A stretch of 64,000 bases of DNA, from positions 13,500,822-13,564,821 of the forward strand of contig CAIIXF020000008.1 of the NCBI GenBank assembly GCA_903813345.2, given 5' to 3'. Below, piece by piece: positions 1 to 64,000 of the stretch (its first letter is position 1; every line of letters begins with the position of its first letter). The stretch comes from Owenia fusiformis (taxonomy: Eukaryota > Annelida > Polychaeta > Sabellida > Oweniidae). The position numbers and the translations under genes were made by a program. The notes beneath the pieces were generated by a model. It had not been told where the DNA came from, did not search any database, and was given only the letters and a program-made list of their open reading frames with translations.

Positions 1-431
1 CCCTGCAATATATCCCAGTTTCCTTGGTACACCAAAAGAGGTCAGGATTTAATGGAAAGGTCTCTTGAATTTAACTTTTAGAGTTGTTCCTTGATATGAA
101 AGATCTGATTAGCTTTTAGGTACACTGCTTTATAATAATCTTAAGGGATGGTTTCTATTTATCAACAGTTCTGAAAGAATGAGGTAAACTTCCTTAGAGG
201 GGGTGGGGTAATGATGATTTCGTGAGCAGAGTTTTCATTTTTAATATTCAAGTGAAAGATAAAACAATATTTTAAAATTTTCTTTCATCAGGGAGAGGGG
301 GGGTTATACCATAATGAAATAAACTTTGTTCCCAAAACTGTTGATAATTGAACATTATCCTGAAACATAAACACTAGCTTCAATATAGTGAAACTTTGAT
401 ATTGATAGAGAAATAATTGTAACTTTTTCAG
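1..431 (+). other. intron of the zinc-finger gene (3' part)
   Basis: No coding potential seen. It ends in a polypyrimidine tract and AG at 430-431. I see no repeat here. Confidence 0.5.
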
Positions 432-551
432 GGCTGAATACCCAAAGTTGGAGGATACGTTGAAGATACAATGTGGTATATGTGAAACTCCCATGGAGAA
501 TACGACTGCCTTGAAGGACCACATCAAGGAAAATCATTATCTCAAAGTCGA
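432..551 (+). CDS. zinc-finger gene, first visible exon
   Basis: The acceptor follows a T-rich tract (ctttttcag) and the donor is GTAAGT. One base completes a split codon, then the frame reads AEYPKLED and one C2H2 finger (CGIC...HIKENH). The exon ends with two bases of a Glu codon. Confidence 0.85.
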
Positions 552-3500
552 GTAAGTGTTGAAAATGAATTTATTTTTGCAATTGTGTTATGTCAACCAA
601 AGGAGGTTGACATATTACATTTACATGATTAGATTTTTATTTGATGTCATAAACTTTTGATTTGATTATGTTGTGATGAGTCCAAGAATTTCTTTCTCCA
701 TTTCTTGACAGAAACAGGCTTGGTCATTTATGGTTGGATGTCTAATGGCTACTGGCTTTGGCACTTTATTTTCATATAAACGCAGGGTATAACCAAGTTC
801 ATGCTTAAGCCAGATATCATTTATAGTCTTATTTATCTGTGCATCTGTCATAGTTAATGTATTGTGCCTCTTTATGTATTTGAATAGTTCTTGTTTGCAA
901 GGTCCATAATCATATTTCATCAAAATAAGATTAATTTTAGAAAATGCCTCCATAGAGTATTCATGTATTAGTTCTGACCAACCTATGGTATATGTCGTAT
1001 GATCTTTATTCGTTATTTCATTTTGTGAGATATATTTAATGTTCAATAGTAATGCAGTTAACTGATTATCCATTTGTCCATACACTCTGAAATATAACCA
1101 TGCAGGGATAGAGAACATAAGTATAATCAGTAAGAGAATGTCTGAAACTATAAATAATGGTATCCATCCATGAATTTGTGTTTTTAACAATCCCATAATG
1201 AACAAAAATAACATTGAAACATTTACAGTCCATCTCAACATATTATATGTTCTATCATCAATTCTGATAGAATGATTTGTTGATTGTTCTTCTATTTGCC
1301 TGTGTATTTTGTCCAAATCGCTTTTCATCTCTTCTTCTGTTATGTCTATTTCTCTCTGTCTGAGAGCCTGTATCAGTACATCTTTCTCATGCAAACTCTG
1401 AAATTCCAGTTCACATTGAATATGATTGGAAAGAAAGCAACTTTGTCTTTTTATGTTGACCGATTCTATTGGGATCGATGTACCGTTGATGGCACGATGA
1501 TTAAATGACTTTGGTACTGAATAAATTGGTTGTTTGTTGATATTTTCCTTTATTTTTGAAGCAATTAGATTTGAAGAAACATTAATGGCATTTATAAAGT
1601 TAATATGCTGGATTGTGTTCGGCACTTCACATTCTTTCAGTTTTATTGGTAGGATTGAGATATCTGTATTACATGCTGCAGTCTGAGTCATTTGCAGCTC
1701 CATATTGCACCAGCTACTCTCGTTAAAGTCGGGGGTTATGACGAAAACTGTTTTCAAGCTCCCAACTACACAGCGATATATTTCATTCATGTCGGTGGTA
1801 CCTGGCATGAAGTCTCTCTCACTGAAGGCACATTTCAGATTGTATGGTTCAGATTCTAAAATCGCCACCAAATCCATTACCCATTGTAAGTCATATTTGG
1901 AATGGGCAAAAAAGAGATGGTATTCCTTGCCCTCTTTTAGTTCATTGTTTTTTTTGTTTTCGTCCAAATCATTCAGCTCGCTGATATCAACTGCAACATT
2001 GTCCATTTCAATTACCGTTGAATCAGCATTGTATTTGTCAAACGCAGCTTCCAGTTGGGTTAGAATATTGACACCAGCCATGCTACTTTTAACTTTACTT
2101 CATATAAAGTGATCAAATGTCTGTTATATGGCTTTTATCTATATGTGTCCTTTTCTCATACAGAAAAGCAAGTTCATTAGAGTATTGTTCCTTTTATTAA
2201 TCTTTCACAATGTTTAAAATTACGTCTAGCTGTGACATGTGGAAGTCTCCATGTTATCCATCACTATGAACTTATGTTTGATAACACCTTAGTTCTAAAA
2301 ATCAATATTTAGAACATCTGGTTTTTGGTTTCGATTTTTAGTTTCGGATCAATTCAATACTGTTTGCTCAGCATAATATGTAAACAGACATACAGATGAA
2401 CTTGATACGCCATGAGAAGATAGAAACTACTTTTTTAGAATTTTAACCAAGTGCAAATAAAAGATTGAAACTGGAACTGAAACCATCATAAGCAAACAAT
2501 CAATACGAAACTAGTTATTTTTGTATTGTTATTTTGTTTGACATCACATACAAATAACTCTTTGTTAGGATCTGGTAATGTGTTTACTCTTGATATTTCA
2601 CACAGACAATTGTTCGCCTGACAACATTGTTAGCCAAAACTGCAAATGTTTTAGAAGAGAATACCGTTTGAGATCTGAAATAACAGTATTTGCGAAAGGA
2701 ACTAGTGTTAACCAAACAAAAGTTTTTTTTCCATTTTCATCAGGCATTCGTGAAACAGAATTGTTCCCCAGACCAAAATGTCATGCTGAAGGGTTCACTT
2801 AACCTCTCAACTACCCAGAGTGACAAGATTTCTCGTCACCTAAGAAATTACCTTGGAACCCAGAATGACAGAAAATCTCAAAAATTGGCAAAAATGAAAA
2901 ATTCTCTGGTTTCACATTGATTTTAATGCCTGTGATTCAAGAGGGTAAAGAAATGGACAGATGTGTATGTTAAGATTAAATACAATTACATGCACAGGTT
3001 TAATATACTCAATGCATACAATTTAAGATGAAACTAATCTTTTCCTTTGAAGAGATTGGAAGGAATGCACAAGTGAGGACCTGTTCCCAGATGACCAAGC
3101 ATACAGGAAAGCTACTAAGGAAATTGGTAAATGCTTATTTCTCTTTTTACATTTAATTTTCCCCATGTTGCCCTGCAGTTCCTTACCATAGTGATGTAAT
3201 TTGCATTAAGCATAAAATGATTGGAGCACTGCACAGATCTGTTTGAGATTGAAAATGTGGGGGATGGATGGCTGTTTATAAAATATGCGACACCTAAATA
3301 AATGAATAAACACCTCAAGTCAGGTTGAATCAACAGATTTCCCTGACCCTGTCAATCAGTTGTGTTACCAGGGAAACCAATTTTATGCAAATTCTCTACA
3401 CATAACCCAACTCTTGACCGAAATTTAAGCTCACATGTACACCCCCCCAATTTCTGGACTGAAAATCAGATACCAATAGTTTGCATAGTCTCTAAGTTAT

Positions 3501-6500
3501 TGTAGTAATGGTTATATTATACTGGGAGGTTCTAAATACACATATATCCCAGGGGATAAACCCTTTATCTAAAACCAGATGGATTGAAACAGATATATCC
3601 CATACATTTCTTAAGATTCTCCAAGATATACTATGAGTATATTATAACTAATTATCTAGATTCCAATGTATAATTTACCTAGAGCCTCATTAGGTGGAAT
3701 ATCACAATGTATGTAATAATATTAATCTTGTTATTTCCCTGTTCCAGGTACTGTTGATGCTGACAACATCCCTAAGGGGCCAAAGAAATGTGACATATGT
3801 TTGAAGACCTACAGCCATTACACTTACTGGTACAAGCACATGAGCCAGAAACATGCAGAGGATCTCAAGTAAGTATCCTATGAAATAAGCAATATCATTC
3901 TATAAATGTAATAGATGGGTCTGTCATAGGACCTCATGAGATGAGCAATATCATTCTATAAATGTAATAGATGGGTCTGTCATAGGACCTCATGAAATAA
4001 GCAATGTCATTCTATAAATGTAATAGATGGGTCTGTCATAAGACCCCATGAAATAAGCAATATATCATTCCATAAATGTAATAGATGGGTCTGTCATAGG
4101 ACCCCATGAAATAAGCAATATCATTCTATAAATGTAATAGATGGGTCTGTCATAGGACCTCATGAGATACACAATATCATTCTATAAATGTAATAGATGG
4201 GTCTGTCATAGGACCCCATGAAATAAGCAATATCATTCTATAAATGTAATAGATGGGACTGTCATGGGACCTCATGAGATACACAATATCATTCTATAAA
4301 TGTAATAGATGGGTCTGTCATAGGACCCCATGAAATAAGCAATATCATTCTATAAATGTAATAGATGGGTCTGTCATAGGACCCCATGAAATAAGCAATA
4401 TCATTCTATAAATGTAATAGATGGGTCTGTCATAGGACCGCATGAAATAAGCAATATCATTCTATAAATGTAATAGATGGGTCTGTCATAGGACCTCATG
4501 AGATGAGCAATATCATTCTATAAATGTAATAGATGGGTCTGTCATAGGACCCCATGAAATAAGCAATATCATTCTATAAATGTAATAGATGGGTCTGTCA
4601 TAGAACCTCATGAAATAAGCAATATCATTCTATAAATGTAATAGATGGGTCTGTCATAGGACCTCATGAGATACACAATATCATTCTATAAATGTAATAG
4701 ATGGGTCTGTCATAGGACCCCATGAAATAAGCAATATCATTCTATAAATGTAATAGATGGGTCCGTCATAGGACCCCATGAAATAAGCAATATCATTCTA
4801 TAAATGTAATAGATGGGTCTGTCATAGGACCCCATGAAATAAGCAATATCATTCTATAAATGTAATAGATGGGTCTGTCATAGGACCTCATGAGATAAGC
4901 AATATCATTCCATAAATGTAATAGATGGGTCTGTCTTAGGACCTCATGAGATAAGCAATATCATTCTATAAATGTAATAGATGGGTCTGTCATAGGACCC
5001 CATGAAATAAGCAATATCATTCTATAAATGTAATAGATGGGTCTGTCATAGGACCTCATGAGATAAGCAATATCATTCTATAAATGTAATAGATGGGTCT
5101 GTCATAGGACCCCATGAAATAAAGAATATAATTCAATAAATGTAATACATGGGTCTGTCATAGGACCCCATGAAATAAGCAATATCATTCTATAAATGTA
5201 ATAGATGGGTCTGTCATAGGACCCCATGAAATAAGCAATATCATTCTATAAATGTAATAGATGGGTCTGTCATAGGACCCCATGAAATAAGCAATATCAT
5301 TCTATAAATGTAATAGATGGGTCTGTCATAGGACCCCATGAAATAAGCAATATCATTCAATAAATGTAATACATGGGTCTGTCATAGGACCCCATGAAAT
5401 AAGCAATATCATTCTATAAATGTAATAGATGGGTCTGTCATAGGACCCCATGAAATAAGCAAAATCATTCCATAAATGTAATAGATGGGTCTGTCATAGG
5501 ACCCCATGAAATAAGCAATATCATTCCATAAATGTAATAGATGGGTCTGTCATAGGACCCCATGAAATAAGCAAAATCATTCCATAAATGTAATAGATGG
5601 GTCTGTCATAGGACCCCATGAAATAAGCAATATCATTCCATAAATGTAATAGATGGGTCTGTCATAGGACCCCATGAAATAAGCAATATCATTCTATAAA
5701 TGTAATAGATGGGTCTGTCATAGGACCTCATGAGATACACAATATCAGTCCATGAATATAAAAGAAAGGTTGATCACTGCCAATAAGTTTGGAGATATTG
5801 TTATAGTGATTGTTCTTTTAACTGGTATTTGGTGTCACTGTGTGCATCACATGTAACAAGTAGTTACACTTTAGTTACTGCAACCAGTTGGTGACATCAT
5901 GTTATTATGCCAACCTTAACCAAAATTGTTTCAATTTAAAAATATCAAAAATCTTGCCACATAATGTTATAACTTCATCAGTGTGCACATCGCAGTGTTC
6001 AACATACAGTAAAACATGTGGACGTGGAACACCTGTGGTACCTCAAAATAGTGTTCAACTTTTGAAGTGTTTCATTTATGGATATGTTGCACATACAGAA
6101 GTGTTCAACTGTCCAGGTTTTACTGTATTAAATTTCCAAGTCTATTGATTTCTATGATAAACCACATATGCCTTTAACATGACAATTTCTTCTTCTTTTC
6201 AGCAATTTGATTGACCTAGGAATGGTTACTATAAGTAAGTTGACTTTATTTGTTGTATACATTACCTTATTTTCACCAAAATTTATTTTTATATATTAAT
6301 AAAATACTGTTAAAATGTTAAAAACACTTAATCATAGGACTATGAAACTTCTTATTTTCTTCTATACTTTGAATTGCACTGTTGGAGAATTTCAGATAAA
6401 AGGTTGACTGAATATTATTGTAAGTTGTGTCTAATTTTAATAACTGGATGGATGTTGAATAAATACAATCATGTACATGTGAAATGGGAAACATATGCAT

Positions 6501-9500
6501 GTTCATGTACATTGTATAATGTTTCTTTTCATTCCATTATAGTCCCCCTCTACAACCAGGTCTGTGAATATTGCGGCAACAGCTTTATGAGCCAGACCAA
6601 GCTGAATGAACACATGTTGATACATACAGGTAGAATTTACATTTAGTATGCAATTTAAATTTTTCTTGATATGCAGAGTTGAAATGCTCTCTTTGTAATT
6701 TTGTACAGTGAATTAATGATAATCCTCAATGAACAGTAATATGTTTTTCGTATGAAAATCTAGAACTGATTGGTTTTTTGTATGTTGACTAATTATAAGG
6801 CAACCATTTTTATTGCTCACTCTGTACCCTTTTAGCTCACATGGTGAGCTATTGTTATGGCCCACTTGTTTAATATGTTGTAACTTTGTATAAAAATTTT
6901 CCAGGTCGACCAAAGTTGAAGTGTCGCTACTGTCCCAAGGAGTTCACTATAAGATCAACAAGGATGCGTCATGAGGCCAAGCATCTGGGAGTCAAGAAAC
7001 ATGTCTGTGAAATCTGCGGCAAAAGGTAACTGTTCTGAAGTAACAGGAATGATCTTACATATAACATCATTTTTTCTAATTTTTACATTTGAACATTTGT
7101 CTGTCCATCCATACTGGGTGGTATTAGAGTACCCCCAAGGTTTTCTTAGGGTAAGGGTATAAATGGGCCTGAGGACCGTCTGCCACCCCTACATAAAGTT
7201 CAACTACCCAGAAAATGACCAGCATAATCATACAGATTGTTTGATATGTTGGAATGTGTGACCTTCCATGACAGGAAGGATGCATTTCTAGAGCACTTCT
7301 ACAGAATGGGCCAAAGTCTACTAGTCCATATTAGTGCATGAATTACATTAGCTGGAACTGTATCTTTAACAATAACATTGCTCTTAATTTTAGACAAAGA
7401 TATGTGATCAGATGCCTTTAAAGAGGAACTTGGTTAAAAGGTGCATTGTAACCTATCAACATCAGATCCCAAGTCCTGCAGAGATGGATACGGAAAGAAT
7501 CATAGATTCACCTCACCATCATAAGTTCACCTTTAATTATTTTTCCTGATTCTACTTCAGGTTTATTCACACAGATGGTCTGAGGTCTCATTTACAAGTG
7601 CACAATAAGAACAAACCTCTATACCAGTGCCCCGTGTGTAACGTAATGCTGAAAACTCAGGCAGGCTTTCAAAATCATATGAAGCGCCATGATGGAGTGA
7701 AGCGTCAAAGATGTCGCTTTTGCCCTGCAGTTTTCCTTGAGAGAGCGGAATGTCATAACCATGAAAGCACTGTACACATTGACGAGGCACCATATGCCTG
7801 CAAGATATGTGGTAAATAGAAAAACTCAACCTCCATAATTACCCATAATTCAATGGATGCAACTTAATTACCCATAATTCAACTGGACAATGAAGAATGC
7901 AAATTAATTTTGCTCAAAAGCATCATTTAGAAAAGCATTGATGTTGAGAAATCACCATGGTAATAGGTAGCAAACTGTTTGTCTGATGATGACAATAACA
8001 TTTTGACAAAATGGCATCTTTGAGCTAATCAGTGATTTTCATATACTACGTTATTGTCAACTTATAATTTGAGTAAAAACAGTAATTTCATCTCTTCATC
8101 AACATTAAAAGTGACATTATGAGTCCTTATAATCTAAGATATATCTCTTAATTATTCCAGGACGGAACTACAAAACACACTCAGGTTTGAGTCAACACAT
8201 GGGAGGAAGCCACAACGAGGGCATCAGGTATCAGTGTAACATGTGTGACAAGGACTACCTACAGCCTCGTCTGCTCAACGAACACAAGAAGAAACAACAT
8301 CAGATAAATGCATACCGTTTCAAGTGTGGGCGGTGTGATACACACTTTGCCAGAGAATCGCAACTGCTAAGCCATTCTGAACGGTGTATCAAGTTACCAT
8401 TTGTCAACAGTGCTGATAAAGACAAACAGTTCCAGCTACACCCGGTCAATAATGAAGGAGTTTATGAGCTGGTTGTTAACGATGGAAAATTCACCAATTT
8501 TCTCGTGCAGCATAACTCAGAAGGTGTCCTCCAACAAGTTGTCCTCGACAGTAACACACAGCAACAGCAGACATTTGAAGTGTCTATTGTTGAAGAACAA
8601 CCAGATGGAACGACCATCACTGAAACTCAGAAAGAAATGTCGCTTGAAGATTTTGAGAATATGGTACCAGAGGGAGCAACATTACAGAAGAAAGATGGAA
8701 TGTATTATGTCATCTTGGCTGACAATGATGAAAGCCCATCTGACGTAGCACAAATTATTAATGAAAAACTCACTGCTGGTGACAATAAAGAAGCTAATCT
8801 TAACGAGGGAAAGGTTGTTTCAAATGATGTTAATGTGGTAAGAGAAGGTAATGTTAACAAAGGAGAAATTAAAGTAATGCAGGATGTTTATGCTGCTGAG
8901 TCAATACCTTGGCGGGTGAATGCTAATGAGGGCCAAGAAGTTGTTTATGCTATGAAACCAAATTCTAATGAGACTCAAGATATTGTTTATAACGTTAAGC
9001 TAAGTGATAATACTGGCCAGGGAATTGTTTATGCCATGGAGCAAAATGTTATGCATGATCAGGTAAATGCTAATGATGGTCAAACAAGTTCCAATGTTGA
9101 GCAACAAATTGTTTATACTGTACAGCAAAATTTTATTGATGATCAGGCTACTGCTATTGATGGTCAAACAAATGCTGGTGAAGGTCAGGAAAATGCTGGT
9201 GGTGGTCAGGAAAATGCTAATGGTGGTCATGCAAATACTGATGAAGGTCAAGTAATTGCTAATGAAGGTGAAGGAATTGCTGTTGAGGGTCAAGCAAATG
9301 CTAATACTAATGAAGGGCTAACAAATGCTAATGATGGTCAGGCAAATAGTGATGATGGTCATGCAAATACTAATGAAGGTCAAGTAATTGCTAATGAAGG
9401 TCAAGGGATTGCTGTTGAGGGTCAAGCAAATGCTAATACTAATGAAGGGCTAACAAATGCTATTGATGGTCAGGTAAATACTGATGATGGTCAAGCAAAT

Positions 9501-9698
9501 ACTGATGAAGGTCAAGCAATTGCTTATGAATGTCAAGCAATTGCTAATGAAGGTCAAGCAAGTGTTAATGAAGATCAAGTGATTGTTGATGAAGCTCAGG
9601 CAAAAACTGATAAAAGTCAATCACAAACTGATGAAGGTGAAGCAAATGCTAATGATGGTCAAACAATTGCTGTTGAGGGTCAAACAAATACTGATTAA
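432..9698 (+). CDS. C2H2 multi-zinc-finger protein, 5'-partial (8 visible exons)
   Basis: Joined exons: 432-551, 3053-3126, 3748-3868, 6203-6234, 6543-6629, 6905-7025, 7561-7811, 8161-9698. Every junction is GT-AG and the frame stays open across all of them. The product has about ten C2H2 fingers, for example CGIC..H-x4-H in the first exon, CDICLKTY in the third, CEYCGNSF in the fifth, CRYCPKEF and CEICGKRF in the sixth and seventh, and CNMCDKDY in the last. The final finger (CGRCDTHF) ends in Cys rather than His. A long low-complexity acidic and Asn/Gly/Gln-rich tail follows. Clustered fingers are known for sequence-specific DNA binding, so a nuclear transcription factor is likely. The first visible exon begins mid-codon, so the N-terminus lies left of the window. 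I do not recognise a named orthologue. Confidence 0.88.
552..3052 (+). other. intron hosting the TIR gene
   Basis: Apart from the antisense TIR gene at 666-2081, I see no convincing exon here. The stretch 2082-3052 should contain the promoter and any upstream exon of the TIR gene, but I recognise no core promoter motif. Confidence 0.5.
666..2081 (-). CDS. TIR-domain transmembrane protein, intronless and nested
   Basis: An uninterrupted 471-residue frame on the strand opposite its host gene. Residues 52-170 form a TIR domain: box 1 is YHLFFAHS (54-61), box 2 is SERDFMPG (87-94), and VFVITPDF with the ESSWC..EL helix follows. A charged helical stretch at about 225-265 precedes two hydrophobic segments (about 284-300 and 306-328). 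The last 140 residues are soluble and unrecognised. TIR domains are known to mediate innate immune signalling or, in some families, NAD cleavage. There is no LRR ectodomain, so this is not a Toll-like receptor. The two membrane spans place TIR and C-terminus on the same side, presumably cytosolic. TIR genes are often expanded in bivalves, and the lack of introns fits a retrocopy or a lineage-expanded single-exon gene. I chose the first ATG at 2081. Confidence 0.85.
   Translation of the reverse strand: MAGVNILTQLEAAFDKYNADSTVIEMDNVAVDISELNDLDENKKNNELKEGKEYHLFFAHSKYDLQWVMDLVAILESEPYNLKCAFSERDFMPGTTDMNEIYRCVVGSLKTVFVITPDFNESSWCNMELQMTQTAACNTDISILPIKLKECEVPNTIQHINFINAINVSSNLIASKIKENINKQPIYSVPKSFNHRAINGTSIPIESVNIKRQSCFLSNHIQCELEFQSLHEKDVLIQALRQREIDITEEEMKSDLDKIHRQIEEQSTNHSIRIDDRTYNMLRWTVNVSMLFLFIMGLLKTQIHGWIPLFIVSDILLLIILMFSIPAWLYFRVYGQMDNQLTALLLNIKYISQNEITNKDHTTYTIGWSELIHEYSMEAFSKINLILMKYDYGPCKQELFKYIKRHNTLTMTDAQINKTINDIWLKHELGYTLRLYENKVPKPVAIRHPTINDQACFCQEMEKEILGLITT
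3053..3126 (+). CDS. zinc-finger gene, linker exon
   Basis: The acceptor is cctttgaag and the donor is GTAAAT. In frame it encodes an acidic linker (DWKECTSEDLFPDDQAYRK) without a finger. Its phase joins the previous and next exons correctly. Confidence 0.75.
3748..3868 (+). CDS. zinc-finger gene, third visible exon
   Basis: The acceptor is ccctgttccag and the donor is GTAAGT. It encodes TVDADNIPKGPKK and then a finger, CDICLKTY...HMSQKH. The 56-bp minisatellite begins only a few bases after the donor. Confidence 0.85.
3877..5745. repeat. 56-bp minisatellite, about 33 copies
   Basis: Head-to-tail copies of a 56-bp unit containing aatatcattctataaatg and gggtctgtcatagga. Two variant types alternate irregularly: one reads ccccatgaaataagcaat and the other cctcatgagatacacaat. 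Copies are about 95% identical, which implies recent expansion or homogenisation. It fills most of one intron of the zinc-finger gene. Confidence 0.97.
6000..6130. repeat. short dispersed repeat with inverted ends
   Basis: The stretch starts with cagtaaaacatgtgg and ends with ccaggttttactg. It contains the GTGGAACACC and GTGTTCAACT phrases seen in the 10.2-10.9 kb and 27.5 kb repeats. It is probably a diverged or internally deleted member of the same family. Confidence 0.45.
6203..6234 (+). CDS. zinc-finger gene, 32-nt exon
   Basis: A small exon between a strong polypyrimidine acceptor (ttcttcttcttttcag) and GTAAGT. It encodes NNLIDLGMVTI in the frame needed to join its neighbours. It was identified from splice sites and phase, so it is less certain than the finger exons. 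Confidence 0.65.
6543..6629 (+). CDS. zinc-finger gene, fifth visible exon
   Basis: Encodes IPLYNQ and the finger CEYCGNSF...HMLIHTG, with a classic HTG linker split across the intron. The donor is GTAGAA. Confidence 0.85.
6905..7025 (+). CDS. zinc-finger gene, sixth visible exon
   Basis: Encodes RPKLK, the finger CRYCPKEF...HEAKH, and the first half of the next finger (CEICGK). The donor is GTAACT. Confidence 0.88.
7561..7811 (+). CDS. zinc-finger gene, seventh visible exon
   Basis: Completes the split finger (RFIHTDGLRSHLQVH). It encodes two more (CPVCNVML...HMKRH and CRFCPAVF...HESTVH) and starts another (CKICG). The donor is GTAAAT. Confidence 0.9.
8161..9698 (+). CDS. zinc-finger gene, terminal exon with repeat tail
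   Basis: The exon completes one finger (RNYKTHSGLSQHMGGSH). It then encodes CNMCDKDY...HKKKQH and a last C2HC-like motif (CGRCDTHF...HSERC). An acidic region of about 180 residues and a tail of degenerate repeats (AN-x-x-EGQ type, roughly 8930-9698) follow, to a TAA at 9696-9698. The tail is rich in Asn, Gly, Glu and Gln and is probably disordered; acidic and Gln-rich tails often activate transcription, which is inference here. Recognisable repeat units continue past the stop codon. Confidence 0.9.
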
Positions 9699-9974
9699 GC
9701 GTAAGTAAATGCTAAGGATTGTCAAACTGTTTAAGGTCCGACAAATGCTTATGATGGTCAAGCAAATACTAATAAATTGCTGTCGGATGTTTGTGAAAAC
9801 AAGAATGGAATTTTAAAACAGGACTGTAAATATCAGATGGCCTGTGATTGGTTGATCAATCATTATTTTAGTACATATTATGCTTGTGTAAAGTTAGTAG
9901 CTATATTGTACATAAAGAATTTTTGTTGCTTTAATGTATTTTGTTAAAGCCTCTCATGTTACTTATTGTGTAGT
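9699..9974 (+). other. 3' flank / likely 3' UTR of the zinc-finger gene
   Basis: The coding repeat continues for about 80 bases after the stop in decayed form, with in-frame stops. AT-rich sequence follows. I see no canonical AATAAA close by, so the poly(A) site is not placed. Confidence 0.45.
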
Positions 9975-10149
9975 CTCAGGCTCATAGTCAGGGGGGAGTT
10001 CGAGCCTAAAATTCTTTCAAAATCATGCAGTTTTTCACTATTCTGAACATTTTTCAATGTTTTGTGCCAAAGTTGTCAAATGGTTATCTCCTGGAATTTT
10101 TTTGAAAAGTGCCCCCCCCCCCCTTCCAAAATCTGGCTACAGGCCTGAG
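9975..10149 (-). repeat. MITE-like repeat, GTAGCCAG family, copy 1
   Basis: On the minus strand it begins CTCAGGCCTGTAGCCAG and ends CTGACTATGAGCCTGAG, giving imperfect inverted ends. The same 175-180-bp sequence occurs at 35190-35369, including the shared phrase GTGAAAAACTG.ATGATTTTGA. It carries no coding capacity, so it is a short non-autonomous element. Confidence 0.75.
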
Positions 10150-10227
10150 TCTTTACATGGACATCATACAGAGACATCATACATCAACCTACATCATCAT
10201 AAATTGCATGCCCAAAGGTTCATATTA

Positions 10228-10900
10228 CAGTTAAACCTGTCTTATTGAACACCTCTCTCTAGTGGACACCTGTGTCTAGTAAACACACCTTCCCAGCACA
10301 TACTCCACTGACCCCTGTATTAAATTGCCTCTGCAGTGAACACCTACCTACAGTGGACACATTTTTGTGGCTCCATAGGTGCTCACTGTATACAATTGTA
10401 TATACTGTACTCATATTCATCTTCATCATTTTGTCATAAACCTCTATGTCTCTCACTGCACACTGGTTCTGGGATGAAGATATACAATTATATAAGTTAT
10501 TGATTGATTTGAAGTGCAATACAGGATATATTCTGCTCGAGAAATTCCGTATTGGAACGAGACGAAGTCAAGTGCCAATACAGAGTATCGAGAGCAGAAT
10601 ATATCCTGTATTGCACTTCAAATCGTTCTATAATGTTTTTATCGTGTGATCCTCTGTATTGCTACTGAGAATGTCCCCTCCGTACCTATATTTTCTGTAT
10701 TGCGACGGAGATGATCAATGGGGACAATCTCAGTAGCAATACAGATTGGTACAGCACGAGAACTGACCAATCAGAAGGCTTTATTTTACAGATCATATGA
10801 TAATAGTATGTACTAAAACCTGTGTATAGGAGAGGAAGGGTGTCCACTAGAGACAAGTGTTCACTAGAGAGAGGTGTTCACTAAGACAGGTTTTACTGTA
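10228..10900. repeat. 673-bp inverted-repeat element with nested hairpins
   Basis: The outer arms are acagttaaacctgtctta at the left and its complement taagacaggttttactgt at the right. The inverted match extends about 70 bases (CTCTCTAGTGGACACC against GGTGTCCACTAGAGA). Inside are two further near-perfect inverted repeats: 10505-10540 with 10588-10624, and 10653-10680 with 10720-10746. No open frame of note occurs. It looks like a foldback-type mobile element; a diverged relative lies at 27460-27655. Confidence 0.75.
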
Positions 10901-13108
10901 TATTATTGTTATTATTAATTTATTAACCTGTAGTTAAACAGAGTAGTTTGATGAGTAGGAAATTGATGATGCTGCTATCCTTTCATTGGATCGATAGTCC
11001 TACAGAATCAGACCAACACAGATGATAATGAACAAAAATATTGCATGAAATGGTCCTTACCATATATTGATCTAAAATGGCATTGATAAATTCATTATTT
11101 GCAACAATCGCTCAATCATGTGTCCATTATATACTGATTGACATTAACTGCAAATACTATGTGTGAGTGGTTACATATTTTTCACCATATTGTGTGAACT
11201 GTCATGAAGATAATTCTTACTAGTACGTATAGTGTACCATACAAAATAGAATATATAATCTGTACATAAATATGAATCAATGTATTAGTATAGTAGTATA
11301 CATATAAGTAAATAATGTTTGTTATACATATATAAGACATTGTTGTTAAATGAGTTTGTTAATGTAAGTTTCAATTTAGTGTTTTGGTTCAGTTCATTAC
11401 AGTTCATAACAGTAATGTTGAAAATATGGTTGCCAAAACTTCCTGGCTAGCAGTCTGCATATTGCTCTTTTGTTTAAAGGAATAAGAAGGTAAAGAGACA
11501 GGTGGAGAGTAAGTTTCAAAAATTGTATCTCAAGATGACAATATTTTGGCTCTCCTAGCAAAACTTCTAGCAGTTCTGTCTTAATTTCAGGATAACCCTA
11601 TGATTTTTAAGTCATCTGACAAAAATCTGAATTTTGCGGATTCTGAAATACAAGTTGTAATTGCTATATTTCATTGTATATCTCAGTTTTTTCAGAAAAA
11701 GAAATAAGGATTATAAGGGAAACACTGGTAAGATTTTCATGATAACTTCCAACATTTTCCACATCTCTATCCCTTCTTATTCCATTAAACCAATTAAAGT
11801 ATTAACAATCAGGCTGTCATGAGCTTGAAACTCTGCATATAAACACAACAAACAATTAGAAATGGACTCAAAAAGCATTGTTATTTCTCAAATGGGTCAT
11901 CAGATATAGATTTAACACTATACTGTACAATGTACATGTATGTTGGATTTTTGATGAACTCAAAGCAAATGTGAAACTTATGAACTTCAAATACAAACTA
12001 TATTAATTCTATCAAAGGAGACTAATTAAAATTCAATGAAGTAAACTTTGTAAAATTGAGTGATAAAAAGTATCCAACCTACTCTCAAAACAGTTTGTTG
12101 TAATTTGGTTTGCTATGTAAAACAGAAATGAATGAAATGTGAATACAATAATTGAAATTGACATAGTCCTACCATGTACGTATGTTACTATACCATGTAG
12201 TATTTTATTGAACAATAAAAGTTATGTATTTAAAGATGTCCACCGACAAAATAATGTGAATAAATAAGGTTTTTATTTGTCTAGTCTATGAGAATTCTTT
12301 ATACCTTGCACAGTTTGTATTGAATGTGTTAAATAAAGTTTGAAATATGTATCAAAAGAATATTTATATGTATTTGTTGAAATAATTATCTTTATTACAA
12401 TGATAGATAGCAGCATTGAATTGGCCATTAAGTTATTCAGCTTTATGGCATCCTTCAAGATCGGTCTTTCACTGCTTTCATTAGCAGCTCATGGAATGAA
12501 GCGAAATGCCCTCGGACCAAGGTGGTTAATGGTGTCTGGGATGTATTCTCAAATCTTTAACATCTATCTCCTGGATCTATTTCAATACTTTTATTGAATT
12601 TTCTTGCAAAATTAATATTGTACATAGACAATGTGTTTGATAGTTGTTATATGTTTTAGGATGTTTTAGCAATATTTACATGTCATCTTAAATACTTGAA
12701 AGACTGAAAACAAGCCATTTTGTCAACGTTCTTCAAAATAATATCACTTAAAAATAACTTTGGTGTTGATAAAGATGTCACCCTATTTATTATTGATATT
12801 CACTGGCAATATTATTCCTAACCGGAGTGTCAATGTTTTTCCAAATGTGTTTCTTGGTCTGGAGGTGTTATAATTGTTAATTAACATATCATTCGTTTCC
12901 AATGATAGTTCAGTCTTCAGCTTAATTTCAACTCTCTTGATATTGAAATTAAAACCATTTTAACACTATCCGCATTTAGCACAGAGAAATGTTTTGATAT
13001 GGTCAAAATTGATCATTTAAACAAGGGAAAGTGTAATTTGTGCATCAAAAATAGGAATCAAAGAATATTTTACCGTTTTTAACCTATTTGATTGTAATTC
13101 AGTGTTTA
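10901..13108. other. intergenic, no gene seen
   Basis: AT-rich single-copy-looking sequence without convincing exons. AATAAA occurs several times on both strands (for example 12210-12216), but none can be tied to a transcript. Confidence 0.4.
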
Positions 13109-13261
13109 TGTCACCACCAAGTGGTGACTTATGTCACCGCCAAGAAGTGGTGACACATTTTTATACCCATCATCGATTATGACCAGCGTGAGCATTGAAG
13201 TTGGCATCTGGCGCAATTGTTCATTTTGGTAACCTGTAATAATTTGCATTTACCGGTGACA
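13109..13261. repeat. TGTCACCACC hairpin repeat, copy 1
   Basis: Two adjacent hairpins, each built from TGTCACC(A/G)CC and its inverse GTGGTGAC, lie at 13109-13128 and 13132-13155. A degenerate right end, CCGGTGACA, lies at 13253-13261. The same terminal sequence bounds the elements at 21483, 28530 and 49889. The interior does not match the other copies, so the right boundary is uncertain. Confidence 0.55.
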
Positions 13262-14639
13262 TTTTGTCATGATGCCTTGCTTTGTTTTGGGCGTCAAGTA
13301 CGTTTTAAGTTTCTGGCGGCAATTTTGAAAGTTTGCAAATTAGAGCAGAAGAAACAACCCCCTATAATGATTTATCTTACAAATCCATTATTTAACTATA
13401 ATGGTGATTTTTAAGTTCTCTTGGTTGTTCTGATTGCATTGTTCAAACACTTCCTCACATCCATCCATCCAATATTACCTGATACAATATTATAGTTTTC
13501 TTCAGCCGAATATACCAATAGCCACAATTCAACGGGTAACACAGTGAAATCTTGGCAAATGTAAACTCACAAACCACTATTGAAAATGATCCACTTTGGA
13601 GGGAAACAATTTAGTTTCAATTAAATTTAAATTGCCAACTTCAGAGCCAGTGGTTATTTCTACCTAGGTGAGGAGGAATAACGATGATGAGAAATTGTAT
13701 AGACAAAATTAATGAGTGGAGCCGTCAACACGAAACTCCGCCTGTGATATTCCTAAAATGCTCCCATATAAAACACCACATTAATCACGTTCTCAACCCC
13801 TACTATTATTAAAACCATTCAAATATCTACGAATGATACATACAGGATTACAGGTGATATTCTAAGTTATATAAAAGTGTAAAAAAGTTTTGAATATTTT
13901 ATCGTTTTTGAGAGAACTGGATTGGAATTGGTTTTAAAGGCTGATATTTCCAACGCGGAATTCTCTAACATCCTTAAACGTTTCTGCAGGTGAAATTTGC
14001 CGGAGTTGATTAACTATGGGGTCTTTAAGGTTCTACCTTGATCCACGATACTCTAAAGCACTATTTCACTATTAACATGAAGGTATCCCACTGTCTCCCG
14101 ACGGAGACCAATATATGTACTGTTGAAAGATGTTTTTACTCTGTTGTTGGTTTTCTTGTGGTTTGTGGTTTGTATTAGTATGCTACTCTTACGTTTTTTG
14201 AATTGTATTTTAAATTGTTTGTTTTATCGTTTATGTTCATACTCATGATTTGATACCCTTTGCAAACGTTTGAATCCTAGACTCTAAAAGAGGGCTTCAT
14301 ATGGTATTACTAGATGTTGGATTTAGGCGTAATGCAATAATTCAGTTACTTTTTTCTTACAAAAGCTTGGACAAGAACTGGTATGGATTGTTTAAGCTTG
14401 ATTGAATTGCTGTCTTTTTTTTATGTTGCCATTTGTGCTTTTATATCAGTCAAGTATCATCATCTGCAGTATATTTAAACTAGCCGTTTTGTTTACCATA
14501 CTAAAATGCACGTAATGGATTGGGTGAACCTTTTAAAGGTCAACAATCTAAATCTATTTACAAGATTACAAGATTAAACATCTAATAATCACGTCACTGA
14601 TTGTTTTCAACATCCATTTACCATGCATTAAGAATTAAT
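13262..14639. other. upstream flank of the gremlin locus
   Basis: Non-repetitive sequence with no convincing exon. Base composition becomes less AT-rich towards 14.6 kb. It is the probable promoter-side region if the candidate first exon at 14640-15186 is real. Confidence 0.35.
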
Positions 14640-15186
14640 GTTTTCGCCGCCTATTTGGATCGTTATCACGCAGCCTGATCCTGCAGCCTCCCCTATCTGA
14701 GCTCGACCCTGGACCGACTTGAACGTAGGCTATCGAAGGCGCCTGAGTGTAAATTGGCGGCCCGGGTACAGTCAGCAATTCGCGAGCTCAGATAACACGC
14801 CAAGATTGGAGTATAACATGGGCCACCTCGGACTTCCCTCGCCTTTCTGGCGCTCACATGATAAACTTTTGAATTTCATGAAAATAAAGTACCTGATGAA
14901 GACTTGCTGGGATCATATGTACGAGTTGATCGGCCAACATACATCATTAGTCAGGGAAGATTGTTTTAACTTGAAAAAAGTTAAACATTTACTTTACACA
15001 TATTGGATACGAGACTTAGGCATTTATTGGAAACTGAGGACGACAAATACTTAGGGACTTTGATTATTTCATTTTTGTCGGACTTTTATTTCCACTCGAC
15101 CATGTGAACAACTAGAAATGACTTCACAATGATGCGGAACAAATTAGCCTAAGACAAACGTTATCAATAATTTAAAAAAGCTTAAG
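14640..15186 (+). other. candidate non-coding first exon / promoter of gremlin
   Basis: About 14640-14860 is the most GC- and CpG-rich stretch in the window, in an otherwise AT-rich region. It is followed at 15187 by a strong donor (AAG|GTAAGG). The next plus-strand acceptor of note is at 19058-19059, immediately before the gremlin start codon. Vertebrate gremlin genes are known to have a non-coding first exon and the whole coding sequence in the second. The frame at 14719-15054 inside this block resembles nothing I know and is probably not translated. Linking this block to gremlin is inference. Confidence 0.4.
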
Positions 15187-18100
15187 GTAAGGCATAATAG
15201 TATCACATAATTTTTTATTACAAAATGACTAAAAAATAATTATAGCTTTATATGTCATTCTTGAATCAAGTAATTTATTTAATAATACCTATTTCCTGAA
15301 TTTTAATATTTGTTTAATAGTGTTCGTTGTTGTTTATTTTTAAACGTCAAGCTTTTCCCCTAAAGGTTTCGCTTGTTGAGGTGTGATCTTGACACACGAC
15401 CACTTAACCTCTCTCTCTACCTCTCATGTGTGGCATTAGCTACTTTCTAAATCAAACCCAAACTAGGAATCTGATACGGTTACAGTGAACGTAAATTTGA
15501 TCTCGGTATCGGCTATCAATATTGAGAAATGTTTTGATTGTGCGCTATCTATTTAAAGAATATTTTGGCTTGGAACAATCATAGAAAATAAAATGCCCGT
15601 CATAGTCCTTATCATTTATAAGTTTATGCTTAATTGCGCAGGGGGAGGGGGTTGAAGACTGGGATCTGAGCAATTATGGTTGGCGTTCCTGTTAATAGGA
15701 GTTAAATGTCACGGGTGGTATGCTTTTAAAACATAAAATAGAGCTGAAAAGTGAACTTAGCAAGGAGCATGTGAAGTAATGCACGAAGTCCGTGATGGAG
15801 ACTACCATTCTAGATTGTTCAAAATGCTAAAAATCCATCATGATCAATTCATATATTTATGTGAATTCTTCTTACGGGTAGTAGACTAAGAATGAATATT
15901 TACTTAGTGACATCCTAAGTAGTATCGACTCTGGCTGGCAGAAGTCAATCGTCCACTTACTTATCCTTGTAAATAACGCAGGAGGTCTTACCAATCCCAT
16001 CATCAACGGCTTACAGTTGAGACTAACATAACATTTGATTAGTTAAACGAAACCGACGAAGGGTGATTAAAGGACCTCCTGTGTATCTGCCACAGAGAGT
16101 CTGACTGAAAAAACATGTTTTTCGGCAATTATGCAGTTAGGAGTGGGTACTACATAAATTCATGGCAACATTTAAATTATTTGCCAATTTATGCGACACT
16201 CATAACTCACGGACAGGTTGATTGCAAGTGACACTTGATGTTTTAAGCCTGACATCACACTGTTTGTTTTAAATGATATGGCTCATGAAGTAAAACATAC
16301 TATTACGTGTAGATGGGAAAATTAAAGCACAAAAACCTTAAACTATATACAGTTATTCCTGTATATACGAACACATACGCAATCCGAACATCTCTCAATG
16401 TGAACACTTTTTCGGTCTCATTTTTAATTGAATATGTCATAGATTAAAATTGTTATAAACCTCGAAATGTGAACACCTGGCGATCAAAACACTTTATGCT
16501 GGTCTCGATGGCATTCAGTTCAGATTAGACAGGTTTTTGTGTACTTGCTTTTGTATTGGTCAGAGAGCGGTCAATGGTTGTTACTATTGACTGCACAATG
16601 TAACGTCGATTAAAAATATTACATCTGTTTCAGTAAGATACGTTTCGTAGAGCTATGCCTTTTTTATTTCAACATTCATTGAGCGTAATATCCAAGCCTT
16701 TTTTAATGTTACCTATCAATGTAAAACAATGTGTTGAAAAATATTCGGTCCTGACATTCAAACGAGTCAGTTGTGTCACCATGTCCATCCACGCTTGCCA
16801 ATTTATTGTCACCGATCAGAATGTACCCGGTGACATGTTCCATGTCTTCATGTCCAGATGTCAGTCTGTGTTGTTAGTGTCCTCGATGGGTAATAATTAA
16901 GGACATGCTGATCTTGGTTAATCCTCCTATGGACCTTTATTCCGGGGATACGGGGATAGATGTCCATGGTCCTTATCATAATTTTTCTCTGAAGAATCCA
17001 TCTACTTGCTCTCATATTCTGTCATCTCATCTTGAATCGCCCAAGGTATTTCATATTCCCAAAGAAAGTCAAGAAGGGCTCATTTTGCTGGTATCTTCTA
17101 GGCCTAACACTGTAGAATTTCTGGAGGCTATCCAATTTTTTCCTCCGTCCTTGCTTATTTCATCTGTTATTTAATATCAGATATCGATAGAACAGTGTGG
17201 GATTACATTGCAACTTTGTAATTTTCCTTCAACATATCCGCCGCCCATGGCCCCAGGAAGACGATACCCTTTGGGGTAAAAACGTGTATTTCTGTCATTG
17301 TGTCAGTGTTAATTGTCTCAATAGTTTAGATCCCCGGGGATCGATCATGTACGTGAACTTGGCACCCTACATCGTAAATGTGTTTGGAAACGGAATATCA
17401 GACGTTCGTCGTGTTTGTGTTGCATTGGCGCACAAGGAACATGACTATCATACTTCTGAACTGCATACCTGTCATATGTCAACGTGTCCGTTTTCAACTT
17501 GTCACTCAAAGTAAAAACCATTCCTAATCACTGTATCCCACCATTCTTTATTGATCACTGAATGCTGAAACATCGCAGAGTACCACGTTGATGGATGGTG
17601 TTCAAACGGAATTAATTCGACTTAATGATAGTCGTTGCATTAGAGGAGTCGGCGTTTATATCTTTTAAGGCATGTAGAATTTAGAATTTTAGGATTTAAT
17701 CTTCAAAGATATTGAGTTATGATGGTTGCGATCTTTTCTTATGATTGTCTCAGACTTGACATTGTTTATTTGAATGACTGACATTGTTTACTTGATTTGT
17801 AAGCTTTGCAATGTCAAATCAGGACGAAAGACAGAGGGCTCAGATCAATTCAAAATTATTATGGATTAGTGACATGTCCGTTTAAACTTCAGACTCTTGT
17901 CACTGTTGTCACATTAAAACATGATATATTTATCAACATTCACATGCAAATAATACCATTCAATAAATTGATATTTCTAAAACAGATCAATGCTCATAAT
18001 CCGCCTGATAGGATAAGACTGAGGATATACTCGATTTAGCAGGATCAAAATCAGATTGCATCTTTCGAACAATCTTGGCTGGACGTGGCTCGTCTAGACT

Positions 18101-19060
18101 TCTGAAGCAATACCTTTATTCACCAGGTGGTTGGTTCCCGTTTGGAGAGCCAGTCTCATGATTGTTTTTGCTGATTATTTCCGCATTTTTAGAATTGAGC
18201 CTGGCGTCTTACCCGTATCGCTTGTATTTATCGCAAATTAGGTAGAACGTTAACAGATCTTAGGTTCGTAATTCCTTATAAATGATACCCTTCAGACATA
18301 CTTTCTCTCATCAATATAGGTGCGAACTGGGGAATTCTACGAGTTCTTTGAATATCTCTGTTTTGGTCTATTAGCAGCGTGGCGCCTCTTACAACCATGC
18401 TGAGTAATTAGGCATAACAAGGTATCCCCGTACAAAATCAGGATGGAGTGAATCGTATCAATAGCAAAAAGTTTACGATAGCTGAAATGAAAAAATAGCA
18501 ATAGAATAATTTGAAACAGGCAAGAGCGATTCATGATATTATGCTTTACAAAAATGAGAGAATTTTTAAAAGTTTGGAGAGAAAAATCCCGACTAAAAGA
18601 TTGTTTTAAGCATGGAACAGGTAGTTAGAAATAGCTAGGTATAAACAGGTAGTTCTGGATCAAGTGATGCTGAAGCAGCTTTCATCGCTTCACCTTTCAT
18701 GTTTATCTCCTCGTAAACACCTATAGCAGAGATACCATGCTTTAAATACAGGCATCTGGATCTCATCCAAAAAGTATCTTTCATCGCTTCCCTTGGGAAA
18801 GGGGAGTTATCATTTCTCTCCGCTGTGTTCTCAGTGGTCTCAAGACGGGCATCAAGCAATCATTTAGCATCAGCGCCATTGATATCGTTGTCACGATGAA
18901 TACTTACCCCTTCTTTGTTTCGCCTAGTCAAGTCAGAACTTGTTTTAAATAGTAAGCCCTCGTTGACTTTCTTTGGCCAATTGGAAAAACTAAACCGAAA
19001 TGATATGATTTTTATATTTTATTTATTCACTGACTGAAATTGTTGTTGTTTTCTTCCAGA
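15187..19060 (+). other. putative 5' intron of gremlin
   Basis: It lies between the candidate donor at 15187 and the acceptor before the gremlin ATG. It holds several short open frames (for example 16655-16900, 16905-17174, 17197-17514), none with recognisable motifs, and few repeats compared with the rest of the window. The lack of repeats would fit a regulatory landscape, which is inference. Confidence 0.35.
19058..19059 (+). other. splice acceptor before gremlin start codon
   Basis: A pyrimidine-rich tract (ttgttgttttcttcc) ends in AG two bases before the ATG. It shows that an upstream non-coding exon exists, in keeping with the known two-exon structure of gremlin genes. Confidence 0.7.
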
Positions 19061-19699
19061 ATGGTGCTTCCGTACAAGTGGTCAGAGTTCGCCTTGTTTT
19101 GTCTCCTGCTGACGTCCGTTGTGTACCTCTCAGACAGTCGATCCCGGGGGCCTCGGATAGGTAGACGACAAAAGAACAAACGCAAGCCACATAGGGATAA
19201 CAAATTACCAGGGGAGGAACCAACTACAGACTACTTCAATGAATTGCTCAATACGACAATCCCGATTAAGCCTACAAAATCCGCTCATGGACAAAATCCA
19301 CTCGTTGATCAACCGAATATGAGCAAGAAAAAATCAAAGGTAGACACTGGAATATTTATCTATGGGAGTAGGAAGGCAATGACTGTTACAAAAAAGAGCT
19401 ATTTGAAAAAGGAATGGTGTAAAACGGAACCCCTGCAACAGGTGATCCGTGAAGAGGGTTGCCTAAAGAAGACAATGGTCAATCGATTCTGTTATGGCCA
19501 GTGTAACTCATTTTTCATACCCAAAAGTAACAAAAAGGATCTAGAGTCTGCATCGTTTAAATCCTGTTCATTCTGTAAACCAAAACGCTACTCTTGGATT
19601 GTTGTAACGTTGACGTGTCCAAAATTGAAAATGAAGTTTAAAAGAAAGAGAATCCAACGGATTAAAGAATGTAAGTGTATGGCCCAGAAATTGGACTGA
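19061..19699 (+). CDS. grem1: gremlin-like DAN-family BMP antagonist
   Basis: A complete 212-residue frame in one exon, with the acceptor (ttcttccag) two bases before the ATG. An upstream in-frame ATG at 19040 lies within the intron and is rejected. Residues 1-24 form a signal peptide (ALFCLLLTSVVYL core). A basic spacer with one N-glycosylation site (Asn64) follows. The C-terminal cystine knot spans about 108-212. Its nine cysteines (120, 134, 144, 148, 169, 172, 186, 204, 206) sit in the gremlin pattern: EWCKTEPL, EEGC, NRFCYGQCNSF, SCSFCKPK, LTCP, ECKC. Gremlins are known to be secreted and to bind BMP2/4/7, blocking receptor access; the extra cysteine supports dimers. The basic patches would bind heparan sulphate. 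The symbol denotes the gremlin 1/2 family; orthology to grem1 rather than grem2 is not resolved. Confidence 0.95.
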   Translation: MVLPYKWSEFALFCLLLTSVVYLSDSRSRGPRIGRRQKNKRKPHRDNKLPGEEPTTDYFNELLNTTIPIKPTKSAHGQNPLVDQPNMSKKKSKVDTGIFIYGSRKAMTVTKKSYLKKEWCKTEPLQQVIREEGCLKKTMVNRFCYGQCNSFFIPKSNKKDLESASFKSCSFCKPKRYSWIVVTLTCPKLKMKFKRKRIQRIKECKCMAQKLD

Positions 19700-21231
19700 A
19701 ATATTCCATTTGACGACGTCACCTAATGATCAAACTGGGGAACTTACGGGAGAGAACATTGTCAAAGCTAAGAGCAATGCGATCAGTGAACAGTTTAACA
19801 TACCACATCAGCTACATCCTCTCTGAGAACATTCATGAAGCACTTAAAATGATCAACTGATTCTGTCGAGTTTTCTCTGAATACGAAAATAGCAGATGTA
19901 GTTCTTTTCCCTCCTAAACGATAATGCTCTGAGGACGGATATTCCAACAGGGACTCCTTCTATCTAGACTTGCTGCAGCGACCTTACCCTTTTCCGTTTT
20001 GCTAGGATAAAAACAAACCAAAGATACTGACTCCTTTCATCAACTTATGATCTTGCTTATATTGAAGCTGCGTCCAACAAATTAAGGGCAACTTTAAAGG
20101 CAAATGGGCAATCCATCCCGACGACCTGTTTTCTTGGACAATCATGTTGGGGGTCCACAGAATGCACCAGTGGTGACAGTGGTACAAAGATTAACAACTA
20201 GCTGAAGACATCATCAAAATGAGATTCAACAACATTGTAGTAAATAACTATGCGATAAACGGTAGCAATTATCTATGTACAGATGATTGCTAGTGTTATC
20301 ACGAGTTTGATTCCATTGAGACTAGAGATACAACTCTGTGCCAAATTGTTTCTCACGGCGATTATTCTTTAATTTGTGTATTGTAGTTCTGCGAGAGCGT
20401 ACAAAAACGGAAAACGTGATTTCACTAAATCTCAAAGTCGTATTGACGCACAACCACTGTTTTATGCATTAAAGCATTCAGTTTTTAACTGACTTTTACT
20501 CTTTCCCCAAAACACAAACATCAAGTAAGAAACTATCAAATTATAAGTAAGGAATGAGGGGTAGACTAAGGTCGCCCTCAATCGTCAATGGCCAGGGACT
20601 TCCATTCAAGCTGGAGACAGCTAAATTCAGTCAAGAGCAATCGATGATTTGAGTATGGCCTTATCCATTCAATTTGTACGTATCTTCATGTAGAGCACTC
20701 TTCAAGATTTCGTCAACAATTTAGGTAAATATTTTGACAAGATAATACCTTATAGAAATCGTTACCTGTGTCATTATGGTTGGATTGTTACTGGGATATA
20801 TGTAACGTTTTATTTCTAGCAGTTTTAAGTGTTGTTCACCATTTTGCCTTTCAAGGTTTTAAAGTCGTTCCCTCTTTGGAGGTTGAAGGTGGTTGTAAGT
20901 AAGTTCTATAATGTGGTGCAAAAATAAATTTGACTATGCACATGTAGTTAAAGTACAAACTGCTGCTCGTGTGTTTGAGATCTCTTTGGACACCACGAAA
21001 TTTGAATTAGATTAAAACTAAATTGGCACCAGTACGTGTGTGCTAGGTTTGTTCAAAATTAGCACCCTTGTGCAAATTAAGGGACAATGCACTTATTTAT
21101 TGGAAGTAATTGTAAATATATATTACAGTGTATATTTTATATAATTTATATCAATCTAAATTAAATGACAATTTTGTAAATAATGAGTATTGTAAATATG
21201 TTTTATATTAGTCGATTTGTTTATAAATAAA
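19700..21231 (+). other. likely gremlin 3' UTR with poly(A) signal
   Basis: Non-coding sequence after the stop becomes strongly AT-rich near 21.1 kb (tatatattacagtgtata). An AATAAA at 21226-21231 is the best poly(A) signal. AT-rich elements in a long 3' UTR suggest post-transcriptional control. The exact end is inferred. Confidence 0.45.
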
Positions 21232-21482
21232 ATCGTAAAAATAATTTGAAACGTTGCCTTTACTCCAAGCGCAAAATAGATCTCAACCAATATCTTTGTG
21301 TAAAAGATATCTGCCAATCTTCTGGTGAGGTAGCGCTCGCCAAACCTCCCAATAGGTTATTATACCTTTTAAATGAATACCTACACCCCGCCCCCCATCT
21401 TATGGCATCACATACTAAATATACTCCTAATTATGCAATATCACAATGCAAGGCTTTCCTACTTCCGAACTTATAATTTTTA

Positions 21483-21584
21483 TGTCGCCACCACAATTGT
21501 TACATAGTCTCCAACTTTTTGTGGACGGTATTAGACGTTTGATGTTCGGCGTCCGGCATACGTAAGAAATGGCAAGTGGTGACA
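21483..21584 (-). repeat. TGTCACCACC hairpin repeat, copy 2
   Basis: A 102-bp copy, bounded by TGTCGCCACC and GTGGTGACA, with its decayed hairpin at the left end. The interior (TAGTCTCCAACTTTTTGTGGAC, then GTTCGGCGTCCGGC) matches the inverted sequences of the copies at 28530-28627 and 51870-51998. It is a short non-autonomous element. Confidence 0.75.
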
Positions 21585-24500
21585 GCTAAACGGCACTAAT
21601 ATTGATCTTTTTAAACATAAATCTATTCCTTTAGGTAACAATAATAGACATGCAATTGATTGCCAAAGTTTTATAAAAAAACATTAGCGGCAATTTAAGA
21701 CAATATGAACAGGAATGCATAAAAATTCAAAATCAAAGTAATGGTATAACTCATATAAGAAACAAGGAGGAAATAAAGAAACATAAACATAAACAATCCC
21801 ATGGTCCTGGGATGAGTTAACACATCCATGCAATAATAAGCCAAACCGATCAATTTGGCTCAAACTTTGATTCACACTCATTAGTTAGAATAATTTTTCA
21901 TTTAATGAATTATCTAAATCTTCATCACCATACAAAAGAAACTGAATTTTGTGTGTTCAAACTCTGAAACAAGATATGACAAGATCTGAAGTTTTCAGTC
22001 CTGCAAATAAAGTTTCACGCTGATATTCATCTTGTTTTGCCATTTAATGTGAAGTTTAACACCTTTGGGGTCATTCGTTAGACGGATTAGTCCTGGGAGA
22101 CACACTGTATCAGTTGTTGAAACAAGTAGTTTTTCTTAATAAATGTAAGTGCGTCTGAACTTGGAATCGAACCCAAGATCTCATGAATCGGTGAAATATG
22201 CTCCGCATCCGAACTATCTGCGTGTGATGTGGTGTAATAAAATGCGTTGTGGCATCATTGCCCCCTAACTCCTCCTCGTTTGTTTATTTAGAAGTAAAAA
22301 GATTTAAGTCAAGTAACAGCACCATACAAAAAGCTCTTATTTCTAGTCTACAAAAATAGAACTTGGTATTGGAAAAGGTTTATATGGATGACTTGAATTA
22401 TGTGTCATAGACCATCAGCTATTGAGAAAATATTCAAAATCAATTAATATATTCTTTGAATTCTGCAAATGTATATGTCATGCAAATGTATATACTCTGG
22501 GCGACTATTCAGTCCAGTCTCTTTATCACATCGCATACCTTTTTAGACGCCCCTCGTCAGTACACGAGGATGTGATCATGTATTAATCATTTAAGCCACT
22601 TAACATTACGATCTACTTGGAAAATGCCAGTCTCCATTTTTACCAATTTAATCGAAAAAGAGCCAAAAATCTAGATACTAATCAATGATTAACCAATTAA
22701 TACTTGACGTGTGTGATTATGATGTTGTTATTTGCATCAGACCCATACTGACTAACCACCGCTAGGGCTCCAGTCTAGCTGGGTCCAGTCCCCAGACATT
22801 CCTCGGTTGTTAGTGTCAGTATAGCAAACCATTATATGGTTCCTGCATCTTTCAATTCACGGTTACCTAAGAAGAATTAACTACATTGTTTATTGATTTA
22901 TTCATGTAATTTATGGCTAACCTAAAATTTCATTAATGAAATGTTAAAGGGATTGTATTCCTTTATACTCATATCTTGATGGATCAAGTATATATATTGA
23001 TGGATCAAGATGAAATATTTGTAGACGGTTGATGTCTCCTAGATGCGAAATTATTTTTTTGCTGATCAGTCATTAATTCCTGTGGATATTGATCAATGGT
23101 AGGGTGTTTTGAGTCTTGAGCCACACCATGACTGTCATAGTCGACTGGTACTTGACTTTATCAAGAGTTGATCTTAATGTTCAAGTAGCCTATATGAAAA
23201 AGTACTTGACAATAGGGAGGGGTCAACAATCCTTTAAAAGCCAAAAACCCCATCAATTTATGCTAATTACTGTTTTATATAATCGGTTAATTTATATGTA
23301 CGAATAAGAATATGTTTTTTCGTTTTGGGTTGTCTCGTTTTCTTACGTTGCCTTTAGTGATTTCATCGCGGTCCGTCCATTGTGCCTAAATTATTTTAGA
23401 GTGTGAATATAAGTCTATTTTTGACACATTTCAATTTACTAGACGCGATTTTACAAACTATTTATTGAATTTCGAGATACCATCACACTCTCAATGTGTT
23501 TAGCTATTGTGCGAACGAGTTACTTTCTTCATAGATAAAAATCAGACGCGAGACAAATTCTTAAAAAGTCAGTCAAAAACATAAATTGATCACTGTGGGT
23601 TAAAAAAGTCATTATCTTTACACAAAAGTAACGTTTTTGAATATATTTACGACTCTCAGTTAAACACATTGGCTCCAGTAGAAGACATATATTTAATTAC
23701 AAAGCAAACAAATCCAAGTAGGATCGTACACAATTTAAGTATGTGTTAGTGTATATCTACTTAACTCGTGTTTGTTTTATAATTTGTATTGGACTGAGAG
23801 ACAGGCCCACCAGAATGCTTCACCTACAGACGCCAATAAGTTGGGTTGAGTTTTTTAAGTGTCAATTTTACAAACATCTTTTGCTTGTACCACTTGTATG
23901 ACTGGGCAATCACAAAGCCGCTGTCTCAGGTACAATGCAGTGACTGTTCTTTAAGAATTAAAGATCTATCTCTCGCATCAAAGGCTCAACTAATCCTAAG
24001 TCCCCATCTCATCTTGCTGAATGGTCGCCAGTTATTATCACAACTAAGTTTGGCAGAGATATGGTGAAGCCCTCTGTCAGACAGTCCGTCCGTCTGTCCG
24101 GAAAATAACTCGAAAACTAGTTTACGGATTTTTGGTAAATAGTTTTACGTAAAAATATATTTTTAAGATCGACGTCGCTTTAAAAATGTTTTTTCGTTTT
24201 TAACTAAAGTAAAATAGATTAGATTCCTAATATTATACCGTTTTTCAGATTAAAGGCTCAGAAAATATCTTCAAATGGCTATTTTATGCTTTTAGAAATA
24301 GAAGATATTTTGTTTTTGAGTACATGACAATTATTGTATCATTTATCTTACGTGTGCATCTGAAAATCCAAAAGGGTCACTTCATATGAGAATTCTCAAT
24401 AATTAGGAAATCTCTTATATCTACTAAATATAATATTGTGACATATTTCAGATTTATGAATAATGCGTTCGTTAGATGTGCTACTCCTTGGAGTTGCCGA

Positions 24501-25796
24501 TTTCTAGTTGATCCAGACTTCACCAAATACTTTATTTTTAATACCAATGTTCGTCAAAAAATAATAATGACTTTTGTCAAACTCCTTTAATCAGTCCTCG
24601 ATACCTACCAACTGGTCTTAAAGACAAACAGGCTTGTCTTTTTCAACAGAAACGTTTGTTTCTTGTACCATTTGCCCGAAATGAACAAAGATTATCTACC
24701 TATACTTACTCACAAATCTGTTCAAATTTATGCATAGATACTGCATGTCAGCATTTAATAATTCAATTTAATTGTGTTAGGATATTTTTTACAAAACAAA
24801 TGTAGTCTATTCATTGAGAAGCTGGTTTCGGTGTCTTATTTTGTTATTTTCTCATCAAATAAATGATAAAAGTAGACAGTTTCCTAAAGAACTAACAGAA
24901 TAGGAGAAGGGTAGGCTGATTAGTAAAACAGCCACGGGGAGCGATGATTTATTCACGAGGTGGCGAGAAGGTGGTTAAAGGTGTCTACATTGGCACCTTT
25001 CTGGCACCTACCGATACGCCTCATCATTCCCAAACATAACATACGCACGCTAATTTCCGACAAATCGCTCGCATCAATTCTTCCCGATTTACGCTTACCA
25101 CTGGCTCTGAAGTGTTGGGCATAGTTTATTAGTCTGTGTGACATTGACTCCGCTTTACCCATTTAAAATTGGTCTAAATGTTTACCATTTTTATAACAAA
25201 GTGTAGATGGTTTGGTATTTTGCCATTTTAAATTCTAATATCTCAGAAATAATTATATCAGCACATTTCGGAATCGTAATGTTATGAGGTTATTAGACCA
25301 GGTCAAGTACCTTACACAGTTAAGATAAATGGTAAAACTAGTTTTAACATAGGACTTAATATAATTTTTTCAAATATATTTGATGCAAATGTAATGATGC
25401 CGCGCAAAATGCATTTCTTGATTGATTTATACATCGAAAACAATTATGTGAACTGGTATCTACTTTAACAAACAATCAACGCCAAGATTAAACAAAATCC
25501 TTGCAACGGGCAATTAATGCAACATATATTAATGGTCGTTCGATGAAAAATGAATTACTCATGTCAATATGATCTGACGTTTTCAAGTACTAGCAAACTT
25601 TGCTGTAACTTCAGCCTCATTATTTATGTAAAAATCGTTAAGGTATTTTGTTTAATGAACTTACAGGGCCACACTGTCTCTAGTTGGGAGATAATAAAAA
25701 CAAATGGCCCCCGGATAAGTCTGCTGAACATAAGTGTATGCAGTTGCTCAAAATAACTTATCATTAATTAATTGAGAGGGTACAACGCAATAAATA
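21585..25796. other. intergenic, no gene seen
   Basis: AT-rich sequence with only short unconvincing frames. It includes a tRNA-like stretch (22148-22224) and a run near 24075-24110 of repeated CCGTCCGTCTGTCCGG type. Confidence 0.4.
22148..22224 (-). repeat. tRNA-derived SINE-like sequence
   Basis: On the minus strand a perfect B box (GGTTCGATTCC) lies about 40 bases after an A-box-like TAGTTCGGATGCGG, as in a pol III tRNA promoter. The acceptor and anticodon stems do not fold as a clean tRNA by eye, so I read it as a tRNA-derived SINE head or decayed tRNA. Confidence 0.45.
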
Positions 25797-26598
25797 GATA
25801 TATACAGGGTATAGGACACAATCAATAAAAGATATACACAGGGTGTAGGACACAATCAATAAAAGATATACACAGGGTATAGGACACAATCAATAAAAGA
25901 TATACACAGGGTATAGGGCACAATCAATAAAAGATATATACAGGGTATAAGAAACAATCAATAAAAGATATACGCAGGGTATAGGACACAATCAATAAAA
26001 GATATACACAGGGTATAGGACACAATCAATAAAAGATATACACAGGGTATAGGACACAATCAATAAAAGATATAAACAGGGTATATGACACAATCAATAA
26101 ACGATATACACAGGATATAGAACACAATCAATAAAAGATATACACAGGATATAGGACACAATCAATAAATAGATATACACAGGGTATAGGACACAATTAA
26201 TAAATAGATATACAAAGGGTTCAGGACACAATAAAAGATATACACAGGGTATATGACACAATCAATAAACGATATACACAGGGTATAAGACACAATCAAT
26301 AAAATATATACACAGGGTATAGTACACAATCTATACAAGATATGCACAGAGTATAAAACAATCAATAAAAGATATAAACAGGATATAGGACACAATCAAT
26401 AAAAGATATACACAGGGTATAGGACACAATCAGTAAACGATATACAGAGGGTATAGGACACAATAAATAAAAGATATACACAGGGTATTAGACACACTCA
26501 ATAAACGATATACAAAGGGTATAGGACACAATCAATAAAAAAATATACACGTATAGGACACAATCAATAAACGATACAATACACAGGGTATAGGGAAC
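25797..26598. repeat. 34-bp minisatellite, about 23 copies
   Basis: Tandem units of the form gatatacacagggtatagg plus acacaatcaataaaa. Copies are more diverged than in the 56-bp array, with point changes and small deletions near 26220 and 26340. Antisense frames across it are repeat artefacts. Confidence 0.95.
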
Positions 26599-27175
26599 AC
26601 ATTTGGTTGTTACATAACAATCAGTGGTAGTCATTCAGGGCATACATCATTCAATCTGATATAAATAGGGTATACTATATAAGCAGGACATACAAGATCA
26701 CAAATGCAGGGCATGGACTAAAGAATAAAGAAATGAATCAACTTAAATATTTATCTTCAACTATTTCTTAATAGATTAGTCCCAAAGTTAATCAAGAAAC
26801 TGTTTCCATTGTTTCACACAGTAATTGTTTATAGTTTCTTATCCACTTCTGTTAGAATGTGCCAACCCCTGGTTCCAAGTCTATGTGTTATCTTAACAGT
26901 CAGTAAAGTTACATAAACGTCTATTCCAAGTAGAAATGAACTTGACATTATGTTAACTTACTATTCAGTTGAACAGTAAATAAACTTGTGTAGGCTCATA
27001 GAATGGCCTGGAAAATGACTGATAATTATGCCTTTTTGTTGAACCCACTCTTAAAAATTAAGCCCACTTTCTAAATATTAGGTCTATTTCAAAAATGTTG
27101 CCCACCTCCACACATTCTACCATCCATCACCAAAACCTTTAAAATGTGATTTAGCCTAACGTTTCTCTGGTTCCA
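26599..27175. other. intergenic, no gene seen
   Basis: No convincing exon, RNA gene or repeat identified. Confidence 0.35.
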
Positions 27176-27442
27176 GCATTCGGACAACCTAATGCCCCCT
27201 TTTAACCAATGATTAAGAGAGACTAACCTCTGAGGATCCCACATTGACAATGAGGTAGGTCCAAGCATTTGGACAACCTAATGCCCCCTTTTAACCAATG
27301 ATTAAGAGAGACTAACCTCTGAGGATCCCACATTGACAATGAGGTAGGTCCAAGCATTTGGACAACCCAATGCTCCCTTTTAACCAATGATTAAGAGAGA
27401 CTAACCTCTGAGGATCCCATATTGACAATGAGGTAGGTCTAA
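27176..27442. repeat. 89-bp tandem repeat, 3 copies
   Basis: Three copies begin at 27176, 27265 and 27354, each with ggacaacctaatgcccc and ctgaggatcccacattgac. They are over 95% identical, so the duplication is recent. Confidence 0.95.
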
Positions 27443-27459
27443 GCAGTGTGTGCTCATTT

Positions 27460-27655
27460 TAAGACAATACATGTATATAGTGAAACCTATATACAGTGAA
27501 ACCTATGGAGCCACAAAAATGTGTTAACTATGTAGGTGTACAATACAGAGAGGGTAATTTATGCAGACGTTAGTAAAGTTTGTGCAGAGGAAGGGTGTCC
27601 ACTAGAGACAGGTGTTCACTAGATAGAGGTGTGCACTAAGGTTCTATTGTATGTT
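27460..27655. repeat. foldback-repeat relative of 10228-10900
   Basis: It shares gtgaaacctatggagccacaaaa, ggaagggtgtccactagaga and caggtgttcactaga with the 10.2-10.9 kb element. The nested central hairpins are missing. It looks like an internally deleted copy. Confidence 0.6.
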
Positions 27656-28529
27656 CCATAGATGTGTTCATTAAAGTGGTAACAAGGACTGTAGAGAGAA
27701 AATTCGAATTTTTTTATTTTTTCTGAGCTATCAGGTCAATATATGGCTTAACATCTTCTTTGACATACCTATTTTCTTAAAATGTATGGAAGAACTCTCA
27801 ATTTCAGCATTAAGAAGTATAAATTCAGTTCAAAGCTTCTATAAAGGGAGTCCCACTTACAGATTTTTAAGATTCATCACGTTTCAAGAGGAATATCAGC
27901 TGAAATAATATCATCCAGGGGGTTTCTTTGTAGATTATAAAAATATATGTTAGTCTTGACGAAATATCCAAACTTAAATATATTTTGAAACTGGTCGATG
28001 ATCGTTGAATGGCCCCCCTGCACTAATTGTTGCACCTTTAAGGTTAACAGGAGTCAATGAATTGTTTCTTCAACAGAGATATAAAGTTTGTTACTAAAGG
28101 ATACAGAATGTCATTTCACCTCAAAGTAATATTTTAAACATTTTGAAAATGCATCACATCACATTTATCCATTTTTAAATCAGGTGGTTCACTTTAAACA
28201 TATTTTACATATGCGACCCAGCAACTTAACTTCTCTTCATCTTAAAAGTCAGCCACCAGAAGGAATGGGTGGTTTAAAATATGTGGGAACATACATGACT
28301 CCATCTATATGCCATGAATAGAGTTATTAGAACTTGGTTGCAATTAAAGTGTAACTATTAATACTCAAACTTAGTAAAACATAATCCAAGTGTTCAACAA
28401 GTCTAGTTAAGTTTGCTGTTTTAATATCACCACGGGGTGTACTCCTACAATTTTAGAAAATGAACTCGCCCTTTCAATCTCATTTCCAAAATAAAAAACA
28501 ATGAGCAAACAAGGCACTTACAAGAAAAA
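27656..28529. other. intergenic, no gene seen
   Basis: No convincing exon, RNA gene or repeat identified. Confidence 0.35.
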
Positions 28530-28627
28530 TGTCACCACCCGCCATTTGTTACAGACATCAAATGCCGAACACTGTCCACAAAAAAGTTGGAGACTATAAA
28601 AATATGTCACCACTTGTGGTGGTGACA
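28530..28627 (+). repeat. TGTCACCACC hairpin repeat, copy 3
   Basis: A 98-bp copy starts TGTCACCACCC and ends in a hairpin, TGTCACCAC-ttg-TGGTGGTGACA (28605-28627). The outer right arm is therefore the inverse of the left terminus. The interior (GTTGGAGACTATAAAAATA) matches the copy at 21483. This is the cleanest short member of the family. Confidence 0.85.
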
Positions 28628-29700
28628 TAAAAATAGTCTGCTACAAGTAGCCTCCTCAGAAAAGAAGTGCTTATTTACGCAAAAAAGGAATTGCATTCTC
28701 ATGGTAACCACTTGGTAGCATTCCTACTCAGGACTATATCTACCCATTCCAAATCACTCATAAGTCATAGAATATCCTTGATGTCACCATTTCATGGTGT
28801 GGACATTAAAATATATACATAACACTAGAGTTAGGGGCACCATAGAATTCTTTATTACATAATAGATTTCAATGAAGATTAATTAATGATACAATTCAAT
28901 ACACCTGTGTTCATACACATGTACATGCATCTACCAAAAATATTCAAAACAAACATACATATCTTGAATTACATTGTAATGAGGAAATTGTGTATATTAC
29001 GGACTGGACTATATTCGGTTTCTTGCTTTCTAATGGAATATATCATACTTCCTAATGGTATATACTAGTGATATAATGACTAGCAGACTAAAAAAAAATT
29101 ATCAAACATTTCCATATCATTTGTCTGTTCCCAAAACCAAAGTATTTGTCTATTTTCAGCAAATCTTAGAAGATGATATGTCACTATCTATAAGTAGGAT
29201 ATAAGGAATTCTATCTATCAATATAATGAATTTACAAAGCATATTCAGTAACCCATAAACCTTTCATCTAAGTAGAGATCTTTATAATGACAAGGTGGAA
29301 TTTGACATATACATTTTCCACGACACTTATTTTTAAGTCCTGCATGTTTTCACATATATCTGTGCATAAATATTAATTTGCACATGTTTTCTCTAAACTG
29401 GGTCATCCAAGAATCTCTGGTTTCACAATATCATGACTAGTTATTATGGACAGCTTGCAGGCAATAGTGATTCTCTCAACATATTAAGTGGTTGCTTGTT
29501 GAATAAAAATTCTTCTTCAAAAAATAAATACAAACTAATCTATCTGAAAAATATACCACATCTGAATGTTGAACATATTTAATGAGTTAGGCCACAAAAT
29601 ATTAATTTTCTGGTTCATAGAAAATTTACAGGGTATATATTGCTGCTTACGGAGATCTTTGAAACAGAAACCTAGATTCTATGGCCTTCCCTTGCACATA
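28628..29700. other. intergenic or distal 3' UTR, no gene seen
   Basis: AT-rich sequence without coding signal. A minus-strand AATAAA at about 28850 could end a long 3' UTR of the RRBP1-like gene, but nothing else supports that. Confidence 0.3.
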
Positions 29701-29900
29701 TTGACATGTTTCACCCAATGTTGACATATTTCACCCAATGTTGAAATGTTTCACCCAATGTTGAAATGTTTCACCCAATGTTGAAATGTTTCACCCAATG
29801 TTGACATGTTTCACCCAATGTTGACATATTTCACCCAATGTTGAAATGTTTCACCCAATGTTGAAATGTTTCACCCAATGTTGACATGTTTCACCCAATG
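29701..29900. repeat. 20-bp minisatellite, exactly 10 copies
   Basis: Ten head-to-tail units of ttga(c/a)at(g/a)tttcacccaatg. Only two positions vary (c/a and g/a) and they vary independently, giving a small set of unit types. Confidence 0.97.
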
Positions 29901-30869
29901 TTTCATGTTGAGGTACAACATTGAGAGGATTTTTAGTTATCTCCACAAAATAGGTTGGAAATTTCTGTCACAGGGATTACACTCAGAAGATTTAAGTTTG
30001 TGAGCTGTGTATCGTAAAAAATATAAATACCTGCAAGGGATATTCTAGTATGTTACACATGTGTACAGTGTTGAAATAAGAAAAAATATGAGTTTTAATA
30101 ATTTTGATTGATTACTAAATACACCAGGATGATTTAGGGATAAATCAAAATTATCACAATTATTGTCTTTATATATGAAATAAAATGAACTATGTGCCCT
30201 AATTTGCTCTAATAGCCATCTTGATCAAACAGCATTTCAACTAAAAATAAACTCTGAACACAAAATCATCATTTTGATGATTTGTTCTGTTACAAAACTT
30301 AACACTGGCTCAAAAATATCTCAATCTCAGTAGATGGAGATTGACCATAATGAAGTTGATCGCTAATAATGGAAATGTTATAACAATCAAGATGGCTACA
30401 TAGAACTATTTCATCATTTTCCTTCACCAACACGTTTCTTGATCCAGTAGTGCTGGCACTTGTATAATTGTTAATTTTAAATATGTCTCTATCATTACTA
30501 CAGTACAAGCATTTTGTGTTCATTTGATGAATACATGGTTGAAAATAATATAATATGATAAATATGCATTTATTTCGAAGTATTACTCGATAGAATTCAA
30601 TTCAATGTCGTGGCAGTATGGTTACTGTATATGTTCTCAGTTTTTAAATAAACGTATGTTATCCAATGTGTGCATGTTATCCTTTTTGTATAAAAACGAA
30701 TCCATAGTATTGTTCGCAATATACAAACAGAGGAACATATCGGTAACTAATCAATTCAGAATATTTACTTTATTCAATGGTGATCTTTGGCGATCCAATG
30801 ACGAAAATTAATCCACATGCTATTATTTTTCTTCTTAGAAAAGCGAAATAATGAAATCAAGTTGACATT

Positions 30870-30875
30870 TTTATT
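30870..30875 (-). terminator. candidate poly(A) signal of the RRBP1-like gene
   Basis: AATAAA on the minus strand about 135 bases after the stop codon at 31010. It is the first canonical signal. Others lie further downstream, so the real cleavage site may be distal. Confidence 0.35.
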
Positions 30876-31009
30876 AACCTCCTATTGCTAAGATTCCTGG
30901 ATACCAATAATCAATCATTCTATTGCATCTTGGGATAAATTACAATTGTTTTGACTATGTAGCACATTATGCACCATTAGGTGGCAGCACCATAGTTCCA
31001 AGGTGAAGG

Positions 31010-31063
31010 TCACACAGCAGTTCCAATGTCACCGTTGCCTTGGTTACCTTGGGGAGACGCACT
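31010..31063 (-). CDS. RRBP1: RRBP1-like terminal exon
   Basis: 17 codons, SASPQGNQGNGDIGTAV, then TGA. It follows a 6-kb intron with a good acceptor (CTACTTTCAG). The C-terminal GTAV parallels the vertebrate GTSV end and has the form of a class I PDZ ligand. Confidence 0.82.
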   Translation of the reverse strand, partial: SASPQGNQGNGDIGTAV

Positions 31064-34000
31064 CTGAAAGTAGAAAGAAAATTCAATTGTATATAACATA
31101 AGACTCTTGATTAAGTGCCATATGACAAATACAAACAAAACTCAACACTTTTCTCGATCTTGTTGATCTGTAATCCTGGTGACAACTGGGTTTCGATTAT
31201 TTTTATATCAATCCAATGATGTAAAATATCCAGAGACCAGAATACAAGTATTATCGTGAGAATCATCAGAGTACTCAAATTAAAACAAAATGCTGCCACT
31301 TTACTTCACTTCTATCACTTTGTCTTTATTCAATACTTTGCCGAAACATGAATTTGTTTTACTTTATTGGAAGGTGTAACACCAGTGTGAAGCTCTACGG
31401 TAAAATATTGTGCATCCGAAATATCGTAAAAGCACTCAAAATATTTTCTAAAAGTGATTTAAAAACAATGAATGTGCAAGAATGATATAATATAATAGCT
31501 GATAAGCACTCTTGATAAAATATGATTTTAAAAGCACTTACATATGATTGTATGGGAATGATAAAATATAATTTCAAAGCACTCACATATGAATATGTGG
31601 GAATGATGAACACATGAATGTGTGTGGGAATTAGGAAATATGGTTATAAAGCACTCAACAAAGGAACATGTAGTGTGAGAATTATAAAACATTAATATGT
31701 TTTAAAAGCACTTAATATGAATGATGAAATATGTTTTAAAAGCACTAAATATGAATGTGCAGTATTTAAAAGCTCTAACATATGAACATGTGAGTATGAT
31801 AAAATTTGGTTAAAATTTTCACATATGAAAAAGGAATTTAAAATGTGGCTTTCTAATATTACAAAATAATAACAAAATACAATGTACACCCAATTGAATT
31901 ATAACTACATGTACTGACAAAACATGAAAATGTCTTTGTATAAACACTTTTATGCAGAGAAGAAATACATGTACACGTGACATAACATTTACAATGTTTA
32001 GGTAACCAACTTACACGTTACAAGTTGGAAGCAACAGACTTTTCAGACTATGACGGTATCGACAATTCACAACATGTAAAAATTATTGATATATCAACAT
32101 GACCAAATAGCAATAGAATAGATTTATATCAATTTAAAGGTATATTCCTTGTCAGCCAGACCATCTCTCTCCTAATATGGTAGCTATAACCTTAAACATA
32201 CATTCCATCTTTCGCAAAACAGGGAAAATGTTTTGATAGGTCAATATTGATCACTTAAAAATGTAGTGCTCAATTCCAATAGGCTGGCATATTTTAAGAT
32301 TTCACTCAGGAAGTGATGTCACCGAATCTCAACTTTGCGTATAGCATTGGGTAAGGAGCTATTAAAAATTACAAAACCAGCTGAATATTTTTTTCAATCT
32401 TGTCTATGATTTAATTCTTCTAAAAGTCTCTTTTATTCTAAGCTGACAAGCTCTTAAAATATTTTTGCGCAAAAAGTAAGGAGCACTTGTCTAGAAGTGA
32501 TTTTGTGATACTTTCCTATACCATTATAAGCAAGGTTATGCAAGTTGAGAGTCAATGACATCAATTCCTTAGTGAAATTTTAAAAGATGGCATTTTACTG
32601 GAAATGAGCACCACAATTTTAAATGATCAATATTGACTATATTAAGAACTTTTTCCCAAGTTTTGCTAAATATGGAAAGTATATATATGATTATAGCTAT
32701 CATATCGGGATAGAAATGGTATGACCAGAAATAACTAAATATCAGACTGACCAAATAAAATATTGCAAAATATAAAATCAACTAAAAGAATAATGACTAA
32801 ATTGCATAAACCCTAACCCAAACCAATTAAAATATAAGTAACATTATGGAGGTCCAAAACTAAAACCACGTTATACACGGATTTAAAGCAAGGTTTGGTA
32901 TGAAAAGCAACATGACTAGTGAGGGGGTGACACCTATAAGCAGACAATAGAACTGATTAAAAAGCCAGCCTTTCAAAATGTATCAATGTGGCCAGCAAAA
33001 TTCTCTAAATATGCTCAATTTAGTTTCTAGATGAAAAAATAACATAAAATTCTTTCTCAAAAATGCTACCTTTTGGGCATAAAACATCTTAATTGTAGGT
33101 TTTCCCAGTTATTTACAGGTTTCTGATTTGAAAGACAAAAAACCAGCATGACATAAAATTCCATCAAAATAATTCATCAAAATATAGAAATCAGAAAATG
33201 AAAACAAAATTGTGTTATAAAAATTGTTGTGATGACAGCATAAAGACATCAAAAGAGCCTGTTGTGATGTCACTAGAGAAAGGCGTGGTTATGAGAAAGG
33301 CATGGCCACAATTGTTACAATACACCGAAGAGTAGTGTATCTATATCACTATATCACTGACACTGAAGTACCTGTAAGGAGGGACGAGGTGGAACGTTTC
33401 AAAGTAGGACTACCCAGCCTGGGACTCTAGAAGGGAAACATAGTTCAAAAGTAGTATATAATAGCCGGACCAAATCTAGGTGTTTATATTTAGTGCGTCA
33501 AAGTACATCTAGTTGTGATAAAGTATATGTGTCTTTTATACATTTTGTATTTTCATTATTCAATATGATATATTGTTTTATTTATCTTTATATTTAGTTA
33601 TAGTTAGAAAATTCATGAGTTTTGTGAAGTATTCTTTATATTTTGTTAGTAAATAAGATATCAATGACACTGTTTTATCCAAAGACAATTATCGACAAAT
33701 ATATAAACACAAAGAACAACCTCTGAGAGACATTACCAACCAAGACTGATTTTCGAGGACATTTCAATATTGGAATACAAGTCTCAAATGATATGGAACT
33801 TAATACATGTGCTCTGTAAGAACTGTCACCAAACACAGTTTACTCCATTGTGCTACCATGACAGTCATAAACAGCATGCTACCATGACAGTCATAAATAA
33901 ACAACATTGTGCTACCATGACAGTCATAAACAACATTGTGATACCATGACAGTCATAAACAACAACAAATCAACCAAACCGACAAGAGCTTTTACTTTTA

Positions 34001-37000
34001 CCAAACAATTTTTGTTCAGATAAAGTTCATGAAACTTTCCAAGATTCCTTGACATTGCTGAACCTGGAGAGAATATAATAAATGGACTGATTCAAAAAAG
34101 AATCACAACTGTACCCAAAGCAAAACATCTACATGTGCACAAACTTGATGAACAAATAAACAAACAGAGAGGAGTGTGCAATGTGACTAATGAGGAGGTT
34201 GTGTTTATAAGAGAGGGACCTACTCAATTTAATATAACACATACATAGTTCAGTATTAACATATGGACCAACCGGAACAGATCTTCATCCTAGGTGTTTC
34301 TACAATGGGGTATAACTATGGTACTATGGGTTTATTTCATTTACACACAGAGACACCATTTCCAGAGTGGAACTAAAGATAACCTGATGCAACTGAAATG
34401 CAGCAACAGGCCTTTCTAATAAACACTGTCATTGATTGCTACACAGAAGGTACCAGTAGGATATATTGGCCAGATTCTTGATATCATAGAATAGAGGTAG
34501 CAATGTTTCTCAGCAAAATCAGAATAAACTTGATGCTAATTTCGATACCATTTGTAAACATTGCTACATGTTATGTTGAGGTCATGTTTGCAACAATCTT
34601 CAACACCATCGCCTGGCTGATCTTATTTGAAACTGAATGGAATTTTGAACAAAATACTCATCGGCTGGGTGCCGGTGTTGAAGATTGTATTAAATGTGAT
34701 CACAGCATTACCTATGCTTTCATGAATCAGGCCAATATATCCTGGCCTCTTTGGTATGCAAAATGTGGTGAAGTTTATTAGAAAGGTCTATCCAGTAACG
34801 CATGGCCTCAATAAATTGACAAACCACCTAACAGACATTCAAATGAACCAGCCACCCCACAGATGTTTCCAGAACTTGGGGGTAGAAAAACACAGATTTC
34901 ACTTCTTTACCCTACACCAGCAAATAATACATGGACAAACACACAGTGGCTACTTTACCTTGATTTCATTAACATGTATTCCGAAAGCAGTCTGAAATGG
35001 TTAAAGTTAGAAGTGGTTAGTACAGAAGTTGAGTTTAAGAGTTGATGGTCTTCTTTTGGCAGCAACAAAATCTGTATAAAACTTTTTGTCCGCTCATTTA
35101 TAAAAATGTCACTTATCAATCTTATTTCACAGATTAGTGTCTTGAAATAGAAAAATAGAAAAACAAACCATGGAAGTGAGATTACAATTTCAGGCCCGTA
35201 GCCAGGATTTGCCAAGGGGTGGTTCACTTTTTGAAAAATCCCAGACGGGGGTTTCACTTGTGACAATTTTGGTCCAAAAATGGCCAAAATCACTTAAAAG
35301 TGCTCAGAATGGTGAAAAACTGTATGATTTTGATAGATTTTTTGGCCTTGGCCCTGGCTATGGGCCTGAATTTGCCTGTTATGACTAATGCCTAGGTCAC
35401 ATTTGCTCCTATTTTCGATCCAGTGACTGCCTGCACGAACATCTTGTCCCTTCTTGTCTTGGATTGTGATTTTGGTTCTTGAATGGTGGGGGGAAAGGGG
35501 GTATTAGACATTGTTTCTTTTCACGTTAGATCATGGTTTTGGGCTATATGGGGTTTGTTTTTCTTGACTGGTATGCACTTAGTGTTTGCTTTTTCTTGCT
35601 AAGTTCCATTACAACTTTTAGTCCTTTCCCTTTGGGACTAGTGCTTATATATTTGCAGTTACAATATTACAACTTGGTCATCCTTGGATAGCCTTGTGAT
35701 ATCTGTGCGATAATCTTACAGGCTCCCTAGGTTATCAGTCAGATGTCTGTTCCATTTAATCTGGCAAATTGTTTGCAGCGCTATACAGTGCTGATGTGAC
35801 CATACTAACAGCGAATCAAAGACATCGGAGAAGAGTCTCCGGCACCTTGGACATCGGAAAATTGTCCTACTATCGACAAGCAAAAATGTGACCTAGGCCT
35901 TAGCTATATGCATTGAGCATGTGAAAATAAATTGAATTTGGAATCCATGTATTTTGATTGATATTTTTCCGAGGCTCATGATTTCTTTTTATACATTTCT
36001 ACGATGACAGGACTACTAGATTTATGAAACATTTCCACAAAAAGAAGACCCCTTACATTAGTAACAATAAAAATGCCTATTATATCACACTGATGTAACA
36101 AGATTACAAGTAAAAGAAAAGCACAGGCAAAGGGATTAAGATGTCATATGATTGCTGAGACATCCCATACAAATCTATTTTGAAAAGTCACGTTTAGTTC
36201 GATAATAAGACAAGAATTGTGTCCATTTAGTGATGTACATAAAAGTATGCCCATCTCTGTTTCAAATTATTTTGAAATGTTAGACCTTGTTTGATGAAAA
36301 ATGCAAATATTGCCCAAAAGTTCAAGATCAAATGCAAGATATTTCAATAAATGTTCTCGTTATAAATACTAAAGCTACTGCAATTAGCAATTCTACATTA
36401 TGCATATAATATATCTAGGTGTTTATATACAACTAGAATCACAAATAGAAATCCATTTGTAAGCTGACTACAGGCATGACAATGAACAATGATATTTTTA
36501 TGGGTCACCTCAAAATAACTGCAGATTTAGCTCCATTTCACTTTCCTGGAAACAGGAATATTGTTGTCAGTAGAGACTGAGTAAATGGATGGAAAGTTAA
36601 CAGCTTCAAATGCAAATGTAAATATTTGTAGGTTCCATTTTGTCGTCCATGGACTCAATTTAATATCAGATCAGAACATACGAATTTGAACACATTCATT
36701 TTAGTCCACTGGGTTTTATTCAATATTTAATAGTCACCAGAAATAAATATATGTATATTTGACCACTTAAAACATTTCTATCAATCATGGCTGGAAGAAT
36801 TAAAATTCAGAAAATATGTTCCAAATATGAAATTCCACTTCCCTCATGTTATTTATTAGATAATTTCGACTTCATACGTTCATCTACATCAAGCAGTACT
36901 AGATTTCACAATGCATACATACTAAATTATTTGCAGTAACACAAACATAGTGTCTTTAAAAATGCATGAATTCAGCTATGAAGCAGTTAGAAAATGAATA

Positions 37001-40000
37001 ATGGAATACAGTACATTGAAGTGCACTTGTACTAAAACATTAAGTGCATACATACAGTAAGTGTATATGTACTCATATCTTTTAAGTGCATGTTTACTAC
37101 TGTACTTACCAATCGCTGAGAAAGTTGTCTATTTGCCATAATTTCTTTTTCTAATTGTCTCTCTTTCTCAGCCAACTTTGATCGAAGCTGCAAAAGTTAG
37201 AGTCAAATTCGTTAAATCTTTAATGCATTATCAGACTATCACATTACAGATGGCAGAGGCTTTGGTCAAATTAGATATTTACTCAGAGTCCATCTAATGA
37301 AAGTTTACCATATCCAAGTGCATCATTTGGTTTTAAATTGAGATTTGATAAAGGCCGGTGGCTACCTTATCTTTTTAATACATCTATTTTAAACAAGCCA
37401 TATTTCAACTGTATTCAGATTGAATATGATACAGGACCGTAATATTACCATATCCCCATGTTCCCTCTTCAAGTTTATTAACAAAGTTGGACAGGCAGAA
37501 TGACAGACACGATAGAATAGCAACCAATTGTAAATACAATGGATTCCGAAATACGTACCTGATCTACATCACTAGACCCAGAGCCAGCCTGGAAGTACAA
37601 TAGGCATTAAATAATGCATACTTACACCAGGAAGATCAATTTGAAATGAAACTTTAAAAACTTGAAATCATAATTTGCTATTTAATTATGTAAGGATTCT
37701 TGAAACAAATAAGTGTTAAAATAGTTTATTACCAAATTTTTGGGAATATCAATGTTTCAATATATCAATATTTATCGTCTAACTATTTCTATTCACACAA
37801 GTAATAAAAAAAATGTTTCGTGCTATACTGGGTCAGTAATACAAGACACAACAACAACAGCAATAATGACAAAGCAAGCCTGATGTGATGTGATATGTAA
37901 AGCACACTTTAGTGATCACAACATAGAGGAATTCACTTTACTGTGAGATGAATTCAACCCAACTGCTCCATTTAAAGGATTTGAGGATACAGAAAAATTC
38001 CCCCTAGCACAAATGTAGGAGGTGTGTTAAGAACACTAGTTCCCTCCCAAATTGATAGAGGCAGTGTTCTCCCAAAAGTTCTTCAGTCGGGGTAAATTTT
38101 TCATTTACAAGTGGGTGCAAGTCCTTCTAAATCACGAGAGGGTGCAGAAGTGGGTGGCAGATCACTAGGGTAGAATATCTTGGTCCCGATCTTGGTTTAG
38201 AGTACCAGCACCATCCATTAGACAGAATATGGTGCAAATGATAAATATAGATGCAATTTAGAACCGAGTATTGTGGTTTAAAGTGATTTCCACTGTGTTG
38301 TATTCACTTCTTGTGTTCGATCTTAGCAAATGCAAAATAAAATTTCATGGTGGTCCTGCACTTCCATGTTTCATCTCATATTCCTCATATTTCAACAATT
38401 GACCATCATCATATTTTATATTAAGGGACCACGCCACAATGTCAATGTTATTTTTGCGAAATTAAAAGGATTTGACTTCCCTCCCTATCTTTGTTATCAT
38501 CACTTATGGACATTGTAATTACATTATTATTCCCATTACAATTTTTTCGTAGCTTCACAAAATTGGGTGTTTACCCCTCACAAAAACATCATTTTCGCAC
38601 AAAATGTCACATTGACATTTGATGTGGCCCTTTAGGGAGAGGAATTACCGCGATACATGAGCAAGCTATGTGAGTCTACCTTGTCGACTGTGTCTATGAT
38701 CTCCCAGTCGCAATGCGTCAAGTTTGCCAGAGTCGAGTAGTCCTAGTGAAAGCAGATAGATGGCAGAGGTGTAGCATGAGCTGTTGTAGTAAAGTAACAC
38801 ACCCACAAAACTGTGCTTTTGTATTTAAGTAACATACCCCCTAAACTTCTGTGTATCATACTTTTTAAATTTAATCTGCAACATAGGGTCAAATCCTATG
38901 CCAAGGACTGCTGTGAAAAAGTCACTTCAACATTGTTTTAAATGGTATAGTGAGTGATAAAGAAAGGCAGAATCTAGAGCTTAAGCACAGATGTACAGAA
39001 ATACAAAGATCTTCCTGTACAAAATGGAGTTTATCAAGCGGTATGTTACTTTTTATGTGAGTTAAGTAAAGGTGAAGGACATCTACAAATATGGGGAGTG
39101 TTATTATGCAAAATGTAAAAATAAGTGATTATTCAAAGAGCATAATTTTTTGATACAAGTCATGATTTTAATGATTATGAATAAACAATTAGCTGATGAT
39201 ATAGCCATGCCCCTTTAAAAGCATATAATCATTACAAAATAATCAAAATATATTGCGTTTCTGCCAAATGAGACCTTTTCTGAAATTTTCTAATGTGACA
39301 GATAAGCCTTAAATATTAGAGTTGGGTCAGTCAGTTGGCTTTGAAATAAAATGATATCCCCTAATAATACAAGGGAATCTATACTATTGATACAAAAAAA
39401 CGCACAAAACTGAAGGGCAAAAACTGAAAATTTTACGAAACTATGACCGACCCTCCTCTATTAATAAATATCCACCACCATATTACAAGAGTGATTCAAA
39501 GCTAGCAGCCACAGATGAATATGATCATACAAAGCTAGCAGCTAACTGTTGTTTTGTATAAAATACCTTTGTTTTCTGGCTTAGCTCATTTTGTAGGTTT
39601 TTAACTAGATCTTGTTCAGCTTTAAGTGAATCCTGTCCTATTTTTACAGTGGAGTTAAGGCGAACATTTTGTGTCCCTAACTCCTTGGAAGTTTTCCGTT
39701 CTTCTGCAAGTTCTCCCTTTAATTGCTCTATGAGCTACAAGATTACAGAAATGGGAAAATTAGAAAAAATACAAAATTTAAAATGCCATGGAAGAGGGTT
39801 TGCCAAATATGGAACCCTTTTGTTTTGGTTACATTTATATCAAAATGTAACTAAATGAACAACTTGGCTACAAAAATTAAAGAAAACTATTAATTCACTA
39901 TATTAGTTTCTTCTGAATTCCATGGCATTTCAATATCACAAAAAAGAAAGATGGGAAAATGTTAGCTTAAATATTACTACTTTAGTGATCTTGTTACAAA

Positions 40001-43000
40001 TCATCTAAAATGCATTCTAGTCATCATCTAACAGTATAAATACTCAAATTTCACTCTAAGGTTGTATCATTAGTATAGACTAAGTTTCTAAGGATAACAG
40101 GGTGTCCATTAAGTTTTAATCTTGTGAATTTTGGATATTGTCAGAACATGACATTATATATTACAAAAAAGAAATTTGAAATATTATACTTATTTACTTA
40201 TTGGACACCCTTATATATTCATTGAGTGTTCCAGTACAACACACATTATCATGTCACCTGTAACTTGCATCATTAATAGACTTTGATACAAACCGTCCTT
40301 TCCAAAAATAAAAACTTTCAAACTTTGAGATTTAAAGTAAAGAAGGTTTGTATGAAAATCAATTATTCATGGTACAAGTTCAAGGTCATTTGAGACTGGG
40401 CAATTTTAGGTACAAGGCACTAGAAAAATGTCAACATATCATAATGGTCATTATTGTCATGAAGTACATAAAATATTAATTCACTGATAGGCTATCACAA
40501 TATCAGTTCTGTACCAAAGCTCCTTGTGCCCACTTATACACTCTAAATTATATTTGTAAATGCAATGTATTTGAAAAATGCCTCATTTTCTCGATTTCTG
40601 AAGACTATGGACTTCATCATATAACCGCCCCCCTTTCTCTATTTCTATGTGACAATATGACCATTATGACATCAAAGTATTCACTAAAGGAGGTACTAGA
40701 CTCCCACAAACCTTCAATAGATCAGAATTGTCTACTGGTCGTGCATCCACTGTATCTATAGATTGACTGGACTGTAGTTCATGTTTCTCAGACTGTTGAA
40801 GTTCACCTTGTAACCTCTCAATTTTTTGTTCCATCTGAAATAAGATAATTTAATGTAAGGAAATGTAGAATTGAGAAAGTTATGTACGGATATACCTCCG
40901 AACAGTTATTTCATAGAAGATTGAGGGGACTAAATGCATGTTAGAAATAGCTAGTTGAACCAACTTTAAGAATATGCTAACTGTATTAGCTCTTACAATT
41001 TCAAATAATTATCAATACTTTGATATAAATAACAAATTGTTACAATGTTAATCAGACAAATAGTTCTTGAGTTATTGCAATGCTATTAGAATTCAATTTT
41101 TGTTTTCAAATCAATTTACAAAAAAGTTACAAATATAAGTCCCATAATCTGTTGTTTCCTTAGCAACAGATACAGGTATATTACCAAAAGTTAATACATC
41201 TACATTAATGACTTACATTTTACCCAATTAGCAAAATATGAAAGAAGAAACCTGATATACATGTTTTTGAATGTAACCCCAATGTTATTGGTATTGAGTA
41301 TTTGAGTATTGCACTTGTATTTGTATGATTATCAAATCTATGTGAACGTCCATTGAATGAGTATTTTAGTGAAAGTCCATTGAATGAGTATTTTTGTGAA
41401 TGCCCATTAAATGAGTGTTTTTGTGAAAGTCCATTGAACAAGTATTTTAGTGAAAGCCCATTGAATGAGTATTTTTGTGAATGCCCATTAAATGAGTATT
41501 TTAGTTAATGCCCATTAAATGAGTATCTTAGTGAAAGCCCATTGAATGAGTATTTTAGTGAATGGCCATTAAATGAGTATTTTAGTGAATGCTAATTGAA
41601 GGAGTATTTTAGTGAATGCCCATTAAATGAGTATTTTAGCGAATGCTCACCAATAGAGTATTTGATAAAAGGTTAATTGTATTTGAGTGAAAACCAATTG
41701 TATGAATCTTTGAGTAAAGGTCAAATGGATGAATAAATAAGTGAAAGACCAGGGTGTAAATGTCAAATGGATGAATATTTGAGTGAAAGCCCAGGATGAA
41801 AGTTCCTTATAAGCCAATATACACACACACAGACACACACTCAAACAAAATATGCAACTCGAGAAATCTCTATTTTGACAGTTTTAATGAAACACGTAAT
41901 GCATTAGTGCAGTATTTTTAAACATTGTAAATGTGTAGTATAAGGTAAAAATGACCCCTGATATGAAAAAAGTTAGAATGCAGAAAAAAATGTGAGAGCA
42001 TGCAATGAACCTAAAACCATGTAGTGTAGTGATACATTAAAGCAAGAGTCTCATGCAAGCCAAACATTCTTTGGGACTACCTTCTCAACTGTGCCTTTCA
42101 GGGCATTATATGTTAACTCCATCTCCTACAATACATATTAGTAGAAAAGCTAGCAATTCCTCTAAAGAACATCAATGCAGCAAAATATTAAAGTCACATG
42201 ATATTTTGGTCATATACATATTCCATATATTGAGGAGACATCTTTTAGGAATGATTCACATCCATGTGAATGTGTAATGTGAACTTACAGGATGTCCCCA
42301 AATATCTGGATTAAAAAACTGCAAATGTTTCATCAGGTTAATACGAGACACTCTGTTTTTAACTATAATGTTGTTAATATATAGAACCTAGTATCATACT
42401 CAAGTCTACCATAACCAACCTGAACTATCTCATCAATATGGTTGACTACGAGACAATAGAGTATACTTAAACAGGCTAAAAATATGACAATAACATGCGA
42501 TTAGGGAGATGTATTCATGTTTGTTGGTCTAATGAACAGCTTCTGATGCTGGAGTAAAATACACTTTTACATCTTATCTGGCAGACAATGAATATTCTAA
42601 GTCATGCAACCATGCAAGCATGTTAGCCATGCAAGCATGTTAGCCATGCAAACAGTTTTATACAAATAAACAGAGGCACATGCATTATTTCATTGCCTCA
42701 TTATGTATCATTTTGTTATAGACAGGAAAAAACTGATGCTCAAAATATAAGAGACGACTGGAGATAAATATTATATATACCTCGGTATTGGAATTTTTTA
42801 GCTGTTCACGTAATTGTTTCACTTCTGTTTCAGTCTGCAAAAAATGATATAAACACAATTTAATGGTGGGAAAATATGGTACTCGTATGGAATTTAATGG
42901 TAGGGGATAAATACAATATTCTCTATTGGTATTAACTGTGAAGACTTTTAAGTGATATTCATCACACATTGGGAAGGGTTAAATACCATATCCATTTTTA

Positions 43001-46000
43001 ATAGGACAGAATAAATAAATACTGTAAAACACTTTCAAACTGCTACACTCTCATTTTGCCTCTCGTTTTTGGATAAAACAAATGATGAATAATAGAGGTA
43101 AAAATATGATTTTTTCGTGAATATGACCAGGAATAAATGTGATATTCACCTCTTGCTGCTGAGACTGTGATAGTTGCAATCGTTCTTGCCACTTGGCCTC
43201 CTCTTGTTCTACACTGGTCTGTAGTTTATTCAGGATAGACTCAGTATTGGCAAGTACTGACTTGTAGTTCTCTACCTGTGATTGAAGCTTCTCTTCATTT
43301 TCTTTGGCTGCTGAGAGTTCCTTCTCCAAGGCGGGATCCTAAGTTGAGATATAAGTTATGATATAGATGTATAAATCATAACGATTTAATTCATGATACA
43401 GATTAGTCTAAGTCATGATAGTGATGTTTCGCTGGAGAGTTTAAATCAATATATTGTTCATTAAATAAGTTTTTAAAGGATATTTATACAACTGAATGCA
43501 AATAACATCTATGAATAATATTACCTTGACAACAGAAGTCTTTGTTACATAATGGGTGATTTCTTTCTCAAATACTTTCATCCATTCTTCATGTGTCTAA
43601 AAAAACGAAACAGAGATCCATTTATTCACATGTACATTTTCTCCTGGAGGGACTCACTTATTACATGTAAATAGACAGGGCATTCAATAAGTATTGCCCC
43701 ACTTATGACAATGGTTACCATAGTAACCATAACTTTGTCAATTCTACATTGATTGTCAGAAAAGTTTGACAGGATAAGGTCAGATATATGTTTCTTATGT
43801 TGTGAAAGTTTCATGAAGAAAAAAGCAAGAAAGAAAAGTTATAGGAAAATTAGCAATACATGTTTGAAAACTTCAGAGGAATCTGTTTCTTCAATTACAT
43901 ATACAGTATATTCTTTGTCCATATTTTCTTGAATGAAATGAATAAAATTCACTTCGGTCAAGGAGCGAGTATGAACTTATGAGGTACACAATTGGAAACA
44001 CAATATGTCACACTGACCTTTATTGTTTCTGTGATCTTGATTTGTGGGAAGATCTTAAGAAGTGTTTCCTGAGCGGAGACCTCCTGGCTGGCTATTTGCT
44101 CCACACTGTCCGCCTGAAACAAATATTTGAAACATATCAATTTTATCAAGGTATTATCTACTGCACAGGAAATATTAAGTTAATCTGAAACATAAAATCA
44201 AATCCTATGCTAAGGACTCATGTGAAACAAGGCACAGATGTGAACAATATCGTACCTAAAACACAGCAGTGTGACAGTGAAGAATTTGGGACGGAAAATC
44301 CAAAATGGCCACCTTAAAATTTAAACTAATCAGTTCTTAACTTTGATATGTAGAAACATACCTGAAATTTCAGATGAATCCGTCAAATGGTTTGGCTGGA
44401 AACCTGTAGACAAGTCTTGAAAGTGAAGATTTTAGGACAGAAAATCCAAAATGGCCATCTTAAAATTAACCCAGAATGCCCAAAAACTAATCAGTTGTTA
44501 ACTTTGATACGTAGAAACATCCCTGTAAATTTCAAATGAATCCGTCAAATGGTTTGGCTGGAAACCTGTAGACAAGTCTTGAAAGTGAAGATTTTAGGAC
44601 GGAAAATCCAAAATGGCCACCTTAAAATTTACCCAGAATGCCCAAAAACTAATCAGTTCTTAACTTTGATACATAGAAACATTCCTGAAAATTTCAGATG
44701 AATCTGTCAAATGGTTTGGCTGAAAACCTGTAGACAAGCTGAAAAGTGAGACGCCGCCCGTCAAGCTGACTACAATATCGTACCTCTTGTTAGGTACGAT
44801 AAAAATCACTCCACCCTGGTGGGAATCGAACACACAACCTCCCGATTACATGTCAGATGCTCTCTTTTATGGAGGTATCATTTACTGTACAGGAAATATT
44901 AAGTTTCTTTCATGTATACATTACTGAGATTGCCATTGCTTCATAACCATGTTGATCAACTAAGGGAAATAACACCAAGTTTTACTCTTATCATTATGCT
45001 CTGTTCATTTGCTTTAATCAGATTGGACAAAAATGTTTCTTTGGTAATTATGGTGCCTGAACTTATATATAACTTGATGTACAGAAAACTTGAATCTTAG
45101 TGGAACTGGTTTTTACACAAACATTTAAAGTATTTAAACTCATTTGAACATTTTCTGATAGAATTCATTGTAGCTTATTACTGAATTTAAAGTACTAGCT
45201 AAACCTTTATTCATAATCAAACACACTCATTCTAACACAAATGAACTGATTATACTAAATAAAAATAATAAGAATAAATGAAATCTTTTTACGTTGGAAC
45301 CACAACACGCTGAAGTCTACATGAGAGTATTTATAACTCTACACTACATTGCCCAATACATACATACCTTTTGATGTTTCTTTTTCTTCTGTTTTGCATT
45401 AAAGCATTAAGAATATCATAAATGAGATCTATATTGCCATTTGCATTTATTCAAGAATGTAATTATAATGAACATGTATAACTTGCTATAACTCTATATT
45501 CAGGAAATATCAATCCGAGTAATAGGTTTTTTTAATACTATTATATGGGGGTATTGATAGCACATATTTCATGTTTTCAAATGTTGCACATATTTGAAGG
45601 AGTTGCTCTATTATATACTGGCTACAAACCTTGGACTGTTTAACTGCAACTTGTACTTTCTCTTCAGCTACCTTCTCTGCAGCAGCAACTGCTTCCATTG
45701 CTTTCCAGTTCTTCTCTCTTAATTCCTGCAATGTATCACCATTATTAGTGCTGTTATGCTCGATATAAAATAATGGCAGATGAAGATGCCCACCTCTTAC
45801 CGCAAATACTAAATGCAAGTCATGACAAGGCATTCATTTTTGCCTCTCACTGAATTTAAAGTACTCTGGACCAAATAGTACAGGTTGCATCTAAATTATC
45901 ATGAATTATATAATTTTAATATTCTTCTATATCACTCATGAACTACGTTCAGAGTGAAAACTAGACAACAGCAACGCCAAAGCATAGCAAATCCCATCAA

Positions 46001-49000
46001 ACAGCCATGGCTGGCATTTTTACAAACTAAGTATATAGCAAAAATGGCAGCCATTTTTCAAAATGGCCACCTTCTACCAAAAGTGTCATTAGACAGTGTG
46101 CCATGCTTATAGTATTCACATACCAAATATGAATAAAATCGCTCTCCACAACATTTCGAGATACAGTAAAATAAGTTAAAATGGCGGCCATTTTGAAAAT
46201 CGGCTTAGGAGCAGAACTTCTACCCCCATAGGGTATATGTATACAGAATATGAACAAATCGGGCCAACAGTTTTTGAGGTATTGCCCGGACTGACGGATG
46301 GACATACAGACAGACGTACAGATGGAAGCATTCCCTATATCCCTATGGGATAATAAAAATAAATGATTAACTCCACATATGCGCAATTGCAGATCTATTT
46401 CAGATTTATAACTCACATCATTTTTCTTTCTTTGGGCAGCTAGTTCCTCTTGAAGTTTGGAAACTTCCTGGCTATCCCCAGATGTAACGGATTCCTGGGT
46501 TTGCAGACTATTGTATTTTTCCTGCAATTCCTGGAAACACATATGAAATAAGAGTTATGCCTAAGTCACATTTGATCTCCAGCAGCCATACTGTGACTGT
46601 AGCTTCCCAAAATCAAGAGAAATAGACAGCATTATAACCAGTGCGATGCTAGATTTTCTATACCGATTTTGTGAAGCTACAGCTGCCATAGAGCAAATGT
46701 GACTGAGGCTTCAATCATTTGTTGAGGTTCATGTGGCTTTGCAAATCCATATTACAAACCTTATTATTGTGGATATCTATAAGTCTGTCCAAAAGTGGGT
46801 TAATGGGTTTAGATTAAATTGTATCTAAAAGGAGAACCAAGTCCCCATTGCATTGATCGATACAGACTCAGGACTAGTCATTCAATTTTAACCAATTATA
46901 ACAAGAGATCAAAATAAACCCAGAAAATATAGGCTTACTAATCAAATTTGCTTCCCTATTACATTTATATCAAAACTTATTCTATATATGTGTGATATAA
47001 ACCCATAAAGAACCATTTTATAACTTATCTAGTTGACAATGATTAAAACAAACAGTCAACCAAAAATGCCAAGTCAAGAATTTTCATATCAAACAGAGGT
47101 TTGTTATTCCCATCAGGCCAGTTTGAAAAAGCATTATGGGAGAAATAAGCACTCTTTGTAAAAAATATGCAAGTTTTAATGGTTAAAATTGAAATACAAA
47201 TTCTAACCAGCTGAGTCTAACATGACACACTACAATACAACTAAAAAAGCCAAATATAGCTAAAGGGTTGAATGAATAAGAGTCAATAGAAAGTGATTAA
47301 ATAAAGCAAGGATATCGGCTCTGATATCACAAGGTGTAAATCATTCATACAATCACAATTTACTGTATTCCAGTATTCAAGGTAGGCAGTTTCATCCATT
47401 TCCATTTAAAAGCTAATAAGCAGCCCTGGTAAAGGACAGAGGAGAGTTGGGGGTCAATGGAAGTTTTGTGAGGCATGTTAGAACTCAAGTTTTGCAATAT
47501 ATTCACAGTATTCTACCCAGTATGTTTTTTCTCAAGTAGCTGCAAAATTCTCATTTTAAATTGGTCAAATATGACATTTTTCATGACATTTGGAAGTATC
47601 TGCAAATGAGCCTCAATAATGGAGAGATCACTGAATAATATTGTTGGTGAATAACGTCCTAAGATTCTCAACTTAGTGGATTTATTCACCAACATGCAGT
47701 CAACTATAAACACCATAACTAATATATCAAATAACAAATAAATATAACCCGAACAAAAGCAGGGTGGCCATTAGATGTGCTGTATTGTATTTAATCCATA
47801 TCTCTTTTCTTTGTTTCTTTTTATAAATGTGCCAAATGTTAATGAAAATCAGTGCAAGATTCATGACTAGTGACCACCATTTTCCATTCTCCATGAACAC
47901 AGGATTACTTAACTCCATCCATATGAAAATAATGTAACTTTGTGTTCTAGGAGATACACTGCCAATCTATATCAGTATCATATGGTCCCATACTTGAACT
48001 TACCATATGATACCATTATTACAAATTGGGTGTGTATTGTGCAACCATGTTAACAATAAAACCCCTTCATTCCATGCATAGAAACTGGAATAGAGATGTC
48101 AGTAGGGAGTCTTACATCGTAAGAATTCTTGGTTGAGTCGAGAGCCTCACGTAAGGCAGAAACTTGGGACACCTTAGTGGTCAGTTCTAACTGGAGAACA
48201 GTCATTTCCTCCGCAAATGTATCACATTTAGCAACTATCTTGGCTGTTTCTTTTAGTTTGCTGACCAGCTCCTACATGCAGAAAACTTACTCCCTCAAAT
48301 ATCACAACACCAAGCATCAGCCGAACAAGGCAGACATTTTTTAAACTCAAATTATTCTGAATATTTTATTATAGATTACCTCAATAAAAATAAAGTGGTA
48401 TAAAATAATTCTTAATTCATTCTGTTACTTAGGCAACCAATATAATTCAACACTGTTGAGATGATATCAAGTCTGATGACATTTCAACATCAAATTTGAC
48501 ACCATCCGCTTGTTTGTCACTGAAATTGATGCCAATTCCCCTGCCAATTCGACGTCTTATTTGTGCTGAAATATTGGTTGGAGCTAACAGGTGTAATTTT
48601 CACACCTTTTCTTTGTCTAGATTTGCCAAATCTACTCGAGTATACAAAGATGCCATAAGTATCAGAATGAGTTGTGGCAAAATTAAAAATTAAGGCTCTA
48701 CACTTTTAGGATGATGGCTTCTATGTTGGCAATATAAGAGAAGACAGGAAAAGCCGTGAAATCTTTCGAATGGAAAAAGTCTACACTATACATGGTATGC
48801 AAACAAGTCATAATCTACTAAAATATATAGAGATGAAACCATGAATGATTGCCTTTAAGAGAATAGCTGGATTGTGGGGATTGCTTTTGTTATTAGTTTG
48901 TTAGCTTTAGAAGACCCATGCGTACAATGCCACCTGATCATATCAATATAAGATATTTACATAAAATGAAATTTAGTATCATTGAAATAAGGCTCCTGCC

Positions 49001-52000
49001 TTATGTGGTATATTAAGCCTATATTTAGTGCTTGAGGGAAATCTACATTTGAGCTTAGGGTGTTATGAATTAAATATACAGGGTATCCATAAAGTCTCTT
49101 TACACTCGACACAGACTTAGTATTGTAATAGTAAAGACACTTTATGGTCACCCACATACATGTTTATGTATTGTATAGCTGTATATCGTATGAATTGCAG
49201 CATTTAAAAATAATTTCAATATAATTTCAATTACTTGGTATAAAAAATATTCATTAATCACTGAGAGCAAGATTGTAGCAAGAGCAATGGAAAGCTGCTA
49301 CACATATCGATACAAATAAAGCGTATACTCACATCATTATGGCGTTTCTGAGTTTCAACAATGGATTCTAGCTTGTCTATGGCTGCTTGTTTAGACTCTA
49401 AGTCATTTTGTAATTTGCTGACTTCCTCTGTCGCTGAACCACCATCAGCCACCTTTGACCGGAGATCCTGCATACAGAAAGTACATATGTAAATAAAAGT
49501 GTGATAAAGCATGCATAATCTTTCAATCTATCTAAATAAAGGAGAATGTTTTGGTTCACAGCTTCTGACCAAATAAGGTCTTCCTATGTCTGAAATAAAC
49601 ATTTACTTCTATTACAACACAATATAGTTTAAAATACACAATGTAAATGGATGGCTTAACTAGTAACACATTACAAGCATGCATATAAGCACACAATCAA
49701 AGTTGATTTTTGTTGCGACACTCGTAGACATAACATTTTTATGTAACACTGGCATTATTTTGTAACAAGTCAATCATAATATATCATAATAGTATATAAA
49801 ATCATTTCTATATTAAACCTCATAACATAATAATCATTGAATAGTTATGACAAAATCATAATTAATACAAGGCATTAACATGACAAAATGTCACCACCTA
49901 GTTGCTCACAATATTATGAGTTCAAACTTAAGTCAGATTTGAATTTCTGAGAACTTGTAAAGTCAAATTTGAACTTCTGAAAAGATGAAGATGATTTTGA
50001 AAAAAAGATTTGGTCAATTTGAAGCAAGTTGAAAACAGACCTTTTTGACCTTTTTGACCTTGAGAAGGTCATTAAAGGTCAAATGTCAAATCTAAAGTCA
50101 GATTTGAATTTCTGAGAACATGTAGATGATTTTGAAAAAAAAAATTAGTCAATTTGAAGCAAGTTGAAAAAAGACCTTTTTGACCTTTTTTGACCTTGAC
50201 AAGGTCATTGAAGGTCAAATCTAAAGTCATATTTGAATTTCTGAGAACATGTAGATGATTTTGAAAAAAAATTTAGTCAATTTGAATCAAGATGAAAAAA
50301 TACCTTTTTGACCTTTTTTGACATTGAGAAGGTCATTGAAGGTCAAATGTCAAATCTAAAGTCCGATTTGAATTTCTGAGAACATGTAGATGATTTTGAA
50401 AAAAAAAATTAGTCAATTTGAAGCAAGTTGAAAAAAGACCTTTTTGACCTTTTTTGACCTTGACAAGGTCATTGAAGGTCAAATGTCAAATCTAAAGACA
50501 TTATTGAATTTCTGAGAACATGTAGATGATTTTGAAAAAAAATTTAGTCAATTTGAAGCAAGATGAAAAAATACCTTTTTGACCTTTTTTGACATTGAGA
50601 AGGTCATTGAAGGTCAAATGTCAAATCTAAAGTCAGATTTGAATTTCTGAGAACATGTAGATGATTTTGAAAAAAAAATTTAGTCAATTTGAAGCAAGTT
50701 GAAAAAAGACCTTTTTGACCTTTTTTGACTTTGAGAAGGTCATTGAAGGTCAAATGTCAAATCTTAAGTCAAATCTAAAGTCAGATTTGAATTTCTGAGA
50801 ACACGTAGATGATTTTGAAAATTTTTTTTAGTCAATTTGAAGCAAGTTGAAAACAGACCTTTTTGACCTTTTTTGACCTTGAGAAGGTCATTGAAGGTCA
50901 AATGTCAAATCTTAAGTCAGATTTGAATTTCTGAGAACACGTAGATGATTTTGAAAAAAAAATTTAGTCAATTTGAAGCAAGTTGAAAACAGACCTTTTT
51001 GACCTTTTTTGACCTTGAGAAGGTCATTGAAGGTCAAATGTCAAATCTAAAGTCAGATTTGAATTTCTGAGAACATGTAGATGATTTTGAAAAAAAAATT
51101 TAGTCAATTTGAAGCAAGTTGAAAAAAGACCTTTTTGACCTTTTTTGACTTTGAGAAGGTCATTGAAGGTCAAATGTCAAATCTTAAGTCAAATCTAAAG
51201 TCAGATTTGAATTTCTGAGAACATGTAGATGATTTTGAAATTTTTTTTTAGTCAATTTGAAGCGAGTTGAAAACAGACCTTTTTGACCTTTTTTGACCTT
51301 GAGAAGGTCATTGAAGGTCAAATGTCAAATCTTAAGTCAGATTTGAATTTCTGAGAACACGTAGATGATTTTGAAAAAAAAATTTAGTCAATTTGAAGCA
51401 AGTTGAAAACAGACATTTTTGACCTTTTTTGACCTTGAGAAGGTCATTGAAGGTCAAATGTCAAATCTTAAGTCAAATCTTAACTCAGATTTGAATTTCT
51501 GAGAACACTTAGATGATTTTGAAAAAAAAATTTAGTCAATTTGAAGCAAGTTGAAAACAGACCTTTTTTGACCTTGAGAAGGTCATTGAAGGTCAAATGT
51601 CAAATCTAAAGTCAGATTTGAAGGTCAAATGTCAAATCTAAAGTCAGATTTGAATTTCTGAGAACATGTAGATGATTTTGAAAAAAAATTTAGTCAATGT
51701 GAAGCAAGTTGAAAAAAGACCTTTTTGACCTTGAGAAGGTCATTGAAGGTCAAATGTCAAATCTAAAGTCAGATTTGAACTTCTGAGAACATGTAGATGA
51801 TTTAGAAAAAAATTGAAGTCAGTCTAAACAGTATTTGTTAAGTTATAGGAAGTTGTAAGAAATTGTTACAGACGCCGGACGCCAACCGCCGGACGCCAAC
51901 CGCCGGACGCCAACCGCCGGACGCCAACCACCAACCGCCGGACGCCGTCGCAAAAAAACGGAGACCATAACAATATGTCACCACTTTTGGTGGTGACATA

Positions 52001-55000
52001 ATATCATAATCTTAGAATAACTACAGGATAATCTTAGAATAACTACAAGATAATCCTACAATAGATATAGCAAAATTGATTCTACAAAATATATTTAATG
52101 ATCCTGTAAGACCTATAGCATAATTCTAGAATAGCCACAGCACAATCTTAAAATAAATAACTAAAAGAAAAATCACTCCTATGATAGATACATAATTGCA
52201 TAATTCTAATAGAGCTATGGTATTATCTTACAATAGCTATAGCATAGGGGTGAATACATAGATACAAAGCAGTGCTGTCGTTATTACAAGCAATTATAGT
52301 TTTAGCAAGAAAGATTTGTTAGTCTTTTCTGAAACAAAAATAATTCTTTCATTGATTATCATTATACATGCCATGCATTTAGATGTGTTGCTTTGGTTGT
52401 ATAAAGCAGAGGGTTGCCAAAGTAACAGAAGCACTGGTTGCTAGCTCACTAAATTTAGGCATTAGTAACAGAACAATACACTAGTATTTGTTAATATCTG
52501 TTACCATAGTAACAGAAGTGACAGTGGTATTTATAGTTCTGATGAAGGGACAGACTCTTTACACTGGTTTTCAAAACTTGTGCAGGAGCTTTATTATAAG
52601 CAGCATCATAAGCAACAAGAACCTGAATACGTTCGACAGCAAAGCCGCCATGGCAACAGCTAAGGTTACAATACGAGAATTAATAACTAAGTGATCATAG
52701 AATCAGTTATCATGTAATTATAGTTGTCATATATACACCATCATAAATTATATAAGCCAAGAACAGAAGCAAAGGCTTTAATACATCTTTGCCATAGTGA
52801 CAGAAGCTTAATTAACACAAGCTCAGACATTACCATGGTATCCGATTCTGGTTACCAAGGTTTCATAAGCTTACATTTATAGTATCTTTCTGTTGTTCTA
52901 CTAATTTTAGAAGTACATCCATATCTTGTACTCTTTTGTTCAGTTCCTCTTGGAGATGCAACAACTGAACTTGGACATCTTGGTCCTGCTTGCCACTGAC
53001 TCCATGGGCATCTAGCTGGGCTTGCAATTCCTACAATCAATGGTTATTATGGGATATAGTGGTAATTATGGGATACGTGATAGTTATGTAGGGAGATTTG
53101 TAAATCTAACTATAATATAGAATTGATTATAGAATAGAAAAGGGAAAACTTATACAAACACTTTAAGTTAGTGAAAGAAATGAGTCAATGACAGGCTTTT
53201 GACCTCAAATGGATTGGAGTTTTCCTTATTTTAATACACGGATGCCTAATGGGTAAAATTAATGTATTGCATGATGGGAGCTTACATCCTTCTCCCTCTT
53301 GTGGTGCTCAACCTCCTCTTGTAGGGAGGCAAGTTGCTGTAAACTTTCTGACAACTGATTCTGCACAAGACCCATACCCTCAGCTGATGCCTCAGCTACT
53401 GCGAGAAACTCTGAGATTTGCTGAGACTGCTGTCGTAGTTCCTGATGAGGAAATATGAAGAAATGGGAACTTGGTTACTGTATCTACAACAACCCTTGTG
53501 CGATGACATTAACTAGTCAACTGAGTGTTCTGTTCTTGCTGAAGTATGTGTAAACGAAACATTGGGATCTTAAATCTGGCACAAGATAATATAACCCCCA
53601 GCCAACTCCCTACCCAACTAGCATCTAAGTTCAGCATTGCACTGACAAGATGTATGTGCATGCAATTTTGTTAGATACTTTGATTCTAATTAGAATAACA
53701 TTTTTAGAAGGAAAAAATCAATCATGTATAAGTTCACATTCATCTATATTATTTCTCTCTCTCTAGTTCTCAAGTATATAAGTCATAATGCAATGCAATG
53801 TAAGGGAGCCTATTCACATGCATGACCAAATTTGGTCATCTTTATTCACAACCCTTACATCATTTCTTTGTCGCTCCTCGTCCAATAAGGCATGTAAGTC
53901 TTGTATGGCGTTATTTCGGGACTCTAATTCAGCTTGGAATTCTTCATTGGGCTGGATTTCTGTTGCCTCCTGGCTTAATGCTGTCTCTGATAATTTGGTA
54001 CATTTTTCGGAAACTTCTGTGAATTTTTGTTGAATTTCCTGTGAATGAACAGAAAATTAAACCATATTTCCAAAAAGGGCAATTTGAGGTGTAATGTTGT
54101 GATATAAAGAATCAGAACTGAAGAAACTACTAGAAATTAACTTAAACTTTCTTAACTTAATACATTTAAAAAACTGCAAAGTAATGGAGCCGAAATACCC
54201 AAAATTCAAATCACGTCCTCAGTCATACAATGTCTATTCCCCATATATACAATTTAGAAATGACCCAAATATTATAAAAATTGCACTCTTGTCATGAACC
54301 TTTTCATTAACTTTTCTCTCAAAATTGCATGAAACCTCTGACATTACGTTATCCAACCAATTTATTTTGTGAGCATGCATCTGAAAACTACTCTGTATTT
54401 CTTACAATATTCTCCACTTTAGTCTGTTCTATGGTAGACTGAAGTGTTTCAATGGTTGTTGTTTTCTCCTCAAGTAAAGCCTGTAGCTCTTGCTGTTTCT
54501 CTGAGGCTGTCTTATTGTTTTCTAACTGTCGCTGGAGGTCCTATAGGTGATAACAGGTCATATTTAATTCATTGTACATTTGAAGCCAATGGATTGAATT
54601 GTGATTCCCACCATTGGAAAGCAAGAATATGACAATGAGACATTCAATTAATAATATTGGCTTCAAACTACTAATAGGTGTAAATCTCATCCAAATAACC
54701 CCCAAACTTTTTTATAATGATATGTAAATTATATTATGAGCTATATCAATAGACTTGACAGTAAACTAATCTAATATCAATATTTTATCTTAAAAACTGG
54801 AAAACTGAAAACAACAATACAGCATATGAATCGATTTGATGTGCATATTAAAAATAGAATATGATCTAAAGTTAGTGTAATGACTTTAAATGTTATAATA
54901 GTTAGTGAATTCACCATGCAAGCAGCCCTAAGCAAAGTACTGTATATTTCATAAAGCTTAGTTAGCACTACACACTTCTGAAGCTTTATATAAAACTGCA

Positions 55001-58000
55001 ATTTACTTTATAGACTGAATTTAAAATATACTGCGAAAAGTCAACTTCCACTTAGCCTAATACAAATGTATTTCATAATCAACAGATGAGTAAACGCTTT
55101 CCAATGCATCTCGAGGTCCCACTATGGGACAATAGTAAATTTTGCAACAATATATTTTGTAATACATATTGCAACACAATGAACAGAGTATATGCAATAC
55201 AGAAATTGCAAACTTGGTGGTACATATTGCAACACAATGAACAGAGGATATGCAATACAGAAATTGCAAACTTGGTGGGCCGTGCAACACATAACTGTGC
55301 ATGTACACACAAAAATTACATAAACATAACTAAAGTAGCTGTAGATTATAATGTACATAGTAACTGATTATTAAATAAAATACAATCATTTGATTGGTTA
55401 GCCTCTCTTGATTATTTGATTATCATGTACAGATTAATAGATTATCATGTACATTTTCATATATTATCATGCTCAGATTAATCAAACATTGTGACATATT
55501 ATCATATACCCGTTAATGTGTACAATTTTCCTGTTTGAAAGTTATAATGTGCAGTAAAATAGATTACTTTATGATCTTCTGATCACTCATCCTGTTAATC
55601 ATAGTTCCTGGTGCTGATTATCGTAAAAACCATGCAAAGACACATCATAAAACAGAAGATTGATAAGTAAGGTGAATTTCAAGTCACTGATAATAATTAT
55701 GATTAGATTATTCACACCTTAAATAAAGCTTACATAATAATGATGTTTGTGATGAACATAGTTAAAATGTATGGAATTCCTGATGAACTGCCATCCAAGC
55801 AAGCACAGGACCATCACACCATGCATAGAACTTATGCTATAACATCTCTTACTTCATTTGCTTTCTTAATCTCTTCCAATTCTTCTTTCAACTTATCAGC
55901 TTCACTTTGGTCTTCTTTAGAGGCCTGTAGGGCTTTGTTTAACTCAGTGATCTGATCTGTTAAGGTTTGGATCTCTGCAGTTTTGGTTTCAATCGTGGAG
56001 ACATATTCTTGTTTTTCTTGGCCAAGCTTTTCAAGTTCTTCGCTAAGTTCGTTGGTGGCATCCTTCAGGGCAGCTTCTTTGACTTCTTCTTCCAGTGCGT
56101 TTATCTTCTCATTTAGGGCTACAATGGTGCCTGCTTTTTCTTCAAAGTCTTGAGACAGCTTGCTATATTTCTCATTAACCTCTGTGTAATTTACCTCTTT
56201 CTGATTTATCAGAGCCTCTTTTTCAGATATCAGAACCTCTTTCTGAGATATCTCAGTCTCTTTTTCAGAAATCTGAGCTTGGAGCACAGATGTTTGGTCA
56301 TCATTCTTAATTGTATTAATTTGGCTAGAAAGTAAGTCAATTTCAGAATTTTTCTCTGTGATTTCTGACTTCAATGGTTCAATTTCTGACCTCAGTTGGT
56401 CAAGTTCCACAGTAACCTGCTGCAGTGCTTCGTCCTTACCCTGTACACTTTTTAATTGATCCTCTAGTTCCTATAGAAACAGAGAAAGCTCATCAATCCC
56501 ATAGTTCAATGTCATATATATTTAATGGGATTGGCTACTTTGTCAAAGATCTAAGAAGGGAAAATACAACAATGTACACTGGAGTTCAGACAATGTACAA
56601 TATGTTACAATCAGTACAATGTTTTATAACTGCTGAAATAAGACTGTGCACAATTACATTGTTAGTTGTTTAGTAACAAAACATTGAATTTTCATTTCAC
56701 AAACACCAACTGCTAACAAGCATATCAGATAGTGATCTCCTTAGCATTTAGAGCAACTGGGTGCTGTACACAGTTCAAAACCTAAATAAATAAAAAATAT
56801 GCCCCATCCTGTAGAAGATTTGTTTGAACTTGCTAAAAGTGTAACATTAAGATTTGACTAAAATTGGTGGAATTGACGACTTTGCACCACATTAGGAAAA
56901 ATCCTAGGAATATCACTATCAAATGATACACATTCAGGAAAATGTGAATGAATTATTGTCTACTGACTCATGTTTGTTTTCCACAAAAAGGAAAATGAAG
57001 CAGGCATTCCATTATATCCATGTATAAACTGCAATATAGCTCTAAACAAAATCCTGTACCTCAGTTCAATAAAAATCAATAAAACTAAAGAAAATATCAA
57101 CATTAATTGTTGTTTCTTGAACAAAATACAGCACAAGCTAATATGAACAATGAGATAAATGTAACAGTTAGGAAAGTGTATAATCTAAACTAGTGTGTAG
57201 TGCTGAAATGCATTAGTCATGCTGGGTGAGGGCCTTCATAAGACATCTCATGGTGACCATGGAAACCCCAATTTTACCACAAAAACCCAAATTTTACAGT
57301 GTTCCCAAAAACTACAATGCTTAAGAATTAAATGCTTCATGCTTATAGCGTGATTTCATGTTAATTCCAAATTCCTTACAATTGAGTGATTGATACCATT
57401 ACCACCATGAAATCTCTAGATCTGCTCATTATTATTTGTCACGGAGGTCATGTTTTTAAAATGTGAAATTCAGTAAAAATGAGTGAAATTAACAAAAAAT
57501 TAATTAAATAGCCATGAAGACAACACAATTAACTGTATGGAAATGCAAGAAAATCAAACATTTCATTCATGTTTAAGAGAGAAAACACAAGAAATAAACA
57601 TGAACTCAATGACATTTCTAGGCCTGCATGCATGGTTGCCTGATAATCAGACACAACAATGATGACACCTAAAAGGAAGAAAAGCTTACATTATTTTGCT
57701 GTTGTAAATTAGAGAATTCTGACTCCTTCAAATTAAGATCTTGCCGAAGTTTAGCTAATTCTGCAGATGTTTTTTCTGCCTCGGCTAAGGCATCCATTGC
57801 CTTCCAATTTTTACGCCGTAAATCCTAAAATGAATGACATCATTCTAACAAGGTGCAAAAACCACTAACACCATGCAAGGGTTACTAACGATTAGTCAAC
57901 AATTCAACAGACAAATAGTTAGAGAGTCAGTTAGAAAAGTTCATTAAAATTAAAGTTCATTCAAAGTAATTAAAAGAGTATACATGTGGTTATTGAATGG

Positions 58001-61000
58001 CTTAGACAGTTTAAAGCCATTTTGCAATGAAACAATAACAGCAGGAATTACTTGTTTTCCTTTTATAGCAGATTTAGATAAATAAGTTTTCTGCAATGCT
58101 ATTAATAGAAAGAACTACAATAATCATGACTAAATAGAAATGGTCGTAATAAGTTGTCTTTATTAATCAGCGATAGTATAAATTCCTAAAATGGTCAGGT
58201 GCAAGCAGGAAAGGATTGAAGATCATTTCTACGTCATGATAAAAACACAAAATGAATTCTCTATAAACACTATGTTGTCACTACTAGATATAGTAATCTA
58301 ATATCCTAGAATTGTTCAATGTAGATGTGATTTACTCACATTATTTTTCTGTTTTTGTGCTTCAAGGTCTTCACACAGTCTTCCTAATTCTTTATCTTTG
58401 TCTTGTAATCTGAAAAGGTGTGACAAAGACCCTATGTTTCATTGCTCTCTGTAAATGGTTGAAGACAAAGTATTTAAAGATTCATTTAAAATGATACTTC
58501 AAAAGTACTTGTGACTCATAAGCGATATACAAAAACATGGTCATTATACATGAGGACTTGCTTCTTGTTTCATATCGAGTTATCGGGTCTCAGCTTCAGG
58601 GAACCAAGTCGGTGACGTCAAGGTAGAACATTTCATGATTATCGTCAGTTTCGAAAAATATTCGTGAAAATGCTATGCAGATTGTCACGAGGACCTATAT
58701 TTTTATCGATTGTGCAAATATACGTGAAGAGGAATGTCAAATAAAGTTAAAATGATGTTTTCAAAACCGAACCCTGTATATTTCAATGTGGAAAAGACCA
58801 GGATGTAAAAATCTGTTCTCGGAATTTGAGCTCTTCAACACGGGAAGTGAGAATTTTGTTGTTATTCTGAACTATCGCGAATAAATCTATTGGGATGAAT
58901 TTATTTCTTTATTCTGAAATTGCCACACCATGCATGCATACAATTTTTAGTAGTTATCAAATGTGTTCAATATCTTACAATTTTTCATGTGTGTGTATAT
59001 CAACAGTGTTGGTGGGCTTGGCTGTGTCACCATTCACTGTCACTCCCTTTACAGATGGCTCTTCTGCACCCTCCCCTTGTTGTCTTTCCTGTGTAGTATG
59101 CAGCTCATCTTTAAGTGCTTTGTTCTCCTGTTTAAGTGCCTACAAGAACAAAGTGAGAATTAGTGCACCTTTAAAACTGATTGAAAAACAAGATATTGTG
59201 AGATGTGACAAGATTATGGAGTACATGAGTCAAGATATTCAATGCTTCAGATCTGAATAACAAACCCTCATAGTTAATAACTAGGGGTAGAATTCATCAT
59301 CATTGTACAATGATTGTAGTAAATTACTATGAGTAATCTTCCAAGTAAATTAACAGCTCTTTTATTCCACTTTCTGATACGTGGATTTTAACTAAATATT
59401 AATTGAACTTGATAACCACTTTAAGTTGTCTGCTACGTATATGGGGTGATCTGTTTTATCGATATTAAAGCAATTAATGACTTTCAGGGTGTCATTTTAC
59501 TATTTACCATGAGGTCTAGGTTGATCTCAGCTTTCTGTCTCTCTACATTGGACAGTTGGGTTTCAGTGGATTTCACCTTTGATTCCAAATCTATCTTTTG
59601 TCTCTCAATATCCTGAAGAAATACAAAACATGTCATTCCGAATGGTTTCCATATTTAAGATAAAATAGAGTATGGATGGAGGAGAAATTCACATTTAAAA
59701 TCATGTTTAAGATACATCTTAGTGAAAAATAAGTGTAATTCTATCCAGAGAGTCGTGAGCAAGATCAATGTCACTTTTATGAATAATATTACGCATTTAT
59801 TAAATTCTGAGCTTTTCATGTTGAAATAGCTAAGACACTGAGCACAGGTAATTAAATCAAACATTATAACAACAAACCTTGTATCTAAGTTCCAATGCTT
59901 TTGTATTATCTTCTTTATTTTTAGAGTTGGCTTCCAGACTCCTCAAACGATCCTTAAGATTTGAGATTTCATCTTCAGCAACCTTGGCTGCTTGGTCTGC
60001 ATCCTTTGCAATGCTAATATTCTTCATCTCTGCATGGCGTAGTTGTTCACTGACTTCATCCAGTTTCTTCGACAGCATTGTTGTGTCTCTCTAGATATGT
60101 ATTAAAGAATACAGATTAAAATTCTGCTCAATATTTTTGCTAATTCCATTCCATGCTTTTGCATACAATTGTATTTGTATTGAAAGTTTGTTTCTATGTC
60201 ATTCAATTGTACATCCATCCTTGGGCACCATGTTTTATTGAAAGTTGCAAGTAATAATTTCCCAATTTTGTCAAGGTCTTCCATTAGAAATGGACATAGC
60301 TAACCTGGGCCAAACAAAAGTTGGTGGTAGGCTAATTGAAGAACTTCATAGCAAAGACATTTTGTGAAAAATAACAAAAATGCTTCGATGGTCCTCGAAT
60401 TCATGTCCTTGACTTCAAATAAAAAATAAAGCAACTATGAATTGTGGGACACGAGCCTTACCTTGCTTGAATCAATCTGACGCAGTTGGTTCTCATATCC
60501 TGCAACTTTCTGCTCCAAGTTACGTTTGGCATTCTCCGATGTGTTTAGTTTGATGACGTTGCTGTTCAACTCTGTCTTTATAATCTCAAGTTGATTCTTC
60601 ATTCCAGCAAACTGAGCAGGTGAGATCTCAGAGGATCTGGAACATCACAAAGGGTTATCTTATAAATGCAAAATAGACTGAAAAGATTTTTGCTATAATT
60701 TAGCTGCTCATCTATCCTTATGATATCAGCCTTATCATATAAAAGTGAAATAAACTAAAAGTAAATACAGTACAATGCACAGATTTGAGGTGACTCTAAA
60801 TTGTGCCCAAAGCTATACTTAGTTTGTGGGCACTACTAGCATGTTCACTCAATTTGAATTCATTTTTTCCATATAAAGCAGAAAGTCAATCAAAGTTTTC
60901 ACGTGTCAATAGAAGATGGTGCAAAATCATCCACCTGTTGACAAAAAAATTACACATATTATGAAGGTCAGAGTGAACTTAACACATCTTGCTCCATGGG

Positions 61001-62620
61001 ACAGGGAAGAAGGAAAGCTACTCACTGTTTCCTGGAGGCAACCTCTTTCAATTGTTTGTTCTCTTCCTGTAGCCGTTGAATCAACTGTGCGTGTCCCTCG
61101 CCATATTGGCTGTTCTGCTGCATCGCATTCATCTCTGCTACATGCTGGCCATGTGTCTGTTGCATCCTGGGTAAAACATTCAAATCAAATTATGAATCTA
61201 AATGTTGAATTAGAAACTATTGTGTTTCCTATACTTTGATTAATGTACTTCGTGAAACGTCTGCTAATTTGCTGATGCATTATGGGATATGATAATTTTT
61301 TGTGATATTTTTTGCTTCAGATCTGAATAACAAACTCTCATAGTAATAACTAGAGGAAGAATTCTTCATCATTGCAGAGGGATCACCATTCAAACTTTTT
61401 TGAGCATAGAGTAGTTTTATAACTACTGAAGATATTGTCTTCACAAAAATTGCCAAGTGGAGAAAAGTTATAGCCCTCTTATTAGAACATAACCCTGAAA
61501 CTCTCCTGAAGGATTATCATGTTATATGTAGGTGCATACCTGGTATGCAGGGCTTGTATCTCAGAATCCTTCACTTGAATAGTTTCCTGTAATTTCTTCT
61601 CATTGACACTATATCTTGATCTTTCTTGTGCCTGCTCCTGACGGATCTCATATAGTTTGCTGTTAGCGCTTTGACTGCGCTGTTGTTCTGAAATAGTAAA
61701 CCTGTCTGATTTAGCATTGGATTATGGCAACATCTATTTCATTCCTTTTAAGGAATCTTGTTACATTGTGTGATAGCATTTAGATAGTTGCTTGAAAACT
61801 ATTCAGATTCAAGATACAGTCGACCACTGTTGAGATACTGTTGACTGTCAAGAATACATTTTTGTTGGCATTTCATAATTCGAGAAAGAAAATATTACTG
61901 TAACATGTATTGAATATAATAAAATTCTTCTAATAATCAACTACCTCTCATACGCTGGTATTATTTTTTGATTCCGACAGTTAATGATTGTACTTATTAT
62001 ATTGTACTATAATTTATTTAAAATAAGGTGTATCACTGGAATACCACACGATGTAATAACAATTCATAATCTATAAATGTGCATCAGATATAGCATGTCA
62101 TCAAAACGTTTTAGGAGTTGGATTGAAAATCATCATAGCACATTTAAAATCTTGGTCTAGAATACATAAGTTGCGAAACACAATCTCCAAAAAGTTACAA
62201 TAGTATATGCCTGGTAATACTGTAAATCTAAAATAAATGAGGTATTATTGTACCTTCTTTTAAAGCCTCCTCTTTCTCCTCAAGCTGTTTCTTCATCTGT
62301 GTAATTGGGTCTCCTTTCTTGCTGTTCTGTAACACAAACAGATATACATTAAAGCTGAACTCTTATGCTTTGCTCTTTTGGAAAAGCAGGTACTTGTACT
62401 TTTAAATATACAACAGATACATTACTATACTTACATACAAAAAGGATTTGGGGTAAAATGTGATACTTAGCATTATTAGTAACAAAAGAAATGCTTACTG
62501 TAGACCAGGTATCTCCAGGAGTGGCCCCACCCTGCTTATTAAGGAGAATGTCAATGAGAGTCTGCATCTCAGTTGAACTGAGGGTGGCCTGGCGTACAGT
62601 GGTGGCCAACTGGAACGTCT
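31010..62620 (-). CDS. RRBP1: RRBP1 (p180)/kinectin-family ER coiled-coil protein, 5'-partial
   Basis: About 31 exons read from 62620 down to the TGA at 31010-31012. All have GT-AG borders and compatible phases, giving about 1,359 codons. Diagnostic matches to vertebrate RRBP1 and kinectin, in the right order: KGDPITQMKKQLEEKE, TRMQQTHGQHVAEM, ELREKNWKAMEAVAAAEK, THEEWMKVFEK, NYKSVLANTESILNKLQTSV and a C-terminal GTAV close to the GTSV of RRBP1. These proteins are known to sit in the rough ER by an N-terminal membrane anchor with a long cytosolic rod. They bind ribosomes, mRNA, microtubules or kinesin and shape ER sheets. The anchor exons lie beyond 64000. Invertebrates usually have one gene for both families, so the symbol is approximate. 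The central coil is much longer than in vertebrates. Exons are listed separately below. Confidence 0.9.
33851..33964. repeat. short tandem repeat, 4 copies
   Basis: Four copies of taccatgacagtcataaa with variable spacers (aacaacattgtgc type) at a spacing of about 27-37 bases. Confidence 0.85.
35190..35369 (+). repeat. MITE-like repeat, GTAGCCAG family, copy 2
   Basis: The ends are TCAGGCCCGTAGCCAGG and CCTGGCTATGGGCCTGA, near-perfect inverted repeats of 17 bases. The interior matches the inverted copy at 9975-10149. The open frames across it are accidental. Confidence 0.8.
37110..37187 (-). CDS. RRBP1: RRBP1-like penultimate exon
   Basis: 26 codons, LRSKLAEKERQLEKEIMANR plus QLSQRL. A final short coil, comparable to LKERLEKEKKL of RRBP1. 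The donor is GTAAGT. Confidence 0.88.
37559..37588 (-). CDS. RRBP1: RRBP1-like 30-nt microexon
   Basis: 10 codons, AGSGSSDVDQ, in phase 0 between GTACTTCCAG and GTACGT. The Gly/Ser-rich, acidic content fits the hinge just before the last coil. Confidence 0.6.
38680..38742 (-). CDS. RRBP1: RRBP1-like candidate optional exon (63 nt, non-coil)
   Basis: 21 codons (DYSTLANLTHCDWEIIDTVD) in phase 0, between a CTTTCACTAG acceptor and a GTAGAC donor. The peptide is globular in character (aromatics, Cys, His) and would interrupt the coil, so it is either an alternative exon or a chance frame. Confidence 0.45.
39567..39734 (-). CDS. RRBP1: RRBP1-like exon Z
   Basis: 56 codons, LIEQLKGELAEERKTSKELG to LQNELSQKTK, a clean coiled coil in phase 0. 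Confidence 0.9.
40712..40834 (-). CDS. RRBP1: RRBP1-like exon Y
   Basis: 41 codons, MEQKIERLQGELQQSEKHEL to VDNSDLLK; coil followed by a polar acidic stretch. The donor is GTTTGT. Confidence 0.87.
41337..41660. repeat. 27-bp minisatellite, about 12 copies
   Basis: Units of tgaaagcccattgaatgagt plus attttag, with frequent gaatgcccattaaatg variants. More diverged related units continue to about 41800. It lies in the intron between exons X and Y. Confidence 0.92.
42081..42125 (-). CDS. RRBP1: RRBP1-like exon X (45 nt)
   Basis: 15 codons, EMELTYNALKGTVEK, with good splice sites (TATTGTAG and GTAGTC) and phase 0. Too short to show by coding potential alone. Confidence 0.72.
42781..42834 (-). CDS. 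RRBP1: RRBP1-like exon W
   Basis: 18 codons, TETEVKQLREQLKNSNTE, in phase 0 at both ends. The donor is GTATAT. Confidence 0.82.
43150..43338 (-). CDS. RRBP1: RRBP1-like exon V
   Basis: 63 codons containing NYKSVLANTESILNKLQTSV and EQEEAKWQERL, the second strongest family signature (YKSVLAETEGIL...SVEQEE.KW in kinectin). The donor is GTGAAT. Confidence 0.93.
43525..43596 (-). CDS. RRBP1: RRBP1-like exon U
   Basis: THEEWMKVFEKEITHYVTKT, matching the conserved EW..xFE block of kinectin. Phase 0 at both ends. Confidence 0.88.
44018..44113 (-). CDS. RRBP1: RRBP1-like exon T
   Basis: ADSVEQIASQEVSAQETLLK and then IFPQIKI, corresponding to the kinectin stretch with EVLKKLFPKV. The donor is GTCAGT. 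Confidence 0.9.
44248..44801 (+). repeat. tandem-cored element with terminal hairpin, TATCGTACCTAA family
   Basis: The left end is TATCGTACCTAA (44248-44259) and the right end its perfect inverse TTAGGTACGATA (44790-44801). Immediately inside the right end a second TATCGTACCT (44776-44785) makes a hairpin with that terminus. The core holds three direct repeats of about 146-162 bp starting at 44291, 44437 and 44599 (each with ggaaaatccaaaatggcca-type sequence). No coding capacity. The architecture resembles Helentron-associated non-autonomous elements. Confidence 0.75.
44808..44876 (-). repeat. tRNA-derived SINE-like sequence
   Basis: On the minus strand it reads AGAGCATCTGACATGTAATC and then GGTTGTGTGTTCGATTCCCA, resembling the anticodon-to-T-arm half of a tRNA with a B box (TGTTCGATTCC). 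The 5' half of a tRNA is not clear, so a SINE fragment is more likely than a functional tRNA. It abuts the hairpin end of the previous element. Confidence 0.45.
45368..45388 (-). CDS. RRBP1: RRBP1-like 21-nt microexon
   Basis: A 21-base, phase-0 segment encoding KKKKHQK, flanked by a T/A-rich acceptor (TGCAAAACAG) and a strong donor (GTATGTATG). Inclusion inserts seven basic residues between VKQSK and ADSVEQ. I infer it is alternatively spliced; only splice sites, length and phase support it. Confidence 0.6.
45630..45725 (-). CDS. RRBP1: RRBP1-like exon S (conserved KNWKAM exon)
   Basis: ELREKNWKAMEAVAAAEKVA to VAVKQSK. This is the best match in the window to the vertebrate LREKNWKAMEALA block shared by RRBP1 and kinectin. 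Confidence 0.93.
46025..46355. repeat. dispersed repeat with GGACAGACGG-type tail
   Basis: Contains two aaaatgg(c)ggccatttt palindromes and ends with a CGGACTGACGGATGGACATA run and a ttccctatatccctatggg phrase. This style of repeat is common in marine invertebrate genomes. The exact ends are not visible. Confidence 0.55.
46417..46530 (-). CDS. RRBP1: RRBP1-like exon R (38-residue cassette)
   Basis: ELQEKYNSLQTQESVTSGDS to AAQRKKND, in phase 0 and related to exon P. Its end, KKND, directly precedes the conserved exon S. Confidence 0.88.
48116..48271 (-). CDS. RRBP1: RRBP1-like exon Q (52-residue cassette)
   Basis: ELVSKLKETAKIVAKCDTFA to LDSTKNSYD, in phase 0 at both ends. Confidence 0.88.
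49333..49467 (-). CDS. RRBP1: RRBP1-like exon P (45-residue cassette)
   Basis: DLRSKVADGGSATEEVSKLQ to VETQKRHND. Its EEVSKLQNDL core matches QEVSKLQEEL of exon R, so the two are paralogous cassettes. Confidence 0.88.
49938..51830. repeat. minisatellite core, about 14 copies of a ~140-bp unit
   Basis: Each unit carries aaggtcaaatgtcaaatct, an A-run of variable length, and a short palindrome around tgacctt..aaggtca. Unit length varies by A-run length and by insertion of an extra taagtcaaatct phrase. Confidence 0.95.
51872..51950. repeat. GC-rich 13-bp microrepeat
   Basis: About five copies of ccggacgccaacc. The short element at 21483 has a single corresponding GGCGTCCGGC, so the array is a local expansion of one internal motif. 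Confidence 0.9.
52875..53030 (-). CDS. RRBP1: RRBP1-like exon O (52-residue cassette)
   Basis: ELQAQLDAHGVSGKQDQDVQ to LVEQQKDTIN, in phase 0. Only about 250 bases separate it from exon N, which fits local exon duplication. Confidence 0.88.
53286..53441 (-). CDS. RRBP1: RRBP1-like exon N (52-residue cassette)
   Basis: ELRQQSQQISEFLAVAEASA to VEHHKREKD, in phase 0. The same length as exons O and Q. Confidence 0.88.
53859..54038 (-). CDS. RRBP1: RRBP1-like exon M (60-residue cassette)
   Basis: EIQQKFTEVSEKCTKLSETA to LLDEERQRND, with a proline-containing break (EIQPNEEF). Phase 0 at both ends. Confidence 0.88.
54406..54540 (-). CDS. RRBP1: RRBP1-like exon L (45-residue cassette)
   Basis: DLQRQLENNKTASEKQQELQ to IEQTKVENI, in phase 0 at both ends and the same length as exons J and P. 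Confidence 0.88.
55164..55280. repeat. 58-bp tandem duplication
   Basis: Two nearly identical copies of catattgcaacacaatgaac through gcaaacttggtgg, in an intron of the RRBP1-like gene. It causes several spurious frames on both strands. Confidence 0.9.
55853..56470 (-). CDS. RRBP1: RRBP1-like exon K (206-residue coil)
   Basis: The largest exon, 206 codons of uninterrupted coiled coil. A run of near-repeats of the form EKE.EISQKEVLISEKEALI suggests internal short-period duplication. Ends KKANE before GTAAGA. Confidence 0.92.
57690..57824 (-). CDS. RRBP1: RRBP1-like exon J (first KNWKAM cassette)
   Basis: 45 codons starting DLRRKNWKAMDALAEAEKTS and ending LQQQNN. It is paralogous to exon S (ELREKNWKAMEAVAAAEK), about 12 kb downstream. 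Confidence 0.9.
58340..58409 (-). CDS. RRBP1: RRBP1-like exon I
   Basis: Encodes LQDKDKELGRLCEDLEAQKQ and ends KNN before GTGAGT. In vertebrate RRBP1 the similar KVKNN is followed directly by DLREKNWKAM. Confidence 0.88.
58979..59139 (-). CDS. RRBP1: RRBP1-like exon H (non-coil insert)
   Basis: It starts as coil (ALKQENKALKDELHTTQERQ) and then breaks into a low-helix stretch (GVTVNGDTAKPTNTVDIHTH), so it is probably a flexible hinge in the rod. It ends in phase 2 at GTAAGA; reading through would stop one codon later. Confidence 0.85.
59508..59612 (-). CDS. RRBP1: RRBP1-like exon G
   Basis: 35 codons, DIERQKIDLESKVKSTETQL to AEINLDLM, in phase 0 at both ends. Confidence 0.88.
59878..60090 (-). 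CDS. RRBP1: RRBP1-like exon F
   Basis: 71 codons running RDTTMLSKKLDEVSEQLRHA to ALELRYK, matching the RLDEVSREL region of RRBP1. A second possible AG lies two bases inside, but only 60090 keeps the frame. Confidence 0.9.
60462..60636 (-). CDS. RRBP1: RRBP1-like exon E
   Basis: Encodes SSEISPAQFAGMKNQLEIIK to NQLRQIDSSK. The exon ends in phase 0 at GTAAGG. Confidence 0.9.
61026..61166 (-). CDS. RRBP1: RRBP1-like exon D
   Basis: Encodes MQQTHGQHVAEMNAMQQ through QLIQRLQEENKQLKEVASRK, parallel to the RRBP1 segment with HVKEVQQLQ and LARLQQEN. The donor is GTGAGT. Confidence 0.9.
61540..61687 (-). CDS. RRBP1: RRBP1-like exon C
   Basis: Coiled coil running from QQRSQSANSKLYEIRQEQAQ to VKDSEIQALHT. 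The donor is GTATGC. Phases agree with exons B and D. Confidence 0.9.
62254..62326 (-). CDS. RRBP1: RRBP1-like exon B
   Basis: Encodes NSKKGDPITQMKKQLEEKE, the most recognisable family motif (KGDP plus a charged helix). The donor is GTACAA. Confidence 0.92.
62499..62620 (-). CDS. RRBP1: RRBP1-like exon A (first visible)
   Basis: It reads TFQLATTVRQATLSSTEMQ and ends GDTWST before GTAAGC. It starts with two bases of a split codon, so further exons lie upstream. The DTW motif before KGDP is typical of the family. Confidence 0.88.
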
Positions 62621-64000
62621 CTGTAAATACAACAAAATGAAAATCAGTTCTTGTAAATGCTGCAGTTTTAGATCATAGAAATAAAACAGTCAATGTGATT
62701 GAAATACCATTCAGCCACCCCCCCTTCCACCCCCTGTTAACATTTTATATACATGTACTATGGTATATACAAACACACAATCTTTAATGAATGTGGTAGA
62801 CATGAGACATGTTAATGTGGCACAGTGGCATACCAACACAAGTTCATACATGTAAACTCTATTTGTAGAAAGATTTAAAAGTAAATCTTGGCATAAGCTG
62901 ATAAGGCAAAATACAACAGGCATGTAATGTTGGCACTCGGAGAAATATACACAGTCACATATTTTTCTAACATTGGATTTATTCTTCCTGATTAGAGAAG
63001 CACCATGAGCAGTTTTATATAAAAGTCAGAATTCTGTGTTCTCAAAAGGATTTTTTCATATGACAATCAAGACCCTAGTTAACGAAATAGAGACTAAGAT
63101 CTAGAGACCTAAATTTAATCTTGACGTTTCTAGTTATTAGATTACTGACTGAACTATACATTCTGACAGCTATATAACTGAATTTCCCACAAAAATACAT
63201 ATAAGATCCATTAAAGATTATTGAGATCTTTTAAGCATTGGGGTTACCAGTTCATCTGTAATAATGAGAGAGTGGGGTGGTTTGGTAATTGAAACTCAGG
63301 GTAAGTAGAGACCAATGATTGTATAATAATATAAAGTCTGAATGTCAATCAGGAATCAATTTGAGCTTCATTGTCAGAAATCTTCATCAGAAATAACAAT
63401 TCTATCTTTCGCTTCATAGAATTAGAATACAGATGGATGTATAACATTCAGGGGATTATATCTCATTATGTAACTATTAAGCTAAACCTGAATGCCAGAT
63501 AAAATTGGATTGCAGTTCATCAGATAACCAGAAATATTTCTGATTCAGTTTAGCATTTAAAAGCATGACTCCCAGAAGTTATGCGATAGTGATACATTTT
63601 TTGTCAAAATTTATTCATTTTAAGAGGATTGCCCAGAAGCATTTTGCTTATCAAGGGGCTCTCCTCTCTTTAAAATTACACAATATTAGAGATGGAGTTC
63701 AATAATTTATAGTTGATCCATTTAAAATCCCTTTTCAACATCATGTATGCAGCGAATGTTTCATTCATTAGATAATGCATGAATAATAAATCTATCAATC
63801 TGTCCATGCCATATTTTCCAAATAATGTAAATGATTTTATTGTTTGATGCTTATAGATTTATTAATAAATCAATGCATCCCTACATATTGTTTCATTTCT
63901 TTTGAGACCTTATGAATATAATAAATTACAATCATTATTCATCAACATGTTACAACAAGACAACCCTTTGTGAGACCTAGTTTTGTTTAAACTCTTCAAT
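62621..64000 (-). other. intron upstream of exon A, no exon seen
   Basis: AT-rich sequence without a convincing in-phase exon or RNA gene. The remaining 5' exons (membrane anchor and basic N-terminal region) must lie to the right of the window. Confidence 0.5.

What the first reader, a model, noticed from the sequence alone, without database searches (positions are those of the whole stretch)
45630..58409. Cassette block of coiled-coil exons with lengths of 7n+3 residues
Between the conserved exon I and the KNWKAM exon S lie nine exons (J-R). All have phase-0 introns at both ends. Their lengths in residues are 45, 206, 45, 60, 52, 52, 45, 52 and 38. Eight of nine equal 3 modulo 7, so they differ by whole heptads. 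All begin with Asp/Glu then Leu/Ile, and most end in a polar N/D pair (KNN, QNN, RND, IN, HND, KND). Any cassette can be spliced to any other without breaking frame, and skipping changes the coil register by a fixed 3-residue step. Vertebrate RRBP1 and kinectin go almost directly from the KNN end to the KNWKAM block. This looks like a lineage-specific exon-duplication system for tuning rod length.
Basis: partly seen in the sequence, partly recalled or inferred. Interest (0 to 1): 0.75.

Follow-up and report, generated by a model that had tools for sequence, protein, structure and literature searches.

The report
Register-matched coil exons in RRBP1-like gene
A gene for a long rod-shaped protein related to the ER-membrane proteins RRBP1 and kinectin carries nine extra exons that look like old tandem copies of one junction, so each joins its neighbours without breaking the rod's seven-residue rhythm; whether cells use this to vary rod length is unknown.

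Summary
The exons are real. On the minus strand, J–R are nine GT-AG, phase-0/0 exons of 45, 206, 45, 60, 52, 52, 45, 52 and 38 residues; 8 of 9 are 3 mod 7, against 0 of the 9 other phase-0/0 exons in my model. The mechanism needs correcting. Read as heptads, all nine start at c and end at b, like the flanking junctions, so the seam runs on through every junction and the odd 3 residues lie inside each cassette. All 45 skip junctions in the block keep the heptad, against 3 of 15 further along the gene and 7 of 20 in a myosin rod of the same genome. Exon J is itself a second KNWKAM exon. Cassettes L–Q share a junction-anchored tail; J, N and Q share the head of exon S; a leave-one-out profile test is not decisive. 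Most likely a tandem duplication from inside I to inside S made an S-head/I-tail founder whose copies changed mainly by heptads; 7n+3 is then an inherited relic, not a design. Splicing and lineage specificity could not be tested. New variant of a known kind.

The parts
58340..58409 (-). exon I (enters at phase 2, leaves at phase 0); tail LQDKDKELGRLCEDLEAQKQKNN ends at heptad b
   Evidence: tail resembles the nine cassette tails in total, 230 vs null 62 +- 27, 0 of 2000 shuffles reach
57690..57824 (-). cassette J, 45 aa; head is a second KNWKAM exon (14 of 22 residues identical to S head)
55853..56470 (-). cassette K, 206 aa; four internal register breaks; 21-bp and 42-bp internal repeats
54406..54540 (-). 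cassette L, 45 aa (15 of 45 identical to P)
53859..54038 (-). cassette M, 60 aa, the one exception (4 mod 7)
53286..53441 (-). cassette N, 52 aa (13 of 52 identical to Q; head like S)
52875..53030 (-). cassette O, 52 aa
49333..49467 (-). cassette P, 45 aa
48116..48271 (-). cassette Q, 52 aa
46417..46530 (-). cassette R, 38 aa; of the nine tails, the one scoring highest against the exon I tail
45630..45725 (-). exon S, 32 aa, ELREKNWKAMEAVAAAEK..., starts at heptad c
37110..44113 (-). span of the downstream rod exons T-Y, used with S as within-gene controls
58979..62620 (-). span of the upstream rod exons A2-H; exon 1 (hydrophobic stretch and basic region) lies outside the window at 67972-67321 in window-continued coordinates

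Best explanation
The gene encodes an ER-anchored coiled-coil rod protein of the RRBP1/kinectin kind. An ancestral exon pair I|S, joined at heptad position b|c by a phase-0 intron, underwent a tandem duplication with one breakpoint inside I and one inside S. That makes, in one step, a chimeric exon (S-head + I-tail) whose two ends are copies of the same splice junction: phase 0 at both ends, starting at c and ending at b. Further duplications of that exon with its intron gave the array J-R. Lengths then changed mostly by whole heptads, because other changes break the coil and because 21-bp slippage occurs. The 3-residue excess is the register offset frozen at the founder's fusion point and now sits as a break or hinge inside each cassette. 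In the protein the array adds up to 595 residues (about 88 nm if fully helical) to the rod without breaking the seam at any junction; loss, gain or skipping of any cassette would also leave the seam intact. Shown: exon structure, register at the exon ends, similarity of tails and of some heads, seam continuity for all skips under the matrix used. Inferred: the founder event, heptad-wise growth as the usual route, ER anchoring, rod extension as the effect. Not shown: that any cassette is ever skipped.
For: Exon model. Global heptad Viterbi gives c...b for 9 of 9 cassettes at switch penalties 3, 4 and 5. Exon ends scored alone: start c in 9 of 9 (14-residue windows), end b in 9 of 9 (18-residue windows); of nine control exons 2 start at c and 3 end at b. 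All 45 skip junctions have zero discontinuity cost (18/14-residue windows) vs 3 of 15 in S-Y, 0 of 60 for block donors with T-Y acceptors, 9% of random 7n deletions and 30% of random deletions of cassette lengths, and 7 of 20 in a myosin rod. Tails of J-R: mean pair score 21.1 vs -1.4 against 20 register-matched windows outside the block and 7.5 against 13 windows inside K; register-preserving shuffles 8.7 +- 1.6, 0 of 2000 reach. Tails L-Q without the last two residues: 29.3 vs 13.6 +- 2.2, 0 of 2000; a 23-residue version falls from 22.5 to 0.1 when slid by one heptad and 5.6 by two. S-head vs J 14/22; vs N, Q and R p = 0.001, 0.0085, 0.0085. I-tail vs the nine tails in sum: 0 of 2000 reach. 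Two separate alignments put the 7-residue shortfall of L and P near the head, but that of J, and the 14 of R, in the tail, as if several heptad-sized changes had occurred. Codon identity at 7-residue lag in K is 26 of 44, expected 16.3, p = 0.002.
Against: A leave-one-out profile test is not decisive: among all controls P ranks first, Q second, L and M fourth, O and R fifth, J sixth, N seventh. If S, I and the K pieces (relatives on my reading) are set aside, L, M, O, P, Q and R (6 of 8) lead the rest by small margins, J and N do not. Within the tail test J scores 8.1 and K 16.0, while one outside window (in U) reaches 16.7 and one inside K 19.5. Heads of K, L, M, O and P cannot be tied individually to S (p 0.09 to 0.71), and I-tail vs J-tail (p = 0.46) and O-tail (p = 0.11) are not significant. 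Of six equal-length pairs, N-O, J-L and J-P are not significant. Read alone at penalty 5, six of nine cassettes (J, K, L, N, P, Q) prefer g...b and O reads c...e; at penalties of 6 or more some cassettes take other registers. Even the native S-Y junctions have zero cost in only 1 of 6, so that control stretch is a poorer coil. No intron similarity remains between the block's introns to prove duplication at DNA level.
Confidence: 0.6

Rival explanations
1. Regulated cassette splicing: cells include different subsets of J-R to set rod length; the common b|c seam was kept by selection because it makes every combination usable. (This can be true together with the duplication origin.)
For: All 45 skip junctions keep phase and heptad; human p180 has a splice variant lacking its decapeptide repeats (PMC8732269, passages), so the family does vary by splicing elsewhere in the protein.
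Against: No transcript data; donors are not weaker than elsewhere (6.6 vs 6.8 of 9) and polypyrimidine content before J-S is similar (0.63 vs 0.68). Shared seams are expected from duplication alone.
Confidence: 0.18
2. The long rod is ancestral and vertebrates lost the block; the exons are old coil segments, not copies of the I|S junction.
For: Most cassettes are not set apart from ordinary coil by profile; no outgroup was available to polarise gain and loss.
Against: Two KNWKAM exons, one at each end; junction-anchored tail similarity that is lost on sliding by one heptad.
Confidence: 0.16
3. Coiled-coil bias only: phase-0 introns in rods prefer polar positions, so a common register and length class come cheaply.
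For: In the myosin rod phase-0 junctions also recur at f|g and g|a (4 and 4 of 10). F|G and G|H upstream of the block also lie at b|c.
Against: If only three positions were allowed, nine of nine ends at one of them still has p = 1.5e-4. Other phase-0/0 exons of the same gene have no 3 mod 7 member and downstream ends scatter; skips keep register in 45 of 45 vs 7 of 20 in myosin, though the 45 pairs share 10 donors and 10 acceptors and are not independent.
Confidence: 0.06

Closest known systems
RRBP1 (p180) and KTN1 (kinectin), vertebrate ER rod proteins
   Same: Hydrophobic stretch then a lysine-rich region in exon 1, then a rod alignable to recalled human RRBP1: 31% over 316 columns in A2-G (E 3e-25), 31% over 288 columns in Q-W through KNWKAM (E 6e-20), 42% over 48 in X (E 1e-4).
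   Different: J-P (505 residues) have no local match to the recalled human sequence at E 0.01, and KNWKAM occurs twice. Pfam PF05104 gives no hit.
Tandem duplicated exon substitution events (tropomyosins: PMC9741552, passages; Snap25 and insect Mhc: PMC2581893 and PMC2257972, search listing)
   Same: Homologous exons side by side in one gene; convergent events in human and fly are described (PMC9741552).
   Different: Those are mutually exclusive exons. Here nine exons of differing lengths lie in series; mutual exclusion would not need a seam shared by all (inference).
Alternatively spliced short exons of vertebrate kinectin (recalled, from no call)
   Same: In-frame short exons inside the same rod.
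   Different: Recalled only; exon lengths and register there were not compared.
Length-constrained coils of synaptonemal complex proteins (PMC8598163, passages)
   Same: Selection against indels inside coiled coils.
   Different: There length is conserved; here, on my reading, length has grown, mostly by heptads.

Membership tests
RRBP1/KTN1 | rod homologous to RRBP1 including the KNWKAM region | tested here: met
   against a human sequence recalled from memory, so only as good as the recall
RRBP1/KTN1 | N-terminal membrane anchor then lysine-rich region | tested here: inconclusive
   exon 1 read by eye: hydrophobic stretch then K/R/E-rich part; no topology predictor was run
RRBP1/KTN1 | Pfam PF05104 Rib_recp_KP_reg | tested here: not met
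   no hit in the own genome (where no control genome rang either) or in the N-terminal 379 residues at E <= 1; I therefore call the gene RRBP1/KTN1-like, not a ribosome receptor
RRBP1 | decapeptide ribosome-binding repeats | tested here: inconclusive
   none seen in exon 1 or among the ORFs listed between exon 1 and A2 (a filtered list of ORFs of 22 aa or more); small exons could be hidden in that 4.7-kb intron
tandem duplicated exons | neighbouring exons similar to each other beyond coil bias | tested here: met
   tails of J-R and L-Q, heads of J/N/Q/S; not for every cassette singly, and the leave-one-out profile test is not decisive
tandem duplicated exons | alternative or mutually exclusive inclusion | not testable with these tools
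   no RNA data
lineage-specific expansion | absent from related species outside the lineage | not testable with these tools

The most novel reading that the evidence does not exclude
A splice-compatible 'brick' system for coiled coils: every brick starts at heptad c and ends at b, so any of up to 512 subsets gives an unbroken seam and the cell could dial rod length, and so the distance from ER membrane to rod tip, over a range of about 88 nm by splicing.
Probability: 0.15. Interest if true: 0.75.

Novelty: new variant of a known kind. Interest (0 to 1): 0.42.

Why it matters
It gives a simple, testable rule for how rod proteins can lengthen without breaking: duplicate across one intron at a fixed heptad position. 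It also turns a numerical oddity (7n+3) into a likely fossil of one duplication event, and names a gene where splicing-controlled rod length can be checked directly with long reads. [quoted passage not shown] an RRBP1-like rod gene here, if the organism is an invertebrate (not established), would bear on that.

Tried and rejected
Skip simulation over 512 subsets gave 0 of 2816 broken junctions, but the slid control gave 0 as well for shifts of 1-5 (64 for shift 6), because sliding all exons alike keeps them consistent; I discarded that control and used the cost test instead.

Leave-one-out HMMs: not decisive, reported as against. Hidden further cassettes: an HMM of eight cassettes (K left out) against stop-to-stop ORFs of 18 aa or more in the window plus 29.7 kb upstream found its own eight, then S (E 1e-4) and I (0.3), and nothing else below E 1. 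Second copies of the gene: with S+U as query (E <= 0.001) and J-M as query (E <= 0.01) only the window's own locus matched; other exons were not asked for, and absence elsewhere is not proven. Similarity between the block's ten introns (I-J to R-S): none at E 1e-3, same strand; the only hit touching them is 34 bp between R-S and S-T. PDB: only A2-D was searched, best E 2.3. Pfam: only the N-terminal 379 residues, U, S and K were scanned; none of the rows shown passed its cut-off (25 of 48 shown for K). Literature: ten searches; among the rows listed (all found rows in 10, 20, 36 and 47, none found in 26 and 27, only the top rows in 19, 38, 39 and 53) I saw no paper on such exons in an RRBP1/KTN1 gene; the library holds open-licence papers only. 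Structure prediction was not run: single cassettes are short, and spliced joins are not letter-for-letter window sequence.
Full report
Observation. The gene runs on the minus strand. I rebuilt it from splice sites and open frames: exon 1 (ATG, hydrophobic stretch, basic region) at 67972-67321, beyond the window's end (sequence fetched), then A2-I, J-R, S-Y. The 26 exons join into one open frame of 1483 residues without a stop. The 3' end past exon Y was not found, and extra small exons in the 4.7-kb intron after exon 1 cannot be excluded. All junctions in the model are GT-AG.

Is it more than chance? Of the nine other exons that are phase 0 at both ends (F, G, S-Y) none is 3 mod 7; Fisher p = 4e-4. 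The eight exons with other phases were left out. The naive probability of 8 or more of 9 in one class is 9.5e-6. Since the exons look like copies, a fairer count takes only distinct lengths relative to 45: 52, 38 and 206 differ by multiples of 7, 60 does not, p = 0.01. Two automatic alignments of the eight short cassettes agree that, relative to the 52-residue exons, L and P lack seven residues near the head, J lacks seven in the tail and R fourteen in the tail, while M has eight extra, placed differently in the two. That suggests several separate heptad-sized changes; as 4 of 5 changes, p = 0.002, counted after the fact.

What the 7n+3 means. I scored heptads with the COILS MTIDK matrix (recalled, not from a call; near-zero C, W and P values raised slightly). 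A global Viterbi path places all nine cassettes from c to b, with exon I ending at b and exon S starting at c; each short cassette has one internal break, K has four. This holds at switch penalties 3, 4 and 5 (M and O have two breaks at 3 and 4); at 6 and above some exons take other registers. Scored alone, without neighbours, the first 14 residues fit c best in 9 of 9 cassettes (7 of 9 with 10 residues, 9 of 9 with 8), and the last 18 fit b best in 9 of 9 (8 of 9 with 21, 9 of 9 with 28); of the nine control exons 2 start at c and 3 end at b at the 14/18 settings. Some margins are small (0.3 to 0.5 log units for J, L, N and Q starts in one or another setting). Whole exons read alone at penalty 5 prefer g...b in six of nine cases and c...e in one, so for single exons the internal break rests on the head residues. 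Those are direct: across J-S, position +2 is L/I in 10 of 10, +5 is K/Q in 10 of 10, +6 is hydrophobic or aromatic in 7 of 10; across I-R, position -2 is N in 7 of 10. That is an a-d-a|d-a seam running through the splice junction.

Consequence. For all 45 forward skips within I-S the best left and right registers agree at zero cost with 18/14-residue windows (34 and 42 of 45 with 14/10 and 21/8). Native junctions I-S agree in 10 of 10, native S-Y in only 1 of 6, skips among S-Y in 3 of 15, block donors with T-Y acceptors in 0 of 60, random 7n deletions in 9% and random deletions of cassette lengths in 30%. In a myosin rod gene of the same genome (found, exons joined; 15 of 16 junctions resolved, 10 of them phase 0) skips agree in 7 of 20, counted within the two halves of the model. 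The 45 pairs share ten donors and ten acceptors and are not independent tests.

Origin. Exon J begins with a copy of the S head (14 of 22 identical). Tails of J-R score 21.1 per pair against -1.4 with 20 register-matched windows from other exons and 7.5 with 13 windows inside K; register-preserving shuffles give 8.7 +- 1.6. J (8.1) and K (16.0) are the weakest members, and single control windows reach 16.7 (in U) and 19.5 (in K). Without the last two residues, L-Q tails score 29.3 against 13.6 +- 2.2; a 23-residue version scores 22.5, falling to 0.1 when slid by one heptad and 5.6 by two. Exon I's tail resembles the cassette tails in sum (230 vs 62 +- 27), R and P most by score, J (p = 0.46) and O (p = 0.11) not. 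N, Q and R heads resemble S singly; K, L, M, O and P heads do not. Of six equal-length pairs, N-Q and L-P beat all 2000 shuffles, O-Q has p = 0.0095, and N-O, J-L and J-P are not significant. Leave-one-out profiles do not set most cassettes apart: P ranks first, Q second, the others fourth to seventh among all controls; with S, I and the K pieces set aside six of eight lead, by small margins. The K-R heads without their first three residues are only weakly alike (29 of 2000 shuffles reach). The simplest account is a tandem duplication from inside I to inside S, giving an S-head/I-tail exon with both ends already phase 0 and in register, followed by copying and decay. K shows how heptads can be added: 21- and 42-bp repeats at DNA level and excess codon identity at lag 7 (26 of 44 vs 16.3 expected, p = 0.002).

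Function. In human cells p180 and KTN1 fragments 29-381 and 29-400 contain the microtubule-binding domains, so binding lies towards the membrane-anchored end (PMC8732269, passages), and KTN1 anchors the EEF1B complex to the ER (PMC13231004, search listing). Extending the rod between the anchor and the C-terminal part would move distal sites outward, by up to about 88 nm for 595 residues at 0.1485 nm each. This is inference. Nothing here shows that the cassettes are optional: donor and acceptor strength are ordinary.

Family. Pfam's KP-region model was not met. I therefore call the gene RRBP1/KTN1-like.

Verdict. A true observation, a corrected mechanism, a likely ordinary evolutionary cause with an unusual and useful consequence.

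Noticed in passing
49958-51812: Tandem satellite of about 136 bp (tgaccttgagaaggtcattgaagg...) inside the O-P intron, the longest intron of the block (3407 bp).
   Followed up: no
8133-9698, + strand: Open frame (521 aa) that by eye has C2H2 zinc-finger-like cysteines and histidines, followed by a degenerate heptapeptide repeat (ANEGQAN type; 21-bp unit, 26 copies by TRF). No family search was run on it.
   Followed up: partly
59139-59878: Junctions F|G and G|H, upstream of the block, also fall at heptad b|c, and exon G is exactly five heptads with no break, though its tail window does not resemble the cassettes (1.2).
   Followed up: partly
56193-56407: Exon K carries in-frame 21- and 42-bp DNA repeats, visible as ISEKETEI/ISEKEALI repeats in the protein.
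   Followed up: yes
3880-5765: Array of 56 bp x 33.6 copies, 94% matches.
   Followed up: no
G000:C9:28883209-28896213 (L006, L007): In a myosin rod gene the phase-0 introns recur at two heptad positions (f|g four and g|a four of ten), hinting at a general bias worth a survey.
   Followed up: partly
61165-61540 and 59140-59507 (introns C-D and G-H): The two introns share a 72-bp stretch at 89% identity, perhaps a dispersed repeat.
   Followed up: no
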